Source: an uncultured beta proteobacterium (GTDB lineage: Bacteria > Pseudomonadota > Gammaproteobacteria > Burkholderiales > Burkholderiaceae_B). Taken from it: 64,000 bases of DNA. Position numbers and translations under genes: made by a program. Below are positions 1 through 64,000 of the stretch, piece by piece. The DNA lies in NCBI GenBank assembly GCA_903821335.1, contig CAIJKV010000135.1, forward strand, positions 1-64,000. The letters run 5' to 3'. Under the pieces are notes generated by a model. The model made no database searches and had not been told where the DNA came from. It worked only from the letters and a program-made list of their open reading frames with translations. Within the stretch, counting starts at the first letter, position 1. Each line of letters starts with the position of its first letter.

Positions 1-315
1 CTGCGGGCTCGCTACCAGATCAAAGGCAACAGCGACGACTTGCAACTGGGCTCAGTGGTTCGCGTCAGGCTTGCGGTTGCGCTGTCCGACAGTCACGTCA
101 TCGAAGTGCCCATCGCGGCGCTCGACGAGCGTGGTGGCGGACCGCGCATCTGGCACATCGTCGACGGCAAGGCGCAACCGGTGGCGGCAAAGATCGTGAC
201 GCTTGACACGCAAACAGCCCGCATCGTCGCCGACGTACCCCCTGGCAGCAGGATTATCGCGCTGGGGACGCAGCTACTTGAACCGGGCATGGCGGTACGG
301 GAGCTCGGCAAATGA
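1..315 (+). CDS. RND efflux periplasmic adaptor subunit, C-terminal part (5' truncated by window)
   Basis: The reading frame is open from base 1 and ends at 313-315, so only about the last 104 residues are visible. They look like the beta-barrel and membrane-proximal end of an HlyD/MdtA-type membrane fusion protein: a stretch of short beta strands containing VPIAALDERGGGPRIWHIVDG and a closing GTQLLEPGMAV segment, typical of these adaptors. Such proteins bridge an inner-membrane RND pump and an outer-membrane channel. Its stop overlaps the start of the RND permease at 312 by 4 bases (ATGA), so the two are translationally coupled. The true start, signal peptide and hairpin domain lie outside the window. 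The family assignment rests mainly on the neighbour. Confidence 0.8.
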   Translation: MRARYQIKGNSDDLQLGSVVRVRLAVALSDSHVIEVPIAALDERGGGPRIWHIVDGKAQPVAAKIVTLDTQTARIVADVPPGSRIIALGTQLLEPGMAVRELGK

Positions 316-3300
316 GCTTCCCCAACCTTTCTGCCCTCGCGGTCCGCGAGCGCGCAGTCACGCTGTTCTTTATTTTGCTGTCGGTGGTGGCCGGCATCTA
401 CGCCTTCATGTCTCTGGGCCGAGCCGAAGACCCCCCTTTCACTATTCGGGCCATGGTCGTCACCGTGCTCTGGCCAGGTGCCACGACTGAGCAAATGCAG
501 CTACAGGTTGTCGACCGGCTTGAAAAACGTATTCAGGAAGTTGAATACATGTACCGTATCGAGACCAGCGTGCGGCCGGGGCGCGCCGATATTCAAATTG
601 AGTTCCAGGATTATTCGCCCAGCAACAGGGTGCCGGACCTGCTCTACCAAGTACGCAAACGTATGCTCGACGAGGCACCCAAGTTGCCGCGCGGCGTCAT
701 TGGCCCGATTGTCAACGACGACTTTGCCGATGTTTACTTCACCATGATCGCGCTGACGGCACCGGGCTTGCCCATGCGCGAACTCACCCGTGATGCCGAA
801 GCCATCCGTGATCGCCTGCAACTGGTCGAAGGTGTCCACAAGGCACTGGTGATCGGGGAACGCACCGAACGCGTCTATGTCGAATTCGACAATGCCCGGC
901 TGATCAATCTCGGCATTTCTCCCGAAACACTGCTCGATGCCATCGATGCCAACAATCGCCTGATCCCCGCCGGTCAGATCCAGACAGACGGGCCGCGCGT
1001 CCATGTGCGCCTGGATGCCGACCTGTCCGACCCTGAACAGCTTGCCGCCATGCCACTGCGCATCGGCAACCGGCTTCTGCGCCTGGGTGACCTGGCGACG
1101 ATTCGCCGCGGCTACGAAGATCCGCCGACCTACTTGATCCGGGCGGGCAACCAGGACAGCGTCATTCTTGGCGTCGTGATGCAGAAAGGTGAAAATGGCC
1201 TGAAAGTTGGTGAACGCCTGCAGAACTTCATCGAAAAAGAACGCACAAAACTGCCGTTGGGCATGAGCATGGTGCAGTTGACCAACCAGGCGAGCGCCAT
1301 CGCCAGCGCGGTCAACCTGTTCCAGATCAAGTTCCTGGTCGCGATGGCCGTGGTGATGGCGGTCAGCATCCTGGCGATCGGCTTGCGCGCAGGACTGGTC
1401 GTGGGCATTGCCATTCCAGTCACGCTTGGCCTGACCTTCCTGATGATGAAGATAGCGGGGATCAACCTGGACCGGATCACGTTAGGCGCACTGATCATCG
1501 CACTCGGTCTGCTGGTGGACGATGCCATTATTTCAATCGAAATGATGATCGTCAAAATGGAGCAAGGCTGGGACCGCGTGCGCGCGGCGTCGCACGCCTG
1601 GACAGCAACCGCCGCTCCCATGCTGTTCGGTACGCTGGTCACCGTGGCGGGTTTCGTCCCGGTCGGGTTTGCCCAGTCTTCGGTGGGCGAATATACCGGC
1701 AACATTTTCTGGGTGCTTGGCTTTGCACTGCTGCTGTCGTGGCTGGTGGCGGTGACCTTTACGCCTTATCTGGGGGTCAAGCTGCTGCCGGACTTCAAGC
1801 ATGGCCATCACAACGCGGCTGAAATCTACAACACGCCGCGCTATCGAAAGCTGCGTGCCATCATCACCCTGTGCGTGACCCGTCGCAAGACTGTGGTGGG
1901 TGCGACCGTTGGCTTGCTGGTGCTCAGCATCCTGGGAATGATCGGCCCGGTGCAGAAACAGTTTTTCCCGAGTTCCGACCGACTTGAAATCCTCATCAGC
2001 GTCTATATGCCACAGGGTTCAGCGATCGAGGTGACCGACCTGACCACAAGGAAAATCGAAGCCATCCTGGAGAAGACACCGGGCATCAGCACACTTTCTG
2101 CCTACGTCGGCGGCGGGGCACCGCGATTCTTTATCTCCGCCAATCCTGAGATGCCGGACCCTGCCTTCGCCAAGATCATCGCAGTAGCCAAGGATGTCGC
2201 CAGCCGGGATCAAGTCATGGCAACCCTTGTCCAGCATGTCAACAATGGCGAGTTTCCCGAGGCGCGTGTGCGCGTCAGCCGCCTGTTGTTTGGCCCGCCA
2301 GTGATCTGGCCGGTCGCATTCAAGGTGCTGGGCCCCGACCCGAACGAACTGCGACACATCGCCTATGCTGTGCGCGACGTGATGGCAAAAAATCCGAACA
2401 TCATCGACCAGAACCTTGAATGGGATGAACGTGCGCCCGCCATCCACCTGGATATGGATCTCGACCGCCTGCGGCTCATCGGACTCACGCCACGCGACGT
2501 CGCGCAGCAACTGCAGTTTCAGCTCGATGGCGTGGCAGTCACAGAACTGCGCCAGGACATCCGGACCGTCGAACTGCGGGCGCGCGGCCTGCGATCCGAC
2601 GTCTCGCTGGACGGACTGATAGAAATCAAGACACAGGACGGCCGTAAAGTTCCGCTGACCCAACTCGGGCAACTGAGAATCCAGTATGAAGACCCCATCA
2701 TCAAGCGCACCAACCGTGAACCGTTCATTGCCGTGCGCGCCGATGTGGTGGGCGCTCAGGCGCCCGACGTTACCTGGGTGCTCTGGGATCAGCTTGAATC
2801 GATCCGCAAGTCCCTGCCTGACGGCTACCGGATCGATGTGGCGGGTGCCGTCGAACAGTCCGGCAAGGCCGACGCGTCTATCCAGAAAATGCAACCCCTG
2901 ATGGTCGCCATCATGCTCATCTTCATCATGTTGCAGATGCGGTCTTTCTCAGGAACCTTCATGGTGGTGGCCACCGCCCCGCTTGGACTGATCGGAGCCG
3001 TCCTGGCAATGTTGCTGTTCGGACAGCCCTTTGGCTTCGTCGCCCTGCTTGGTCTGATCGGCCTGGCTGGCATCCTCATGCGCAACACACTGATCCTGAC
3101 GCAGCAGATCTCGGACAACGTTGAAGAAGGCATGCCGGGTGCCGACGCCGTGGTCGAGGCTGCAGTGCAGCGCGCACGACCAGTCATCCTCACGGCGCTG
3201 GCCGCGGTCTTCGCCTTTGTGCCCCTGACCATGGACAGTTTCTGGGGGCCGCTGGCCTATGTGCTGATCGGTGGCGTCTCAGTCGGCACGGTCATCACCC

Positions 3301-3380
3301 TGCTGTTCGTGCCGGCACTGTATGCGCTCTGGTTCAGGCTGGAGCGCCCCGCAACACCCGTTAGCTCAAGATCATCGTGA
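312..3380 (+). CDS. RND efflux transporter permease subunit
   Basis: This 1022-residue protein has the normal length and layout of an HAE-type RND pump: an N-terminal transmembrane helix, a large periplasmic porter domain, a central helix cluster, a second porter domain and a final helix bundle. The proton-relay aspartate pair is visible in the helix-4 motif GLLVDDAIISIEMM, and the second half carries the matching GLIGLAGILMRNTLIL segment. It would use the proton gradient to drive drugs, solvents or other toxic compounds out through an adaptor and an outer-membrane factor. It overlaps the adaptor gene by 4 bases. No outer-membrane factor follows it, so that gene is either before the adaptor, outside the window, or borrowed. 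The substrate cannot be read from the sequence. Confidence 0.93.
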   Translation: MSFPNLSALAVRERAVTLFFILLSVVAGIYAFMSLGRAEDPPFTIRAMVVTVLWPGATTEQMQLQVVDRLEKRIQEVEYMYRIETSVRPGRADIQIEFQDYSPSNRVPDLLYQVRKRMLDEAPKLPRGVIGPIVNDDFADVYFTMIALTAPGLPMRELTRDAEAIRDRLQLVEGVHKALVIGERTERVYVEFDNARLINLGISPETLLDAIDANNRLIPAGQIQTDGPRVHVRLDADLSDPEQLAAMPLRIGNRLLRLGDLATIRRGYEDPPTYLIRAGNQDSVILGVVMQKGENGLKVGERLQNFIEKERTKLPLGMSMVQLTNQASAIASAVNLFQIKFLVAMAVVMAVSILAIGLRAGLVVGIAIPVTLGLTFLMMKIAGINLDRITLGALIIALGLLVDDAIISIEMMIVKMEQGWDRVRAASHAWTATAAPMLFGTLVTVAGFVPVGFAQSSVGEYTGNIFWVLGFALLLSWLVAVTFTPYLGVKLLPDFKHGHHNAAEIYNTPRYRKLRAIITLCVTRRKTVVGATVGLLVLSILGMIGPVQKQFFPSSDRLEILISVYMPQGSAIEVTDLTTRKIEAILEKTPGISTLSAYVGGGAPRFFISANPEMPDPAFAKIIAVAKDVASRDQVMATLVQHVNNGEFPEARVRVSRLLFGPPVIWPVAFKVLGPDPNELRHIAYAVRDVMAKNPNIIDQNLEWDERAPAIHLDMDLDRLRLIGLTPRDVAQQLQFQLDGVAVTELRQDIRTVELRARGLRSDVSLDGLIEIKTQDGRKVPLTQLGQLRIQYEDPIIKRTNREPFIAVRADVVGAQAPDVTWVLWDQLESIRKSLPDGYRIDVAGAVEQSGKADASIQKMQPLMVAIMLIFIMLQMRSFSGTFMVVATAPLGLIGAVLAMLLFGQPFGFVALLGLIGLAGILMRNTLILTQQISDNVEEGMPGADAVVEAAVQRARPVILTALAAVFAFVPLTMDSFWGPLAYVLIGGVSVGTVITLLFVPALYALWFRLERPATPVSSRSS

Positions 3381-3404
3381 ACTCGCCCGGCAGCCCGCAC
3401 GAGT

Positions 3405-4745
3405 CTAGACAGCGTGTGGCTGAACTTGTCCCACCTCCAGCGTCGCCACCAGTTGTTGGTCGTGCATCTGGCGCATGGTCAGGAAATCGTCGTGGTCCTC
3501 GACAATTTCCCACGCGCCCTCTCGGTGTGGCACACCATGCAACAAGATCGGCAGTGATTTTGTCTTGAGTCTGATCACAGGCTGGCTATGCACATACCCG
3601 GCATGAGGTTGACCCAAAATCTCATGCGCGATTGCGCTGGCCTGCTTGCTGATGGGTTCGATCAATCGACACGGCGCGCCATGAATGCTGACACAGTCGC
3701 CCAGGGCATACACCTCGGCGGCGCTTGTTCGCAAAGTACAGGGATCCACCACGATGCCGCGATCAAAGGTCAGACCGGCACGTTCGGCCAGCCAAGATTC
3801 CGTGACGAGTCCCGTGGCGGCAACAATCTCATCGGCCGATATGGTCTTGCCACACGCGGTCGTGATGGTCTTGGTGCCCACCTCACTGCAGCGAACCCCC
3901 AAAACCTTGACTGAACCCAGGAAGCGCACGCCCGCATGCTCAAGACTGACCCGCAGGCGCTGTGAAGCCTCGTCAGGCAACAATGCCGCCAGTGGCAGAG
4001 CCTGAATGTCCATCAACGTGATCTGGTGGCCCGCGCGTGCAAAGTCATCGGCAAGTTCACAGCCCACCATGCCGGCGCCAACAATCGCAATATGTCGCCT
4101 GCCATGACTCAGTTTCTGGTGCAGGCCACTCCAGCCCGCCAGATCATTGATGCGCCAGCAAAGTGCCGCCGGGAGTGCGTCGAGCGTTACCGGCCGGGCG
4201 CCTTGGGCAAGGACCAGGTGCGTGTACCGCACGGTGCCGCGCGTCGTGCGAAGCTGGTGCAACGCCGGTGACAGTCCAACCACGAATGTTTCGGGCACCA
4301 ATCGCAGGCCAAGCCTTTGCGACGCCTCGGCGGCCGATTCGCGCACCAGTGTGTCGCGCGTGGCGCCACGACTCATCGCGATGGACAATTCGGGCTTCAG
4401 ATATCGGTCACCCTGGCACGCCGAGACAATCGTGATCGGCACGTCCGCATCCAGCGCGCGCAGCGCCTGGGCAACGGCCCAGCCGGCATGGCCGGCACCG
4501 ACAATCACGACACCCGTGCCGCGTGCGACGATGGCCTTGCGCGCCACGGGCACCGCCAGTCCCTCGGCGTGCTCGTACGGTTCAAAATCAGCCTTGACGA
4601 CTCCGCACAACGGGCAGACCCAATCCGGCGGGATATCCTGGAAACGGGTTCCGGGTGGCAAGCCACTATCAGGATCGCCTTTTTCTTCATCGTAGATCAG
4701 GCCACAGGCACGGCAGATGAACTGCTTCCAGGCGACCAGACTCAT
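3405..4745 (-). CDS. Rubredoxin fused to FAD/NAD(P)-dependent rubredoxin reductase
   Basis: A 446-residue electron-transfer fusion. Residues 1-55 form a rubredoxin domain with the four iron-binding cysteines C11, C14, C44 and C47 ([20 protein letters not shown] and WVCPLCG). From about residue 72 a flavoprotein reductase follows, with the FAD-binding [17 protein letters not shown], an internal NAD(P)-binding [19 protein letters not shown] and the closing VYALGDCV motif. It should pass electrons from NAD(P)H through FAD to the attached rubredoxin, and then to an unknown acceptor. The start overlaps the end of the acyl-CoA-dehydrogenase-like gene by 4 bases, so the two are probably coupled and may work together. 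The usual partners of rubredoxin reductases, such as alkane hydroxylase, are not seen here. Confidence 0.9.
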
Positions 4746-5884
4746 GCCGGCAATTCCTCTTTCAAGAGTCTGGCCATTTCCCAGCGCAGGTGCTTGATGG
4801 CTGGCGTCACGATGGCAACAAAATGCGCCTCGCGGATCCGGCGCTGTGGTGCCGAGTGGATCAGGTATCCGCGCGCGCCCTGGTGCATGAGGGCCGACTG
4901 CGTCGCGCGCAGCACGAACTCAGCCCCGTGTGTGCGCACATCCAGCACAGCCAGCAAATAGTCCTTGCTGCCGTCATAGGGCGTCAGCGCAAGCGTTGCG
5001 ACCCGCTCACCCAACTCGTCAAATTCAGCCTGCAAGGCATCGGGCCGGTCGTGCAAGAACTGGTTGACGTGTCCAAGCAACGGTTCAACTTCCAGCATGG
5101 AATCAATACTGCCTTGCGCGATCCCGATTGCCATGCCCGTTTGCAGCAGAATGAATGCCGCACGTATCCGGGCGATGAAGGGTTTGGCAGGATCGGCAAT
5201 CAGGTCATCCTGTCCGACAAAGAACTGATCGAGCCGCACGCCCCAGGTACTCGTGCCTTCCATGCCCGAGAACTCGGGACAATGGCGCAGCACGACTTCC
5301 GGGGTGCAGCGGAGCAAAAACATGATTTCGTGCGAAGTCGAACCATCGTCGCGCACGACGCCCGCAATTGCGCCACAGTACTGTCCGGGAGCGATATGAC
5401 TCACCCATGGCAGGGCACCGCTCACGCGATACCCGCCAGGCACCTTGGTCGCGCGCAGCAGCATTTTTTCAATGCCCGCGAACGTCTTCATCGGATTGGA
5501 CAAAGCCGTCCCGCCAAACGTCTGGCCCGACACGTGGCGCTCGAGCACCTGCCCGGTTAACGCCGGGTTGCCGGACTGTTCCATATACAAGCCGCAAACG
5601 TCATGGCACCAGGACAGAAAACCTGTGGCGCCACAACGTCGACTGACTGCGCGCATGGCGTCGATCGCCAGTCCGAAGTTACCACCGTTGCGATCCAGGT
5701 GCGCACCAAAGGCACCCGCCTGGGCCAGCGACGCCATGATCTCCAGCGGATACAGCCTTTCGTGATCGATACGAAAAGCTGCCTCAGCCAACGGACCATC
5801 AGCAATCGCGGTCACGCGCAGCATGACCGCACCAGGGGTGCGCGGATCGGACTGAGGGGAAGTGGTTTCAACGATGATCATCAC
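4742..5884 (-). CDS. Acyl-CoA dehydrogenase family flavoprotein
   Basis: A 380-residue protein of the acyl-CoA dehydrogenase/flavin-dependent monooxygenase superfamily. It shows an N-terminal helical domain, a middle beta domain ([13 protein letters not shown] region) and a C-terminal helical bundle ending in [20 protein letters not shown]. Members use FAD to oxidise acyl thioesters, or with reduced flavin act as two-component monooxygenases or desulfurases. The catalytic glutamate of classical enzymes cannot be placed with confidence. The gene lies 34 bases after the OsmC-like gene and overlaps the rubredoxin-reductase fusion by 4 bases. An oxidoreductase that exchanges electrons with that fusion is a reasonable inference. 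Start codons ATG-ATG are adjacent and either could be used. Confidence 0.8.
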
Positions 5885-5918
5885 GCACGCTCAAGGGATC
5901 GATAGAAACTGCAAGGGG

Positions 5919-6473
5919 TTAGTCCGCCAGTCCGATGGTGAACGCGATGGGATTGCGCATGGAATTGGCGACCGGCGAGTATAAGTTTGCATGCTTGACG
6001 ATTTCATCGAGCACCTCGCGTGTAGCATCACCCTCGATCACAACCTTGACGCGGATATCCTGAAAACCCATCTGGGCTGGTTGCATCTCTGCGCCGCCCG
6101 CGCCCCATGCCGCAGGGTTGCCGATGTCGCCCTCGAGGAACAGTTCGAGCTTGGTCAGCTTGACTTGTTTCCACGTCGCGACCGCTGTGATGCCGACGGC
6201 CAGGCAACCACCCAGCGACGCCAGCACCATTTCGCCCGGAGCCGGTGCCGTATCCTCGCCAAACAGGTGTGGCGGTTCGTCGACCACGACGGGCAAGTGA
6301 TTGCCCACATAGCTGAGCGTGCGGTATTGACCGTCGGTGACGGTATGTACTTTATTTGTGCCGCGGCGAGTCGGGTCGGCACGGCCTTTTTCAGCAAATC
6401 CCATCAGGCCGTCACGATCGATCGGACGCAGGTAGGCTTTGACAGTGGAGGGGTTGGATGTGGATTGACTCAA
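5919..6473 (-). CDS. OsmC-like protein
   Basis: A 184-residue OsmC/Ohr-superfamily protein. The first conserved cysteine is present in MVLASLGGCLAVGITAVAT. The position where the second redox cysteine normally sits (as in xCPVSN) reads LYSPVANS, with serine in place of cysteine. Without the cysteine pair it is unlikely to be a standard organic-hydroperoxide reductase. The start appears to be TTG at 6473: it has a well-spaced AGGAG about eight bases upstream, and no alternative ATG lies near. It is the first gene of a minus-strand run with the flavoprotein and rubredoxin-reductase fusion. A thiol- or persulfide-related role is possible but not shown. Confidence 0.85.
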   Translation of the reverse strand: MSQSTSNPSTVKAYLRPIDRDGLMGFAEKGRADPTRRGTNKVHTVTDGQYRTLSYVGNHLPVVVDEPPHLFGEDTAPAPGEMVLASLGGCLAVGITAVATWKQVKLTKLELFLEGDIGNPAAWGAGGAEMQPAQMGFQDIRVKVVIEGDATREVLDEIVKHANLYSPVANSMRNPIAFTIGLAD

Positions 6474-6580
6474 GGTGATCTCCTGGTGAGGTAAGGTGAG
6501 CCGAGCAGAGCGAGCTGCCCGGGAAATGGTGTTGTGGCGATTATTCTAGCCGCAGTGGCCGGCACGGCCGCGTCAGCCAC

Positions 6581-7657
6581 TTAAAATGGCAAACGTTCCT
6601 GTACACCGGCTTCATGCGCAACCCTGGCGACGTCGGCCAGCGTATCGTCGGGCAGCAACAGCCCGCGCGCGCGATTATTTTCATCCGCCCGTTTTTCCAT
6701 CTCACCAGGATAAAAAACCTGGCTGTGCCCGTGGGCCAGCGGTACGGATTTAAGCGACGTGATGTACGTGTTGATCTTCGCTTCAAAATCGGCCAGGGGC
6801 TGGAACGCCGCGACGTTCAGTGCCACCATGAAGTGGCCCGCGCCACTTGGATTGACGGGATCATAGGGCCCGTGCACCGCGTCAAGGAATTTGCTGCCGG
6901 ACAACACACCCGAAAGAATGTCGACCATGACCCCCATCACGTAGCCTTTGTGACCCGCCATGGGCAGGATGAAACCCTCGAGTGCGGCCTTGGGATCCGT
7001 GGTCGGCCGACCTTGCGCGTCGATGGCCCAGTCTGACGGAATTTGCTCGCGTCGCTTGTCGGCCAGATAAATTTTGCCGCGCGCGACACCTGAGTTGGCC
7101 ATGTCCATCACGACGGGGCCGTAGGCACCACCGGGTACCGCGATCGACCACGGATTGGTGCCGATTTTCTTTTGCAGGCCACCCCAGGGAGCCATATTTG
7201 GTCCCGCATTACTCATCAGCACCATGACGCATCCCTGTTGCGCACCGATACGCGTGTAGTACATACAGGTGCCGAAGTGATTGGAGTTGCGCACGGACAC
7301 TGCACCCAGGCCGTGCTTGCGCGCCCGACTGACCGCCTCGTCAACCGCACGTCGCGCAATCACCTGGCCAACGCCGTCATGACCATCCATCACCGCGACG
7401 GCACCTGCGTCGACCTCCAGGGTTGTTTGCGTGATGGCCTGCATGGCGCCGGACTTCAGCCGGGCGTAATACCACCCCAGGCGCAACAACCCATGGGACT
7501 GATGCCCCCACAAGTCCGCCTGCACCAGCGTGTCGGCAGCCAGCCTGGCATCGTGCGAAGGAACACCCGCGCTCTGGTAGACGGCTGCGGCAAGCGCGAC
7601 CAGGGCATCCGGATCAAGGCGTTTCGCGTTGGTGTCGTACTGACCGGCTGGGCTCAT
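6581..7657 (-). CDS. Ldh2-family malate/L-lactate/ureidoglycolate-type dehydrogenase
   Basis: A 358-residue NAD(P)-dependent dehydrogenase of the Ldh2/YlbC type, which reduces or oxidises 2-hydroxy/2-keto acids such as malate, L-lactate, ureidoglycolate or sulfolactate. Family features include the N-terminal DTLVQADLWGHQSHGLLRLG, the catalytic-histidine segment VRNSNHFGTCMYY, GPNMAPWGG and the GHKGYVMGVMVDILSG region. The frame is open to 7879, but the family begins near MSPAGQYDT, so I place the start at the ATG 7655-7657. It is divergent from the OFA-type MFS carrier at 7914. A carboxylate substrate shared by the two is plausible, but the exact one cannot be read. Confidence 0.88.
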   Translation of the reverse strand: MSPAGQYDTNAKRLDPDALVALAAAVYQSAGVPSHDARLAADTLVQADLWGHQSHGLLRLGWYYARLKSGAMQAITQTTLEVDAGAVAVMDGHDGVGQVIARRAVDEAVSRARKHGLGAVSVRNSNHFGTCMYYTRIGAQQGCVMVLMSNAGPNMAPWGGLQKKIGTNPWSIAVPGGAYGPVVMDMANSGVARGKIYLADKRREQIPSDWAIDAQGRPTTDPKAALEGFILPMAGHKGYVMGVMVDILSGVLSGSKFLDAVHGPYDPVNPSGAGHFMVALNVAAFQPLADFEAKINTYITSLKSVPLAHGHSQVFYPGEMEKRADENNRARGLLLPDDTLADVARVAHEAGVQERLPF

Positions 7658-7913
7658 GCTCAATCTCGTCTGTTCTGGTGTTGGCTGGGAAAGTGAGTGT
7701 AAACACATTCGCCAGGCGGGCACGAACCTGGAGCGCCCCGCACCCGGTTGGTGCGTCGACCCGGACATGCGCGGACGCAATGGTCGGCGTTTGCACAGCA
7801 TGCCGCGTGTGTCTGACCGATCAAAACTGCCGTCATGGACTGGCACGATTATTGCTGTTTGAACACAGGCACTGGCCAATATTCATATCCTCAACAGTAT
7901 TCCGGAGATCACC
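7658..7913. promoter_or_regulatory. Divergent intergenic region between dehydrogenase and MFS carrier
   Basis: This 256-base gap separates two divergent genes and must contain both promoters. I see no convincing ORF or RNA. A short palindrome-like GTGTAAACAC lies about 40 bases before the dehydrogenase start (7697-7706), a possible but unproven protein-binding site. Exact promoter elements could not be assigned. Confidence 0.3.
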
Positions 7914-9194
7914 ATGAACGTCGCAACGAACGCAGCCGCGACTGCCCCGCTGGCGATGCCCAACGATGGCAGCTGGCTCAAATCAAAATGGATTCAGCTC
8001 GCGCTCGGCGTGGTCTGCATGATGGCCATTTCGAGTCCGCAATATGTCTGGGCACTGTTTACCAAGCCCTTGCTCGGAGAACTTGGCGTTGACCTCGCGA
8101 CCTTGCAGGTCACATTTTCCATCCTGATCGTTCTGCAAACATTTTTCTCACCGTTCCAGGGCTTCCTGGTTGACCGCTTCGGTCCGCGCGTGCTGCTCTC
8201 GATCGGTGCAGTCCTGACTGGCCTGAGCTGGATTCTGTCTGCTCAGGTGCACACCGTCACGGGCATTTACCTGACCTACGGCTTGCTGGGCGGCCTGGGT
8301 ACCGGCATTGTGTACGTGGGCATCGTGGGGCTGATGGTGCGCTGGTTTCCGACTTCGCGCGGCTTTGCTGTTGGCATGGTGGCAGCCGGCTACGGCTTTG
8401 GTGCGATCCTGACGACCTTCCCGATCTCTTCGAGTCTGGCCGCCTCGGGCTACCAGCACACGCTGACCGTGTTTGGCTACATCATCGGTGTCGTTGGCCT
8501 GGTGGCGGCGCAAGGCCTGCGCATGCCTGAGGCCGTGACGCGCGCCGTGCGCAACATCCTCCCACAGGCGTCGAGCGGCGTGTCGCCAAAAGCGATGCTC
8601 AAGACACCGATTTTCTGGCTGATGTTCTTCATGATGACCATGATGTCCACTTCGGGGCTGATGGTCATTTCGCAAATGGGTGCCTTTGCCAAAGATTTCG
8701 GCGTGGCCAATGCCATGGTCTGGGGCATGGCGGCACTGCCACTTGCGTTGACGATAGACCGCGTCACCAACGGTTTGACCCGACCGCTCTTTGGCTGGAT
8801 TTCGGACCGGTTCGGACGTGAAAACACCATGTTCATCGCGTTCGGCCTGGAAGGTCTGGCGATGATGGCATGGCTCTATTTCCGGGCGGATCCCGTCATG
8901 TTCGTGGTGCTGTCGGGCGTGGTATTTTTTGGCTGGGGAGAAATATTCTCACTGTTCCCCTCGACGCTGACGGACACATTTGGCGAAAAACACGCCACCA
9001 CCAACTATGGCTTTCTGTACATGGCTCAAGGTGTTGGCTCTATCCTTGGCGGGCCGATCGCCGCCCTGGTCTATGGGTTCACCGGCAGCTGGATCCCCGT
9101 GTTCGGCCTGATGATCGTTCTGGACTTGTCTGCAGCGATCCTGGCCCTGCTGGTACTTAAACCCATGCGGGCAAAGTACCTGGCACGAGCCTGA
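7914..9194 (+). CDS. MFS transporter, oxalate/formate antiporter (OFA) type
   Basis: A 426-residue inner-membrane carrier with twelve hydrophobic segments. The OFA subfamily look comes from RWFPTSRGFAVGMVAAGYGFGA after helix 4 and from LVDRFGPRVLLSIGAVLTGL in the loop 2-3 MFS signature. OFA carriers exchange or import small organic acids such as oxalate, formate or monocarboxylates. The gene stands alone on the plus strand, divergent from the Ldh2-type dehydrogenase, with a Bug gene about 145 bases downstream. The family is clear; the substrate is not. Confidence 0.88.
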   Translation: MNVATNAAATAPLAMPNDGSWLKSKWIQLALGVVCMMAISSPQYVWALFTKPLLGELGVDLATLQVTFSILIVLQTFFSPFQGFLVDRFGPRVLLSIGAVLTGLSWILSAQVHTVTGIYLTYGLLGGLGTGIVYVGIVGLMVRWFPTSRGFAVGMVAAGYGFGAILTTFPISSSLAASGYQHTLTVFGYIIGVVGLVAAQGLRMPEAVTRAVRNILPQASSGVSPKAMLKTPIFWLMFFMMTMMSTSGLMVISQMGAFAKDFGVANAMVWGMAALPLALTIDRVTNGLTRPLFGWISDRFGRENTMFIAFGLEGLAMMAWLYFRADPVMFVVLSGVVFFGWGEIFSLFPSTLTDTFGEKHATTNYGFLYMAQGVGSILGGPIAALVYGFTGSWIPVFGLMIVLDLSAAILALLVLKPMRAKYLARA

Positions 9195-9340
9195 CCCCGC
9201 GTAGCGGCCAGTCCAGGCCAGGCCGCAAACCCGCTACGGCCTGCAGGCGCAAGCACGGCTAACGCGTCGAGTCCAGTCATTTTCCGGAAAATTTCGCACT
9301 ATGATAAGTGCGATTGATTCTCAGGGAGTGCCTCCGGAAA

Positions 9341-10333
9341 ATGTTCGCTGACTTGCCTCGACCTGTCGTCAGGTGCCTGCGTCGCCTGGCGGTGCTTGTG
9401 TTGATTTGTATTGGCGTTCCAGTTTGCGCACAGGACTACCCTTCCAAAGCCGTCCGACTGATTGTGCCCTTCGCCGCCGGAGGCGGCAATGACTCGGTTG
9501 CCCGCGTCGTCGCACAGCAACTCTCGCGCGCGCTGGGCCAGCAGGTTATTGTCGATAACCGACCAGGCGCCGGTGGTGTCGTCGGTGCCGAGGCCGCAGC
9601 CAAGGCCGCTCCCGATGGCTACACGCTGTTCCTGGGCGGGGTCGGGAGTCTGGCAGTCAACCCCGTGCTGATCCAAAATCTACCCTACGACGCCTTGAAA
9701 GATTTTCAGCCGATCATCCTGATTGCCTCGGCGCCCTCAGTGCTTGTGGTGCATCCTTCCGTGCCAGTCAACACGGTCGAGGAACTGATCACGCTGGCCC
9801 GTACCCATCCGGGCCAAGTGAACTACGCTTCCAACGGAAACGGCAGCTCAGCGCAGATCGCCGCCGTCATGTTTGAAACCACGGCAGGACTTGACCTGGT
9901 GCATGTTCCTTATAAAGGACTGTCGCCGGCACTCAATGATCTCTTGTCCGGCCGGGTGGAAATGATGTTTAGCAGCGTGGTGGCCATCATGCCGCAGATC
10001 AAAGCGGGAAAGCTGCGCCCGCTGGCCGTGACCAGTCCGACACGCGCAGCACTGTTGCCTGAGGTCCCAACCCTTGCAGAGTCCGGGCTACCCGATTACC
10101 GGGCAGGTTCATGGTACGGGCTGCTGGCACCTGCCGGTACGCCGCCCGAGGTCATCAACAGGATCAACGCCGCCACACAACAGGCACTTGACCAGCCTGG
10201 CGTTCGTGCTCAACTCGCCAGCGAGGGCGCAGACCCCATCGGCGGCACCCCGGAAGATTTCACTCTGCACATCCGCGCGGAACTCGCGCGGATGAAAGAG
10301 GTGGTCCAGCATGATCACACTCGATTGCAGTAG
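9341..10333 (+). CDS. Bug/TTT-family periplasmic substrate-binding protein
   Basis: A tripartite-tricarboxylate-transporter receptor of about 330 residues. After a signal peptide (hydrophobic LAVLVLICIGVPVCA) comes the family start DYPSKAVRLIVPFAAGGGND, then QVIVDNRPGAGGVVGAE, the VPYKGLSPALNDLLSGRVEMMF segment and TRAALLPEVPTLAESGLPDY. These proteins bind carboxylates or amides in the periplasm with high affinity, and most are orphans without a linked TctAB permease, as here. I prefer the ATG at 9341, preceded by AGGGAG, over an upstream in-frame GTG at 9308. It converges with the serine hydrolase gene, whose stop is only six bases away. Confidence 0.93.
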   Translation: MFADLPRPVVRCLRRLAVLVLICIGVPVCAQDYPSKAVRLIVPFAAGGGNDSVARVVAQQLSRALGQQVIVDNRPGAGGVVGAEAAAKAAPDGYTLFLGGVGSLAVNPVLIQNLPYDALKDFQPIILIASAPSVLVVHPSVPVNTVEELITLARTHPGQVNYASNGNGSSAQIAAVMFETTAGLDLVHVPYKGLSPALNDLLSGRVEMMFSSVVAIMPQIKAGKLRPLAVTSPTRAALLPEVPTLAESGLPDYRAGSWYGLLAPAGTPPEVINRINAATQQALDQPGVRAQLASEGADPIGGTPEDFTLHIRAELARMKEVVQHDHTRLQ

Positions 10334-10354
10334 CGCTGATTACTTGATCAGCGC
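10333..10354. terminator. Shared hairpin at convergent gene ends
   Basis: A perfect 8-base inverted repeat, GCGCTGAT (10333-10340) and ATCAGCGC (10347-10354), with a 6-base loop, sits exactly between the convergent stops of the Bug and serine hydrolase genes. There is no T-tract on either side, so it is at best a weak or transcript-end-stabilising hairpin. Confidence 0.35.
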
Positions 10355-11626
10355 CCCGTACACCAGGTCCTTGTAAAGCATCCGTGAGTGCGTGCGGTTC
10401 GATGGCCCTTGCGCCATCAGGATACCGACCAGTTTTTCTTTCGGATCGATCCAGAAACTGGTGCCCCAGGCACCTGCCCACATCGCATCGCCTTTGGAAC
10501 CCGGCACCCAGGCCATGCCCTCGTCCCGACGCACACCAAAGCCCAGTCCAAAGCCGTAACCCGGGCCCGTCGTGGCAATGGTGCTGCCACCCATGCCAAC
10601 AGTATGCTGGGACAGCATGAACTCAACCGTCTTGCGCGACAGGTATACCTTGCCGTCCAGTTCACCGCCATTGACCATCATCTGAGCAAACCGCAGATAG
10701 TCGCTTGCAGTGCCCACCAGCCCCGCCCCGCCCTTGAAATAGCTCTTGTCACGCGGGCTGTAGGTTTGGCGATAGCCCTTGAGCATCTCCGCCTTGAGCG
10801 GGTCGGCATCCAGCGCTTGGGCGATTCGACCTTGTTGCGCCGGTGGCACCCACCAGGTGGTGTTCTTCATCCCGAGGGGAACAAACAACAGCTCGCTGAG
10901 AATCGTATCAAGCGGCTTTTTTTCAACCCGTTCAAGTAATATTCCAAGCACGTCCACGGCGATTGAATACTCCCAGAACGTCCCCGGTTGGTGCGCCAAC
11001 GGGATCTGCGCCAAATTCTTGAGCATCTCGCCAGAAGTAATGTCGGTCTCGCGCGCTTCGATGTTGAGTTCGGCATACAACTTCTTGATACGAGGCGACG
11101 TGGTACCGCCGCCATACACAAACCCTGCCGTATGACGCATGACATCCTGCACCCAGATCGGACGATCAAGCGCCACATCACCCTCAGCGGTCTCAACCTT
11201 CAGGTCCCGGAGTTCCGGCAACCACTTGGTGAGCGGATCGTTCAGATTGAGCTTGCCCTGTTCGACCAGCATCATCGCGGCTGCGGTGACAATGGGCTTG
11301 GTCATCGAGGCCAGGCGAAACAGCGCGTCCTTGGGCATGGGTTTGGTCTTGGCGGCATCCAGGTAGCCATGCGCTTCATAGTGCACAACTTTGCCATTGC
11401 GCGCGATCAGGGTGACAGCGCCGGGAAACATGCCCTGTTGAACCTGCGCATTCATCGCGGTTGAGATATTGGCCAATCGTGCCCTTGAAAACCCCTGGAC
11501 AAAGCCGTCAGCCATCGCGCCTGACAGCGTGCCAGCCGGCTTGTCCGCCTGTGCAAACGCCCCCTGTGCGGCACACAGCAAGGCAACCACTACGGCGGCC
11601 CCCGCCCTTGCGGAAAATCTATTCAT
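10340..11626 (-). CDS. Serine hydrolase, class C beta-lactamase/CubicO family
   Basis: A 428-residue exported serine hydrolase. It begins with a signal peptide ending near AAQGAFAQA. The nucleophile motif S-x-x-K is FRLASMTKP (S107, K110), followed by the second motif in FWEYSIAVD (YxN-like, here Y-S-I) and a C-terminal GTSFWIDPKEKL strand. Family members include EstB-type esterases, D-aminopeptidases and penicillin-binding-protein-like enzymes, and most act as esterases rather than beta-lactamases. A good AAGGAG precedes the ATG. It is a single-gene unit converging with the Bug gene. Substrate unknown. Confidence 0.9.
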   Translation of the reverse strand: MNRFSARAGAAVVVALLCAAQGAFAQADKPAGTLSGAMADGFVQGFSRARLANISTAMNAQVQQGMFPGAVTLIARNGKVVHYEAHGYLDAAKTKPMPKDALFRLASMTKPIVTAAAMMLVEQGKLNLNDPLTKWLPELRDLKVETAEGDVALDRPIWVQDVMRHTAGFVYGGGTTSPRIKKLYAELNIEARETDITSGEMLKNLAQIPLAHQPGTFWEYSIAVDVLGILLERVEKKPLDTILSELLFVPLGMKNTTWWVPPAQQGRIAQALDADPLKAEMLKGYRQTYSPRDKSYFKGGAGLVGTASDYLRFAQMMVNGGELDGKVYLSRKTVEFMLSQHTVGMGGSTIATTGPGYGFGLGFGVRRDEGMAWVPGSKGDAMWAGAWGTSFWIDPKEKLVGILMAQGPSNRTHSRMLYKDLVYGALIK

Positions 11627-11840
11627 GGATGTCTCCTTGACGGATTAAAGTTATTTTTATGCGGCAACACACCGTGCCGGTCCAATTGAATCGGAGATAC
11701 GCCCTTTTTTCAAGGTGTTTTTGGTTGACTCTTTTCCCAAGTCGGTCCAGCGTTAAATATTGCCGACCAGGTCTTGCACCCTTGCCCGGTGCAGGTATGA
11801 TGAAGCACGATATTTCCAGCCGTTATCCTGAGACTTCCTG

Positions 11841-13514
11841 ATGCGCAGTGACATTGAAATCGCCCAGACCGCAACCAAACTGCCCATCGTCGATCTGGCC
11901 GGCCAGCGAGCCGGGATCCCCCCCGAATGCCTCGAACCCTATGGCCGCTATAAGGCCAAGTTGTCGCTCGATTACATCGCCTCTCTCGCGGATCGCCCCA
12001 ACGGCAAGCTGATCCTGGTGACCGCCATTTCACCGACACCCGCCGGCGAGGGCAAGACCACCACGACGGTCGGCCTGGGTGATGCGCTGAACCATATCGG
12101 TCGACGCGCCATCATATGCCTGCGCGAGCCATCCCTCGGGCCGGTGTTCGGCATGAAAGGCGGCGCGGCCGGCGGCGGGCTGGCGCAAGTCATCCCGATG
12201 GAAGACATCAACCTGCACTTTACCGGCGACTTCAATGCCATCGCCCTTGCCAACAACCTGCTTGCTGCCCTGATCGACAACCACATCCACCATGGCAACG
12301 TGCTTGGCATCGACATCCGCCGGGTCACCTGGCGTCGCGTCATGGACCTGAACGATCGCGCGTTGCGCAATATCGTGGCAGGCCTGGGCGGGGTCACCAA
12401 TGGCTTCCCGCGCGAAGATCACTTCGACATTGTGGTCGCTTCCGAAATCATGGCGATTTTCTGTCTCTCGACCAGCCTGAGAGACCTTAAAAACCGACTC
12501 GGCCGCATTGTGATTGGTTACTCAATCGACAACATGCCGATTCTTGCCCGCGATCTGCAGGCCGATGGCGCGATGGCTGCGCTGCTCAAAGACGCGCTGG
12601 CGCCCAACATCGTCCAGACACTGGAAAACAATCTCGCCTTTGTCCATGGCGGTCCCTTCGCCAACATCGCCCACGGCTGCAATTCGGTGCTGGCCACTTC
12701 AACCGCCCTGAAACTTGCCGACTACGTCGTGACCGAAGCCGGCTTCGGCGCAGACCTTGGCGCGGAAAAATTCGTCGACATCAAGTGTCGCAAGTCCGGC
12801 CTTGAGCCAGCGGCAGTGGTCATCGTCGCGACCGTGCGCGCCCTTAAATACCATGGCGGTGTGGAAGTGCGGGATGCGGGCATCGAAAACCTTGAGGCGT
12901 TGCGCCTCGGGCTCGTCAACCTTGAACGGCACGTCTTTAACATCCGCGAGAACTTTGGCCTGCCCTGCGTAGTCGCCATCAACCACCGCAGCCAGGACAC
13001 CGTGGCCGAAATCGCGTTGCTCAAAGCGGCGGCGCAAGACCTGGGTGCCGAAGTCATCCTGGCGCGCCACTGGGCCGAAGGCGGCGCCGGCGCCACGGAA
13101 CTTGCGCAGGTTGTGGTCAAACTCTGCGATCAACCGAGTCATTTTAAATACCTGTACAAAGACGAAGACACCCTGTGGCAAAAAGCGACCACCATTGCCA
13201 CGAAAATCTATGGCGCCTCGTCCATCTCGGCCAAGCCCGCCGTGCGCACGCATATTGAAATGTTGCAACGCCAAGGCTATGGACGCTTGCCGGTCTGCAT
13301 TGCCAAGACCCAATATTCTTTTTCAACCGACGCCACGCTGCGCGGGGCGCCAAGCGACCATACCGTCGACATCCGCGAGGTCAGGCTGTCGGCAGGCGCG
13401 GAATTTGTCGTGATGGTGTGTGGCAACATCCTGACCATGCCAGGGCTCCCTGCTGTGCCAGCGGCCAATTCAATCGACATTGACGACAGCGGGCGTATTA
13501 TTGGACTGTTCTGA
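11841..13514 (+). CDS. fhs: Formate-tetrahydrofolate ligase
   Basis: A 557-residue enzyme of normal length for FTHFS. It activates formate with ATP and joins it to tetrahydrofolate, giving 10-formyl-THF for purine synthesis and one-carbon metabolism. The nucleotide-binding loop [18 protein letters not shown] is clear, as are the family stretches [32 protein letters not shown] and [14 protein letters not shown]. The product of the nearby formamidase is formate, so Fhs can use it; this link is inferred. It is monocistronic or followed at 55 bases by the MgtC-like gene. Confidence 0.97.
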
Positions 13515-13568
13515 ATCTTTCCAACGTGAGGATCGCGTTCACTTTTTCGCGAATATTTTCCAAACAAT

Positions 13569-14054
13569 ATGCTGACAGTGCTACCCGACGCGACGCTGGA
13601 CATCGTCTTTCGCCTTGGCCTGGCCATGCTGGCTGGCATGATTCTGGGGCTTAACCGCTGGCTGCATCACAAATCTGCCGGTGTACGCACACATTCACTG
13701 GTTTCCCTGGGTGCCGCGGTCGCGATGATTCTGGTCGAGAGTCACGTGGGCAGTGATGCCCAATCCCATAGCCGGGTCATACAGGGCTTGGTGACGGGCA
13801 TAGGCTTTCTCGGCGCGGGCGTCATCATCCGGGAAAATTCCCGCCACATCCATGGTCTCACCACCGCGGCGAGTATCTGGGCCTGCGCAATGCTCGGCGC
13901 GGCGGCGGGTGCCGGCAATATCCTGCTGGGTGGACTCGCCCTGGCGGCGATCATGATCACGCTGATCCTTGGCGGCCCGATGGAAGTCTTGATGGGGCGG
14001 CTACTCGGCGTGCGCAGCTCCAATGGGGGCTCAGAAAAAGAACATGACGCCTGA
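13569..14054 (+). CDS. MgtC/SapB-family inner-membrane protein
   Basis: A 161-residue protein with about four to five hydrophobic helices, matching the short, membrane-only form of MgtC/SapB (no C-terminal ACT-like domain). Signature pieces are AGMILGLNRW, AGVRTHSLVSLGAAV, TGIGFLGAGVIIRE and the GLTTAASIWACAMLGAAAGAG helix. In pathogens MgtC adjusts F-type ATP synthase activity and survival at low magnesium; the role of short environmental members is less clear. It follows fhs by about 55 bases and is followed within ten bases by the nucleosidase gene. Confidence 0.9.
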   Translation: MLTVLPDATLDIVFRLGLAMLAGMILGLNRWLHHKSAGVRTHSLVSLGAAVAMILVESHVGSDAQSHSRVIQGLVTGIGFLGAGVIIRENSRHIHGLTTAASIWACAMLGAAAGAGNILLGGLALAAIMITLILGGPMEVLMGRLLGVRSSNGGSEKEHDA

Positions 14055-14063
14055 GGCACCCCC

Positions 14064-14633
14064 GTGCGCATGAAATCCGACATCATTGTGATCACCGCTT
14101 TGCCCATGGAGCTTGACCATGGAAAACTTCCTGATCATGTCAGGATCGTGTACTCGGGCGTTGGAAAAATTAACGCAACCATGGCGACGATCCAGGCGAT
14201 CCAGTCCTGTCAACCCTCACGGATCATCAATTTCGGAACCGTCGGGCGCGTCAGCGCGGGGCTTGAAGGCCTGCTCGATATTGCAAAAGTCATCCAGCGC
14301 GACATGATCGCCGAGCCGCTGTCCCCTCGCGGGCGCGTTCCTTTTTGCGAAAAGCCTCACGAATATTTTTCAGGTCGCGGCAGCCATACTTGCGGCACGG
14401 GCGACAGCTTTGTGACCAGCAAGGATGTGTGGCTGCATGACCAGGGCATTGATGTGGTCGATATGGAACTGTTCGCGATCGCCGTCGTCGCCCACCATCA
14501 CGGCATTCCGTGGATGTCGTTCAAATACATCACGGATGATGCCAACGCGTCCTCGGGCGAGGACTGGCACGCGCGAGTCAACCAAGGCGAACTGCTATTC
14601 CTGGAAAAACTCAGGGAAATAGCGGGCGACTGA
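14064..14633 (+). CDS. Phosphorylase-superfamily nucleosidase (MTA/SAH nucleosidase-like)
   Basis: A 189-residue protein of the purine phosphorylase/MTAN fold. It shows SDIIVITALPMELD at the N-terminus, VYSGVGKINATMATIQAI, INFGTVGRVSAGL, the VVDMELFAIAVVAHHHGIPW segment with the conserved M-E of the ribose site, and FKYITDDANASSGEDW with the catalytic-type aspartate. It is shorter than canonical Pfs and may hydrolyse methylthioadenosine, S-adenosylhomocysteine or another nucleoside. A GTG at 14064, seven bases after GAGG, fits better than the ATG at 14070. It lies ten bases after the MgtC-like gene. Confidence 0.82.
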   Translation: MRMKSDIIVITALPMELDHGKLPDHVRIVYSGVGKINATMATIQAIQSCQPSRIINFGTVGRVSAGLEGLLDIAKVIQRDMIAEPLSPRGRVPFCEKPHEYFSGRGSHTCGTGDSFVTSKDVWLHDQGIDVVDMELFAIAVVAHHHGIPWMSFKYITDDANASSGEDWHARVNQGELLFLEKLREIAGD

Positions 14634-14660
14634 ATCGCTGACTCAGTCGCTTCAGGACGT

Positions 14661-15014
14661 CTAGTGACTGATCATCCAGGGACGCGTTCCCGCAAACATC
14701 TTGTTGCCGTTTGACAACGTGCGGGTATTAGATTTCTTTGCCGAGGTCGAACAACAGCCGCAACCAGACGGGTGGCGCAGACGCATATAGCTGTCCTTGT
14801 CACGCGACGAGATCGGCACGTTCGCGGCGCGTTCATTGGTTTCAATTGCACGACGGGTGACCGAGTCAACGCAAGCCAGTTTGGCACCGAACGAAAATGC
14901 GCGGGGAGCTTGCCCCCCGCAATCCGGACAAACTGCCGGCATATCGCGATCACGGGTGGATCGCAGTGCGTCGAAGCTCCCGCATGACGCGCAGGAATAA
15001 TCATAAATAGGCAT
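14661..15014 (-). CDS. fmdB: FmdB-family zinc-ribbon protein
   Basis: A 117-residue small protein starting with the FmdB zinc ribbon, MPIYDYSCASCGSF followed by AVCPDCGG, i.e. two CxxC pairs that should bind zinc. The C-terminal half is basic and contains a CGCC cluster (HPSGCGCCSTSAKK). In Methylophilus methylotrophus the homologue is described as a regulator of the formamidase genes. It is the last gene of the operon, 28 bases after fmdA, which supports the name. Confidence 0.88.
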   Translation of the reverse strand: MPIYDYSCASCGSFDALRSTRDRDMPAVCPDCGGQAPRAFSFGAKLACVDSVTRRAIETNERAANVPISSRDKDSYMRLRHPSGCGCCSTSAKKSNTRTLSNGNKMFAGTRPWMISH

Positions 15015-15042
15015 GCGGGGCTCCTTTTGCAGTCAGTTTAAT

Positions 15043-16272
15043 TTACAGATCCAGCGACAAAGGCATGTCAATACCCGGCGTCACCAATTTGGTCGGACCG
15101 TTTGCGTTGGGATTGATATCAAAGTCAAAGATCTGGGTGGGCAACCACAGCGTTGCGCACGCGTTCGGGATATCAACGACGCCACTGATATGCCCTTGCA
15201 CGGGAGCCGTACCGAGGATTGAATAGGCTTGCGCGCGTGAGTACCCGAACTTGGTCATGTATTCAATCGCGTTCAGGCAAGCCTGGCGGTAGGCAACCTG
15301 AACATCCAGGTAATGCTGCTGACCTTTTTCGTCGACTGAGATGCCTTCAAAGATCAGGTAGTCGTTGTAATGCGGTGTGATCGGGCTGGGTTTGAAAATC
15401 GGATTCTTGATGCCGTACTTGGCCATGCCACCCTTGATGATCTCAACTTTCATATGCACCCAGCCGGCCATCTCGATGGCACCGCAGAAGGTGATTTCAC
15501 CATCGCCCTGGCTAAAGTGCAAATCGCCGACAGACAAGCCTGCGCCGTCAACGTAGACAGGGAAGTAGACTTTGGAACCGCGCGACAGATCTTTGATGTC
15601 GCAGTTGCCGCCGTGCTCGCGCGGAGGCACAGTACGGGCACCTTCGGCCGCGATCTTGTCCTTGACGGCACCCGTCGCCTGGCCGGTATGCGCCGTTTTT
15701 GCAAACGGTGGGTTGGCAAGAGGCGGCACGCGGTCAGGTTCCGTCGCGATGAAATCGATCTCGCGCTTGTTCCACTCGTCGAGCATTTTCTGGTCGGGCA
15801 GACAACCAATCAGGCCGGGGTGAATCAGGCCCGCGAATTTCACATTTGGGATGTGACGGCTGGTCGTGAACATGCCATGGAAGTCCCAGATGGACTTCTG
15901 CGCGCTGGGAAAATGTTCAGTCAGGAAGCCACCACCATTGTTCTTGCTAAAGAAACCGTTGAAACCCCAAAGGCTATCGTCCTTGGCGCCGATGTCGAGC
16001 AGTTCGACCACCAGCAAGTCACCTGGCTCGGCACCTGTGACGCCAACGGGGCCCGACAGAAAGTGCACAGTTGACAAGTCAATGTCGCGCACGTCATCCG
16101 CGCTGTCGTCGTTCTTGATGAAGCCGCCTGTCCAGTCAAAGGTCTCGAGCACGAAATCATCGCCCGGCTTGACCCAGCAAGCCATGGGGATATCGGGGTG
16201 CCAGCGATTATGAATCTTGGGGTTGTCGTAGGGCGACTGCTTGAGGTCAACTGAAATGAGAGTTTCGGGCAT
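15043..16272 (-). CDS. fmdA: Formamidase (acetamidase/formamidase family)
   Basis: A 409-residue amidase that hydrolyses formamide to formate and ammonia. The family is recognised from the opening MPETLISVDLKQSPYDNPKI, NRWHPDIPMACWVKPGDDFV, HFLSGPVGVTGAEPGDLLVV, REHGGNCDIKDLSRGSKVYF and HFSQGDGEITFCGAIEMAGW. The start was set at the ATG 16270-16272, which has AAGAGGTG just upstream; a 19-codon extension to 16329 looks spurious. It lies 77 bases after urtE in the same orientation, so import and hydrolysis of the amide are probably co-expressed. Together with fmdB this mirrors the fmd cluster of methylotrophs. Confidence 0.95.
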   Translation of the reverse strand: MPETLISVDLKQSPYDNPKIHNRWHPDIPMACWVKPGDDFVLETFDWTGGFIKNDDSADDVRDIDLSTVHFLSGPVGVTGAEPGDLLVVELLDIGAKDDSLWGFNGFFSKNNGGGFLTEHFPSAQKSIWDFHGMFTTSRHIPNVKFAGLIHPGLIGCLPDQKMLDEWNKREIDFIATEPDRVPPLANPPFAKTAHTGQATGAVKDKIAAEGARTVPPREHGGNCDIKDLSRGSKVYFPVYVDGAGLSVGDLHFSQGDGEITFCGAIEMAGWVHMKVEIIKGGMAKYGIKNPIFKPSPITPHYNDYLIFEGISVDEKGQQHYLDVQVAYRQACLNAIEYMTKFGYSRAQAYSILGTAPVQGHISGVVDIPNACATLWLPTQIFDFDINPNANGPTKLVTPGIDMPLSLDL

Positions 16273-16349
16273 GGTGCACCTCTTTAAATGACTGAACGGG
16301 GTTTGGAACAAAAACGAATGACACGGCAATGCATGCAGTACAAAACGAT

Positions 16350-17042
16350 TCAGACCGACAGGTATTGTTTGATCCGGCCAACATCCGAATCCGAGTGCGA
16401 GGTTTCATACACCAGGCGTCCGCCCTCGATAACAAACAGACGATCCGCGACCTCCAGGGCAAAACTCAGCACCTGTTCGGATACGATGATGGTGATGCCG
16501 CGCATTCTTCGAATTTCATTCAAGGCCTTGGCGATATCCTTGATGATGGATGGCTGGATACCTTCCGTTGGCTCATCGAGCAACAAAACCTTCGGCTCCG
16601 TCACAAGCGCCCGCGCAATCGCAAGTTGCTGTTGCTGACCACCGGACAGGTTGCCGCCCTTGCGCGCGCGCATGTCCCACAGGACGGGGAACAGCGCATA
16701 GATTTCCTCGGGGATGACGTGATCTTTCGAGTTTTCCAGGCCAGTCTGAATGTTCTCCTCAACGGTCAAGGTCGGAAATATCATGCGGCCCTGGGGAACA
16801 TAGGCAATGCCCTTGGCGACGCGGCGATAGCTCTCGTCACGCGTAATGTCCTGACCGTTAACAGATATCGAGCCGCTTTTAGCCGGCAACAGTCCCATCA
16901 GGCTTTTAAAAAAAGTGGTCTTGCCCATGCCATTACGACCCATGATGGCGACCGTTTCCTGCTTGCCGGCCTCCAGGGATATGCCGTGCAGGGCTTCGCT
17001 CTGGCCATAAGCGACGTGGAGATCTTTCACGCTAAGCATCAC
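16350..17042 (-). CDS. urtE: Urea/short-chain amide ABC transporter ATP-binding protein UrtE
   Basis: A 230-residue ABC ATPase of the LivF/UrtE class. Walker A is GRNGMGKTT, the signature is NLSGGQQQQLAIARAL and Walker B is VLLLDEPTEGIQP, with the family hallmark YGQSEALHGISLEAGK at the start. Together with UrtD it energises uptake of urea, formamide or a related amide. A GTG at 17042 and an ATG at 17039 are possible starts; GGAG is better spaced for the ATG. It follows urtD by eight bases. Confidence 0.94.
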   Translation of the reverse strand: MMLSVKDLHVAYGQSEALHGISLEAGKQETVAIMGRNGMGKTTFFKSLMGLLPAKSGSISVNGQDITRDESYRRVAKGIAYVPQGRMIFPTLTVEENIQTGLENSKDHVIPEEIYALFPVLWDMRARKGGNLSGGQQQQLAIARALVTEPKVLLLDEPTEGIQPSIIKDIAKALNEIRRMRGITIIVSEQVLSFALEVADRLFVIEGGRLVYETSHSDSDVGRIKQYLSV

Positions 17043-17050
17043 AGGTCTCC

Positions 17051-17797
17051 TTAGTGTCCGAGATAAACTTCAATGACTGCCGGATCGTTCTGGACCTTGT
17101 CCATCGATCCTTCAGCGAGAATCTTGCCCTGGTGCATAACCGTCACCTTGTGGGCAATTTTCTTGACAAACTCCATATCGTGTTCGATCACGATGACGGA
17201 CCGGTTGTTTGAAATACGCTTGAGCAGTTCGGCGGTCAGTTCGCGCTCGCGCACGCTCATTCCGGCTATCGGCTCATCGAGCATCAGGAGCTCGGGCTCC
17301 TGCATCAGCAGCATGCCGATTTCAAGCCACTGCTTTTGCCCGTGGGACAACAAGCCCGCCTCCATGCCCAGCATCTCGATCAGGCCGATTTCCCTGGCAA
17401 CCCCGTCGACACGCTCCTTGACGTCATCCGTGCATTTGAAAAACATTGCGCCAACAACAGAACGCCCCCTCGGAAACGACACCTCGAGGTTCTGGAACAC
17501 AGACAAGTTTTCATAAATGGATGGTGTCTGGAACTTGCGACCAATGCCACGTCGCACGCGGGCAAATTCCGGCAAGACCGTCATTTCTTCGTTCTTGAAC
17601 TTGATGCTGCCCTCACTGGCCCGCGTTTTCCCGCAAATCAGGTCAAGCAAGGTCGTCTTGCCTGCGCCGTTGGGCCCGATGATGACACGCAACTCGTTCT
17701 TGTCGACATACAGATTCAGACTATCGATGGCTTTGAACCCATCAAAGGAAACCGTCAAGTCCTCAACGGCCAGAACAAAATCAGTGCTGCTGCTCAT
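17051..17797 (-). CDS. urtD: Urea/short-chain amide ABC transporter ATP-binding protein UrtD
   Basis: A 248-residue LivG/UrtD-class ATPase. Walker A is GPNGAGKTT, the signature region is LLSHGQKQWLEIGMLLMQ (the SHGQKQ form that marks UrtD) and Walker B is LLMLDEPIAGMS. The start overlaps the end of urtC by 4 bases, as expected of a translationally coupled operon. Together with UrtE it forms the nucleotide-binding pair of the importer. Confidence 0.94.
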   Translation of the reverse strand: MSSSTDFVLAVEDLTVSFDGFKAIDSLNLYVDKNELRVIIGPNGAGKTTLLDLICGKTRASEGSIKFKNEEMTVLPEFARVRRGIGRKFQTPSIYENLSVFQNLEVSFPRGRSVVGAMFFKCTDDVKERVDGVAREIGLIEMLGMEAGLLSHGQKQWLEIGMLLMQEPELLMLDEPIAGMSVRERELTAELLKRISNNRSVIVIEHDMEFVKKIAHKVTVMHQGKILAEGSMDKVQNDPAVIEVYLGH

Positions 17798-19023
17798 GGC
17801 GCGCTCCTTCTGATGACAAGACCTGCCGGGCTATCTGACTGCACGGCGATGGCAGAGGCGGTGCGCATGTCGGCATCGAGTTGGGGTTCGCGCTCTGCTG
17901 CGGCTTCGATCTCGACCAAACGCTGCTTGATCATGTGCCGCTCGTGTGCGCGTCGGTTCCACCAGGGTTTGACATGCGACTCGAACAGACCGGCCAGCCC
18001 GTAGGGGAACGCCATCGTCACACCTATGAACAGGGCGGCCATCAGGAACAGCCACATGTCAGGAAAGCTTTCGGAAAAGAGTGTCTTGCTCGCGTTGACC
18101 AGCAGCGCACCGTAGACGGCACCAACCAGACTTAACCGACCACCGACCGCGCAGAGGATGACCAGTTCAATCGACGGGACAATGCCCACGAACGACGGCG
18201 ACATGAAGCCAACCTGCAAGGCGAAGAACGCACCACCAATGCCAGACACACCGGCGGCCAGGCAAAATGCAGCCACCTTGAACATCGACACGTCGTAGCC
18301 GGAAAACCGCACGCGATCTTCCTTGTCACGCATGGCCAGCAAAAGTGTGCCGAACTTGCTGCGCTGCAGCCAGGTGCCAAGCATGACGCAAATCAACAGC
18401 GTCACTGAGCAGGCGTAATACAGAATGATCTTGGAGGAGTCATCGCGTGTATCCCAGCCGTGGATGGTCTTAAGGTCAGTCATGCCGTTGACACCGCCCG
18501 TGTACCCTTGCAAGCCAATGATCAGTGTGGTGACGATCAGTGCCACGGCCTGGGTAATGATGGCAAAGTAGACGCCACCGACACGACGCTTGAACATTGC
18601 ATAGCTGACAATGAACGCCAATAGCATGGGCAGGACGACGACGGCGATCAGGGAAAAGGTCAAACTCTTGAAAGGTATCCACCAAATTGGCAGCGCAGTG
18701 ATCTGATTCCAGTCCATGAAGTCCGGAATGCCTGGCGTTGACTGAATCTTGGTGGTGATCGGATCGGACGCTTCGAGTTTCAGGAACATGGCCATGGCAT
18801 ACCCACCCAGGCCGAAGAACACGCCCTGACCCAGACTGAGCACCCCGCCCCAGCCCCACAGCACGACGAGGCCGATGGCGACAAAGGCGTAGGTGAGATA
18901 TTTTCCAACCAGGTTCAGGCGAAAGTTGTCCAGGGCAACCGGGAATACAACCAGCAGGATGACCGACAGGATTGCGATACTCAGCACGCCTGGTTGCTTG
19001 AGCAGAGTCTTTAAACTATTCAT
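17794..19023 (-). CDS. urtC: Urea/short-chain amide ABC transporter permease UrtC
   Basis: A 409-residue LivM/UrtC-type permease with about ten hydrophobic helices, including GWGGVLSLGQGVFFGLGGYAM and the cytoplasmic coupling segment SKFGTLLLAMRDKEDRVRF. A charged tail of about 50 residues follows the last helix. The ATG at 19023 has GGAG nine bases upstream; an in-frame extension to 19074 is less likely. It lies 28 bases after urtB. It forms half of the membrane channel with UrtB. Confidence 0.93.
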   Translation of the reverse strand: MNSLKTLLKQPGVLSIAILSVILLVVFPVALDNFRLNLVGKYLTYAFVAIGLVVLWGWGGVLSLGQGVFFGLGGYAMAMFLKLEASDPITTKIQSTPGIPDFMDWNQITALPIWWIPFKSLTFSLIAVVVLPMLLAFIVSYAMFKRRVGGVYFAIITQAVALIVTTLIIGLQGYTGGVNGMTDLKTIHGWDTRDDSSKIILYYACSVTLLICVMLGTWLQRSKFGTLLLAMRDKEDRVRFSGYDVSMFKVAAFCLAAGVSGIGGAFFALQVGFMSPSFVGIVPSIELVILCAVGGRLSLVGAVYGALLVNASKTLFSESFPDMWLFLMAALFIGVTMAFPYGLAGLFESHVKPWWNRRAHERHMIKQRLVEIEAAAEREPQLDADMRTASAIAVQSDSPAGLVIRRSAP

Positions 19024-19051
19024 GACATTGATCTCCGAAAAGCAGTGTGGA

Positions 19052-19969
19052 TTAGCGACGAACCTTGGAGGCAAACAACCCCTGAGGCCGAATCATCAGG
19101 ACGATCACGATGAACGACAGCGTAAAAACCTTTGCCATCGAACCAGTCATGAAGAACTCACTGATGGACTGGATCTGAGCGATGCCGAAGGCCGACGCCG
19201 CAGTACCCAGTAAGCTGGCAGCACCACCAAAGGTGACCACCAGGAATGCATCCACGATGTAAAGAGATCCAGATGTCGGCCCGGTCGAGCCGATGGTTGT
19301 AAAAGCGGCGCCGGCAATCCCGGCGATGCCGCAGCCAATTGCGAATGTCAGTTGGTCTGTCTTTTTGGTATTGATGCCGATTGCGTTGGCCATCGGACGA
19401 TTGCTCACTGTGGCGCGAACCCGCAGGCCCCAGCGACTTCTGTACAGCGCGATCATGACGCTGGCAGTCACCAGCAGCGTGAGCGCCATCACAAACATGC
19501 CATTGATCGGAATATCCAGGCCTTCCTGAGGTGCCCAGGAACCCATCAGCCATTCAGGCAGAGTCGGACTCACTTCCTTGGGACTGATAAACGTGCGGAA
19601 CACCTGCTGGAGACCCAGGCTCAGGCCCCAGGTCGCCAGCAGGGTATCCAGTGGACGCTTATACAAATGACGAATAAGCGCCCACTCGGCAATCCAGCCA
19701 CCTATGAACGCAAATACAAAGGCAGCCAGAATGGCAAACGGGAAGTAGGCCGGCATGAAGTCCGGCGCGTACTTCTCAGTCAACGTCGAGCCAAGGAAGA
19801 CTGTGTAGGCACCAATCGCCATGAACTCACCGTGAGCCATGTTGATCACACCCATCTGACCGAAAATGATCGCCAGGCCGAGCCCCATCAGGAGCAGCAC
19901 AGCAAACAGGCTCAGACCTGCGAAGCCCTGCATCAGGGCAATATTGAGCATTTCAGACAGTTCCATCAT
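19052..19969 (-). CDS. urtB: Urea/short-chain amide ABC transporter permease UrtB
   Basis: A 305-residue LivH/UrtB-type permease with about eight helices. MGVINMAHGEFMAIGAYT and KRPLDTLLATWGLSLGLQQV are diagnostic. Many proteobacterial UrtB proteins carry a long N-terminal extension of about 200 residues; this one is the short form. The start has two adjacent ATG codons directly after AAGGAAG; the second (19966) has the better spacing. It lies 33 bases after urtA. Confidence 0.92.
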   Translation of the reverse strand: MMELSEMLNIALMQGFAGLSLFAVLLLMGLGLAIIFGQMGVINMAHGEFMAIGAYTVFLGSTLTEKYAPDFMPAYFPFAILAAFVFAFIGGWIAEWALIRHLYKRPLDTLLATWGLSLGLQQVFRTFISPKEVSPTLPEWLMGSWAPQEGLDIPINGMFVMALTLLVTASVMIALYRSRWGLRVRATVSNRPMANAIGINTKKTDQLTFAIGCGIAGIAGAAFTTIGSTGPTSGSLYIVDAFLVVTFGGAASLLGTAASAFGIAQIQSISEFFMTGSMAKVFTLSFIVIVLMIRPQGLFASKVRR

Positions 19970-20002
19970 TCTTCCTTGACGCTAGCGTTAACCGACAACT
20001 GC

Positions 20003-21259
20003 TTACTGATAACCCTTGGGGAATGGATCGGGTTTGATCAACTCGGGCGACTCGGCCACGACTTTGAACTGGCCATCGGGCAACATCTGACCAATACGTG
20101 CCTTGCTCCAGAGGTGGTGGTTGGTGTCGATCTTGACGTAGCCTTCAGGCGCGCCAAGGAACTCGATACCTGCCGAGGCGGCAGCGATCTTGTCCACATC
20201 GAAGCTGCCGGCTTTCTCGACCGTGAACTTCCAGAGCCAGGGACCCAGGTAAGCGGCTTGCGTCACATCGCCGATCACCGACTTGGGACCATACTTTTCC
20301 TTGAACGCGGCAACAAATTTCTTGTTGTTGTCGTTGTCCAGGGACTGGAAGTACTTCATGCACGAGAAGAAGCCAGCCGTGTTCTCGCCACCGATTCCGA
20401 GCAACTCATCTTCCGTAACCGAGATCGTCAGCAGTTTTTGCTTGTCGGCAGTGATGCCGGCGGCCTTGAGCTGTTTGTAGAAGGCCACATTGCTGCCGCC
20501 CACGACTGCTGCATAGATCAGATCGGGCTTGGCAGCCTTGATCTTGTTGATCAGCGAGTTAAAGTTGGTGTTGCCCAGTGGGTAATATTCTTCACCCACG
20601 ACTTTCTGCTTGAGCACGTTTTCGATGTGCTTGCGCGCGATTTTCATCGACGTGCGTGGCCAGATGTAGTCGGAACCGACCAGGAAGTAGCTCTTGGTGC
20701 CTTTTTCCTTGGCAGCCCAGTCCAGGCCCCACAGAATCTGCTGTGTCGCTTCCTGTCCGGTGTAGATGACGTTCTTGCTTTCCTCGAGGCCTTCATAGAA
20801 AGTTGGGTAATACAACATGCCATTTTCTTTCTCGAAAATTGGCAATACGGCTTTGCGCGAAGCGGACGTCCAGCAACCGAACACAGTCGCGACGTGGTCA
20901 TTGACCAGCAGTTTTTTGGCTTTTTCGGCAAACGTTGGCCAGTCAGAGGCGCCGTCTTCCTTGATCACCTTGATCTGGCGACCCAGCACACCGCCCATGG
21001 CGTTGATCTGGTCAATCGCAAGCTGTTCTGCCTGGATCGAGCCCGTTTCGGAAATCGCCATCGTGCCCGTTGCCGAGTGAAGTTGACCAACGGTCACTTC
21101 CGTATCGGTCACAGCCAGTTTGGTTGTGTTGACTGCCGACGTGGGCAGTTTTTGGGCGCCGGCGCGCATGGTGGCCGCGGCGAGCGCCATCCCTACAATA
21201 CCCTGCAAAACCTGACGACGACTGGCACTCGGGGTGAAATCAAAAGGATGCTTTTTCAT
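20003..21259 (-). CDS. urtA: Urea/short-chain amide ABC transporter substrate-binding protein UrtA (FmdD-like)
   Basis: A 418-residue periplasmic receptor. It begins with a twin-arginine-like signal (SASRRQVLQG then a hydrophobic stretch to RAGA), as is usual for UrtA. The mature part shows VTVGQLHSATGTMAISE, VFGCWTSASRKAVLPIFE and the GLDWAAKEKGTKSYFLVGSD segment of the UrtA/AmiC/FmdD group. The presence of formamidase in the operon makes formamide or another short amide as likely a ligand as urea; no urease or urea carboxylase gene is seen. Start at the ATG 21257-21259; the frame extends to 21349 without support. Confidence 0.94.
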   Translation of the reverse strand: MKKHPFDFTPSASRRQVLQGIVGMALAAATMRAGAQKLPTSAVNTTKLAVTDTEVTVGQLHSATGTMAISETGSIQAEQLAIDQINAMGGVLGRQIKVIKEDGASDWPTFAEKAKKLLVNDHVATVFGCWTSASRKAVLPIFEKENGMLYYPTFYEGLEESKNVIYTGQEATQQILWGLDWAAKEKGTKSYFLVGSDYIWPRTSMKIARKHIENVLKQKVVGEEYYPLGNTNFNSLINKIKAAKPDLIYAAVVGGSNVAFYKQLKAAGITADKQKLLTISVTEDELLGIGGENTAGFFSCMKYFQSLDNDNNKKFVAAFKEKYGPKSVIGDVTQAAYLGPWLWKFTVEKAGSFDVDKIAAASAGIEFLGAPEGYVKIDTNHHLWSKARIGQMLPDGQFKVVAESPELIKPDPFPKGYQ

Positions 21260-21485
21260 GAAATGTGCTCCTGGGGTTGACAGACCAATTAACAAACGGA
21301 CGCTGTGAATGCATTCTGCTTGCTGCAGTGCGCAATCCAAATACGTCAAACAACGTATCCGGCCTCACCCGGTCCCCGGGCAGGCACGCCGCTCCTATAA
21401 TCAGGGCTTGCTGATCGTGCGTCGCGCGCAGCCGTAGCAATCCGTCGACACCTGCCGGCTGCCGGCCAGGACTGGAACCCAACCT
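21260..21485. promoter_or_regulatory. Divergent promoter region between urt/fmd operon and sensor-kinase genes
   Basis: This 226-base gap must hold the promoters for both the amide-uptake operon (minus) and the NCS1-kinase/response-regulator pair (plus). A perfect TATAAT at 21396-21401 is a possible -10 box for the plus direction, without a clear -35 at the right distance. I looked for a sigma-54 -24/-12 pair and for a guanidine or other riboswitch shape and found none I could support. Confidence 0.4.
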
Positions 21486-24400
21486 GTGACCACTGCAAAC
21501 CAGAAAATCATCCGCATCAGACGCGAATACAACGCCTGGGTGGCTGACGAGTCGCTTGAAGACTACGCGCTGCGCTATACCCCACGGTCCTTCCGTAAAT
21601 GGTCTGAGTGGCGCGTGGCCAATACCGCGCTGGGCGGCGTGTCGTTCCTGGCCCTCGAGGCCATTGGCGCCGTGATGGTGCTCAATTACGGGTTCACCAA
21701 CACCATGTGGGCCATTCTTGCGGTCGCACTAGTGACCTTCCTCACTGGCCTGCCGATCAGCTATTACGCCGCCCGCTATGGCGTCGACATCGACTTGCTC
21801 ACGCGCGGTGCCGGCTTCGGGTACGTCGGATCGACCATCACCTCCCTGATTTACGCGGCATTCACCTTCATATTTTTCGCGCTTGAGGCCGCCATCATGG
21901 CCTTGGCGCTCAAGCTCTACCTGGACTGGCCCATCGTCTGGTGCTACATCATCAGTGCGCTGGTGATCATCCCGCTCGTATTGCGCGGCATCACGCTCAT
22001 CTCCAGGCTGCAGATCTGGACACAAGGACTCTGGCTGCTGCTGCTGGTCTGCCCGTATGTCGCCATCGCCATCAAAGATCCAGGCGCCTTCACGGACTTC
22101 ATGGGCCTGAGCGGCCAGATATCAGGCAACAGCGATTTCAACTGGCTGATGTTCGGCGCGGCCTGCACAGTCGCCTGTTCACTGGTCGTTCAAATTGGCG
22201 AACAGGTCGATTACCTGCGATTCCTGCCCGAGAAAACTGAAAAGAATCGTTGGCGCTGGTGGGCGGCGGTCGTGATCGCAGGACCTGGCTGGATTATCCC
22301 AGGCGGAGCCAAAATGCTCGGCGGAGCTTTCCTGGCTTTCCTGGTGTTGCAGCAGCAATTGCCCGGAGAACTGGCCAGCGAACCCACGCGCATGTATATG
22401 GCAGGTTTCTCCTATGTGTTTCGCGACCCGGTGTGGGTCGTCGCCATCACGGCTCTGTTCGTGATCCTGTCCCAGGTCAAAATCAATGTCACCAATGCCT
22501 ACGCCGGTTCCCTTGCCTGGTCCAATTTCTTTGCACGCCTGACACATAGCCATCCGGGTCGGGTTGTATGGCTGGTCTTCAACGTAGTCATCGCCACGCT
22601 ACTCATGACACTGGGCGTGTTTCGCGCGCTCGAACAAGTACTGGGGCTCTACAGCAACGTGGCCATCGCCTGGATTGGCGCCATTGTTGCCGACCTCGTG
22701 ATCAACAAGCCCTTGGGCTTGTCTCCCAAAGGGCTGGAGTTCAAGCGCGCCTACCTGTACGACCTCAATCCCGTCGGCATCGGTGCCACGCTCATCGCGG
22801 CCACTGTCGCACTGGTTGCCTACAGCGGCCTGCTCGGCGAAACTTCAAAGGCGTTCGCCCCCTTCCTTGGCTTGTGCATCTCTTTTGTGCTGTCACCAGT
22901 GATTGCCTGGCTCACGCACGGTCGTTGGTACATCGCGCGGCGCGCGCCGACACTCACCAACACCTCAAAAATCGTTCAGTGCAGTGTTTGCGAAAATCAC
23001 TTCGAAGCACCCGACATGGCGCACTGCCCGGCGTACGGCGCGCCCATCTGCTCACTATGCTGCACACTCGACTCGCGTTGCCATGATTCCTGCAAGGTCG
23101 GCTCCCGGCTCGACGAGCAAGTATCGGGCTGGATGATGCATGTCCTGCCCAACTCGATATCCGAGCGGTTCAAGTCGCGAGCGGGACGATTCCTGGTTGT
23201 CTTTCTGTCGCTCTCTCTGGTGCTTGCGACCGTCATGGGCATCGCGCTGACGCAGGACGGGCCAACCGATCTCAGTCCCCATAGTCTGCAGACCAGCATC
23301 GTCACCAAAGTGTCGATGATGATGTTGCTGGTGATCGCAGTATGTAGCTGGTGGGTAGTGCTCATCAACGAAAGTCGGCGTCTGGCCCAGGAAGAATCCA
23401 ATGCGCAAAGCCGGCTGTTGCAGCGCGAGGTCGAAACCCTGCGCCGCACTGACGTCGCCCTGCAAGCGGCAAAAGAGCTGGCCGAATACGCCAACCGAGC
23501 CAAGACACGCTATGTGGCTGGCATGACGCACGAGTTACGCACGCCGCTCAACAGCATCCTGGGTTACCTGCAGATTTTGCTCAAAGATTCCTCGCTGAAA
23601 CGCACACAGCGTGAATCCCTGCAAACAGTGCAGCGCAGCGGTGTGCACATGGCAGGCCTGGTGGATGACTTGCTCGACCTGGCCCATATCGAGTCGGGTC
23701 GGCTGCGGCTGGAAACCGCTCCGGTGCCATTGCCGCTGTTGCTTGATGAACTGGTCCGCATGGTGCGCCCGCAGGCTCAGGCCCGGGGACTTGAATTTGA
23801 ATATGTGGTGCAGGGAACCATGCGCGACTGGGTCAAGGGCGATGCCAAGCGATTGACCCAGGTGCTGATCAATTTGCTTGGCAACGCAATAAAATTTACT
23901 GACGCAGGACGTGTGACGCTGCATGTGGATGCCCGATCGGAGGTTCTGCAGTTCAGCATCGAGGACACCGGCGTGGGGGTCGCCCCGCTGGACCAGCAAC
24001 GCATATTCCTGCCGTTCGAACGTGGTGGCGCGGCACGCAAGCGAGGTGAACCCGGAACAGGCCTGGGCCTGACCATCACCGGACTGTTGACCTCGATGAT
24101 GGGCGGCGACCTTTCCATGACCAGCAAACAAGGTGTCGGCAGCACGTTTCGCGTGCGACTTTACCTGCCCGGCACCTCTGACCCAGGTCCGCTTACGCAA
24201 ACACTCGGGCCCGTTTCCGGCTACGTTGGCAAGCGGCTGACGCTGCTGGCCGTGGACGATCAGCCTGACCAGCGTCAGATGTTGGCGGCCTTGCTGCGCC
24301 CACTCGGATTCACGATGCACGAGGCTGCCAGTGGCAGCGAGTGCCTTGACACCCTGCAAGACAGCGTGCCCGACGCGATTTTGCTTGATATTTCCATGGA

Positions 24401-24866
24401 TGACATGGACGGCTGGCAAACCGCAAAGGCCATTCGCCAGCGGGGACTTCTCGACTTGCCTATCATTCTCGTATCGGCCAACCTGTACGATAATCAGCCC
24501 AGCAAGATGATCGAGGCCCAGGTTCAGGCTTTCGTGGGCAAGCCCGTCCTTGAATCCGAACTGGTCAGCGTGCTGGGGCGTTTCCTTGGCATCGAATGGG
24601 TTACAACAGGACTGAGCGGTGTCGACTTACCGCTTGAGACCGCCGAGGAACTCGCACGGGTCGATGAACCGCTGCCTGAAATGCTGCGTGAAAAAATTGC
24701 ACCCTTGCTGCGCATCGGCCACGTTCAGGGCCTGCTCGACCTGCTTGACGAGCATGCCTTGCACGAACCGTCGCACAAGGCACTGACCTTGCGCCTGCGC
24801 GCAATGGTCCTGCGCTTTGATTTTGAGTCCATGATCGCACTAACGAAAGAACCCGTTGATGACTAA
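21486..24866 (+). CDS. NCS1-type transporter domain fused to hybrid sensor histidine kinase/response regulator
   Basis: An 1126-residue fusion. Residues 1 to about 480 are a twelve-helix NCS1 (purine/cytosine/allantoin permease) domain. Next is a cysteine-rich segment with C499, C502, C514, C522, C525, C526, C532 and C536, a likely zinc site. Two further membrane helices follow (about 569-588 and 609-627), then a coiled-coil-like linker. The kinase core has phospho-acceptor H682 in GMTHELRTPLNSILGY, the N-box with N800 (INLLGNAIKF) and DTGVGVA plus GTGLGLTI nucleotide-binding motifs. A receiver domain follows with D924, D925 and phospho-acceptor D968, then about 90 helical residues with no obvious HPt histidine. 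Start is GTG. It overlaps the LuxR-type regulator and faces the amide-uptake operon, so it probably senses or transports an amide or nucleobase-like compound and signals its presence. Confidence 0.92.
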   Translation: MTTANQKIIRIRREYNAWVADESLEDYALRYTPRSFRKWSEWRVANTALGGVSFLALEAIGAVMVLNYGFTNTMWAILAVALVTFLTGLPISYYAARYGVDIDLLTRGAGFGYVGSTITSLIYAAFTFIFFALEAAIMALALKLYLDWPIVWCYIISALVIIPLVLRGITLISRLQIWTQGLWLLLLVCPYVAIAIKDPGAFTDFMGLSGQISGNSDFNWLMFGAACTVACSLVVQIGEQVDYLRFLPEKTEKNRWRWWAAVVIAGPGWIIPGGAKMLGGAFLAFLVLQQQLPGELASEPTRMYMAGFSYVFRDPVWVVAITALFVILSQVKINVTNAYAGSLAWSNFFARLTHSHPGRVVWLVFNVVIATLLMTLGVFRALEQVLGLYSNVAIAWIGAIVADLVINKPLGLSPKGLEFKRAYLYDLNPVGIGATLIAATVALVAYSGLLGETSKAFAPFLGLCISFVLSPVIAWLTHGRWYIARRAPTLTNTSKIVQCSVCENHFEAPDMAHCPAYGAPICSLCCTLDSRCHDSCKVGSRLDEQVSGWMMHVLPNSISERFKSRAGRFLVVFLSLSLVLATVMGIALTQDGPTDLSPHSLQTSIVTKVSMMMLLVIAVCSWWVVLINESRRLAQEESNAQSRLLQREVETLRRTDVALQAAKELAEYANRAKTRYVAGMTHELRTPLNSILGYLQILLKDSSLKRTQRESLQTVQRSGVHMAGLVDDLLDLAHIESGRLRLETAPVPLPLLLDELVRMVRPQAQARGLEFEYVVQGTMRDWVKGDAKRLTQVLINLLGNAIKFTDAGRVTLHVDARSEVLQFSIEDTGVGVAPLDQQRIFLPFERGGAARKRGEPGTGLGLTITGLLTSMMGGDLSMTSKQGVGSTFRVRLYLPGTSDPGPLTQTLGPVSGYVGKRLTLLAVDDQPDQRQMLAALLRPLGFTMHEAASGSECLDTLQDSVPDAILLDISMDDMDGWQTAKAIRQRGLLDLPIILVSANLYDNQPSKMIEAQVQAFVGKPVLESELVSVLGRFLGIEWVTTGLSGVDLPLETAEELARVDEPLPEMLREKIAPLLRIGHVQGLLDLLDEHALHEPSHKALTLRLRAMVLRFDFESMIALTKEPVDD

Positions 24867-25725
24867 GCAATCTGAAAATATCCGGCCCATTGTGCTGCTC
24901 GTGGACGATGCACCGAGCAGCCTGGGGCCTCTGTTTCAAACACTCGAAGCGGCGGGTTACAGCGTGGTCGTGGCACTTGACGGCGAGTCGGCGCTCGAGC
25001 GCCTGGACATGGTGCTTGTCGATGCCATCCTGCTCGACGCCATCATGCCGGGCCTGTCTGGCTTCGAGACCTGCAGGCGCATCAAGGATAATCCGACGCT
25101 CGCGCATCTCCCGGTCATTTTCATGACAGGTCTTGCTGACACGGAGCACATTGTTTCCGCGTTCGATAGTGGCGGCGTCGATTATGTTGTCAAGCCAGTC
25201 AGATCAGAAGAAGTCCTTGCACGGTTGCAAACCCACATCCGCAACGCAAAGGTCGCCCGTCTCGCGCGTGAAGCCGTCGATGTGGCCGGCTTTGGCGTGG
25301 TCCTGATCGACACGCAAGGTCGCATCGCCTGGCAGTCACCGCGTGCCCGCCAGTGGCTGCAGGGTGACAACTCAAGGCTGGACCTGACCATGATGCTCAG
25401 CGAATCGGCGACACAACTCCGTATGCCAGGACACCCTGAGCTGTCGGTTCGCAACCTGGGCCAGGTGGGACTGGGCGAGACCATGCTATTGCTTGCGCAG
25501 GACGACCATCGCAGCAACGATGCCGCGCGCCTGCAGCAAGCCGCACTGACGCCGCGCGAGGGCGAAGTACTATCGTGGCTGGCCAAGGGAAAAACGAACC
25601 GCGACATCGCCGACATACTGGGCATGAGCCCGCGCACCGTCAACAAGCACCTGGAGCACATTTTTGACAAGCTGGGCGTTGAGACCCGGTCTGCTGCGGC
25701 CGCGATTGGCGTTCGCTTTCAATAA
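24859..25725 (+). CDS. Response regulator with receiver and LuxR-type DNA-binding domain
   Basis: A 288-residue two-component regulator. The receiver domain has D16/D17 (VLLVDDAPS), phospho-acceptor D60 (AILLDAIMPGLSG) and the conserved lysine in DYVVKPV. Between about residues 130 and 215 lies a PAS-like stretch (AGFGVVLIDTQGRIAWQSPRA). The C-terminal LuxR helix-turn-helix is LTPREGEVLSWLAKGKTNRD through MSPRTVNKHLEHIFDKLGVE. The ATG at 24859 overlaps the kinase-fusion stop by eight bases, so the two are a cognate pair. Its likely target, by position, is the divergent urt/fmd promoter region; this is inference. Confidence 0.93.
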   Translation: MTKQSENIRPIVLLVDDAPSSLGPLFQTLEAAGYSVVVALDGESALERLDMVLVDAILLDAIMPGLSGFETCRRIKDNPTLAHLPVIFMTGLADTEHIVSAFDSGGVDYVVKPVRSEEVLARLQTHIRNAKVARLAREAVDVAGFGVVLIDTQGRIAWQSPRARQWLQGDNSRLDLTMMLSESATQLRMPGHPELSVRNLGQVGLGETMLLLAQDDHRSNDAARLQQAALTPREGEVLSWLAKGKTNRDIADILGMSPRTVNKHLEHIFDKLGVETRSAAAAIGVRFQ

Positions 25726-25788
25726 GACCACGTCACACCGGCAGAGTGGGCGGGTCTGGCACCTTGGACTAAAAAGGAGGCAACAGTC

Positions 25789-27933
25789 ATGTGGTGGATC
25801 GATCTTGCACTAAAGGCGTCCCGTGTGGGCCTGTTGGGCGGTTTGCTGACCATGGTTGCCATCACTCCCGCCCAAGCCCGGGTCACACGCATCGTGATCG
25901 ATGAAACGATCGCGGTCAAACCGACTGCGAATCGAGACACGCAAGACGTCCGGTACGAACTGGTCGCTGGGCGCGCGTTTGGCGAACTCGATCCCAACCT
26001 GCCAGGTAACGCAATCATCCAGGATATTGAGCTTGCGAAAGATCCTGATGGCATGGTGCGCTACGTCGCATCGTTTGTCCTGCAAAAGCCCGTCAACCTG
26101 AAACAGGCGAGCGGCCTGATGTGGCACGACGTCCCCAACCGTGGTCGCGTATTTCCCATGGCACCACAAGAGCAGGCCTTTGGCGACATCATGCTGGCCA
26201 GCGCCTGGCAGGGCGACAACAGCGGTGCCACCGCGGTGCGCGCTGTCGCCTCGGCGCAAGGCACGCAATTTCTCAAGGTACCGGTCGCGCGCAACCTCGA
26301 TGGCTCCGTGGTCACGGGAAAGGTACTCGCACGCATCGTGAACCGATCGGGTCTGTCATCTCAGCCGTTGCTGGTCCAGACCAACCCGGTGCCTTACACA
26401 CCGGCCTCGCTGGACACGGCGGCCTCTTCGCTGGTATCTCGCGCTGGCGAGGGAACAGACGGATCAGTCACCGATGAAGTCAGGATCGCGCCAGCGCAAT
26501 GGGCGTGGGCACGATGCGACGCCGCCCATCCGTTTCCCGGCACACCCGATCCTACTCAAATTTGCCTGAAAAACGGATTTGACCCCAAACGACTCTATCA
26601 GGTGGTGTTTACTGCCAACAATCCCTACGTGCTGGGCGTCGGTTTCGCGGCGTGGCGTGATGTGGGTATGTTCTTTAAAACAGCGCTGGCTGATGACAAC
26701 GGCACGCCCAACCCTGTGGCCGGCACCGTTTCTCGCACCATCGGCCGTGGCGTGTCGCAGTCTGGCAATTTCCTGCGTGGATGGCTCCATCTGGGATTCA
26801 ACCGCGCCGAAAATGGCAGCCAAGTTCACGATGGCCTCTGGCCCATCATCGCCGGGCGCCGTATTGCGCTGAATTTCCGCTGGGCGCAACCGGATGGCGT
26901 GCTTGAGCTATACCAGGCGGGCAGCGAAGGCCCGCAATGGTGGCTGCCTCACGCAGATCCGTTGCGGGGCTTGCCGTCTGCGGGCATTCTTGATCGCTGC
27001 AATGCCACCAACACCTGCCCAAAAATTGTTGAGCATTTTGGTTCGGCTGAGGTCTGGGCGCTCAAGCTGACGCCAGAGTGGGTCGGCACGGATGGGTTGA
27101 GCGACCTCTCCCTGCCAGCCAATGTCAGGCGCTACTACATCGCCAGCAGCAACCACGGCGGCGGTGCCGGTGGGTTCGATACCAGTCTTGCAGGTGTCGC
27201 GCTGCCTAAAGAAGGCCCAGTGTGCCCAGGCAATAACTTTGGCACAGGCGCACTGCCCGCCAACCCTGTACCGCACACCCAGACCGTCAATGCCATTCGC
27301 GTCCATTTTCGAGACTGGGTCATGACAGGCGCTGAGCCCCCACCCAGCCGTTACCCCACACTTGCCGCCCGGCCCGGTGAGGCCACCGGCACCCTCGCGA
27401 TCGCCAATAAACAAGCCATTGGCTTTCCAACCTTGCCTGGCCTGCGTGCAACAGTTCCCGAGACCGACTTCATCATGCCGGTGCTTGATTACGACTGGGG
27501 GCCGAAATTTAACGCCATGGACGGCTCGGGCGTGCCCTCCAATGCACCACCTCCTATCAAACAAGTGCTCAGGATGTTCGCACCAAAGGTCGATCGTGAT
27601 GGCAATGAACTGGGTGGGGTGCCGGTCGTCTTGCTTGATGCGCCACTGGGCACCTATCTGGGCTGGAATATCACCGCAGGTGGCGAAAAGCCTTTCCACG
27701 CAGGGCAGATCTGCGACTACGTTGGCGGGATGATCCCATTTGCCCGCACGGCTGCGGAACGGGTCGCCACTCAGGACCCGCGCTCGTCGCTACAAGAGCG
27801 CTATGGCAGCCACGACGGGTATGTCGCGGCTGTTTCCAGAGCCGCAGATCGCGCGGTCAGTGCGGGCTTCCTGTTGCCAGTTGACGCACAGGATCTGGTT
27901 CAGGCGGCCCAGGCGAGCGCCGTGCTGCGCTAG
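25789..27933 (+). CDS. Large secreted alpha/beta hydrolase domain protein
   Basis: A 714-residue protein of the large alpha/beta hydrolase-domain family (Abhydrolase_10 type). It has an N-terminal signal peptide (LLGGLLTMVAITPAQA) and a nucleophile-elbow-like GRGVSQSGNFLRGWLHLGFN in the middle, with serine as the expected nucleophile. Further family-like stretches are PLRGLPSAGILDRCNATNTC, RRYYIASSNHGGGAG and YLGWNITAGG. A very good AAAGGAGG lies eight bases before the ATG. It probably hydrolyses an ester or lactone outside the cytoplasm; the substrate is unknown. It sits 63 bases after the response regulator but has no evident functional tie to it. Confidence 0.85.
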   Translation: MWWIDLALKASRVGLLGGLLTMVAITPAQARVTRIVIDETIAVKPTANRDTQDVRYELVAGRAFGELDPNLPGNAIIQDIELAKDPDGMVRYVASFVLQKPVNLKQASGLMWHDVPNRGRVFPMAPQEQAFGDIMLASAWQGDNSGATAVRAVASAQGTQFLKVPVARNLDGSVVTGKVLARIVNRSGLSSQPLLVQTNPVPYTPASLDTAASSLVSRAGEGTDGSVTDEVRIAPAQWAWARCDAAHPFPGTPDPTQICLKNGFDPKRLYQVVFTANNPYVLGVGFAAWRDVGMFFKTALADDNGTPNPVAGTVSRTIGRGVSQSGNFLRGWLHLGFNRAENGSQVHDGLWPIIAGRRIALNFRWAQPDGVLELYQAGSEGPQWWLPHADPLRGLPSAGILDRCNATNTCPKIVEHFGSAEVWALKLTPEWVGTDGLSDLSLPANVRRYYIASSNHGGGAGGFDTSLAGVALPKEGPVCPGNNFGTGALPANPVPHTQTVNAIRVHFRDWVMTGAEPPPSRYPTLAARPGEATGTLAIANKQAIGFPTLPGLRATVPETDFIMPVLDYDWGPKFNAMDGSGVPSNAPPPIKQVLRMFAPKVDRDGNELGGVPVVLLDAPLGTYLGWNITAGGEKPFHAGQICDYVGGMIPFARTAAERVATQDPRSSLQERYGSHDGYVAAVSRAADRAVSAGFLLPVDAQDLVQAAQASAVLR

Positions 27934-27977
27934 ACCAGCCAAACGCAGTTGGCCCAGCAGCGCCAGGTACGCTCCAC

Positions 27978-29582
27978 TTACGCCTGGAGCACCCAGAAGT
28001 GGTGCGTGCCGTCCTTTCTGAGTTGTTCAACCAGACCGAATTCCCAGTCCAGGTAGGCCTGCATCGCTTGCTGGCCGCTGTCGGTGCCTTCGTAAGGGCG
28101 CTTGTAGCGATCGATCGGTGGCGAGGCCAGATGGCTCTCGCCCGTTTCCATCGGCTGCAAAGCGGCCTTCCAGGCGTTGGTGCCACCGGCCAGAACCTGA
28201 ACATCGCGCCCGAGCACCTGCTCGGCCTGCGCTGCAGCGACTCTGGACAGCAAGCCGTCCGGACACGTCACGACAACGTGTGCCGCCAGGGGCAAGCTGG
28301 CCAGCGACGCACTGATTTGGGAGCGCAGCACGTAGTAAGCCCCCGGCACATGACCCTGCACATACTGCACATGCTTGGCGAGATCGATCGTGACCACCTG
28401 GCCGGGCGTGGCGATCCAGTGCGCCAACTCGGCCACCGACACCTCCCGGTGAGCCGGGATGGCAGGCAATGGTGGCTGCCAGGCACCGGTCTCACTGAAC
28501 GCGCAAGCATCGGCCTCATCCAGCACCCAGACATCCCATGCCATCTGCGCCAGCCATGAGGCGGTCATATTGGCCCGGACACCGTCACGATCCACCAGCA
28601 CGATGCGCGCGCCGCGCACCGGCACGACCATCTCAGTTTCCTGAACCAGTTGCCCACCCGGCATCGACCGAAAACCCGACACATGCCCCGCTGCGTACTC
28701 TTCGGGCGTGCGGGTATCAAAGCAGTACGTCGTGCGGTCGCGCTGCAACTGCCAGGATCGCACCTGTCCCAGCGATGCGCGCGCAACACCTGCGCGGTCC
28801 GCAACCTTGCGCGCCTTGAGGCTCCAAGCCCCGGTCGTGGTCGCCGACACCTCACCAACACGACGTAGCTGACCCCGGTCAAGCACCTGACCGGCCAGCT
28901 TCCAGCCAATTGTGCCGTTGCGCAGGGCCGACACGGCGTTAGGAACCCCGGCATTAATCAGTGACTGCGTACCGATAATGCTGCGCGTGCGTCCCGCACA
29001 ATTGACGATCACGCGCGTTTGCGGGTGCGGTGCCAGTTGCGCCACGCCTAAGACCAGTTCAGCGCCTGGGCAACTGGTGGCGGTAGGAATGCTCATGGTC
29101 TGGTACTCATCAAAGCGACGGGCGTCCAGAATCACCACGTCAGCCTTCTCGTCGATCAAAGCCCGGACCTCTTCGGCAGACAGCGACGGCGTATGGTTGC
29201 TGGCTTCGACCAGTTCACCAAACGCTTTGCTCGGCACATTCACATCACGAAAAACTTCCCCGCCCGCCGCCTGCCAGCCCCGCATGCCTCCCTCGAACAC
29301 CGCGACATCGGTATACCCGAGCGTAAGCAGCCTGCTTGCAGCCAGTTGCGCATCGCCCTCACCGTCATCCAGGGTCACGATCGCGACATCGCGGCGAGGC
29401 AACTTCCCGTAGGCGTCGAGTTCCACACGGGAAAGCGGAAAATTGGCTGCAAACAACGGATGTGCCTGCGCATGCGGATCCTCCTCTCTCACATCGAGTA
29501 AGGCGATTTCCTCTTTGTTCAGCAATTTCGCGCGCACTTCCTGATAACTGCGCGCAGGGATCGCAGCGGAGGGACTGTTCAT
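27978..29582 (-). CDS. Four-domain rhodanese-related sulfurtransferase
   Basis: A 534-residue protein made of four rhodanese repeats. Domain 1 (about 8-110) has TLDDGEGD where the catalytic cysteine loop should be. Domain 2 (about 130-235) has an intact loop, NCAGRTRSIIG. Domain 3 (about 270-370) has VDRDGVRAN, again without cysteine. Domain 4 (about 385-490) has VTCPDGLLSRVA with cysteine. Two active and two inactive domains therefore alternate. Rhodaneses move sulfane sulfur from thiosulfate or persulfides to acceptors. It lies six bases downstream of the thiol dioxygenase gene, so both act on thiols or persulfides from one transcript. Confidence 0.9.
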   Translation of the reverse strand: MNSPSAAIPARSYQEVRAKLLNKEEIALLDVREEDPHAQAHPLFAANFPLSRVELDAYGKLPRRDVAIVTLDDGEGDAQLAASRLLTLGYTDVAVFEGGMRGWQAAGGEVFRDVNVPSKAFGELVEASNHTPSLSAEEVRALIDEKADVVILDARRFDEYQTMSIPTATSCPGAELVLGVAQLAPHPQTRVIVNCAGRTRSIIGTQSLINAGVPNAVSALRNGTIGWKLAGQVLDRGQLRRVGEVSATTTGAWSLKARKVADRAGVARASLGQVRSWQLQRDRTTYCFDTRTPEEYAAGHVSGFRSMPGGQLVQETEMVVPVRGARIVLVDRDGVRANMTASWLAQMAWDVWVLDEADACAFSETGAWQPPLPAIPAHREVSVAELAHWIATPGQVVTIDLAKHVQYVQGHVPGAYYVLRSQISASLASLPLAAHVVVTCPDGLLSRVAAAQAEQVLGRDVQVLAGGTNAWKAALQPMETGESHLASPPIDRYKRPYEGTDSGQQAMQAYLDWEFGLVEQLRKDGTHHFWVLQA

Positions 29583-29588
29583 ATTGTT

Positions 29589-30161
29589 CTATTTCCAGAG
29601 ATTGGGGACGACGTCCAGGCTGTAGCCTGACACGAAGGCCTTTGTCGAGCCTGTAACGGGGTCAAATACATGGCGGTGAATGCGGCCAATATTGCCGCCA
29701 TAGACATGAATGCTAATGGAAGTCTGATCGGAGTAGGCATTGGCTACTTCGTGGACATCATGCGTGGCGGGCGACACGAAACCGATCTGTCCCGGCACAA
29801 GCGCGTGGTGCGCGCCAGGCTGGTAACTGCCGTCTGACTGACGATGATATGGGGTCTCGATTTCCTGACCCCGCAACATGCCGATCAAACCCCAGGTCAT
29901 GTGATCATGGACAGGTGTTTTCTGACCAGGCCCCCAGACAAAACTCACCATTGAAAACCGATCAAGCGGATCGGCGTACAACAGGTATTGCTGATAATAC
30001 TGCGGGTGTGGGACGGCGAACAACGCAGGCAGCCAGTCATCGCTGGCGACTAGCGTCGCCAACAACGCGCCTCCTTGGGCAAGAATTTCCGGCTCGTCCG
30101 GCCGTGTCTCGAGCAACCTGCTCATCGCCTGCACGTAGACTAATAATTTCTCGTTATGCAT
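29589..30161 (-). CDS. Cysteine dioxygenase-family thiol dioxygenase
   Basis: A 190-residue cupin enzyme of the cysteine/3-mercaptopropionate dioxygenase family. Iron ligands are H85 and H87 in TPVHDHMTWGLIGML and H137 in THDVHEVAN. The closing SISIHVYGGNIGRIHRHVFD is also characteristic. It would add dioxygen to a small thiol, giving a sulfinate. Bacterial members include both cysteine- and 3-mercaptopropionate-specific enzymes, and the choice is not clear from the sequence alone. It is first in a two-gene unit with the four-domain rhodanese protein. Confidence 0.92.
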   Translation of the reverse strand: MHNEKLLVYVQAMSRLLETRPDEPEILAQGGALLATLVASDDWLPALFAVPHPQYYQQYLLYADPLDRFSMVSFVWGPGQKTPVHDHMTWGLIGMLRGQEIETPYHRQSDGSYQPGAHHALVPGQIGFVSPATHDVHEVANAYSDQTSISIHVYGGNIGRIHRHVFDPVTGSTKAFVSGYSLDVVPNLWK

Positions 30162-30195
30162 CGGATCGTCTCACCGGATTTTTCAGCCCAGTGTA

Positions 30196-30564
30196 ATGCA
30201 AGGCATGGTCAACTCAGGGGCACTCCGCGACGCGCAACCAGGGGTTCGGCCGCCAGGATATTGGCGCTGCCGGGCGCCAGCATACAATCTGACGGAATCT
30301 GGTCCGATGCCTCCTCGATGGCGTCCTCCCCTGCGCGACGTGGTATCAATCATGCCTTTCAGTTTTCAGGAATTAGCCATTCCGGGCATTCATCATGCAT
30401 TCATGCGCGACATGGCGGGCAAGCGCGACGATGGTGAGTACCAGAGCCTCTGGGCTGGCAGTCACTGCGCGAGGGCGCCATCCATGGCGGCCTGGCAGCG
30501 CATGCAAGCCCTGCATCAAGAGTTTCTCAGTGCAGGTCGCAAACGCGTTCCTGCTATTCTCTGA
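30196..30564 (+). CDS. Uncharacterised small ORF, possibly a gene remnant
   Basis: An open frame of 122 codons fills most of the 426-base gap between the thiol dioxygenase and the SGNH hydrolase genes. The first 50 residues look non-coding in character (rich in R, P and W). The C-terminal part, with GEYQSLWAGSHCARAP, slightly resembles the end of nitronate monooxygenases (a SLWAGQG-type motif), which would make it a decayed fragment. No good ribosome-binding site is seen. The region may simply carry the promoters of the flanking divergent genes. Confidence 0.25.
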   Translation: MQGMVNSGALRDAQPGVRPPGYWRCRAPAYNLTESGPMPPRWRPPLRDVVSIMPFSFQELAIPGIHHAFMRDMAGKRDDGEYQSLWAGSHCARAPSMAAWQRMQALHQEFLSAGRKRVPAIL

Positions 30565-30587
30565 CTATATAGAAATCCGGAAACGTC

Positions 30588-31943
30588 ATGCGAACACTCC
30601 TTTCGTTGCTCGCCATTTTTTCGCTGAGCATGCAGCCAGCCCTGGCCGACCCACACAAGTGGGTCACGAGTTGGGTCGCCTCGGTCCAGGGCCCCTACCC
30701 TACGGGGAACCCGTCTGCACAGCCCAACATGAGCATGGTGTTCCCCACGCCCCAAACCGGTGCACGCGACCAGTCTTTCCGGCTGATCGTCAAACCCGAT
30801 ATCTGGGGCACCAAGTCCCGCATCCGCCTGTCCAACGCACTGGGCACGCAACCTGTCACGTTTGCCGACGTGTATGTCGGGTTGCAACTCAATAGCGCCG
30901 AGGTCGTGCGCGGCACCAACCGAGCACTCACCTTTGGCGGCAAGAAGACTGTCACAGTCAGCCCGGGTGACTCTGTCTGGAGTGATGCTGTCGAGCTGCC
31001 TTTTGTGAACAAGGCCAACCTGCATTTGCTGGACGGGCGCAAACTCGCCGTCAGCTTTTACATACCCACGACCAGCGGCCCGATGACCTGGCATGCCAAG
31101 GCCTTGACAACGTCCTACGTCACCGCGCCCGGAGCGGGTTCCAAAACCGAGAGCGAACGCGAAACAGGCTTTCAGTACAGCACAGCCTCCTGGTTTTTCC
31201 TCGATGCCGTCGACATGCAGGCGCACGCAGACACCTCAGTCATCGTCGCCTTCGGAGACTCGATCACTGACGGCACCGCCTCGACCATGAACGGTGACGA
31301 CCGGTGGCCGGATGTCCTTTCACGGCGCCTGCACCACGAATACGGCAGCAAGGTCGTGGTACTGAACGCCGGAATTGGCGGCAATCAGGTGGCTGGGCCA
31401 GCGCAATACTCGGCCGCGAAACCTTTCGCTGGCGGCCCATCCTCGGTCATGCGCCTGGAACGCGACGTACTCAGTCTCTCGGGCGTCTCGACAGTCATCT
31501 GGCTTGAAGGCATCAACGACTTCAGCAAAAACGGTCAGGCATCTACTGAGGCCGTGATCGAAAAAATGACGGATGGCGTCAAGCGGCTGCGTGCGGCGGG
31601 AATCCAGGTGATTGGTGCCACAGTCGTCACGGCGCTCGGGAGCACCAGTCCGGCGCACGGCTTTGCGCAGCAGGACGAAAAACGCAAGGCGCTCAACCAA
31701 TTTATCCGGACATCCAGACTTTTTAGCGGCTATATCGACTTTGATGCCGTGACCCTGGACCCCGCTACCGGTGAAATGCGTCCGGAATTCGTGCCAGAAA
31801 GCACCACTGGCGGACCTGGCGACAAACTTCATCCCAACCGCGCGGGTTACCACGTGATGGGTGACTACATCGACCTGACACTGGTCGCCGGCACGCCACC
31901 CAGGAAGGAACCCGTGCCTGCAGTGCCATCCAGAAAAAAGTAA
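30588..31943 (+). CDS. SGNH/GDSL hydrolase family protein
   Basis: A 451-residue exported esterase-type protein. A signal peptide ends near SMQPALA. The N-terminal domain of about 180 residues is a beta-rich module, followed by the SGNH hydrolase core with VIVAFGDSITDG (nucleophile serine), a GIGGNQV block and an EGINDFSKN block. The catalytic Asp-His pair lies in DKLHPNRAGYHVMGD. Family members deacetylate polysaccharides or cleave lipid and aryl esters. It stands alone on the plus strand. Confidence 0.92.
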   Translation: MRTLLSLLAIFSLSMQPALADPHKWVTSWVASVQGPYPTGNPSAQPNMSMVFPTPQTGARDQSFRLIVKPDIWGTKSRIRLSNALGTQPVTFADVYVGLQLNSAEVVRGTNRALTFGGKKTVTVSPGDSVWSDAVELPFVNKANLHLLDGRKLAVSFYIPTTSGPMTWHAKALTTSYVTAPGAGSKTESERETGFQYSTASWFFLDAVDMQAHADTSVIVAFGDSITDGTASTMNGDDRWPDVLSRRLHHEYGSKVVVLNAGIGGNQVAGPAQYSAAKPFAGGPSSVMRLERDVLSLSGVSTVIWLEGINDFSKNGQASTEAVIEKMTDGVKRLRAAGIQVIGATVVTALGSTSPAHGFAQQDEKRKALNQFIRTSRLFSGYIDFDAVTLDPATGEMRPEFVPESTTGGPGDKLHPNRAGYHVMGDYIDLTLVAGTPPRKEPVPAVPSRKK

Positions 31944-32226
31944 GCAATACTTTTCTGCCTTGCCCGATCAAATATTGCACGGTGAGCGCGGGAATCGTAC
32001 TTTTTAAGCAACTTGAAACTAAATGAAACTGTTTGCTGACTAGGTAGTCGAAATAACGTCTATTAATCAGCAAGCACGTTCATCTATAATCTCATCTTTT
32101 ATCACTTACTGATAAAGATCAATATAAATCAGCAAAATCAGTGCTAAGCGCAAGCAATACCAACACGTCTGCCAGCGGTAGCATTTTGTAACTTATTCAT
32201 AGCAAGTCTGACTTGGGTAACTTAGG
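31944..32226. promoter_or_regulatory. AT-rich region upstream of the RND efflux operon
   Basis: This 283-base gap is visibly richer in A and T than its surroundings. It contains a TATAAT at 32085-32090 and three copies of the heptamer TCAGCAA or its complement: inverted at 32033-32039, direct at 32067-32073 (within TTAATCAGCAA) and direct at 32129-32135 (within ATAAATCAGCAA). These may be binding sites of a regulator encoded elsewhere. No regulator gene lies next to the operon. Confidence 0.35.
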
Positions 32227-35200
32227 ATGTGGATAGTTCGCACGGCACTTGAACGGCCATACACGTTTATCGTGATGGCAATCCTCATCCTGATCACGAC
32301 TCCACTGGCTATCATGCGTACGCCCGTGGACGTGCTGCCTGAAATCAACATTCCCGTCGTCAGCGTGATCTGGAACTACAACGGTTTGTCCGCACAGCAA
32401 ATGGGCAACCGCATCACACAGTCGCATGAGCGAACCCTGACCACCACCGTAAACGACATCGAGCACATCGAGTCTCAGTCGCTGGGTGGCATCGCGATCA
32501 TCAAGATTTATTTCCAGCCTAACGTCAACATTCAGACCGCAATCGCTCAGGTCGTGGCCGTATCGCAATCCGTCCTTCGCCAGATGCCACCCGGTATCAC
32601 CCCGCCCCTGGTCATCAAATACACGGCCTCGGCGATCCCCGTGATTCAGCTAGGGATGTCGAGCACCACCTTGTCGGAAAAGGAATTGTTCGACTCCGCC
32701 CTGAATATCCTGCGCCCGCAACTGGTGACGATACCCGGGATCGCAATGCCCTTCCCCTATGGCGGCAAGGTCCGTGCGGTCTCCGTAGACATCGACCCGC
32801 AAGCACTTCTGTCAAAAGGCATGACGTCCTCGGATGTCATCAACGCGATCACGACACAGAACCTGACACTGCCTTCGGGCACTGCCAAGATCGATAACAC
32901 CGAATACAACATTTCGCTCAACGCCTCGCCCACTTCGATAGAGGGTCTGAACGCCATTCCCATCAGGACAATCAACGGTGCGACGACGTTCCTGCGCGAA
33001 GTGGCACACGTGCGCGATGGCTTTTCCCCGCAGATCAATATCGTCCGCCAAAACGGCCAGCGCGGCCTGATCATGTCCGCATTGAAAAATGGCGGTGCGT
33101 CGACACTGGATGTGGTCAATGCGCTGAAGGAAAAACTGCCCTCGCTGCTGCCACTGCTGCCCGATGGGATTCAAGTCAAGCTGCTGTTTGACCAGTCGGT
33201 TTTCGTGAAAGAGGCCATCACCGGCGTCATCCACGAAGCACTGATCGCGGCGGTTCTCACAGCGGTCATGCTGCTGCTGTTCCTGGGCAACTGGCGCACC
33301 ACGTCCATCATCGCGATATCGATCCCGCTGTCGATTTTCTCGTCGCTGATCGCACTGCAACTCATCGGCGAAACGATCAATATCATGACGCTCGGGGGGT
33401 TGGCGCTGGCCGTCGGCATCCTGGTGGATGACGCAACGGTCACGATTGAAAATATCGAGAGGCACCTGCACATGGGCAAGGGGCTTTACGATTCCATCAT
33501 GGATGGCGCAGGCGAAATCGCCGTGCCCGCGTTCGTGTCGACCCTGTGCATCTGTATTGTATTCGTGCCGATGTTCTTTCTCGGCGGGGTCGCACGCTAT
33601 TTGTTCGTACCGTTGGCGGAAGCCGTTATTTTCGCCATGCTTGCGTCCTATCTGCTGTCACGCACGCTGGTCCCGACGCTGGCGCTGATGCTCATGCACA
33701 GCGAGGGCAAAAACAGTTTCGTCACAGAATGGATTTATAAAGTCCATGCTGGTTTCAATCGCGGTTTTGAAAAATTCCGCGCACGCTATGTGCTCTTATT
33801 GAGCCATCTGCTGACCCATCGCAAACAGTTCATCACCGGGTTCATGACCTTTTGCGTGCTGTCCTGCGGAATCTTTTTCCTGCTGGGGCGCGATCTGTTC
33901 CCGGCCGTCGACACCGGGCAAATCAAGCTGCATATGCGCGCGCCGAGCGGTACGCGCGTCGAGCGCACCGCCGTAATCGCCGACACCGTCGAGGATGTGA
34001 TCCGAAAGGTGATCCCCAAGCAGGATTTGAATGCAATTCTTGACAACGTCGGCCTGCCAAACAGCGGCATCAACCTGTCCTACAGTAACTCCGGCACGAT
34101 CGGCTCGTTCGACGCAGACATCCTGATTTCGCTCAATCATGGCCACCAACCCAGCGAAGAGTACATCGAAGCCCTATTGCCCGAACTGCGCAAGAACTTC
34201 CCGGGCATTGAGTTCTTTTTCCAGCCTGCCGACATCGTCACGCAGATATTGAACTTCGGGATCCCGTCTGCGATTGATGTGCAGATCGTGGGCGCCAACT
34301 ATGCGGCCAACCAGCAACTCGCCGGCAAACTCGTCAACAAGATTGCCATGGTTCCGGGTGCTGCAGACGTACATATCCATCAGCGTCTGGATACGCCGTC
34401 GATCGCCCTGCAGATGGACCGGGCACGCATGCAGGGTCTGGGGCTCACCCCAACCGATCTTGCGCAAAACCTGCTGCTACCCTTATCGGGCAGTGCGCAA
34501 ACGTCACCATCCTTCTGGCTCAATCCGTTCAACAATATCAACTACACGGTTCAGGTGCAGGCGCCTCAAGTCAAGATTGAAACGCTCGATGACTTGCTCC
34601 GTTTGCCCGTCGGCCCGGCTGCTGCTGCCGCCTCGTCGGCTTCAGCGGCAGTCAATGCGAGCACCGGTCGCGGGCCACAATTGATCGGCAATCTTGTCAG
34701 CGCGTCGCCGACGACTGAATTCAGCATCCTGACGCGCTATAACATTCAACCCTCGATCGATATTTACGCCAACGTACGGGGTCGGGACCTGGCCTCGGTC
34801 GCCAAGGATATCCAGCGCATCATGGATCAAGCAACGCCTGACCTGCCCCGTGGCAGCCGGATGGTCATGCGCGGGCAGGTCGAAACCATGCAGACGTCCT
34901 ACATTGGGCTGGGTGTTGGCCTGCTGGGGGCAATCGTGCTGGTATATCTGCTGATCGTGGTGAACTTCCAGTCCTGGCTTGATCCCTTCATTATCATCAC
35001 GGCTCTGTTTGCCGCACTGGCTGGCATCGCCTGGATGCTCATCCTGACGGGAACCAACCTGAGCGTGCCCGCACTCACCGGAGCAATCATGACCATGGGG
35101 GTTGCCACCGCCAACAGTGTGCTGGTGGTGTCGTTCGCACGACAGCGGCTGGGTGAAGGACTGCCGCCTCTCTCGGCAGCCCTGGAAGCAGGCGCGACAC

Positions 35201-35424
35201 GTCTGCGACCCGTGCTGATGACCGCGCTGGCAATGATCATTGGCATGATACCGATGGCGATTGGCGTGGGTGATGGCTCAGAGCAAAACGCGCCGCTCGG
35301 TCGCGCAGTGATCGGCGGCCTGTTGTTCGCCACCGTTTCCACCCTATTATTTGTGCCAGTCGTTTTTGCATCGTTCCATCGCTGGCTTGCAGTCCGTCAT
35401 GAACACAAGGTAGCAACGATATGA
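32227..35424 (+). CDS. RND efflux transporter permease subunit
   Basis: A 1065-residue RND pump. The N-terminus (RTALERPYTFIVMAILILIT, VDVLPEINIPVVS) and the helix-4 motif GILVDDATVTIENIERHL, with its conserved aspartates, are diagnostic of the HAE1/AcrB-like class. The second porter domain contains a short alanine/serine-rich insert (PAAAAASSASAAVNASTG). It differs strongly from the pump at 312-3380 and belongs to another subfamily. The gene order permease-adaptor-outer-membrane factor is less common than adaptor first. It overlaps the adaptor start by 4 bases. Confidence 0.94.
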   Translation: MWIVRTALERPYTFIVMAILILITTPLAIMRTPVDVLPEINIPVVSVIWNYNGLSAQQMGNRITQSHERTLTTTVNDIEHIESQSLGGIAIIKIYFQPNVNIQTAIAQVVAVSQSVLRQMPPGITPPLVIKYTASAIPVIQLGMSSTTLSEKELFDSALNILRPQLVTIPGIAMPFPYGGKVRAVSVDIDPQALLSKGMTSSDVINAITTQNLTLPSGTAKIDNTEYNISLNASPTSIEGLNAIPIRTINGATTFLREVAHVRDGFSPQINIVRQNGQRGLIMSALKNGGASTLDVVNALKEKLPSLLPLLPDGIQVKLLFDQSVFVKEAITGVIHEALIAAVLTAVMLLLFLGNWRTTSIIAISIPLSIFSSLIALQLIGETINIMTLGGLALAVGILVDDATVTIENIERHLHMGKGLYDSIMDGAGEIAVPAFVSTLCICIVFVPMFFLGGVARYLFVPLAEAVIFAMLASYLLSRTLVPTLALMLMHSEGKNSFVTEWIYKVHAGFNRGFEKFRARYVLLLSHLLTHRKQFITGFMTFCVLSCGIFFLLGRDLFPAVDTGQIKLHMRAPSGTRVERTAVIADTVEDVIRKVIPKQDLNAILDNVGLPNSGINLSYSNSGTIGSFDADILISLNHGHQPSEEYIEALLPELRKNFPGIEFFFQPADIVTQILNFGIPSAIDVQIVGANYAANQQLAGKLVNKIAMVPGAADVHIHQRLDTPSIALQMDRARMQGLGLTPTDLAQNLLLPLSGSAQTSPSFWLNPFNNINYTVQVQAPQVKIETLDDLLRLPVGPAAAAASSASAAVNASTGRGPQLIGNLVSASPTTEFSILTRYNIQPSIDIYANVRGRDLASVAKDIQRIMDQATPDLPRGSRMVMRGQVETMQTSYIGLGVGLLGAIVLVYLLIVVNFQSWLDPFIIITALFAALAGIAWMLILTGTNLSVPALTGAIMTMGVATANSVLVVSFARQRLGEGLPPLSAALEAGATRLRPVLMTALAMIIGMIPMAIGVGDGSEQNAPLGRAVIGGLLFATVSTLLFVPVVFASFHRWLAVRHEHKVATI

Positions 35425-36611
35425 CCGAACAACGACACGCGCACCAGGGGTTGCCGGACTTTCATCTTCACGGTCCGGACAACGACCTGAATCGGAAAGG
35501 CGTGGTGCAACGAACCAAGCTTGTCACACTCGTGCTCGTGATTCTCATGGTGCTGGGTCTGGGCCGGACACTCTATGGTCGTTGGGCGTTTGCAGACGTG
35601 CTGGCCGCACGCGGACAAGAGAGCACCCTGCTTCACGTGCTGGTCGCCAACCCAGCACCTGCCAGCCAGAACGCAACCAATACAAGGCTGGCACTACCCG
35701 GCACGCTTCAGGGCATCAATGAGGCACTGATCTATTCTCGCGTCAACGGCTACGTCAAGGAGTGGTTCAAGGACATTGGCGACACCGCCAAGAAAGGCGA
35801 AGTCCTGGCGATCCTGGATATCCCTGAAGTCAACCGCCAGGTCGACGAAGCCAACGCGACCTACCAGCTGACCAAGACCGCTTACGAGCGCTGGACGCGA
35901 CTGCGCGCCCAGGATGCCGTCTCGCAGCAGGAACTCGACGAGAAAACCGGCGCCTTCAGACAAGCCGAAGCTGTGCTCAAACGCCTGCGTGACCAACTGA
36001 ATTACGGAACGGTCGTGGCGCCATTTGACGGCACGGTGACCAAGCGCAATATCAACCTCGGTGATTTGGTCAATGCGGGCAACGGCGGCACCGCACAGGC
36101 CATGTTCTCGATGGCCCATGTCGATAAATTGCACGTCTACGTCTATGTGCCACAGGACCGCACGGCCCAGATCAAGGTCGGCGACAACGTCCAGATTTTG
36201 CAACCCAGCGCCCCGGAACGACCGATCATTGGCCGTATCGCCCGAACCGCCGGCGCCATTGACAACACCACGAGAACGCTGCAAGTCGATGTTGAAGTGC
36301 CAAATCCGAAACTAGACCTGTTGCCGGGCTCGTACGTCGAAGTCGCCCTGAAAATGGACTCCTCCGGCGCGCTGGTTCTGCCCACCAACACTCTGTTGTT
36401 CGGTGCGGGCGGCCCCTTTGTCGCAGTGGTCAAGGACGGCCTGGTGTTGCGGAAAAAGGTCACGCTGGGGATCGACTATGGAAGCATGGTCGAAATCAAG
36501 AGTGGCGTGACGACCGCCGACGAAATTATCCTCAATCCGCCCGACTCCATCATCGATGGTCAGAAAATTGTGATCGAAACCCCGGCTCCCACCCCTAAGC
36601 GCGGCTCATGA
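35421..36611 (+). CDS. RND efflux periplasmic adaptor subunit
   Basis: A 396-residue membrane fusion protein. A single hydrophobic anchor lies at about residues 33-52 (VTLVLVILMVLGLGRTLYG) without a lipobox. Then come the lipoyl-like half motif SRVNGYVKEWFKDIGDTAKK, a coiled-coil hairpin (about 130-190), the second lipoyl half NYGTVVAPFDGTVTKRNINL and the beta-barrel and membrane-proximal domains. It should link the pump at 32227 with the outer-membrane channel at 36608. Both gene junctions are 4-base overlaps. Confidence 0.94.
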   Translation: MTEQRHAHQGLPDFHLHGPDNDLNRKGVVQRTKLVTLVLVILMVLGLGRTLYGRWAFADVLAARGQESTLLHVLVANPAPASQNATNTRLALPGTLQGINEALIYSRVNGYVKEWFKDIGDTAKKGEVLAILDIPEVNRQVDEANATYQLTKTAYERWTRLRAQDAVSQQELDEKTGAFRQAEAVLKRLRDQLNYGTVVAPFDGTVTKRNINLGDLVNAGNGGTAQAMFSMAHVDKLHVYVYVPQDRTAQIKVGDNVQILQPSAPERPIIGRIARTAGAIDNTTRTLQVDVEVPNPKLDLLPGSYVEVALKMDSSGALVLPTNTLLFGAGGPFVAVVKDGLVLRKKVTLGIDYGSMVEIKSGVTTADEIILNPPDSIIDGQKIVIETPAPTPKRGS

Positions 36612-38110
36612 AAAGCAAGTTTGCCTTCTGCCTGATTGCCCTGGCCTGTGCGGGTTGTTCGCCCATCGGACCGGACTATGAACGCCCGCTGGTGGACATG
36701 CCCGCCAACTGGAAATCACTGCCCAGCGCGAATCCCTCGCTCTGGAAGGAAGCGAAACCCGCCGATGGGCAGCCCAAGCTTGCCTGGTGGACATTCTTTA
36801 ACGACGACACCCTCAACAAGCTTGAGGCAACCTGCCTGGAAAACAACTTCACGTTGCAGACCGCACTGGCGCGCCTGGATCAGGCCGTCGCGCAGAGCGA
36901 TGCTCGCTCAGCGGCACTCCTCCCGACGCTTCAGCTCGGGGTCACCGGATCGCGCTCACTGATCTCTGCCGATCGCCCGCTGACAAACTACGACTCAAAC
37001 AACTTCAGTACCGTCCAGAACGACTTCAGACCGGTCATGGTCATGACCTACGAGGTCGACTGGCTGGGCAAAATTCGCCGCGACGTCGAAGCCGCGCGTG
37101 ACACCGCCGAACAAGCCGCCGCGGACACTGAAAATGTCCGCTTGCTGCTGACCGCGCAGGTCGCCTCGGCTTACTTCCTGCTCAGGCAGTTCGATGAAGA
37201 GATCCGTGTCCTGAAAGTAGTCGTCTCGCTGCAGGAAAAACTGTTGACGATATTCAAGACTCGCTACGACGAAGGCGCGGCCACGCGCACCGAGCTTTCG
37301 CAACAAACGGCACTGACGCAAACCAGCGGTGCACAGCTCGAAATATTGATAGGACAGCGCAATATCCAGGAAAACCAGCTTGCAACGCTGACAGGTACCC
37401 CTGCGGCGACCTTCAGCATCGCCCCTGGCCGACTGCCCGAGACCATGCCGGCCTTCCCGGTCAAGCTACCTTCCGAACTGCTTGAGCGACGTCCGGACAT
37501 AGCCTCGGCCGAACGCGCCATGGCCGCTGCAAACGCGCAGATTGGTGTTGCAAAGGCTGCCTACTATCCTTCGTTGCTGGTGGCCCCCGCGTTTGCCGGC
37601 TACGACTCAGCCTACATGTCGAGCTTGTGGTCACTGCCTTCACTGATCTGGGCGATCGGCGTGACCGCCACGCAGACCATTTTTGATGGTGGACGGATCG
37701 CCGCAAACGTACGCTTCGCGAAAGCCGGCTACACCGGCACGGTGGCCACCTACCGACAGTCCATCCTGGTCGCGATCCAGGAGACCCAGGATGCCATGAG
37801 TACCGTGCAGCAACTAGACCGGGCCCGTACAAAGCAGGACGAGGCCGTGACTAACCTGAACCACGCGCTACAAACAAGTTACGTGCGCTATCGCGAGGGC
37901 CTGGACAATGCGCTGGCGCTCACGCTGATTCAACAAAACCAGCTGACGGCATTACGCACCAAATGGCAGATCCGTGGCGGGCAATTCTTGGCCAACGTGT
38001 CGCTGGTCAAAGCACTCGGCGGCGGTTGGGAGGGGCTGAACGTGCCTGCACCGACGACACCGCCGACTGCGGCAGACGTTGACAGTTTGGCAGTCAAGGC
38101 CGGCGGTTAG
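36608..38110 (+). CDS. Outer-membrane factor lipoprotein, NodT/OprM family
   Basis: A 500-residue TolC-like channel. A lipoprotein signal ends at C17 (LIALACAGC), followed by the NodT-family start PIGPDYERP and LAWWTFFNDDTLNKL. Two long helical repeats follow, and the family motif ELLERRPDIASAERAMAAAN appears in the second half. It would form the outer-membrane exit duct of the efflux complex. It overlaps the adaptor gene by 4 bases and is the last gene of the operon. Confidence 0.95.
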   Translation: MKSKFAFCLIALACAGCSPIGPDYERPLVDMPANWKSLPSANPSLWKEAKPADGQPKLAWWTFFNDDTLNKLEATCLENNFTLQTALARLDQAVAQSDARSAALLPTLQLGVTGSRSLISADRPLTNYDSNNFSTVQNDFRPVMVMTYEVDWLGKIRRDVEAARDTAEQAAADTENVRLLLTAQVASAYFLLRQFDEEIRVLKVVVSLQEKLLTIFKTRYDEGAATRTELSQQTALTQTSGAQLEILIGQRNIQENQLATLTGTPAATFSIAPGRLPETMPAFPVKLPSELLERRPDIASAERAMAAANAQIGVAKAAYYPSLLVAPAFAGYDSAYMSSLWSLPSLIWAIGVTATQTIFDGGRIAANVRFAKAGYTGTVATYRQSILVAIQETQDAMSTVQQLDRARTKQDEAVTNLNHALQTSYVRYREGLDNALALTLIQQNQLTALRTKWQIRGGQFLANVSLVKALGGGWEGLNVPAPTTPPTAADVDSLAVKAGG

Positions 38111-38145
38111 GCATGGCCTGGACGGGCCGCCGAAGGTTGCCTGGT

Positions 38146-39375
38146 CTAGCTGAGTTCCTTGTGCAAGTCACGCAGATGCAGGCGGCGCAATGTGGGAGCG
38201 GCGACAAAACAGACCGCCGTCACCAGCAACGTCATGACGCCCCCGAAAACAATCGATGCGCTCAAGCCCAGCACAGTCGCGGCGATGCCCGATTCAAGCG
38301 CGCCGATCTCGTTAGACGAGCCGATAAATATCCCGTTGATCGCGGCAACGCGCCCACGCATCTGATCAGGCGTCGTGAGTTGCAGAATGGTTGACCGCAA
38401 CACTACCGACACCCCGTCGAACACACCAGACAGCATCAGACAAAACGCAGCGGTCCAGAAACTTGTCGACAGACCAAACCCGATGACGGTCAGCCCAAAA
38501 CCGCCTACCGCTGCCATGAGATATTTGCCGGCATCGTCGTCAACCGGACGTCGGGCAAGCCACACGCCAACGACAGTCGCACCCAGTGCGGGAGCCGCCC
38601 TTAACCAGCCCAGATTTTCCGGATTTCCATTGAGAATTTCCTCAATGAAGGCTGGCAACATCGACACCGCCCCACCGAACAGGACAGCAAACATGTCCAG
38701 CGCCAGCGCGGCGAGAATGATCTGTTTGCTCATCACAAAGCGCAGACCTTCGACGATACTCGTCCACACCGAGGCGTCAGTCTGCGGCCGGGGCTCTTCG
38801 TTATATTTCAGCAACACCAGGCCAAGCATGCCAGTCATGGCGAACATGCCGGACGCGACATAGGCGCACGTCAGCCCCTTCCAGGCAATCAACAGTCCAC
38901 CCAACGCGGGACCGGAAACCTGCGCAATCTGCATAACGACCGTGCCGACAGCCGAACCCCTGGCGAAGTCCTCGCGTGCCAGCACCTGCGCAAACAGGAC
39001 TTGGTAGGTTGGCCGAATCAGGGCGCGTGCCAGCCCCGCTAAACCCATTCCCACATAAATCAACCAGTCCGAGCGAGCACCCGACCTGGAGAAAAGCCCG
39101 AGTGCCACAGCCACCATCAGTGCCGCGATGACCGCATGGATCGCGCAACCAAGCATGGCGATTTTCTTTTTCGAGAGGACGTCTACAGCATGCCCTGCGA
39201 ACAGCGCCGCGCAAAAATAGGGGACCACTTCAGCCAGTCCGATTAGTCCCAGTGACATGACATCCCGTGTCTCGTCATAGATGTGCCAGCCAACCGTCAC
39301 GGCAAGAATCTGGTAGCTCAGCGTCACGCTGGCTCGATAGAGCATCAGCTCGGTGAATGATCGCGAAATCAGCAT
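38146..39375 (-). CDS. MFS transporter (MFS_3/enterobactin-exporter-like)
   Basis: A 409-residue inner-membrane carrier with about twelve helices. It begins FTELMLYRASVTLSYQILAV and has LIGLAEVVPYFCAALFAGHA, AGLARALIRPTYQVLFAQVL and TPDQMRGRVAAINGIFIGSS, all typical of MFS_3 exporters related to EntS. The frame extends to a TTG at 39423; I prefer the ATG at 39375, though neither has a strong ribosome-binding site. It converges with the efflux operon. Substrate unknown. Confidence 0.88.
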   Translation of the reverse strand: MLISRSFTELMLYRASVTLSYQILAVTVGWHIYDETRDVMSLGLIGLAEVVPYFCAALFAGHAVDVLSKKKIAMLGCAIHAVIAALMVAVALGLFSRSGARSDWLIYVGMGLAGLARALIRPTYQVLFAQVLAREDFARGSAVGTVVMQIAQVSGPALGGLLIAWKGLTCAYVASGMFAMTGMLGLVLLKYNEEPRPQTDASVWTSIVEGLRFVMSKQIILAALALDMFAVLFGGAVSMLPAFIEEILNGNPENLGWLRAAPALGATVVGVWLARRPVDDDAGKYLMAAVGGFGLTVIGFGLSTSFWTAAFCLMLSGVFDGVSVVLRSTILQLTTPDQMRGRVAAINGIFIGSSNEIGALESGIAATVLGLSASIVFGGVMTLLVTAVCFVAAPTLRRLHLRDLHKELS

Positions 39376-39518
39376 GGGATGATGGGAAGTCCGGAGGCAG
39401 GCTTGAGAATAGCCCGGAAACAACTGCGCGCCGCCACCATTGATTTTGCCAACCCAGTATTGCTGACCGAACAGCGTTATCTGGCGGGACCGCGTAGCGA
39501 CATGCTTGTCGCCTGCCG

Positions 39519-40556
39519 CTAGCGCACGCGTTCGCTGAATCGGCTCTCGAGAATCAGGCGTCCGTCGGCACCCGCCATGACCATGACGATGTCGCCGGCT
39601 TTCAGGATGTAGGTTTCCGCCGGATTGAACTGCCAGTCACTACCCGGGCCACGCACTGCAATCATGATAAAACCTTCGCCTCGCATTCCGATTTCACCGA
39701 TTGTGGTCGGCTTGAAATTCGAGGGTACAACGACCTGCTCGATCCTCCAGTCGCCGTCGGTGCGCAGCATTTCGTCCATGAAGGACGCGACATGCGGGCG
39801 GATCATCGCGGACGCGATGCGCATGGCGCCCGTAAAGTCTGGCGACACGATCGCATCTGCACCTGCTTTTTTCATTTTCTCGATATTGCGAACTTCGTGG
39901 CAACGAGCCACCACCCGCATTTCCGGACGAAGCTGCTTGGCAGTGAGGACAATCATCAGGTTGCGGGAGTCATCACCCGTCACGGCAAACAGGCCGGTGG
40001 CGTGGTCGAACCCAGCCGTGCGCAGCACATCGTCGTCACCCGCGTCACCATGTAGATAGAGTAAATCAGGACTCTTCTCTTTGTATTCTTCAAGAGGCAC
40101 GGTGTTTTCGTCGATGGCGACAAAGGCATGGCCAGTAATTTCCATTTCATGTGCGACGTTACGACCCACTCTGCCCAGACCGCACAGGATGTAATGCCCC
40201 TTGAGCTTGGCTAAGGACTTTTCCATGCGTTTCCTTTTTAACGTTCCGTTGAGATCTGATTCAAGGACAATGACCGTCACGATCGAAAACAGCAACGACA
40301 AGGTTCCCGTTCCGGTCATGGCCAGGAAAACAGTCAGCACGCGTCCGGGCTGATTGCCTGACATATCGATGATTTCACCAAACCCGATCGTCGAAATGGT
40401 GACGAAGGTCATGTAAAAACAGTCAAACCAGCTGTAGCGCCCGTCAGTCAGGTAGTCGTAGCCCAGCGTACCGAAGATGTGCACGACGACCAGCAAACAA
40501 AGAACGAGATACAGCAAGCCTCGCAGGTGAGAAATTTCGTTACGACTTTTTGACAT
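39519..40556 (-). CDS. Potassium channel family protein with RCK (TrkA-N) domain
   Basis: A 345-residue two-helix K+ channel. The first helix is LLYLVLCLLVVVHIFGTLGY; the pore helix and filter read TFVTISTIGFGEI, with FGE in place of the usual YGD or FGD; the second helix follows. The cytoplasmic RCK domain starts with HYILCGLGRVGRNVAHEME (Rossmann motif GLGRVG) and ends in a TrkA-C-like subdomain. It probably passes K+ or a related cation under ligand control. Its start lies one base after the stop of the DUF3124 gene, so it belongs to the amidohydrolase-DUF3124-channel operon. Confidence 0.9.
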   Translation of the reverse strand: MSKSRNEISHLRGLLYLVLCLLVVVHIFGTLGYDYLTDGRYSWFDCFYMTFVTISTIGFGEIIDMSGNQPGRVLTVFLAMTGTGTLSLLFSIVTVIVLESDLNGTLKRKRMEKSLAKLKGHYILCGLGRVGRNVAHEMEITGHAFVAIDENTVPLEEYKEKSPDLLYLHGDAGDDDVLRTAGFDHATGLFAVTGDDSRNLMIVLTAKQLRPEMRVVARCHEVRNIEKMKKAGADAIVSPDFTGAMRIASAMIRPHVASFMDEMLRTDGDWRIEQVVVPSNFKPTTIGEIGMRGEGFIMIAVRGPGSDWQFNPAETYILKAGDIVMVMAGADGRLILESRFSERVR

Positions 40557-40557
40557 A

Positions 40558-41073
40558 TCAACGTGCCGGGACCGGCAAGGCCTGGGTCGTAAACACCACG
40601 GCTTTGCCGGAATCCAGGTTGGCGTGCAAGGCCTCGACCAGTGGCGGATTAACCGGATCGGTGGCTTCCCAGCGAATCAGGAAATTGGCACCCGCGCCAC
40701 CAGAGTCATCATGCAACTCGACAAACAGGTCCTTGGTCCCCAAGGGCGGCAACTCAACCGGGGCGGTGATGTATTCACGCAGGAACTGGCCCTGGGACTG
40801 AAAATAGCGGGCTGAAACCAGACGCATTGCATTCTTGGGATCCGTGTTGCGGATGCTGACCATGGCCGAGAGCAATATCCGCGACGGTTTCCCCGAGCGA
40901 CTCAGGTTGCCGTAGAGCATATTTGAATAGATGGGCAAATAGAGTTCCTGGCCCAGCGATTGCGGTCGAGCGTCCTGGCAGAACGCGGCGGCATTCGCCA
41001 TCAACAAGATGGTTAACAACATGACGCGTTTCACGATTCGATTCTGCCTGTTCCGACCAGTACACCTGGACAT
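40558..41073 (-). CDS. DUF3124 domain protein, probably exported
   Basis: A protein of up to 171 residues matching the uncharacterised DUF3124 family: LYLPIYSNMLYGNLSRSGKP, SIRNTDPKNAMRLVSARYF and VELPPLGTKDLFVELHDDSG. A signal-like helix (VMLLTILLMANAAAFC) lies near the N-terminus. The start is uncertain: ATG at 41073, GTG at 41034 or ATG at 41022; the later ones give a more usual signal peptide. It lies between a YtcJ-type amidohydrolase and a K+ channel with gaps of five bases and one base. Function unknown. Confidence 0.8.
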   Translation of the reverse strand: MSRCTGRNRQNRIVKRVMLLTILLMANAAAFCQDARPQSLGQELYLPIYSNMLYGNLSRSGKPSRILLSAMVSIRNTDPKNAMRLVSARYFQSQGQFLREYITAPVELPPLGTKDLFVELHDDSGGAGANFLIRWEATDPVNPPLVEALHANLDSGKAVVFTTQALPVPAR

Positions 41074-41078
41074 TGTAA

Positions 41079-42857
41079 TCAGCGACGTGCCTGCGCGACC
41101 CGCCCTTCAAATACGGTGCCCCAGATCTTGATCTGGCGCAGTCCCGCGGCACCCACCTGATAGGGGTCCTGCTCAAGCACCGTGAAGTCTGCCGTCTTGC
41201 CAGCCTCGATGCTGCCCAGGCGATCTTCAAGCTGCAGAATGTAGGCCGCGTCAATTGTGATTGCCCGCATGGCCTGGTCAAGCGTCAGGCGTTCTTGTGG
41301 GCCGAACACCTTGCCAGACTGCGTCTGGCGGGTCATCGCCGCCCAGGCTAGCAAGAGTGGTGCCGCCGGCGCCATTGAGAAGTCCGAATGCAGCGCCACC
41401 GGCACGCCACGACGCACCAACCCTCCGAGCGGCGCAATGCGTGCGGCACGGTCAGCACCCAGGCCGACCTCTGCATATTTATCGCCGAGGTCATAGAGGT
41501 AGTAAGGATTAGCCGACACCAACGCGCCGAGCGTCGCGATCCGATGACTGATCTCGTCGGTCGCGTAGCCATAATGTTCAATCGTGAAACGGTGGTCAAT
41601 CCGTGGCGTCTCGCGTTCAAGTTTCTCGAGGACGTCAAGCACCATCTTCGCGCCCCCATCACCATTGGTGTGGGCGTGAATCCGATAGCCTGCATTCCAG
41701 TAGCGACGCGCCATCGCTTCGAAGGGAGCGGGTTGCGTGAGCCACTCCCCCTGATGGCCATCAATGTAGCCCGGTGGCAGCATTTGCATGGCCTGCGAGA
41801 ACATCGCACCGTCAGCGAAGAGCTTGACCGCCCCGTTGGTAAAGAGACGGGGCGTATTCATTTTGTCGAGTTCACCCACGAAGGCAAAGGCCGCATCGTC
41901 ACCTTTCAGCGAGATCGCAAGGGTACCCACGTCCGGCGTCAACCGCACACGGATTGGCGAGTCGTCACGACCAAAGCTGCGCGTCAGCGCGCCAAGTTCC
42001 AACGCCCAGTCGATCGAACCGTCTGCCATGTCGGCCACAGTCGTGATGCCGTTGTAGTTCAGGTAGTCGCGCGCGCGGGCGTAGCCCGCGTCCACACGCG
42101 CGGGTGCCAGCATGTAGTCCGCCAGGTACGGCACCGCGACCTTGAAAAACCCATCTTCCCAGAAATGTCCTTTCTGCCAGTCGATCTGCGGATTGCCACG
42201 GGTTTTTTCCTCGGTCAGACCTTTCGCTTCAAGGTACTTCAGCATGGCGGTATTGAAATACGCCTCATGATCCGAGCGATGCCAGACCAATATCGGATAG
42301 GTGTCAGACACTGTGTCCAGAATCGCGCGGGACATCTCGCCGTGAAACAACTGACTGTAGCCCCAGGTCAGGAACATCGGCTCGCTCTTGGGCGCCGCCT
42401 CGAAGGCAGCCTTCAGGGCACGCATGTACGCGTCATGCCCAACAGTCGCCGGCGTTTTTTCGCCCATGATGTCCCAGGGTTCGGGCGTGATCCATTTCGC
42501 CCCAAAGCCCAGGGCGCCAAGCATCGGGTGCATGTGCGGTTCAATAAAGCCTGGCATCAGCACCTTATCGCTGAACTGCCGATTGACCGTGTAGGGTCCG
42601 GACTTGAGCCAGGGAGCGAGATCCTCAAGCGAACCGACGCCAACAATCCGGCCGTCGCGCACCGCCACCGCGGTCGCCTGCGGACGGGTCGGATCCATGG
42701 TGATAATTTTCCTGGCAACAAAAACCGTGATCTCGCCCGGATTGCCAGAGGCGGGCTTGAGCGTTCCACCCTGAGCGAGTACCGGCATTACAGGCAGCAA
42801 TGAGATCGTCAGCGCCACCGCGGCCGTCACGACGAGCCCTATGATATTTATCTTCAT
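41079..42857 (-). CDS. YtcJ-like amidohydrolase, exported
   Basis: A 592-residue metal-dependent hydrolase of the amidohydrolase_3 (YtcJ) class. A signal peptide is visible (LTISLLPVMPVLA). Then come ITVFVARKIITMDPTRPQAT, the metal site VLMPGFIEPHMHPML, the HTNGDGGAKMVLDVLE histidine block, FTIEHYGYATDEI and PVALHSDFSMAPAAPLLLAW. YtcJ proteins hydrolyse cyclic amides or related bonds, mostly with unknown substrates. It is the first gene of a three-gene unit with the DUF3124 protein and the K+ channel, an odd combination. Confidence 0.9.
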   Translation of the reverse strand: MKINIIGLVVTAAVALTISLLPVMPVLAQGGTLKPASGNPGEITVFVARKIITMDPTRPQATAVAVRDGRIVGVGSLEDLAPWLKSGPYTVNRQFSDKVLMPGFIEPHMHPMLGALGFGAKWITPEPWDIMGEKTPATVGHDAYMRALKAAFEAAPKSEPMFLTWGYSQLFHGEMSRAILDTVSDTYPILVWHRSDHEAYFNTAMLKYLEAKGLTEEKTRGNPQIDWQKGHFWEDGFFKVAVPYLADYMLAPARVDAGYARARDYLNYNGITTVADMADGSIDWALELGALTRSFGRDDSPIRVRLTPDVGTLAISLKGDDAAFAFVGELDKMNTPRLFTNGAVKLFADGAMFSQAMQMLPPGYIDGHQGEWLTQPAPFEAMARRYWNAGYRIHAHTNGDGGAKMVLDVLEKLERETPRIDHRFTIEHYGYATDEISHRIATLGALVSANPYYLYDLGDKYAEVGLGADRAARIAPLGGLVRRGVPVALHSDFSMAPAAPLLLAWAAMTRQTQSGKVFGPQERLTLDQAMRAITIDAAYILQLEDRLGSIEAGKTADFTVLEQDPYQVGAAGLRQIKIWGTVFEGRVAQARR

Positions 42858-42986
42858 CCGACACCCCGCCCGACCGCGTCAAAAGAAAGTGCGGCCTTCA
42901 CAGGCCAAGAATAGGACCTCCGGGACAAACCCGGGCTGATCTACATCAACGCCCTCACTGTGCGGCCACGAACCCGCTATCCGGCG

Positions 42987-43994
42987 TCAGGACAGCTTGA
43001 CGAGTTGCTTGCCGAAATTCTTGCCCTTGAGCATGCCGACAAACGCTTCAGGCGCCTTTTCCAGGCCTTGCGCAATCGATTCACGAAACGTCAGCTTGCC
43101 AGACTCAATCAGGTCATGGAGGTTCTTCCTGATGCCCGGCCAGGTTTCAAGTTTGTCCGAAACAATGAAGCCCTGCAATTTGATCCGGTTCACAAGAATC
43201 GAGCGGATCGTCCGGTAGGCATGGGGTTCACGATTAAACTCAGAAACCAGGCCGCACAACGCGATTCGCGAGAAAGGCTTCATCAGCGTCAGCAGGTTTT
43301 CGAAAATTTCGCCGCCTACATTTTCAAACAAACAATCGATACCCTCGGGAATGTGCGCCTTGAGGTCAGCCGCGAAGGTGCTCGAGCGATGGTCAACACA
43401 CGCATCAAAACCCAGGACGTCAACAACATAACGACATTTTTCCTCGCCCCCGGCAATACCGACCACGTGGCATCCCAGGTTCTTGGCTAACTGCCCGACG
43501 ACGGAACCCACGGCGCCGGAGGCCGCATCCACCACAACAGTCTCACCCGGGCTTGGCGCGCAAATATTGATCAGCCCCGTCCATGCGGTAATGCCTGGCA
43601 TCCCCAGTACCCCGAGATAAGCCGACGCGGGCACCAGCGTCGTGTCAATGCTCAGCAACTGGTTAGCGTTGGCAACACCGTACAACTGCCAGCCCGTCGC
43701 GCCCAGCACGACATCGCCGACACGAAATTTTTCCGACCTTGATTCAATCACGACCCCCACCGTGGCGCCGACCATCACCTCGCCGATATTGACACTTTGT
43801 GCATACGACTTGGCCTCTGAAATCCGGCCGCGCATGTAGGGATCGAGCGACAGCCACTGATTGCGGATCAGAACCTGGTCGGGCCCCGGGTTGGGAATAT
43901 CAGCCTCGATCAGCTTGAAATTGTCCGGGGTCACCCACCCGGTCGGTCGGCTGACAAGGATGATCTGCTGATTGTTGATTGGCTGGCTTTGCAT
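42987..43994 (-). CDS. MDR-type NADP-dependent oxidoreductase (CurA/PTGR-like)
   Basis: A 335-residue medium-chain reductase without zinc-binding cysteines. Typical pieces are the start of the fold, QWLSLDPYMRGRISE, the substrate-loop GMPGITAWTGLINI, and the nucleotide site VVVDAASGAVGSVVGQLAKN with GIAGGEEKC. These enzymes reduce the C=C bond of enones, aldehydes or curcumin-like compounds with NADPH. It is a single gene, with about 130 bases to the amidohydrolase start. Confidence 0.92.
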   Translation of the reverse strand: MQSQPINNQQIILVSRPTGWVTPDNFKLIEADIPNPGPDQVLIRNQWLSLDPYMRGRISEAKSYAQSVNIGEVMVGATVGVVIESRSEKFRVGDVVLGATGWQLYGVANANQLLSIDTTLVPASAYLGVLGMPGITAWTGLINICAPSPGETVVVDAASGAVGSVVGQLAKNLGCHVVGIAGGEEKCRYVVDVLGFDACVDHRSSTFAADLKAHIPEGIDCLFENVGGEIFENLLTLMKPFSRIALCGLVSEFNREPHAYRTIRSILVNRIKLQGFIVSDKLETWPGIRKNLHDLIESGKLTFRESIAQGLEKAPEAFVGMLKGKNFGKQLVKLS

Positions 43995-44081
43995 AATGGG
44001 CGGACCTGATCTGGTTTGTAGAATAGTTGAGTACCGTTGCCAAACATAACATCACCCGCGGGCATTGCATGTCAAGGCCAG

Positions 44082-44774
44082 TCAGGACTTGCTCTGTGAG
44101 AACATTCTCTTGATGCGCAGGGCATAGGCAGACCGAATATGGACGCGCGCATGCAACTCGGCCGCATCGCCGTCCCGCTTTTCCAGAGAATCAACGATAC
44201 GCGCATGGTCGGTAATGTTTTCCCGAGCGCGCTGGGGATCCACCAGGTTGGACTGACCCAGCAACCCGAGGGCGTCCTGAAGCGGTTCAAGCATGCGCAA
44301 CAAATACCGGTTATGCGCGCAAAGGCAAAGGGCTTCATGAAACTGGCGGTTCTTTTCTGTCAGTGCCGACTCGACGCCCGCTTCGACCAGGCCTGCGTAT
44401 TCTTCGTGCAACGCACGCAACAAGGCGATCTCGGCATCATCCGCGCTGCGGGCCGCAAGGCGCGCGGCGGCCCCCTCCAGCGCTTCACGCATCGCATACA
44501 ACTCTGCGACCATCGCATGATCAAACTCAACAATGGTGAAGCCACGCTGCGCGTGTTCAGCAGCCAACCCTTGCGCCTGCAGGCGCGACAAGGCCTCGCG
44601 GATCGGCGTGCGCGACAAACCCAGTGATTCAGCGAGATCGTTTTCACGCAACCGGTCACCCGAGCGAAACTGCCGCTGACGGATTGCACGCCGGATCGCC
44701 TGATAGGCCTGATCAGCCAGAGATACACGCTTACCGGGGACGCTATCGGTCGTGTTGGTTTTTGCTGAACACAT
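44082..44774 (-). CDS. GntR-family transcriptional regulator (FCD/FadR subfamily)
   Basis: A 230-residue regulator. An N-terminal winged helix-turn-helix (about 20-80) contains GDRLRENDLAESLGLSRTPI and REALSRLQAQGLAAEHAQRG. A C-terminal all-helical FCD ligand domain (about 90-220) contains the usual Asp/His metal-type positions (NRQFHEAL and ENITDHARIV). The start is the ATG 44772-44774 with AGGTG upstream; the frame runs to 45140 but that part overlaps the flavoprotein gene. It is the last gene of the six-gene operon and probably senses its substrate and controls the palindrome at 51687. Confidence 0.92.
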   Translation of the reverse strand: MCSAKTNTTDSVPGKRVSLADQAYQAIRRAIRQRQFRSGDRLRENDLAESLGLSRTPIREALSRLQAQGLAAEHAQRGFTIVEFDHAMVAELYAMREALEGAAARLAARSADDAEIALLRALHEEYAGLVEAGVESALTEKNRQFHEALCLCAHNRYLLRMLEPLQDALGLLGQSNLVDPQRARENITDHARIVDSLEKRDGDAAELHARVHIRSAYALRIKRMFSQSKS

Positions 44775-44784
44775 GTCTGCGCAC

Positions 44785-46320
44785 CTATGTGGGCTGAGCG
44801 GTGGGCTGAGCGGGGGACTGAGCGGTGGGTTGTTGGGCAGCCAGGGCCGACAGACCCGCCGCCGCGCCCGCGAGTCGACCAAACACCGCCCCTGAAACCA
44901 GGCCAGTCCCACTCGGATAGTTGAAGTAAAAAATGCCGCCGACCATTTCGCCCGCGCAATAGAGTCCGGGAATAGGCTGCAGGTGCACATCAACGACCTG
45001 CCCCTGGTCAGCAATCGTACGCAACCCGCCAAACGTAAACGTAATCCCGCAGGTCGTCTGGTACGCCTCGTACGGCGGCGTATCAAGTGCCTGTGCCCAG
45101 TTGGACTTGGGCGGCTCGATACCCAGGGTACGACGGCCATCTTTTACCGTGTGCTCAAAAGGCACATCGCCCAGCACGGCCGCATTGAACTCCTGGACGG
45201 TTCTGACGAACGCTTCGGGGTTGACCCCCTCGAGCTTGGTGGCAAGTTCTTCAATCGTGTTGGCCACAACCTTGGTCACGAACTTGATACGGTATTCATT
45301 GCGCAACAGGTTCACGACCTTGCGGTCGAACACTTGCCAGGCGAACTGGCCAGTTTGCCTGAGAACCTCGCCGCCATATTTCGCATACGTGAACGAATGA
45401 AAATCGAGTCCCTCATCGACAAACCGCTTACCTTCGGCATTAATCAGCAGTCCGAAAATGTAGCTGTGTTTTTGAAACTTGTCGCCAACATTGACGTCGC
45501 CAAACTCAGGCGCGTTACGATCCCAGCCGGTTGCATGGCAACCCGACCAGTTTCCGTATGGAGCGGCGCCAATGTCGAGCGCCATTTTCAAGCCATCCCC
45601 CTGATTGAAGCGGCTACCGCGAACCTTGGCCAGTTCCCATCCCGGACCAAGATAGCGTGTGCGCATTTCCGGGTTGGCCTCAAAGCCACCACAGGCCAGT
45701 ACCACTGCACCAGCGGTGTAGTCGACCAATTGTCCGTCTTGCTGGGCGCGCACGCCCGTCACCCGCACGCCGTCGTAAATCAGTGACACCGTGCGCGTCT
45801 GGTAGACCACCTCAACGCCGGCACGTTGGGCACACGCATCCAGAAAGGCCACCAGGCCCGCACCGCCGCCAGAAACTTCGATGGGCAGGCGTCCAAAGAA
45901 ACGCCGCTTGCCATTGACCATGGCGGATTGGCGCCCATAGTTGGGCACGAAACGCACGCCTTTTTCACGCAGCCAGACCATCGTGTCCAGGCTGCGGCGA
46001 ACCAGTATCTCGGAGAGTTCGGGATCAGTCCTGAATTGCGTCAGGCGAAACAGGTCGTCAAAATATTCGTCCGTGGTGTTGGTGCCAAAGTCCGTATCGG
46101 CGATTTCCTGATCGGTCAACTCGGTGACCCGCTTGAGATCGTCGACGGATTCGTAGGCAAAGCGCATCACGCCACCGGCGAAACGGCTGTTGCCCCCCGA
46201 CTCTTCCTGGGACGCTGCCTCCATAACCAGCACTGTCGCACCCGTATCACGTGCCGCGAGTGCCGCGCAAAGCGCTGCGTTGCCCTTGCCGACAACAATA
46301 ACGTCGTAGTGATTTTCCAT
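44785..46320 (-). CDS. tcuA: FAD-dependent tricarballylate dehydrogenase-like flavoprotein
   Basis: A 511-residue flavoprotein of the fumarate reductase/succinate dehydrogenase class, closest in look to TcuA. The FAD-binding start is YDVIVVGKGNAALCAALAA, with GNSRFAGGVMRFAY, FGRLPIEVSGGGAGLVAFLD, AVVLACGGFEANPEMRTRYL and the end PIPGLYCAGEMVGGIFYFNY. TcuA oxidises tricarballylate to cis-aconitate; related enzymes act on other polycarboxylates. The C-terminus carries four-residue repeats (AQPT/AQSP) encoded by a 12-base tandem repeat. It stops ten bases before the GntR start and follows a PrpD gene by 15 bases. The presence of PrpD proteins fits a tricarboxylate path. The tcuA name is tentative. 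Confidence 0.85.
   Translation of the reverse strand: MENHYDVIVVGKGNAALCAALAARDTGATVLVMEAASQEESGGNSRFAGGVMRFAYESVDDLKRVTELTDQEIADTDFGTNTTDEYFDDLFRLTQFRTDPELSEILVRRSLDTMVWLREKGVRFVPNYGRQSAMVNGKRRFFGRLPIEVSGGGAGLVAFLDACAQRAGVEVVYQTRTVSLIYDGVRVTGVRAQQDGQLVDYTAGAVVLACGGFEANPEMRTRYLGPGWELAKVRGSRFNQGDGLKMALDIGAAPYGNWSGCHATGWDRNAPEFGDVNVGDKFQKHSYIFGLLINAEGKRFVDEGLDFHSFTYAKYGGEVLRQTGQFAWQVFDRKVVNLLRNEYRIKFVTKVVANTIEELATKLEGVNPEAFVRTVQEFNAAVLGDVPFEHTVKDGRRTLGIEPPKSNWAQALDTPPYEAYQTTCGITFTFGGLRTIADQGQVVDVHLQPIPGLYCAGEMVGGIFYFNYPSGTGLVSGAVFGRLAGAAAGLSALAAQQPTAQSPAQPTAQPT
44789..44836. repeat. 12-base tandem repeat at the end of the flavoprotein gene
   Basis: Four adjacent 12-base units, two identical GTGGGCTGAGCG copies (44789-44800 and 44801-44812), a third with two changes (44813-44824) and a diverged fourth (44825-44836). 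It keeps the reading frame and encodes the AQPT/AQSP tail of the flavoprotein. Copy number could vary between strains by slippage. Confidence 0.75.
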
Positions 46321-46335
46321 GTCGCCTTCCCGTCC

Positions 46336-47784
46336 TTATGTTTTTGAAGCTTTCAATAGTTTCGTCAGCGCGCGTACGTCTTCGAGGTGCTCGATGCCTT
46401 GAATGGCCGCGTAGGCACGCGCACTGGCATGGGCATCAATGGCGCGCGCGGCACAGAGTTCGAATTTTGTTTTTAATCTTGCTTCAGGCAACGGATTGTC
46501 GGAGGTGCGGCCAAGGGGCGCATTCACGCTGGCCGACACGGTTCGCCCGTCCTGCAACGTCACCTCGACTTGGCCGCCAAAATGGTTGGCCGGATCGAAT
46601 CTGCTGTGGTCGTAAGCGTGCGCAAAAATCCGCGGCAACAGGCTGTTGACCCGTGCGTCTTGCTGCGCGTCGTTTTCAAAATGCTCCAGCGACACGCGTC
46701 CGTCAAGCAGCGCCCTGGCCACGACATACTGGACGCTGAACTTGGCGTCCAGGCCCGTCGCGGGGGCGGGTCGGTTGGTATGCTGCAAGCGGCGTGCGTG
46801 AATCCAGATATCGACCCGCGCGATATCAGCGGGCAAGATCGAGGTGTTCTGTGCAATCTCGATGGCCGCATCGATCGCCGGATGCGTGCTGCCGCAACAG
46901 GGATATTGCTTGATGGCGATTCCAGGCCTGATGATGTCCAGTGGCGCCGCCCAGGACGCCCGACTGCGCGACGCGTCGTAATTACCAGTGCCGTTGTAGA
47001 CCTCGAAAAATCCTTGCGGATGTTCAAACACATCCTGATCGTTGGCTGTGTAGCCCGCCTGGGCCAGCTTTGCCGCCAGCAACCCTTCGCGCGCGCAACG
47101 GCCCACATGCATGGGCTTGGTCATCGTGCCGAAATTTGCCTTGAGCCCGCAAGAGCCGGAAGCAGCAAGCGCGAGCGCAACTGCAGTCTGGGTCGCATTC
47201 AGACGCAACAGCTTCGCGCAGGCAGCGGCGGCGCCAAAAACACCCAGCGTCGCGGTTGGATGCCAGCCCTTGGTGTAATGGTGAAAATGCACAGCCATCG
47301 CAAGCTTGGTCTCGACTTCGAAACCTGCGACGTAGGCGGTCAAAAAATCCTGGCCACTGGCGCCCGCTTCGTCGGCCAGCGCGAATAAGGCAGGCAGGAT
47401 CGGAACAGACGGATGCCCACCCATGGTGTTATTGCAGTCGTCGAAATCCAGTGCGTGCGACGCGGTTCCGTTGATCAACGCAGCATCCAGGGCGCTGCAG
47501 GCCAGCGCCGTGCCAAACACCACGGCAGGCCCGGCGCTGACACCCAGCGCCTGACTGAGCAGGGTTGCGCAAGGTTCCCTGGCTCCCGCCAGCGTCACAC
47601 CAACCGTATCAAGAATGCCCACGCGGGCCCAGTGCACTGCCTGGGCAGGAAGGTCCTGATACGCAAGAGCGCACACCTGTTGGGCAAAAAAAGCGGCCAA
47701 CCCTGCTGGCGGGTGATGGGCCTCGGGACTGATATGCGGCTCACGCACTTGGTGTCCAGTGGTGCCATGGCACGCTGGGTTCAT
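46336..47784 (-). CDS. MmgE/PrpD family protein (copy 1 of the operon)
   Basis: A 482-residue protein of the MmgE/PrpD fold, whose known members include 2-methylcitrate dehydratase and cis-aconitate (iminodisuccinate-type) enzymes. Family stretches: HWARVGILDTVGVTLAGARE, NGTASHALDFDDCNNTMGGH, GWHPTATLGVFGAAAACAKL, KPMHVGRCAREGLLAAKLAQ and KQYPCCGSTHPAIDAAIEIA. The frame runs to 47835, but the ATG at 47784 has GGAGAG six bases upstream and is preferred. It lies 15 bases before the flavoprotein gene. Expected to act on a hydroxy-polycarboxylate; exact reaction unknown. Confidence 0.9.
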   Translation of the reverse strand: MNPACHGTTGHQVREPHISPEAHHPPAGLAAFFAQQVCALAYQDLPAQAVHWARVGILDTVGVTLAGAREPCATLLSQALGVSAGPAVVFGTALACSALDAALINGTASHALDFDDCNNTMGGHPSVPILPALFALADEAGASGQDFLTAYVAGFEVETKLAMAVHFHHYTKGWHPTATLGVFGAAAACAKLLRLNATQTAVALALAASGSCGLKANFGTMTKPMHVGRCAREGLLAAKLAQAGYTANDQDVFEHPQGFFEVYNGTGNYDASRSRASWAAPLDIIRPGIAIKQYPCCGSTHPAIDAAIEIAQNTSILPADIARVDIWIHARRLQHTNRPAPATGLDAKFSVQYVVARALLDGRVSLEHFENDAQQDARVNSLLPRIFAHAYDHSRFDPANHFGGQVEVTLQDGRTVSASVNAPLGRTSDNPLPEARLKTKFELCAARAIDAHASARAYAAIQGIEHLEDVRALTKLLKASKT

Positions 47785-47815
47785 CGTCGTCTCTCCATTA
47801 ATTGCGGGCCGCATG

Positions 47816-48850
47816 TCATTCCGACCGTATGCCAAGTTGCTGGATCAGTGTTCGCCACTTGACGACTTCCGCGCGGATGAACGCATCGAAGTCCTGGGGG
47901 CTGCTTCCAACCGGTTCGGAACCATCCACGGCAAGCCTTGCGTGCACGTCAGGCTGTTGCAAAATCCTGACGATCGCGTGGTTGAGTTTTTCAATAATCG
48001 GCGCAGGGGTTGCTGCTGAGGCCACCACCCCATACCAGCCCGCGACCTCGTAGTCCCTGACCCCGCCTTCTTGCATGGTAGGCAACTCAGGCAGTGACGT
48101 TGAGCGTTTGACGGTCGTCACCGCCAGCGGCCTGAGTCGACCCGACGCAATATGCCCGTGCGACTGAAGGAAGGTCGAGAACAGCATGTCGATCTGACCG
48201 CTGATCACGTCCGACATCGCCAGTGCCCCACCCTTGTAGGGGATATGCGTGAGATCAATACGCGCGAGCGAGCCAAATAGTGCGCCAGCCAGGTGGCTCA
48301 ACCCGCCCAGCCCCGAAGACCCGTAGGTGAGTTTTCCAGGATTAGCACGGGCATAGTCCACCAGTTCCTCGATCGAGCGCACGGGCAACTCTGGATTGAC
48401 CACCAGGACGTATGGCTGGCTGGTCGCCTGCGTGATCGGTGCCAGGTCACGTATCAAGTCATACGGTTGCTTTTTTTGCAACGTGACGTTGACCGAGTGA
48501 CTCGATGAAATCATGGTGAGCGTATAGCCATCCGGGGCGGCCCGCACAGCAGCTTCGACAGCGATCGTGCCGTTTGCACCAGGACGGTTTTCAACGACGA
48601 CCGGCTGATTCCACAAGACGGCCAGGTGCTGCGCGATCGCACGTGCGGTGATGTCGACGCCACCGGCAGCGGCAAAAGGACACAACAGGCGAATGGGTCG
48701 CGCCGGATACGTATCGACGGACCTGCCTTCTGGTCGTGCATACGTGCTCAGGCCGATCGCACCGAGTGCGCTCAGTTGACCCAGCGCGCCAGCCATCCCT
48801 GCCTCGCCCAGTGTGCCAAAAAATTCTCTGCGAGACTTGCTCTTGGGCAT
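47816..48850 (-). CDS. Bug/TTT-family periplasmic substrate-binding protein with Tat-like signal
   Basis: A 344-residue tricarboxylate-transporter-type receptor. The N-terminus SKSRREFFGTLGEAGMAG looks like a twin-arginine signal. The mature part begins YPARPIRLLCPFAAAGGVDI, followed by PVVVENRPGANGTIAVEAAV, THIPYKGGALAMSDVISGQI and STSLPELPTMQEGGVRDYEV. The ATG at 48850 has GGAG six bases upstream and is preferred over 48862. It is embedded between PrpD genes, so it probably binds the carboxylate degraded by this operon. No TctAB membrane genes are near. Confidence 0.93.
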   Translation of the reverse strand: MPKSKSRREFFGTLGEAGMAGALGQLSALGAIGLSTYARPEGRSVDTYPARPIRLLCPFAAAGGVDITARAIAQHLAVLWNQPVVVENRPGANGTIAVEAAVRAAPDGYTLTMISSSHSVNVTLQKKQPYDLIRDLAPITQATSQPYVLVVNPELPVRSIEELVDYARANPGKLTYGSSGLGGLSHLAGALFGSLARIDLTHIPYKGGALAMSDVISGQIDMLFSTFLQSHGHIASGRLRPLAVTTVKRSTSLPELPTMQEGGVRDYEVAGWYGVVASAATPAPIIEKLNHAIVRILQQPDVHARLAVDGSEPVGSSPQDFDAFIRAEVVKWRTLIQQLGIRSE

Positions 48851-48868
48851 GGAACGCTCCATAGTCGG

Positions 48869-50266
48869 TCAGGCGGCGGGCGCCAAATCTGGCAGTGTGG
48901 ACATATTGGCAACGTCCTCAACCTGGCTGAGACTGTTGAACCAGGTCGATCGCGCGTGCGTGTCATAGTCGTTGGTCAACCTGTTAAATCGCTGCTCAAG
49001 TTGTTGCCTGCTGAGCGGCTGTTCTGGTGAGCCGGCGAACTGGTCTGCTTCGCGCTCGAACACCCTGCCGTCCTTGAGCCTGACTTGGAGTCTGGATGCC
49101 CAGGCGGATCGCGGCGCACCCTCCTCAAAAGCGACCAGGCGAATGTCTGCACAGGTCTGCAAAATCTCGGGGTCTGCCACGGCACCCTGATTGAAGACAG
49201 AAGGATCAGCCGGATCGGCATGCAGCGCCAGTGCGACGCAGAACGGCACGCTGTATTGCCCCTGCAAAATATCGTGTGGCGTGCGAATATCGTGATGGCT
49301 CAGTACCTTGTGCGAGACATGCAAGGTCATGTGGGCAACATCCTGTGGACCAAAGCCGGCCTCGGCCATCAGGCCGCGCAGTGATTCGATGGGCGTGTGT
49401 GCGGTCACATGGCAGGGGTAGGCTTTGAGGCAAATCCGTCGCGTTTCCCAGGTTGTTCCCAATTCCTGCGTCAGCAGGGCAGCATCGCTTTGTGCACAGT
49501 AGGTTTGCAGAAGACCGAAACGCCCCTCCAGTATCGTCTCGGGTCCGCAAAATCCTTCTTCGGCCAAACGTGCAGCCAGCACGCCCGACTCACAGGCCCG
49601 GCCCAGGTGCAGGCGTTTGACCTCGGCACCCTGCGTCGCCGCGGAAAACGCCAGCAATCCGCTGGACAAGGATCCGGCGATACCCAGCGCACTGGTCAGT
49701 TGCGCCGGCCCGAGTCCCATGATGACACCGGCTGCGATCGCAGCGCCATAGGGTCCCGTCAAGCCGGGTGCATGAAACCCCAGACGCTCACTTGAATGCA
49801 ATGTGGCGTTGCCAATACGAAACATGGCCTCGCAGGCCGCCACGAATGCCAGCAGGAAACGCTCCCCGGTTGCTTGGCGTTCTTCGGCAAGCGCAAGCGC
49901 CGGCGCAAACAACGCGGCACCGGGGTGAACGCCTGCGCCCGGCTTTCTAAGACTGTCCTGTTCGAAAGCGTGGGCGAACGCACCATTTGCCAGTGCCGCG
50001 CAGGGAGCATGCACACGCACACCTGCCATCCCCATCAGTTTGCACGGGCCACCACGACCGTAGGCCATGGCATAACGCGCGACCGCCTGGCTCCAGTCAA
50101 AGCGACTCCCAAAGGCTGCCACTGCCGCCGTATCGATCAGGCAGGCACGCGCGACCTGCAGCACATCCTGCGGGACAGCAGACAACGTCAGTCCTGCGCA
50201 GAATTCGCCCAGCGTGACTGCCGCTGCCGGACTCAGTGTTGCAAGGTTGACGGGGCGTGTTGTCAT
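48869..50266 (-). CDS. MmgE/PrpD family protein (copy 2 of the operon)
   Basis: A 465-residue MmgE/PrpD protein, clearly a paralogue of its neighbours but diverged. Signature pieces are ARACLIDTAAVAAFGSRFDW, NGAFAHAFEQDSLRKPGAGV, GFHAPGLTGPYGAAIAAGVI, KRLHLGRACESGVLAARLAE and LKAYPCHVTAHTPIESLRGL. The usual HxDFDD-like segment reads HAFEQDS, so its active site may differ from copy 1. It lies seven to eighteen bases before the Bug gene and twelve bases after the third copy. Confidence 0.88.
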   Translation of the reverse strand: MTTRPVNLATLSPAAAVTLGEFCAGLTLSAVPQDVLQVARACLIDTAAVAAFGSRFDWSQAVARYAMAYGRGGPCKLMGMAGVRVHAPCAALANGAFAHAFEQDSLRKPGAGVHPGAALFAPALALAEERQATGERFLLAFVAACEAMFRIGNATLHSSERLGFHAPGLTGPYGAAIAAGVIMGLGPAQLTSALGIAGSLSSGLLAFSAATQGAEVKRLHLGRACESGVLAARLAEEGFCGPETILEGRFGLLQTYCAQSDAALLTQELGTTWETRRICLKAYPCHVTAHTPIESLRGLMAEAGFGPQDVAHMTLHVSHKVLSHHDIRTPHDILQGQYSVPFCVALALHADPADPSVFNQGAVADPEILQTCADIRLVAFEEGAPRSAWASRLQVRLKDGRVFEREADQFAGSPEQPLSRQQLEQRFNRLTNDYDTHARSTWFNSLSQVEDVANMSTLPDLAPAA

Positions 50267-50278
50267 GGCTCGCGTGCG

Positions 50279-51676
50279 TCAGCCTGCCACCATCAAGTCG
50301 ACAATCCGCGCGGCGTCGCCAAGCTCTTCCATGCCAAGCACTGCGTCGCGCAAGGCGGCCACGCGTGACGGCGACAGGGACTGGGCCGCAAGCGTTTCAA
50401 ATTTATGCACCACATCGGCCTCGGTGGCAAAGTTATGCTCACTGCCGCGCGGGGACTCGACCGTTGTGGACAGGCGTGTGCCATCCTTGAACCGGACCTC
50501 GACGTGCACCATGTGCCTGAACTTCGAACCGCGCGCGGTAATTTCGGCGTCATGCCGAACCTTCACTTTTTCGGCCAATGCCATCCGGGCGGGGTCTGCC
50601 ACCATGGCCTCGGTAAACTGATCCACGAAGACGTCTCCCTCCAGCAATAGCGTGGCGACGCAATAGGGAAGATTCAGTTGTGCGGCCGTGAGCCCCTCGG
50701 GGCTGTAGCGCCACCCAACATGGTCCATGGTCACCTGTGAGCCGCTCACCATGATCTCCTCAATGTCATCGGGACCAAAGTTGCGCTCGGCCTGAAGCTT
50801 GCGGATGCCGTCAAGCGTCGTGTGGTTGCTGCCGACACAAGAATAGAATTTGAGTGCGATGCCCATGGTTTGCCAAACTTCGCCAAAACCCGCAGTCAGT
50901 TGCTCAAGATCAAAGCGATCCTGTGAACGCGAAAATGTCGAGCAAAAGCCACCATATTCGCTTTCAAGAACGTTCTGGATCCCGGTAAAGCCACGTTCGG
51001 CCAGCAGTGCGCCGTACAGGCCGCTTTGCGAAGACCTGCCAGCGTGCAGTCGCTTGACCATTGCGCCGTATTGCGCAGCCATCAGGCCGGCTGCTTGCGT
51101 GCCCGCAATACCCAAGGCATGCACGGTGCGGTCCTGATCCAGGCGCAAGCCACGGGCAGCCCCGGCGGCCGCCGAGAACACGCCCAGCGTCGCGCCGGAG
51201 TGCCAGCCTTGGGCAATGTGCTCGGGCCCCATGCAAATACCGACGCGCGGTCCGATTTCGTAGCCCGCGACCGCGGCAGTCAGAAATTCCGTTCCACTGA
51301 GATTGCGACGATTTTCAGCGACCGCCAGCAGGGCAGGCAACACCACTGCACCCACGTGCAAGACGCCCTGGCGGTGGACATCATCGAGTTCAAAGCCCTG
51401 CACCTGGGTACCGTTGACCAGTGCAGCGTGGGGTGCGGACAGGCTTTCACTGGTGCCCCAGACCTTGGCACCGCGGCTGTCATCGACCGACGTGAGGGTT
51501 TCGCGCAGAATCCGGCTCCATTCGAGCTTGGCCCCATAAAGCGCGCAGCCCAGCGAATCAAGAATCAGGAGCTTGATACGCGCCTTGACCTCCGGCGGGA
51601 TCTGCTCAGGCGTCAGCCCGGATACGAAACGGGCAATTTCACTGGTGTACGGGTTTTTTCTCGAGGCATGGCTCAT
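50279..51676 (-). CDS. MmgE/PrpD family protein (copy 3, first gene of operon)
   Basis: A 465-residue MmgE/PrpD protein. Family stretches: KARIKLLILDSLGCALYGAK, NGTQVQGFELDDVHRQGVLH, GWHSGATLGVFSAAAGAARG, KRLHAGRSSQSGLYGALLAE and LKFYSCVGSNHTTLDGIRKL. Compared with copy 2 it keeps an acidic FELDD segment followed by H. The ATG at 51676 has AGGA seven bases upstream; the frame extends to 51703, into the operator region. It is the promoter-proximal gene of the six-gene unit that ends with the GntR regulator. Confidence 0.9.
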   Translation of the reverse strand: MSHASRKNPYTSEIARFVSGLTPEQIPPEVKARIKLLILDSLGCALYGAKLEWSRILRETLTSVDDSRGAKVWGTSESLSAPHAALVNGTQVQGFELDDVHRQGVLHVGAVVLPALLAVAENRRNLSGTEFLTAAVAGYEIGPRVGICMGPEHIAQGWHSGATLGVFSAAAGAARGLRLDQDRTVHALGIAGTQAAGLMAAQYGAMVKRLHAGRSSQSGLYGALLAERGFTGIQNVLESEYGGFCSTFSRSQDRFDLEQLTAGFGEVWQTMGIALKFYSCVGSNHTTLDGIRKLQAERNFGPDDIEEIMVSGSQVTMDHVGWRYSPEGLTAAQLNLPYCVATLLLEGDVFVDQFTEAMVADPARMALAEKVKVRHDAEITARGSKFRHMVHVEVRFKDGTRLSTTVESPRGSEHNFATEADVVHKFETLAAQSLSPSRVAALRDAVLGMEELGDAARIVDLMVAG

Positions 51677-51686
51677 TAGGAATCCT

Positions 51687-51708
51687 ATTGTATGCAAAGG
51701 CACACAAT
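51687..51708. promoter_or_regulatory. Candidate GntR operator palindrome in front of the carboxylate operon
   Basis: ATTGTATGC (51687-51695) and GCACACAAT (51700-51708) form an inverted repeat matching at 8 of 9 positions around a 4-base centre. Its shape, TTGT...ACAA, resembles FadR/VanR-type GntR sites. It lies 11-32 bases before the first start codon and covers a TACAAT that may be the -10 box, so binding should block transcription. A wider 10-base perfect inverted repeat, GAATCCTATT (51680-51689) and AATAGGATTC (51720-51729), partly surrounds it. Confidence 0.55.
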
Positions 51709-51891
51709 ATTCGGATAATAATAGGATTCAGACGCCTTGGCGCCCTCTGGTAAACCCTGAACGCACGGGTCGAGTGCGCCCATGCTGGGCGCACATGCAA
51801 AATGCCCGATGGGTTGCAACGGGCATCTGGCTGGCAGTGCGATGGAAGTCGGTCGATCCGGTATCCCCGGGGACGCAGCGATACGACCGGC

Positions 51892-52521
51892 TCACACCCT
51901 TTTTTTGGATTCGCGCAACAGTCGTTTTTGCAACGCGCTCTTTGAAAAATAGGCGGTGACGTCTTCGGCGTTCTTGTATTCAAGCTCGCCTTTTGCACCC
52001 AGTCCACCTGAAAAAGGCGCTGCAGCCGTCAAGGCCATGTCTTTAAGGGCTTCCCACACGCCGTGATGATCGGCGTCGGCACCGATCTTGGCCCTGGCCT
52101 GGGTGATCGCGGCGTCAAGCGTGTAGGTACGCTCTTTGGCCGGCTTGGGCTCAGCTTTGGACAGTATCGGCCAAAGTGTGGTGTCGGCAATCGCGGCTCG
52201 CCTGACATCGGCAACCCTGACCAGCAAGCCTGTCTCGTGGGCGCCCGGCTCTGCGGGCACTTTGCCACTTTTTTTCGTGCCCGGGAGTTCCAGGTCAAGA
52301 ATGAAGCGGTGATTCGACGCAACGTCGCGGCCGAACCGTTCATCGCGTTCCAGACTTTCGCCTGTCTGGATGGTATTGAGTGCGGCCCAGGCCCACGCGA
52401 TGTCCTTGGGTGTCGAACGGTCTCGGCCCAGGATTTTGGCAGCGAGCACCGCATCGTCATCCGTCAATACTGCCGAGGGAACGACGGTCTTTGTGATGTT
52501 CTTTTTCTTGCTGTCGTTCAT
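51892..52521 (-). CDS. Hypothetical protein
   Basis: A soluble-looking protein of about 209 residues from the ATG at 52521, which has AGGA nine bases upstream; the frame continues to 52617 with other possible starts at 52584 and 52542. It has no signal peptide or membrane helix, is rich in charged residues, and ends in a strongly basic tail (LQKRLLRESKKRV). I recognise no family or motif. It stands alone and is divergent from the carbonic anhydrase gene. Confidence 0.7.
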   Translation of the reverse strand: MNDSKKKNITKTVVPSAVLTDDDAVLAAKILGRDRSTPKDIAWAWAALNTIQTGESLERDERFGRDVASNHRFILDLELPGTKKSGKVPAEPGAHETGLLVRVADVRRAAIADTTLWPILSKAEPKPAKERTYTLDAAITQARAKIGADADHHGVWEALKDMALTAAAPFSGGLGAKGELEYKNAEDVTAYFSKSALQKRLLRESKKRV

Positions 52522-52724
52522 GGCTGGCATTCCTGTGTACATGGGCAATCTCTGATTGGGATTGTACTCATTCGACTCAGGCATCACACCTGACGAGATC
52601 AGGGAGGCCCGGTGCACCTCTTGCGATCATGTGGTTGGCGGTGCGGGCTCAAGCGCGCTGCTATCATGACAGCGTACCTAGGCGGCTCCCGGTTCACCAC
52701 GCACCAACGATTCAACCACCTGAC

Positions 52725-53387
52725 ATGCCCAAGACGAACAACCCTCACGTACTCACCCAACTGTTTGAGCAGAATCGCCAGTGGGCGCAGTCGGTCACCG
52801 AAAACGATCCCGAATATTTCACGCGTCTGGTTAACCAGCAGTCCCCGCAATATCTCTGGATCGGTTGCTCGGATTCGCGTGTGCCTGCCAACCAGATCAC
52901 CGGCCTGGCGCCTGGCGAGGTATTCGTGCACCGCAATATCGCCAACGTTGTCGTGCACACAGACTTGAATGCCCTGTCCGTGATCCAGTTCGCGATTGAC
53001 CAGTTGAAGGTCAAGCACATCATGGTCGTCGGACACTATGGCTGTTCGGGCGTCAATGCCGCACTGAACAATATCCGGGTTGGCCTGGCCGACAACTGGA
53101 TCCGGCACGTCAAGGACGTCCACGACAAGCACGGCAGCTACCTTGGCAACATCCTGGGCTCGCGTGAACGGCTCGATCGCCTGTGTGAACTGAACGTGAT
53201 CGAGCAGGTTGTCAACGTCTGCCACACCACGAGTGTCCAGGACGCCTGGTCCCGGGGTCAGCCGCTCACCATCCATGGCTGGGTCTACAGGCTGGAGGAC
53301 GGCATGGCGCGCGACATGGGCATCAGCGTGGCCAATGCCGAGGAACTGAACCGGCGCTACAAGACGGTCATCGCCAAAAACTACTAG
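52725..53387 (+). CDS. can: Beta-class carbonic anhydrase
   Basis: A 220-residue zinc enzyme interconverting CO2 and bicarbonate. Zinc ligands are C48, H104 and C107 (IGCSDSRVPANQ and VVGHYGCSGV), with the catalytic D50-R52 dyad next to the first, and the conserved VFVHRNIANVV segment. Length fits the beta class of E. coli Can. The start is ATG 52725; an upstream in-frame extension to 52629 lacks family similarity. A cytoplasmic housekeeping role in supplying bicarbonate is likely. Confidence 0.96.
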   Translation: MPKTNNPHVLTQLFEQNRQWAQSVTENDPEYFTRLVNQQSPQYLWIGCSDSRVPANQITGLAPGEVFVHRNIANVVVHTDLNALSVIQFAIDQLKVKHIMVVGHYGCSGVNAALNNIRVGLADNWIRHVKDVHDKHGSYLGNILGSRERLDRLCELNVIEQVVNVCHTTSVQDAWSRGQPLTIHGWVYRLEDGMARDMGISVANAEELNRRYKTVIAKNY

Positions 53388-53431
53388 CCAGCCTTCCTGC
53401 TTCGGTCTATAACGCACCAAAGGGAGGGGTG

Positions 53432-54544
53432 ATGATAAAAATCAATCAATGCTGGCGGGTCATATTTTGTCTGTTCATGGCCATGCTGTTGCCGCATGAG
53501 AACAGCCTGGCCCAACGTGTGGAAGGACCGGCGGGCGGACCAAAATACGCGGTCGACCCTTACTGGCCCAAGCCGCTTCCCAACAACTGGATTCTCGGAC
53601 AGGTATCAGGCATTGCCGTTGACCGCGATGATCATATCTGGATCATCCAGCGTCCACTGACGCTGACGGAAGACGAGAAAGGCGCCACCTTGAGCCCAAA
53701 GCGCTCTGAGTGCTGCGTCCCCGCCCCACCGGTCATGGAATTCGACCAGGCCGGCAACCTGCTCAAGGCCTGGGGTGGACCTGGCAAAGGCTACGACTGG
53801 CCCAAGAACGAACATGGGATTTATGTCGATCCGGTCGGCAATGTCTGGATCGGAGGAAACGACGCAGCCGACCATATGCTGCTGAAGTTCACCGGCGACG
53901 GCAAGTTCTTGTTGCAAATCGGCTCGCCTGGCAAGAGCCTGGGTAGCAACGCCACCAACCAGTTGGGCCGCCCTGCTCATATGACGCTGGACCAGCCGAC
54001 CAACGAGCTCTATGTGGCCGACGGCTATCTGAATAAGCGCGTCATCGTGTTTGATGCCACGACTGGCGCGTACAAGCGTCACTGGGGTGCCTATGGCAAC
54101 ACGCCAGACGACACCAAACTTCCTGTTTTTGATCCCAAGTCCAAGCAGTTCGGCAACCCGGTCCACTGTGTCCGGCTGATGCAGGACAACACCGTCTATG
54201 TTTGCGACCGCTCGAACAATCGCATACAGGTCTTTGAGAAAAGCGGAAAATTCCTCCGGGAAATCGTTCTCGACCCAGGCACCAAGGGCTCAGGCTCGGT
54301 CTGGGACCTGATCGCCTCGGAAGACCCGGCTCAAAAATACCTGCTGGTGGCCGACGGCACCAACAACAGGGTGAACATCATCGTGCGCGCGACGGGCGAA
54401 CGACTGGGCTCGTTTGGTCGATCGGGGCGCAATGCGGGCGATTTTCACTGGGTACACAATATTGCCATCGACTCCAAAGGCAATGTCTATACTGCCGAGG
54501 TCGACAACGGCAAACGTGCGCAACGCTTCACGCCGGCAAAATAA
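53432..54544 (+). CDS. NHL-repeat protein, peptidyl-alpha-hydroxyglycine lyase-like
   Basis: A 370-residue exported beta-propeller. A signal-like helix (CLFMAMLLPHENSLA) opens the protein. NHL repeats are seen at VSGIAVDRDDHIWIIQRPLT, EHGIYVDPVGNVWIGGNDAA, PAHMTLDQPTNELYVADGYL, NNRIQVFEKSGKFLREIVLD and HNIAIDSKGNVYTAEVDNGK. This arrangement resembles the amidating-lyase half of PAM enzymes, but many bacterial members have unknown roles. AGGGAGG lies just before the ATG; a GTG three bases upstream is also possible. It ends 43 bases before a strong terminator. Confidence 0.85.
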   Translation: MIKINQCWRVIFCLFMAMLLPHENSLAQRVEGPAGGPKYAVDPYWPKPLPNNWILGQVSGIAVDRDDHIWIIQRPLTLTEDEKGATLSPKRSECCVPAPPVMEFDQAGNLLKAWGGPGKGYDWPKNEHGIYVDPVGNVWIGGNDAADHMLLKFTGDGKFLLQIGSPGKSLGSNATNQLGRPAHMTLDQPTNELYVADGYLNKRVIVFDATTGAYKRHWGAYGNTPDDTKLPVFDPKSKQFGNPVHCVRLMQDNTVYVCDRSNNRIQVFEKSGKFLREIVLDPGTKGSGSVWDLIASEDPAQKYLLVADGTNNRVNIIVRATGERLGSFGRSGRNAGDFHWVHNIAIDSKGNVYTAEVDNGKRAQRFTPAK

Positions 54545-54587
54545 ATATTTCAATCGCACCATAAAACTGAATTCAAGGTGTTTCAGG

Positions 54588-54617
54588 AAAAAGCCCACTG
54601 ACAACAGTGGGCTTTTT
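54588..54617 (+). terminator. Rho-independent terminator after the NHL-repeat gene
   Basis: A perfect 13-base inverted repeat, AAAAAGCCCACTG (54588-54600) and CAGTGGGCTTTTT (54605-54617), with a 4-base ACAA loop. The GC core followed by five Ts makes it a textbook intrinsic terminator, and the A-run makes it able to work in both directions. Confidence 0.85.
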
Positions 54618-54678
54618 GCATGGCAGGATTCAAAATAGTGCGAAAAACAGAATTAAAACGGTGCATGCATGCTGGTTG

Positions 54679-54695
54679 TGCCCTTAAAAAGGGCA
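54679..54695. promoter_or_regulatory. Palindrome upstream of the ammonium transporter gene
   Basis: TGCCCTT and AAGGGCA form a perfect 7-base inverted repeat around three As, about 105 bases before the transporter start. It may be a regulator site or a small hairpin. It does not match the NtrC consensus, and I found no convincing sigma-54 promoter. Confidence 0.3.
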
Positions 54696-54798
54696 TAACG
54701 AGAAAATAACAAGGAAATTTGTTCTAATACGGCGGTCAAAAGCTGCGAGATAGCAGCCAAACAAAAACAAATACTGAGTAAAACCCAAAGGAACCAGC

Positions 54799-56007
54799 GT
54801 GGAACAACTCAAATCGGGAATGGACTCGCTGTTCATTCTTCTCGGCGCGATCATGATCCTGGCGATGCACGCTGGCTTCGCATTTCTGGAACTGGGCACC
54901 GTCAGGCAAAAAAACCAGGTCAATGCGCTGGTCAAGATTCTGGTCGATTTTTCAGTATCGACCATTGCCTACTTTTTCATCGGCTACACCATCGCATACG
55001 GAACCAACTTCTGGTCCAGCGCCGACGTGCTGGCGCAGCGAAATGGCTATGAACTTGTCAAGTTTTTCTTCTTACTAACGTTCGCGGCAGCCATTCCTGC
55101 GATCATTTCAGGTGGAATTGCCGAGCGTGCCAAGTTCAACCCTCAACTTCTCGCCACCTTCTTGCTGGTGGGTCTGGTGTATCCCCTCTTTGAAGGCATG
55201 GCCTGGAATCCCGAACACCCTTTTGGTTTTCAGCCATGGGTCAAAGCACTGACTGGCGAAGAGTTCCATGATTTCGCCGGCTCTGTTGTGGTGCATGCAA
55301 TGGGCGGGTGGATCGCCTTGCCGGCAGTGCTGCTGCTTGGCGCGCGCCAGGGTCGCTACCGAAAAGACGGACGCATGTCCGCGCACCCACCGTCCAACGT
55401 GCCATTCCTTGCGCTGGGTGCATGGATACTGACGGTCGGCTGGTTCGGCTTTAACGTCATGAGCGCACAAACACTGGAAAAAATGAGCGGTCTGGTCGCC
55501 ATGAACTCCCTGATGGCCATGGTCGGGGGCACACTGGCCGGATGGTTCTTTGGCAAGAACGACGCAGGATTTAGCTACAACGGGCCGCTTGCCGGCCTGG
55601 TCGCGGTCTGCGCGGGTTCAGACCTGATGCATCCGCTTGGCGCACTGGTTGTGGGCCTGGTGGCAGGCGCGCTTTTTGTGATCGTATTCACACTGGAGCA
55701 AAACCGCTGGAAGATCGACGACGTGCTGGGTGTCTGGCCGTTGCATGGCCTGTGCGGCGTTTGGGGCGGCATCGCGGCAGGTATCTTTGGGCAGAAGGCC
55801 CTCGGTGGCATGGGTGGCATCAGCCTGGCTGCCCAGTTGATCGGGACGAGTGCAGGGATCGCCATCGCGCTGGCCGGGGGCGTGATTGTTTATGGCACCG
55901 TGCGGGCGCTGATCGGCCTGCGCATGGATCCGGAAGACGAGCACGCGGGCGCCGACCTGAGCATCCACCATGTGTCGGCCACGCCCGATGCCGAGGGTTC
56001 CTGGTAG
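54799..56007 (+). CDS. amt: Ammonium transporter (Amt/MEP family)
   Basis: A 402-residue, eleven-helix ammonium channel. It starts with GTG (AAAGGAA upstream). Landmarks are GAIMILAMHAGFAFLELGTV, the twin-histidine region in DFAGSVVVHAMGGWIALPAV (first His) and VWPLHGLCGVWGGIAAGIFG (second His), and the NPEHPFGFQPW loop. It differs from typical AmtB in lacking an obvious cleaved signal sequence. No glnK gene is adjacent, which is unusual for amtB. It would take up ammonium under low nitrogen. Confidence 0.93.
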   Translation: MEQLKSGMDSLFILLGAIMILAMHAGFAFLELGTVRQKNQVNALVKILVDFSVSTIAYFFIGYTIAYGTNFWSSADVLAQRNGYELVKFFFLLTFAAAIPAIISGGIAERAKFNPQLLATFLLVGLVYPLFEGMAWNPEHPFGFQPWVKALTGEEFHDFAGSVVVHAMGGWIALPAVLLLGARQGRYRKDGRMSAHPPSNVPFLALGAWILTVGWFGFNVMSAQTLEKMSGLVAMNSLMAMVGGTLAGWFFGKNDAGFSYNGPLAGLVAVCAGSDLMHPLGALVVGLVAGALFVIVFTLEQNRWKIDDVLGVWPLHGLCGVWGGIAAGIFGQKALGGMGGISLAAQLIGTSAGIAIALAGGVIVYGTVRALIGLRMDPEDEHAGADLSIHHVSATPDAEGSW

Positions 56008-56011
56008 TCAG

Positions 56012-56037
56012 AAAAACGGGGCGCACACCGCGCCGTT
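56012..56037 (-). terminator. Probable terminator for the minus-strand MmgE/PrpD gene
   Basis: On the minus strand AACGGCGC, a 5-base loop and GCGCCCCGTT form a stem with a two-base bulge, followed by a run of five Ts (plus-strand AAAAA at 56012-56016). It lies about 65 bases past the end of the PrpD-like gene and directly after the ammonium transporter stop. Confidence 0.5.
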
Positions 56038-56101
56038 CGGACTGGACATGCCACCTTCCACCGTCAGGAAGATGGACTTTTTTTGACCGCTCCCCCAAGC
56101 C

Positions 56102-57550
56102 TCAGACTGACCTGAGCAAAGCACCGAGCAACTGGATACTGCCCAGCGTCTCGATGCTGAACACCGTGTCAACAACTTGCGCGGACTGTTCTGTGCCCAG
56201 TATCGGGACCAGCAAATCTGTTGCCTTGGCAACCACCTCGGCCCGGGTCATCGGGTTGCGGGGCGTGCCACGGACGGCGTCGACACGGTCCGACAGCACC
56301 GTCCCATCCTCGAGCGTGACTTCCACCACGGCCACGCGCACTGGCAATAGCTTGGTCAAGGTCTCGTCACTGACCAGTTCAACCTTGGCGCGCTGGCGCA
56401 ATACGTCCGGATTTTTCATCCTCGACAGGTCATGCGCGGCGCGAAAGGAAACCGTCTTGTCCAGCAGCATGATGGCCATCATGTGCTGCAGGCAAATATC
56501 GGGGATGTCGCGGTTATCGACGACACGCGCCGCCGCGCCGCCCAGGCGAACGACCACGCGCTGGACTTGCGCCGCTTCGAAGGGGTGTTTCTTCCTGATG
56601 GACTCGACCGCATCCAGTGGCCCCTGGATCGGTGAACCCACTGTCCATTTCTTGATATCCGTGAGCGCGATCTCATAGCGCTCACCCAGTTTGTCAACGA
56701 GTTCGGACGGTTTCGCGCCAGGCGCATACGCCATGAAGAAATTTTCGGGGCCTGAAAAAATATCATCGATGCCCGTCCACCCCGACTGGACCAGAAGTGC
56801 CGAGGTCACGCCGCTGCGCGCCGGCATGCCACCAAAGACAAAGGCCTTTTCAATATGATCCACATCGCGCCCCCACGCGGCGATGCCAGAGGACTGCTGC
56901 GCGGTGTAGTCGAGCACCCAGCGCATCTGCTGGGCATTGAGCCCCGCCGCACAGGCCGCCGCTGCGGCAGCGCCAAACACGCCGGCGATACTGTGCGAAC
57001 TTTTGTGACTTTCATAACTGAAGGTCGGTCCGCCCATTGCCATGAGTACGCGGGTGCCGACGTCATACCCCAATGTGACGGCGCGCAGGAACTGACTACC
57101 GTCGATCCCGAACTCTTCACCTGCCGCGAGTGCGGCCGGTATCACGGCACAACCGGGATGAGACCTGGAACGCCCGTGCGAATCGTCCGTCTCGTCGGCG
57201 TGACCCATTACGCCGTTCGCAAGGGCGGCATCGACAGGCCCCGCCGTCAAACCGGATGCGATGACGGTCCGGTCACCCCGACCCGCATGCATGCGCACAT
57301 ACCGGTTGGCCGCCTGGCCAGGTAGCAGGCTCGATCCTGACACGATTGCCGCCAGAGTATCCAGAATATGGAACTTGGCTTGCTCGGCTACGTCCGCAGG
57401 CAACGCCCTGCCGGCCGCCGCGCTCATGTAGCCGCTCAGCCGGTCCATTTCAGGGCTGACGGTGGGTTTCTGATCCGCAGCGCGCGCCAGAGGGACGGCG
57501 CAGCCCAATCCGGTCAGCACCGACATGCCAAGAAGTTTGCGACGATTCAC
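56102..57550 (-). CDS. MmgE/PrpD family protein with Tat-like signal peptide
   Basis: A 482-residue MmgE/PrpD protein. Unlike the three operon copies it starts with a signal, MNRRKLLGMSVLTGLGCAVP to LARAADQ, with paired arginines, suggesting export by the Tat route. Family pieces follow: AKFHILDTLAAIVSGSSLLP, NGVMGHADETDDSHGRSRSH, HSIAGVFGAAAAAACAAGLN, EKAFVFGGMPARSGVTSALL and QKPTVSPEMDRL. The HADETDDSHG segment fits the usual acidic active-site region. It is a single gene convergent with the ammonium transporter. A periplasmic member of a family regarded as cytoplasmic is noteworthy. Confidence 0.88.
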   Translation of the reverse strand: MNRRKLLGMSVLTGLGCAVPLARAADQKPTVSPEMDRLSGYMSAAAGRALPADVAEQAKFHILDTLAAIVSGSSLLPGQAANRYVRMHAGRGDRTVIASGLTAGPVDAALANGVMGHADETDDSHGRSRSHPGCAVIPAALAAGEEFGIDGSQFLRAVTLGYDVGTRVLMAMGGPTFSYESHKSSHSIAGVFGAAAAAACAAGLNAQQMRWVLDYTAQQSSGIAAWGRDVDHIEKAFVFGGMPARSGVTSALLVQSGWTGIDDIFSGPENFFMAYAPGAKPSELVDKLGERYEIALTDIKKWTVGSPIQGPLDAVESIRKKHPFEAAQVQRVVVRLGGAAARVVDNRDIPDICLQHMMAIMLLDKTVSFRAAHDLSRMKNPDVLRQRAKVELVSDETLTKLLPVRVAVVEVTLEDGTVLSDRVDAVRGTPRNPMTRAEVVAKATDLLVPILGTEQSAQVVDTVFSIETLGSIQLLGALLRSV

Positions 57551-57706
57551 CTTGCCTCCGACTTGTTTTTTCTGAATAGTCCCACCGACGCGGCCCTGCG
57601 GGCAAGCGATTTCTAATGTTTAATAAGTGTTCTCAACCTGTAACCTTTCAGCGCGCGCGGCGACATCGCGTCACACGTGCCTGACATTTTTCGAGCCTCC
57701 CGCGAC

Positions 57707-58363
57707 ATGAGCAACCCCGTCAACATCGATTTTGTTTCCGACATCGCCTGCCCCTGGTGCGCAATCGGCCTTGGTGCGCTCGAGCAGGCACTCGCCCGTC
57801 TGGGTGACGACGTCGAAGTCGACATTCATTTCCAGCCCTTTGAGTTGAACCCGCAGATGCCCGTCGGTGGTCAGGAAGTCATTGAACACCTGACACAAAA
57901 ATACGGGATGCCTGAAGAACAGATCCGGGCCAATCAGAAAAATATCCGCGAACGCGCGGCCGCTGTCGGGTTCCCGTTTCACCCCGACGGTCGCAAGCAC
58001 GTCTACAACACGTTCAACGCCCATCGCCTGCTGCATTGGGTCAGCGTCGAACATGATGCCGCGGCCCAGCACAGGCTCAAGCGAGAACTACTGGGGACTT
58101 ACTTCACGCTGGCGGTCAATCTGGACGACCAGGAGAACTTGATCGATGCCGTCAGGCGTGCCGGACTCGAACCCGGCCGTGCCCGGCAAATCCTGTCAAC
58201 CAACGAGTATGAACAGGCAGTCAGGGAGCGCCAGCGGCATTACACCGACATGGGCATCACCTCCGTACCATCGATCATCCTGAACGGAAAATATCTGCTG
58301 CAGGGTGCACAGCCAGCAGAACAATTTGAACGGGCCATCCGGCAGGTGGCCGCCGAGGCCTAA
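57707..58363 (+). CDS. DsbA-family oxidoreductase, FrnE/2-hydroxychromene-isomerase-like
   Basis: A 218-residue thioredoxin-fold protein without signal peptide. The active-site motif is DIACPWCAIGLGALEQAL (CPWC), typical of cytoplasmic FrnE-like proteins. The cis-proline loop is MGITSVPSIILNGKYLLQGA. It likely acts as a thiol-disulfide oxidoreductase or isomerase. I prefer the ATG at 57707; a GTG at 57677 is the far alternative. Confidence 0.92.
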   Translation: MSNPVNIDFVSDIACPWCAIGLGALEQALARLGDDVEVDIHFQPFELNPQMPVGGQEVIEHLTQKYGMPEEQIRANQKNIRERAAAVGFPFHPDGRKHVYNTFNAHRLLHWVSVEHDAAAQHRLKRELLGTYFTLAVNLDDQENLIDAVRRAGLEPGRARQILSTNEYEQAVRERQRHYTDMGITSVPSIILNGKYLLQGAQPAEQFERAIRQVAAEA

Positions 58364-58414
58364 GCAGGCCGTTATCCGCTACAAGTTCAACGTCGTGACC
58401 CGGGAGCCCCTACT

Positions 58415-59389
58415 GTGCACCAATCATTACAAAGCATTGCCAGACTTTCCTTGCTCTTGCTGACGCTGGCGCTGTCTGCGGTGCCATCCCAGGCGGCCTA
58501 TCCTGACAAACCCATCCGGCTCATCGTCACCTTCGTTCCAGGCGGTGCGGCAGACCTGCTGGGGCGCTATATCGCCAAAGCGTTAACGGCGGAACTGGGT
58601 CAGCCCGTGGTGGTCGAGAACCGCACTGGCGCGGGCGGACTGATCGGCATTGAGGCGGGGCGCTCAGCGCCGCCCGATGGCTATACGATCACCTTGATTT
58701 CTTCAAGCTACACCGTCAATCCAAGCTTGTATCGGCTTAAATTTGATCCTGTGCACGACGTCACTCCGATCATTCAAATTTCACGTGGTCCGATGCTGAT
58801 CGTCACCAATCCGAAGTTTCCGGCGACCTCGATTCCAGAACTGGTCGCGTACGCCCGGGCCAATCCCGGCAAGGTCAACTTTGCCTCATCCGGCCAGGGC
58901 AGCATCATTCATCTTGCCAACGAACTGTTCAACAAGCGATTCGGACTTCAGATGACCCATGTCCCCTACAAAGGTGGGGGCAACGCGCAGACAGATTTGA
59001 TGGCCGGACAGGTGGACGTATATTTTGCGTCGACCGCCAGCGCGCTTCCCAACGTCAAGGCCGGAAGGTTGCGCGCGATCGGTGTCACGACACCCGATCG
59101 GATCGCGGCTCTGCCCGATGTGCCCACGGTTGCTGAAAGCGGCGCACCGGGCTACGAGGCGACCATGTGGTACGGCCTGATTGGTCCGAAGGACTTACCA
59201 GTCGATATCGTCGAGCGACTCAACACAGCGGTGAACAAGATACTGCTGCCGACCGAAGCCAAGGAGAAAATGGAAGTGGAAGGTGCGCAACCCGCAGGCG
59301 GCACACCCGCGGTTTTTGGCAAGACAATCGCCGACGAAATCGCGCTGTGGGCGCAGGTGGTCGGCGACCTCGGCATCAAGCCGGAATAG
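58415..59389 (+). CDS. Bug/TTT-family periplasmic substrate-binding protein
   Basis: A 324-residue receptor with GTG start and signal peptide (LLLLTLALSAVPSQA). The mature protein starts AYPDKPIRLIVTFVPGGAAD, with PVVVENRTGAGGLIGIEAGR, MTHVPYKGGGNAQTDLMAGQ and RIAALPDVPTVAESGAPGYE. It is the third Bug protein in this window. It follows the FrnE-like gene by about 50 bases and converges with the ArgE-like deacetylase gene. Ligand unknown. Confidence 0.93.
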   Translation: MHQSLQSIARLSLLLLTLALSAVPSQAAYPDKPIRLIVTFVPGGAADLLGRYIAKALTAELGQPVVVENRTGAGGLIGIEAGRSAPPDGYTITLISSSYTVNPSLYRLKFDPVHDVTPIIQISRGPMLIVTNPKFPATSIPELVAYARANPGKVNFASSGQGSIIHLANELFNKRFGLQMTHVPYKGGGNAQTDLMAGQVDVYFASTASALPNVKAGRLRAIGVTTPDRIAALPDVPTVAESGAPGYEATMWYGLIGPKDLPVDIVERLNTAVNKILLPTEAKEKMEVEGAQPAGGTPAVFGKTIADEIALWAQVVGDLGIKPE

Positions 59390-59434
59390 CGAGCGCAGAC
59401 CGTTGGCCTGTGCCAGACTCGTAGATTGGAACGC

Positions 59435-60616
59435 CTAAGCCAGCAGCACTTCCTGCCCCATGCGCTCGCGCAATCGATCCAGGAAACCCAGGCACTCCTC
59501 GATCTGGCTGATTTCAATAAATTCGTTGGGTTTGTGTGCGACTTCGATGTCGCCGGGCCCAACCACGACACAAGCCATGCCTGCCTGGTGCAGCCAGCCT
59601 GCGTCCGTTGCGAAAGACACTCTACCGAGCAAATTATTTCGGGCAAGCGACTTGCCAAGATAGGCAATCGGGGCATCGTCGGCGGTTGCCAGCGGCGCGG
59701 CATTGGCCAGCGTTTCGAATGTGATGTCTGACTGTTCAGAAATCTTCAGCATTTCAAGCTTGAGTTTCTCAGCGTGCGCCTTAACCTGATTGATCAGCAC
59801 GTCTGAATTGCTCTGGGGCAAGGTGCGGCAGTCAAAAATGAATTCGCAGTCCTTGGGTACGATATTGGGGGCGGTGCCACCATGTATCGAACCTGTCTGC
59901 AGGGTGGTATGCGGCACCTTGAACAACGGATCAAACGGGCCGTCAGCCCTGAGTGTGCTCGCCAGGCCACGGATATTTTCAATCAGGCGGCCTGCATACT
60001 CAATCGCATTGACCGCCTCAGGGGCCATCGAAGAGTGCGCTTCCAGTCCTCGCACCCTGCAACGCGTCACCCGCATGCCCTTGTGTCCCGTCATCACCTG
60101 CATGCGCGTCGGTTCACCGACAAAACAGCCAGCCGGATGAATATTGGCAGCCTCAAGGTCACGAATCAGTGTCTGGACACCCACACACCCAATTTCTTCG
60201 TCATAGGTGAACGCCAAGTGCAAGGGCTGGCGCATATTGGTTTGCATGAAGGCCGGCAACATCGCCAGTGAGGCGGCGATAAAGCCTTTCATGTCGACCG
60301 CACCGCGACCATAGATACGCCCGTCGGCGATACGGGCCACGAACGGGTCGCTATCCCAAGCCTGACCGTCAACCGGTACGACATCCGTGTGGCCGCACAG
60401 AACAATCCCGCGTCCAGGCGCATCGCCCACTGTCGCGAAAAGGTTGGCCTTGCGCTTTTCAGCGTCGTAGGACAGACGCGTATCGATGCCCATCCACTTG
60501 AGGTGATCACGCACATATTCGATCAGACCCAGATTAGACTCACGGCTGGTCGTATCGAAACTCACCAGGGTTTTAAGAAATTCTATTGTGCGATCAAGTG
60601 TGCTTGCATGGGTCAT
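59435..60616 (-). CDS. argE: Acetylornithine deacetylase (ArgE/M20 family)
   Basis: A 393-residue M20 metallopeptidase-type enzyme. The metal site is VLCGHTDVVPVDGQAWDSDP, with further ligands in YGRGAVDMKGFIAA and TYDEEIGCVGVQTL. The dimerisation domain lies at about 180-290. ArgE removes the acetyl group from N-acetylornithine in arginine synthesis. In Burkholderiales many argE-like genes act on other N-acyl amino acids, so the exact role is less certain than the family. Confidence 0.9.
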   Translation of the reverse strand: MTHASTLDRTIEFLKTLVSFDTTSRESNLGLIEYVRDHLKWMGIDTRLSYDAEKRKANLFATVGDAPGRGIVLCGHTDVVPVDGQAWDSDPFVARIADGRIYGRGAVDMKGFIAASLAMLPAFMQTNMRQPLHLAFTYDEEIGCVGVQTLIRDLEAANIHPAGCFVGEPTRMQVMTGHKGMRVTRCRVRGLEAHSSMAPEAVNAIEYAGRLIENIRGLASTLRADGPFDPLFKVPHTTLQTGSIHGGTAPNIVPKDCEFIFDCRTLPQSNSDVLINQVKAHAEKLKLEMLKISEQSDITFETLANAAPLATADDAPIAYLGKSLARNNLLGRVSFATDAGWLHQAGMACVVVGPGDIEVAHKPNEFIEISQIEECLGFLDRLRERMGQEVLLA

Positions 60617-60755
60617 GATGTGCGTGGACTGAATTGGAAGTTGAAAGCCTGAGCGCTACATTACATCATGCAGACTCAAAAGGTTTGCTAAGCTTGCACA
60701 ACAATAAAGTGATCGCCCGGCTCGGGCGCACAGAAACATATTTTGGGACACATAC

Positions 60756-61529
60756 ATGGATCTGCAACTCAATCATCGCGTCGCACTGGTGACAGGCGGC
60801 TCACAAGGTATCGGTAAAGCGATCGCCCTCAAACTCGCGCAGGAAGGCGCAAGCGTCGTGATCGCGGCGCGTGGACGCGAACTGCTGGACCAGGTCGCAC
60901 AGGAGATCCGCGCGGCCGGTGGCACGGTGCATGCCGTCCAGGCGGACGTCAGTCATGACGCGCAATGCAAAATGCTGATCGAGGAGTGCGTCAAGACCTT
61001 CGGTCGCCTGGATATCCTGATCAACAACGCCGGCACCTCTGCCACAGGCGAATTTGAATCTGTCACCGACGAGGCATGGCAGGCCGATTTTGACCTGAAA
61101 CTCTTTGCCGCCATTCGCCTGGCAAGGCTGGCCATCCCGGGCATGAAAGCAAATCGCTGGGGACGCATCATCAATGTGACCAACATTGGCGCCAAACAGC
61201 CCCGGGCAAAGTCCATGCCCACGACTGTGACGCGCGCGGCGGGGCTGGCGTTCACGAAGGCCTTGTCCAAAGAGTTCGCCCCCGACAATATCCTCGTGAA
61301 TACGATCTGTATCGGTCTGATCAAGGCTGGACAGCATGAAAGGAAAGCCGCCAAGGCTGGCATCTCCGTCGAACAGTTGTACGAGACCTTAGGCAAAGAC
61401 ATCCCGCTCGGGCGTGTCGGACGCGCCGAAGAGGTAGCCAACGTCGCAGCCTTCCTGGTGTCAGAGGCCGCCAGCTATGTGACTGGCAGCAGCATCAACC
61501 TCGATGGTGGCGCCAGCGCTGTCATGTGA
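60756..61529 (+). CDS. SDR family oxidoreductase with altered active site
   Basis: A 257-residue Rossmann protein. Nucleotide-binding VTGGSQGIGKAIAL and ILINNAGTSATGEF are intact. The catalytic Ser-Tyr-Lys set is not: the serine region reads INVTNIGA, and the YxxxK position reads T156-T-V-T-R160 (PTTVTRAAG). Similar proteins exist among annotated 3-oxoacyl-ACP reductases, but a standard ketoreductase mechanism is doubtful. It stands alone on the plus strand, 140 bases from the argE-like gene. Confidence 0.88.
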   Translation: MDLQLNHRVALVTGGSQGIGKAIALKLAQEGASVVIAARGRELLDQVAQEIRAAGGTVHAVQADVSHDAQCKMLIEECVKTFGRLDILINNAGTSATGEFESVTDEAWQADFDLKLFAAIRLARLAIPGMKANRWGRIINVTNIGAKQPRAKSMPTTVTRAAGLAFTKALSKEFAPDNILVNTICIGLIKAGQHERKAAKAGISVEQLYETLGKDIPLGRVGRAEEVANVAAFLVSEAASYVTGSSINLDGGASAVM

Positions 61530-61655
61530 TGCCGCAGGTGGCTCGCCCCGCGTACATAACACGTGTACTGCGGGTCTGCGCGACGGTGTGCCGCTCAGCA
61601 TACGTCCTCTTGAATCGATCCTGAACACTTCCACGCAACTACTGGAGAACGCCGC

Positions 61656-62375
61656 ATGTCAGCACTTACCTCCTCGGTCAAAGCCATGGTCTTCGACACC
61701 TTCGGATCCGTTGTCGACTGGCGCGCCAGCATCGTGCGCGACCTGTCCGGATGGGGCGCTGAAAACGGTTGCACCGCAAACTGGGCCGAGCTTGCAGACA
61801 AATGGCGCGGCAAGTATCAGCCCCGGATGCAAGAAGTCAGGTCTGGCAAACGCGCATGGACCATCCTTGATGTCCTGCATCGCGAGTCGCTGGACGAGTT
61901 GTTGCCGGAATTTGGACTGGAGCATTTGACCACGACGCAACGCGATCACATCAACCGCGTCTGGCATCGCCTGGACGCCTGGCCTGACGCCGTGGCCGGG
62001 CTTTCGCGACTCAAGAGTCGCTACATCCTGGGGCCACTGTCTAACGGCAACGTGGCGCTGCTCACTGACATCGCGAAGTATTCGGCTTTGCCCTGGGATG
62101 TCATCCTGTCGACCGAACTCTTTCGCTGCTACAAGCCACAACCGCAATCCTATCTGGGTGTGTGCAACATACTTGGCCTGGCACCCGGCGAAGTCATGAT
62201 GTGCGCGGCACACAATGACGATCTGCGCGCCGCGCGCGCAGTTGGACTGAAGACAGCGTTCTGGCCAAGGCCCCAGGAATATGGTCCGACACAGACGACC
62301 AATCTGGTCGCCACCGAGCAATGGGATGTCATCGCCAAGGACATCCGGGACCTGGCCCGACAGATGGGCGTCTAG
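61656..62375 (+). CDS. Haloacid dehalogenase, type II
   Basis: A 239-residue HAD enzyme. The nucleophile is D14 in AMVFDTFGSVVDWR; motif II is GPLSNGNVALL, motif III lysine is in RCYKPQPQSYLG and motif IV reads MMCAAHNDDLRAARAVGLKT. The order and spacing match the L-2-haloacid dehalogenase class, which removes halogen from short haloacids; some members act as phosphatases. It starts at an ATG with GGAG upstream and converges with the kinase gene. Confidence 0.9.
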   Translation: MSALTSSVKAMVFDTFGSVVDWRASIVRDLSGWGAENGCTANWAELADKWRGKYQPRMQEVRSGKRAWTILDVLHRESLDELLPEFGLEHLTTTQRDHINRVWHRLDAWPDAVAGLSRLKSRYILGPLSNGNVALLTDIAKYSALPWDVILSTELFRCYKPQPQSYLGVCNILGLAPGEVMMCAAHNDDLRAARAVGLKTAFWPRPQEYGPTQTTNLVATEQWDVIAKDIRDLARQMGV

Positions 62376-62391
62376 CGGTCGCCACGCACCG

Positions 62392-63810
62392 TCATGCCCT
62401 GACGATGTGCACGCTGCAGGGTGCTTCCTCGACAATCTTGGTCATCGACGTTCTCCATGGCGTAACCTTGGTCGGAATCTTGTGCGACGCGCCAATCAGG
62501 ATCAAGGTGGCGTCGTTGTCGCGGGCGAACTCAACGATCCGCGCAGCCGGATCCATGGCTTCGAGCACGTGATACGAAACCCGCTGCGGGGGCAGGTTCA
62601 ACGTCTTTGCCCACTGCATCAACTGCACCAGGTGGCCGCGCACAATACCGCTGGCGGTCTGCGCCTCATGGCTGCCATCGACCGCAGGTGTGCCCGCGAT
62701 GGTGCTGACGCAGACCAGGCGACTTTCTGGCGAGGCATGAATCAGCAGTCTGGCAGCCGCCAGCATCGCTTCACGCAATAATTCATCGGTCTGGCGTGTG
62801 TCAATGGCAGCCAGAATCAACGGGGCGTCGTCCCGCACGACACTCGGCGACACACAAGGCGACGGCACGTAACCCGCCGCGCGCCACCAGCGCTTGATAT
62901 TGGTCCACAGGCCAAGCGGCTTCAATCGTTGCGCGCGTTCCGTCAGGGTGACATTTTCGGGTTCACGCAGGCACTGACGCAGTCGCGTCGCACTTTGGTA
63001 GCGGTCAGCCGCGCGCGCTTCCAGGCAACGCAAAATGACTTCCTGCAACCAGGGCGGCGTTTCAGGACGAACCATGCGTGGCGGCACGGGTTGCGCCCAG
63101 AGCCGCTTGCGCAACCCGCCCATGGACTGCGGATTATCGAACGGCAACTCGCCTGTCAGCAATTCATAGAGAATGGCACCAATGGAAAATATGTCGCTGC
63201 GGCTGTCTTCGCGCACACCCATGACCTGCTCGGGTGAAACGTAGGGGGCCGACCCGACTCCCTTGCGCATTTCTTCGGCAAGCAAGTCCGGAAAGTGCGC
63301 ATGATGGGCAAGCCCAAAGTCAACCAGCGTCAGTTTGCCCGACGCATCGATCAGAATATTTTCAGGCTTCAGGTCCAGGTGAATCGCGTCCTGCGCATGC
63401 AGGGACTGCACCGCCTGCGCCAGGTCTTCGCCTATGCGCACAACCTCATCAATGGAGAATATTTTTCCTTCCTTGATACGGTCCTCTAACGGATGCCCTG
63501 CCACCCGTTCCATGGCAATGTAAGGTCGGGTTGCCATATTGCCCGCACCCAGGAATTTCGGCACGTAGGGGCTGTTCAGTGAGCGCAGGATCGTGAGTTC
63601 GGTTTCAAAGCCAATCAGGCTCTCAACCGGTTGATTGCGGCCCACACGCGGAATCTTGAGCAAAATCGGAAGTTCGATTCCTTCTTTCGTGGCCGACAGC
63701 AAGACAGCCATCCCCCCTCGGTGCACTTCGTCCCCGAGCACGAAACCATCAATGACGTTACCTGCCTGGAATACTTCCTCTACGGCTTGTATGTCGTGCA
63801 TCTGGCTCAT
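62392..63810 (-). CDS. Ser/Thr protein kinase fused to universal stress protein domain
   Basis: A 472-residue cytoplasmic fusion. Residues about 18-290 are a Hanks-type kinase with ATP lysine K52 (ILLKIPRV), catalytic loop HLDLKPEN (D146, with Leu in place of the usual Arg), DFG at 164-166 and the APYVSPEQ activation segment. The glycine loop (GDEVHRGGMAV) is short. Residues about 330-472 form a UspA-like domain (LILAAIDTRQTDELL, ATLILIGASHKIPTKVT). It probably phosphorylates proteins in response to a nucleotide or stress signal. It follows the metallophosphoesterase gene by 15 bases, so kinase and phosphatase-type enzyme share a transcript. Confidence 0.92.
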   Translation of the reverse strand: MSQMHDIQAVEEVFQAGNVIDGFVLGDEVHRGGMAVLLSATKEGIELPILLKIPRVGRNQPVESLIGFETELTILRSLNSPYVPKFLGAGNMATRPYIAMERVAGHPLEDRIKEGKIFSIDEVVRIGEDLAQAVQSLHAQDAIHLDLKPENILIDASGKLTLVDFGLAHHAHFPDLLAEEMRKGVGSAPYVSPEQVMGVREDSRSDIFSIGAILYELLTGELPFDNPQSMGGLRKRLWAQPVPPRMVRPETPPWLQEVILRCLEARAADRYQSATRLRQCLREPENVTLTERAQRLKPLGLWTNIKRWWRAAGYVPSPCVSPSVVRDDAPLILAAIDTRQTDELLREAMLAAARLLIHASPESRLVCVSTIAGTPAVDGSHEAQTASGIVRGHLVQLMQWAKTLNLPPQRVSYHVLEAMDPAARIVEFARDNDATLILIGASHKIPTKVTPWRTSMTKIVEEAPCSVHIVRA

Positions 63811-63825
63811 ATCAGGTTCCGCTAG

Positions 63826-64000
63826 TTACTGGCCGGTAATCAGGCGATTCGCCAGACTTTCCGGCAGACCGGCGCGACGCACCTTGTCAGAAGCAGTAAA
63901 AAAATCATAGGGAACGCGATGAAATGTGGTCGTTTCCGCATCGGGCTCAAACACCGCAAAACAAGCTTCAGGTTTACCATCGCGTGGCTGTCCCAGCGAC
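63826..64000 (-). CDS. Metallophosphoesterase, C-terminal end (5' truncated by window)
   Basis: The minus-strand frame is open from base 64000 to the TAA at 63826-63828, giving 57 residues. They begin SLGQPRDGKPEACFAVFEPD and end KVRRAGLPESLANRLITGQ, which looks like the end of a calcineurin-like metallophosphoesterase of the GSVGQPRDGDPRA group. The catalytic metal motifs lie outside. It is directly upstream of the Ser/Thr kinase gene. Confidence 0.65.
   Translation of the reverse strand, partial: SLGQPRDGKPEACFAVFEPDAETTTFHRVPYDFFTASDKVRRAGLPESLANRLITGQ

Follow-up and report, generated by a model that had tools for sequence, protein, structure and literature searches.

The gene pair at positions 21,486 to 25,725 of the window, the 64,000-nucleotide stretch of contig CAIJKV010000135.1 analysed here, encodes a hybrid histidine kinase carrying an NCS1-type permease, together with a LuxR-type response regulator. 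We consider it likely that this transceptor-like kinase responds to urea or short amides rather than to nucleobases, and that it activates urt, fmd, ami and ure genes. Few transporter-fused kinases are known, and how the signal passes through them is a matter of dispute. In the literature searched, at the level of titles and abstract openings, no NCS1-kinase fusion was named. The pair is made up as follows:

21,486 to 24,866, plus strand: sensor ORF (NCS1-type permease, Cys domain, two membrane helices, HisKA, HATPase, receiver), GTG start, 1126 aa
21,582 to 22,925, plus strand: NCS1-type 12-helix permease module, aa 33-480 (fold model, Foldseek, hhalign; without a PF02133 match)
22,980 to 23,093, plus strand: eight-cysteine segment C499-C536, a predicted RING-like double zinc site (conservation, fold model)
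23,178 to 23,357, plus strand: two extra membrane helices, aa 565-624 (565-590 and 599-624 are helical by DSSP of the fold model)
23,499 to 23,699, plus strand: HisKA with phospho-acceptor H682 (PF00512, E 2.5e-19, aa 672-738)
23,838 to 24,167, plus strand: HATPase_c with N-box N800 (PF02518, E 4.8e-25, aa 785-894)
24,246 to 24,572, plus strand: receiver domain with D968 (PF00072, E 3.7e-21, aa 921-1029)
24,859 to 25,725, plus strand: response regulator, receiver and LuxR-type (GerE) HTH (PF00072, PF00196)

A sequence-only reading of the window had proposed this permease-kinase-receiver fusion with its LuxR-type regulator; both ORFs are present and their domains were found by Pfam and the fold model. 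H682, N800, D968 and the eight cysteines lie exactly where that reading had placed them, and the overlap it had noted between the two genes amounts to 8 b. The hybrid kinase features are complete (HisKA, HATPase and receiver with H, N and D), the partner consists of a receiver and GerE, and Pfam recognised no Hpt domain in the kinase C-terminal tail (24,591 to 24,863).

The permease module was placed in NCS1 because of a profile match and a predicted Mhp1/CodB fold, despite the miss by PF02133. When 111 sensors were compared by hhalign with 30 frame-checked sequences matching PF02133, the score was 99.2% (E 9e-20) over aa 33-451, against 1.0% for the reversed control. The fold model shows 12 helices and then two more, as had been claimed, and the five best PDB matches of the permease fold were Mhp1 and CodB (Foldseek, E 6e-9 to 4e-7), with TM-scores to these targets of 0.67-0.77. 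A Pantoea permease bridges the families, matching the window protein at E 4e-22 and PF02133 at E 5e-10. PF02133 itself had no match in the window protein (Pfam), nor in 18 relatives or anywhere in the host genome, both scanned up to E 10; TIGR00800 had none up to E 1, and searching the PDB directly with the sensor sequence found nothing. Neither SLC5 (SSF) nor STAC domains were found in the window protein (Pfam, E 0.001), and an SLC5 or Amt fold was ruled out by Pfam and Foldseek, SLC5 structures scoring below NCS1. The complete twelve-helix NCS1 domain, joined to a kinase in place of an SLC5-type permease, is thus borne out by profile and predicted fold together.

In Mhp1, we take Q121 and N318 to be pocket residues and S312 and T313 to form the Na2 cation site. 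By profile alignment, at low identity, the positions of Q121 and N318 correspond to E134 and N337 in 111/111 sensors, and all 111 have K332 where Mhp1 has the Na2 serine. The permease shares fold and aligned profile with Mhp1 and CodB but differs from them in lying outside PF02133 and in having K332 and I333 at the positions of the Na2-site serine and threonine. Stand-alone relatives of the permease adjoin urease genes or stand in nitrilase/UrtA-like operons; one is annotated as an allantoin permease and another as a cytosine permease.

A parallel in architecture is offered by CbrA and CrbS, in which a secondary-transporter domain is also joined to a kinase core via a small linker domain; there it is SLC5 with STAC, whereas the window sensor has an NCS1-type permease and an eight-cysteine domain, and the ligand class and regulon described for them are also different (PMC8871633, PMC7918813, PMC13022988). 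Ks-Amt5 resembles the window sensor as an uptake transporter turned receptor that drives a histidine kinase and senses a nitrogen source, but it has the Amt fold and is described as binding ammonium without efficient transport (PMC5764959).

Upstream of the sensor, the divergent operon for amide import and cleavage that had been proposed was confirmed as urtABCDE-fmdA-fmdB, with UrtA-E and FmdA above curated NCBIfam cut-offs:

14,661 to 15,014, minus strand: fmdB-type zinc ribbon protein (TIGR02605 and NF053663 above cut-off)
15,043 to 16,329, minus strand: fmdA, formamidase, start uncertain (NF045496 above cut-off)
16,350 to 17,042, minus strand: urtE (TIGR03410 above cut-off)
17,051 to 17,797, minus strand: urtD (TIGR03411 above cut-off)
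17,794 to 19,074, minus strand: urtC, start uncertain (TIGR03408 above cut-off)
19,052 to 19,969, minus strand: urtB (TIGR03409 above cut-off)
20,003 to 21,259, minus strand: urtA, amide/urea-type ABC substrate-binding protein (TIGR03407 above cut-off)
21,342 to 21,357, no strand: putative operator TACGTCAAACAACGTA, dyad TACGT-N6-ACGTA, 82 b before the ATG of urtA

This operon is of the FmdDEF/UrtABCDE type, for short-chain amide/urea uptake with an FmdA formamidase; FmdDEF amide uptake has reportedly been studied in Methylophilus. Control of such systems by a two-component system of this kind was not found in the literature searched.

The same association was found among relatives. In a phylum sample, a sensor match was present in 54/398 genomes, and the neighbours of homologues, which the sequence-only reading had named as a way to refute it, spoke in its favour: genes for urt, fmdA or urease (markers UrtA, FmdA and UreC) were present at 54 of the 56 sensor loci, the other two being cut by contig ends, against 0/20 loci of ordinary NCS1 permeases. 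In the best-80 set, selected by closeness to the window sensor, 78/82 sensors had marker genes (L112 included), and three uncut loci (L092, L096 and L105) had none. The sensor is also present in the pSymB record of Sinorhizobium meliloti 1021. In 37/56 phylum-sample loci there is a divergent urtA whose start lies at most 900 b from the sensor. In the fetched stretches, three loci (L156, L250 and L257) have fmdA and AmiS/UreI without urtA, and seven of the 56 have urease without urtA; a urtB match is present in three of these seven. In Ectopseudomonas, a urtABCDE operon is reported to adjoin a LuxR-type two-component pair, with the fmdA locus tag directly beside it; the pair is listed without analysis in the passages concerned (PMC13296017).

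The gap between sensor and urtA contains a palindrome, TACGTYRNNYRACGTA, a candidate operator proposed here for the first time on its sequence and placement. The window copy is the sole exact TACGT-N6-ACGTA in the 3.99 Mb host genome; among four relaxed copies there, the sole other consensus-like one lies 85 b before an aliphatic amidase gene, and the host's urease gene has no copy on its contig. Across non-redundant sensor-urtA gaps, the exact dyad occurs in 52/77 (shuffle maximum 5) and the relaxed dyad in 65/77. Around sensor starts, 104,880 b contained 62 exact sites, against 27 in 2.47 Mb elsewhere. Away from sensors, 25 consensus sites were found, 20 before fmdA, three before amiE, one before urtA and one unassigned; in relatives the palindrome precedes fmdA, amiE or a distant urtA. 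Its copies lie mostly 55-150 b before start codons. Where urtA lies more than 700 b from the sensor (n=24), a relaxed site was found at urtA in 14 loci, leaving 10 without one, and at the sensor in none. None of 215 regions preceding the regulator or urtB had a site. As related species are among these loci away from the sensor-urtA gaps, the counts there are not all independent. Upstream of the sensor itself, the exact dyad was present in 45/80 and 14/55 loci and in 0/32 of the urea-typed loci counted. As to other signals, a sigma-54-like element faces the sensor in 16/77 sensor-urtA gaps of relatives and was not found in that of the window, a sigma-70 promoter scan of the same gap returned nothing, and Rfam gave nothing at gathering score over 13,000-30,000.

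One member of the family has almost certainly been published already, as AmsSR (StkSR) of A. baumannii, a 14-TM hybrid kinase for which no signal is given (PMC10112286). The window sensor fits the description of AmsSR: 14 TM, HisKA-HATPase-receiver without Hpt, and an overlapping LuxR-type regulator (PMC10112286, PMC9146086). The A. baumannii locus that we found, matched to ABUW_2427 by architecture and not by locus tag, encodes a sensor 53% identical to that of the window over aa 4-625, with a 4-b gene overlap. Its divergent partner is a stand-alone permease of the sensor's permease family and not urt; relaxed copies of the palindrome lie before this permease and 83 b before ureA, so that 2/7 relaxed sites stand at such genes, the reversed-pattern control giving 13. 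In the passages concerned, AmsSR is described without an NCS1 domain, a ligand or a urea/amide link (PMC10112286, PMC9146086). The main text of the former does not contain the words urea, urease, permease, amide or nitrogen; it reports induction by CCCP and, from RNA-seq under CCCP, a broad metabolic shift of 738 genes (PMC10112286).

The eight cysteines (C499, C502, C514, C522, C525, C526, C532 and C536) form a pattern that cannot be put down to chance, because it is kept in 137/138 sensor matches; taken singly, each cysteine is missing from at most one of the 111 aligned sensors. In the fold model the segment has a pLDDT of 85-93 over most of its length and 73 at its end. Foldseek with this domain gave weak matches only, the best (E 0.5) being a non-RING chain with RING-type ones following from E 0.7; there was no RING-type match at E 0.001, and Prok-RING_1 matched 8/49 members at a best E of 0.058. 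In an unlikely alternative, the permease serves as a scaffold or a bystander transporter, and the kinase senses something else, for example redox state or quinones, via the cysteine domain or the membrane state, with the amide genes as one of several outputs. The conserved cysteines would suit this, as would the suggestion of quinone sensing by the AmsS authors and the induction of the promoter by CCCP (PMC10112286). However, the cysteine pattern and predicted fold are consistent with a structural zinc site, four of the eight cysteines also occur in two stand-alone Acinetobacter permeases, the pocket residues vary no more than the cysteines across the 111 sensors, and both the gene neighbourhood and the operator lead to amide/urea genes.

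Less probable still is a signal via the ABC system, with ligand-loaded UrtA or the UrtBC permease touching the kinase; contact between PstSCAB and PhoR is the parallel. The frequent divergent urtA within 900 b of the sensor would agree with it, but the sensors described above without urtA in the fetched stretch argue against it, although urt could be elsewhere in those genomes, as does the pairing of the Acinetobacter sensor with a stand-alone permease. About as improbable a ligand would be a nucleobase, hydantoin or a breakdown product of allantoin, with amide genes induced as such compounds release urea or formamide: the NCS1 fold and profile, the usual nucleobase-type ligands of NCS1 carriers and the allantoin and cytosine permease annotations would fit, but the sequence falls outside curated nucleobase models, operator copies outside the sensor-urtA gap stand at amidase, formamidase, urt and urease genes, and 13 annotated regions contained no purine, pyrimidine or allantoin catabolic genes, two permease names apart, the other loci having been typed for markers only. 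This ligand was set aside for want of genomic support. The earlier proposal that the protein senses an amide or a nucleobase degradation product is therefore supported for amide/urea uptake and hydrolysis as the controlled function (54/56 loci and a common operator) but not for the nucleobase product.

We thus favour short amides or urea as the probable signal, a choice that follows from the neighbouring genes. In such a mechanism, the NCS1-type permease would have been turned into the input domain of the hybrid kinase. Binding of a short amide or urea in its pocket would cause a conformational change, which the RING-like cysteine domain and the two extra helices would carry to the dimerisation helix at H682. 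Autophosphorylation would be altered and phosphate transferred to the overlapping regulator, with D968 of the fused receiver acting as a relay or a sink. The regulator would then bind TACGTYRNNYRACGTA and activate urtABCDE-fmdAB and the unlinked amiE; its targets in relatives would be fmdA, urease genes or a stand-alone permease. In some relatives, the upstream sigma-54-like element would gate the sensor gene by nitrogen limitation.

More broadly, the chances seem to us about even that NCS1-type transceptor kinases are a large unnamed family acting as a general urea/short-amide sensor of Proteobacteria. Their pocket, in which E134 and K332 take the place of the sodium-coupled NCS1 site, could be a cation-independent amide receptor, recruited repeatedly to formamidase and urease systems via one conserved operator; the stand-alone cousins could be NCS1-type urea/amide permeases, and AmsSR the urea sensor for A. 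baumannii urease. The family suggests that NCS1 has a branch for urea or amides; we know of no precedent for one. If true, this would account for the induction of formamide, acetamide and urea use in many soil bacteria and in Pseudomonas, and would give AmsSR a concrete candidate signal. The sensor family is common, related stand-alone permeases allow direct comparison, and the operator offers a ready reporter for sensor output.

The amide and urea types are two natural system types for comparison, and they need at least 8 changes on the sensor tree, in which labels are given per locus and the second sensor of L060 carries its neighbour's label. We claim no amide-versus-urea specificity rule from the top differing columns (398, 140, 299 and 56), as one large Burkholderiales clade dominates them and the letters vary. 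Among six urea groups checked, column 140 was unlike the amide majority in all six, but to different letters, column 299 in five, column 398 in four and in part of a fifth, and column 56 in three.

The sensor, a hybrid histidine kinase fused to a permease, and its LuxR-type partner were assigned in the window by Pfam and NCBIfam as follows, together with two further genes of the region:

21486-24866 (+), kinase ORF, GTG start, 1126 aa; HisKA (aa 672-738), HATPase_c (785-894) and receiver (921-1029)
24859-25725 (+), regulator gene, overlapping the kinase ORF by 8 b; receiver and GerE domains
11841-13514 (+), formate-tetrahydrofolate ligase (NF010030), near fmdA
27978-30161 (-), four-rhodanese protein, adjoining a cysteine-dioxygenase-like gene

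H682, N800, D968 and the eight cysteines lie in the protein where the sequence-only reading had placed them, and the architecture it described is virtually certain. No Hpt domain was recognised in the kinase; H682 may pass the phosphate directly to the regulator, with D968 as a sink or relay. The divergent operon consists of urtABCDE, fmdA and an fmdB-type zinc ribbon gene; UrtA-D and FmdA exceeded the NCBIfam cut-offs, and UrtE and FmdB were also assigned. Formate derived from formamide could enter one-carbon metabolism through the ligase near fmdA.

The link to amide metabolism proposed from the sequence held in the neighbourhoods of other sensors. In a phylum sample unselected for closeness (56 loci with flanks of about 9 kb, shorter at contig ends, excluding the window and the fragmentary or stand-alone cases G520:C40, G604, G557 and the second piece of G695), UrtA, FmdA or UreC was encoded in 54 loci, 37 amide-like and 17 urea-like. 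The only two markerless loci, L228 and L259, both stop at contig ends. None of the three markers was found at 20 ordinary NCS1 control places (flanks comparable, but shorter at three places), apart from one 30% UrtA-like match. Among the best 80 loci (L042-L121) of at least 584 stretches confirmed in a GTDB genome scan with two peptide patterns, in which one gene may count twice, 77/82 sensors had a marker gene in their locus, or 78/82 when the urease genes of L112 are counted; those without were L078 (cut by its contig), L092, L096 and L105. L096 is a cyanobacterial sensor from Phormidium sp. LEGE 05292 (about 9964-12950, 995-aa open frame). Judged by these neighbourhoods, the permease module probably binds a short amide or urea.

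A regulator match was present in 54/56 phylum-sample loci, the exceptions being L250 and L257. These two and L156 (9926-14441) carry shorter, deep-branching sensors (about 880-900 aa) whose neighbours include fmdA and AmiS/UreI, with urtA absent from the stretch; in L156 the sensor is followed by two response regulators.

The window's own genome contains one sensor copy, and matches were found in 12/61 relatives, 50/300 genomes of the order and 54/398 genomes of the phylum sample, a few of the latter being fragments or stand-alone permeases. Plasmid records with a sensor match numbered 532/72,556, of which 342 were from Klebsiella. Several annotated plasmid records carried urt with fmdA, most of these also an amidase or nitrilase, and others had urt with urease, urease with urtA more distant, urt alone, or fmdA together with AmiS/UreI, in agreement with the phylum sample. 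One Klebsiella plasmid copy (L152, 11998-17258) lies beside urt and fmdA; an IS5 element is located about 1.9 kb downstream, and no regulator follows the kinase in its incomplete gene table. In a quick maximum-likelihood tree (113 rows, weak support on many inner branches), the urease-associated sensors did not form one group, the amide/urea labels requiring 8 changes, and formamidase and urease systems seem to have recruited the sensor several times. Tandem sensor pairs were seen in L060 (10.0 kb, 16.8 kb) and L099 (4.4 kb, 12.1 kb); one L060 sensor falls in an amide clade and the other in a urease clade.

PF02133, the NCS1 family in Pfam, did not match the window protein, nor, up to E 10, any of 18 relatives or any protein in a scan of the window's genome. 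Despite this, three lines of evidence place the membrane part within NCS1. An AlphaFold2 model (18-row alignment, mean pLDDT 73.9) had 12 helices, with two further ones past the Cys segment, and in Foldseek its top five PDB hits were without exception structures of Mhp1 or CodB (TM to target 0.67-0.77; E 6e-9 to 4e-7), with SLC5 and other LeuT-fold proteins ranking below. Profile-profile alignment of 111 sensors with 30 PF02133-matching proteins gave 99.2% probability (E 9e-20, aa 33-451), compared with 1.0% for a reversed-profile control. A Pantoea 'cytosine permease' links both groups (E 4e-22 against the window protein, 5e-10 against PF02133). By sequence and predicted structure, the membrane part is an NCS1-derived branch beyond the curated models.

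Mhp1 positions were mapped onto the sensor through L171, which aligns to Mhp1, and through the profile alignment. Q121 and N318 correspond to E134 and N337, both invariant in 111/111 sensors and four stand-alone relatives. S312, a sodium-site residue of Mhp1, corresponds to K332, which is lysine in 111/111 sensors and two Acinetobacter permeases and arginine in the Pantoea-type permease. A lysine at the Na2 site suggests that binding may be independent of sodium. Each of the eight cysteines is kept in 110 or 111 of the 111 sensors. In a 49-row model the segment comprises a pair of short hairpins plus one helix, with pLDDT mostly 85-93 and 73 at the end, and Foldseek and Pfam weakly indicated RING-like zinc folds. 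Half of the motif, CxxC...CxxC, terminates the two Acinetobacter stand-alone permeases, and part of the Cys domain therefore belongs to the permease; the domain may act as a structural zinc coupler.

Stand-alone relatives are also found near amide and urea genes. In A. ursingii, a 535-aa member (43% identity with the window sensor) lies about 0.4 kb before the urease operon. In A. baumannii (L201), one at 8153-9799 (-) is divergent from a sensor-regulator pair resembling the published AmsSR/StkSR system, at 9965-14385 (+). Pantoea and genome G520 have a more distant NCS1 member, followed by a hydrolase of the nitrilase family and a binding protein resembling UrtA, with an ANTAR protein annotated in the Pantoea row and the next short ORF in G520 read by eye as ANTAR. 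These rows, at L155 4950-10014 and L169 7449-11873, are another amide-linked NCS1 group.

A palindrome, TACGT-N6-ACGTA, was found in 52 of 77 non-redundant sensor-urtA gaps (91 collected), compared with at most 5 for the commonest dyad in 30 shuffles; the relaxed form, TACGY-N6-RCGTA, was in 65/77. In the loci of both sets, the 104,880 b surrounding sensor starts contain 62 exact sites, compared with 27 in the other 2,469,461 b; the consensus was TACGTYRNNYRACGTA. As the motif was discovered in these gaps, tests were taken from sites outside them. Consensus sites located over 700 b away from a sensor start numbered 25, several of them from related Pseudomonas; 20 precede fmdA, three amiE and one urtA, with one unassigned. 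In 24 cases, including two taken manually from plasmid records, sensor and urtA are over 700 b apart; a relaxed site was found ahead of urtA in 14 of these and ahead of the sensor in 0. No relaxed site was present in any of 215 stretches preceding the regulator or urtB. The distance from site to nearest ATG was a median of 108 b for urtA, with 85 b for fmdA, 120 b for urea-type urtA, and 55 and 62 b for amiE.

The window's genome (3.99 Mb) has a single exact dyad, that at 21342-21357; the relaxed form is present four times, compared with 22 for a reversed-pattern control. The only other relaxed copy with the consensus core lies on a different contig, where an aliphatic amidase gene (716 bits, cut-off 427) starts 85 b further on. 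Counting against the operator, only 45/80 and 14/55 loci, and 0/32 of the urea-typed ones counted, have the exact dyad upstream of the sensor, and no site was seen at 10/24 distant urtA genes; several urea-typed loci without the exact dyad at the sensor have a relaxed variant before the distant urtA. We consider an operator with an urt/fmd/ami/ure regulon very likely. In 16/77 gaps (e.g. L044, L068, L210; shuffle mean 0.8, maximum 3) a sigma-54-like element, GGCA-N6-TTGC, points towards the sensor, and in 0/77 towards urtA, an orientation suggesting that in some lineages the sensor is under sigma-54 control.

Transporter-fused kinases are already known, namely CbrA and CrbS with SLC5 (PMC8871633, PMC7918813, PMC13022988) and Ks-Amt5 (PMC5764959). 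An NCS1 input, this Cys domain or this operator-defined regulon was not found in the titles and abstract openings of the literature searched. The A. baumannii locus fits AmsSR/StkSR, as described in PMC10112286 and PMC9146086, in its 14 TM helices, hybrid kinase without Hpt and 4-nt regulator overlap. According to PMC10112286, AmsSR has no known signal, its promoter is induced by CCCP, and in the presence of CCCP amsR loss altered 738 genes; the main text of that paper contains none of the words urea, urease, permease, amide or nitrogen. The A. baumannii record has seven relaxed copies (control 13): one between the kinase and the divergent stand-alone permease, one, TACGTTAAATTGCGTA, in the ureD-ureA gap 83 b before ureA (L294, 3049-3064), and a third placed copy that is intragenic. 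The permease and ureA sites offer a testable proposal for the AmsSR regulon.
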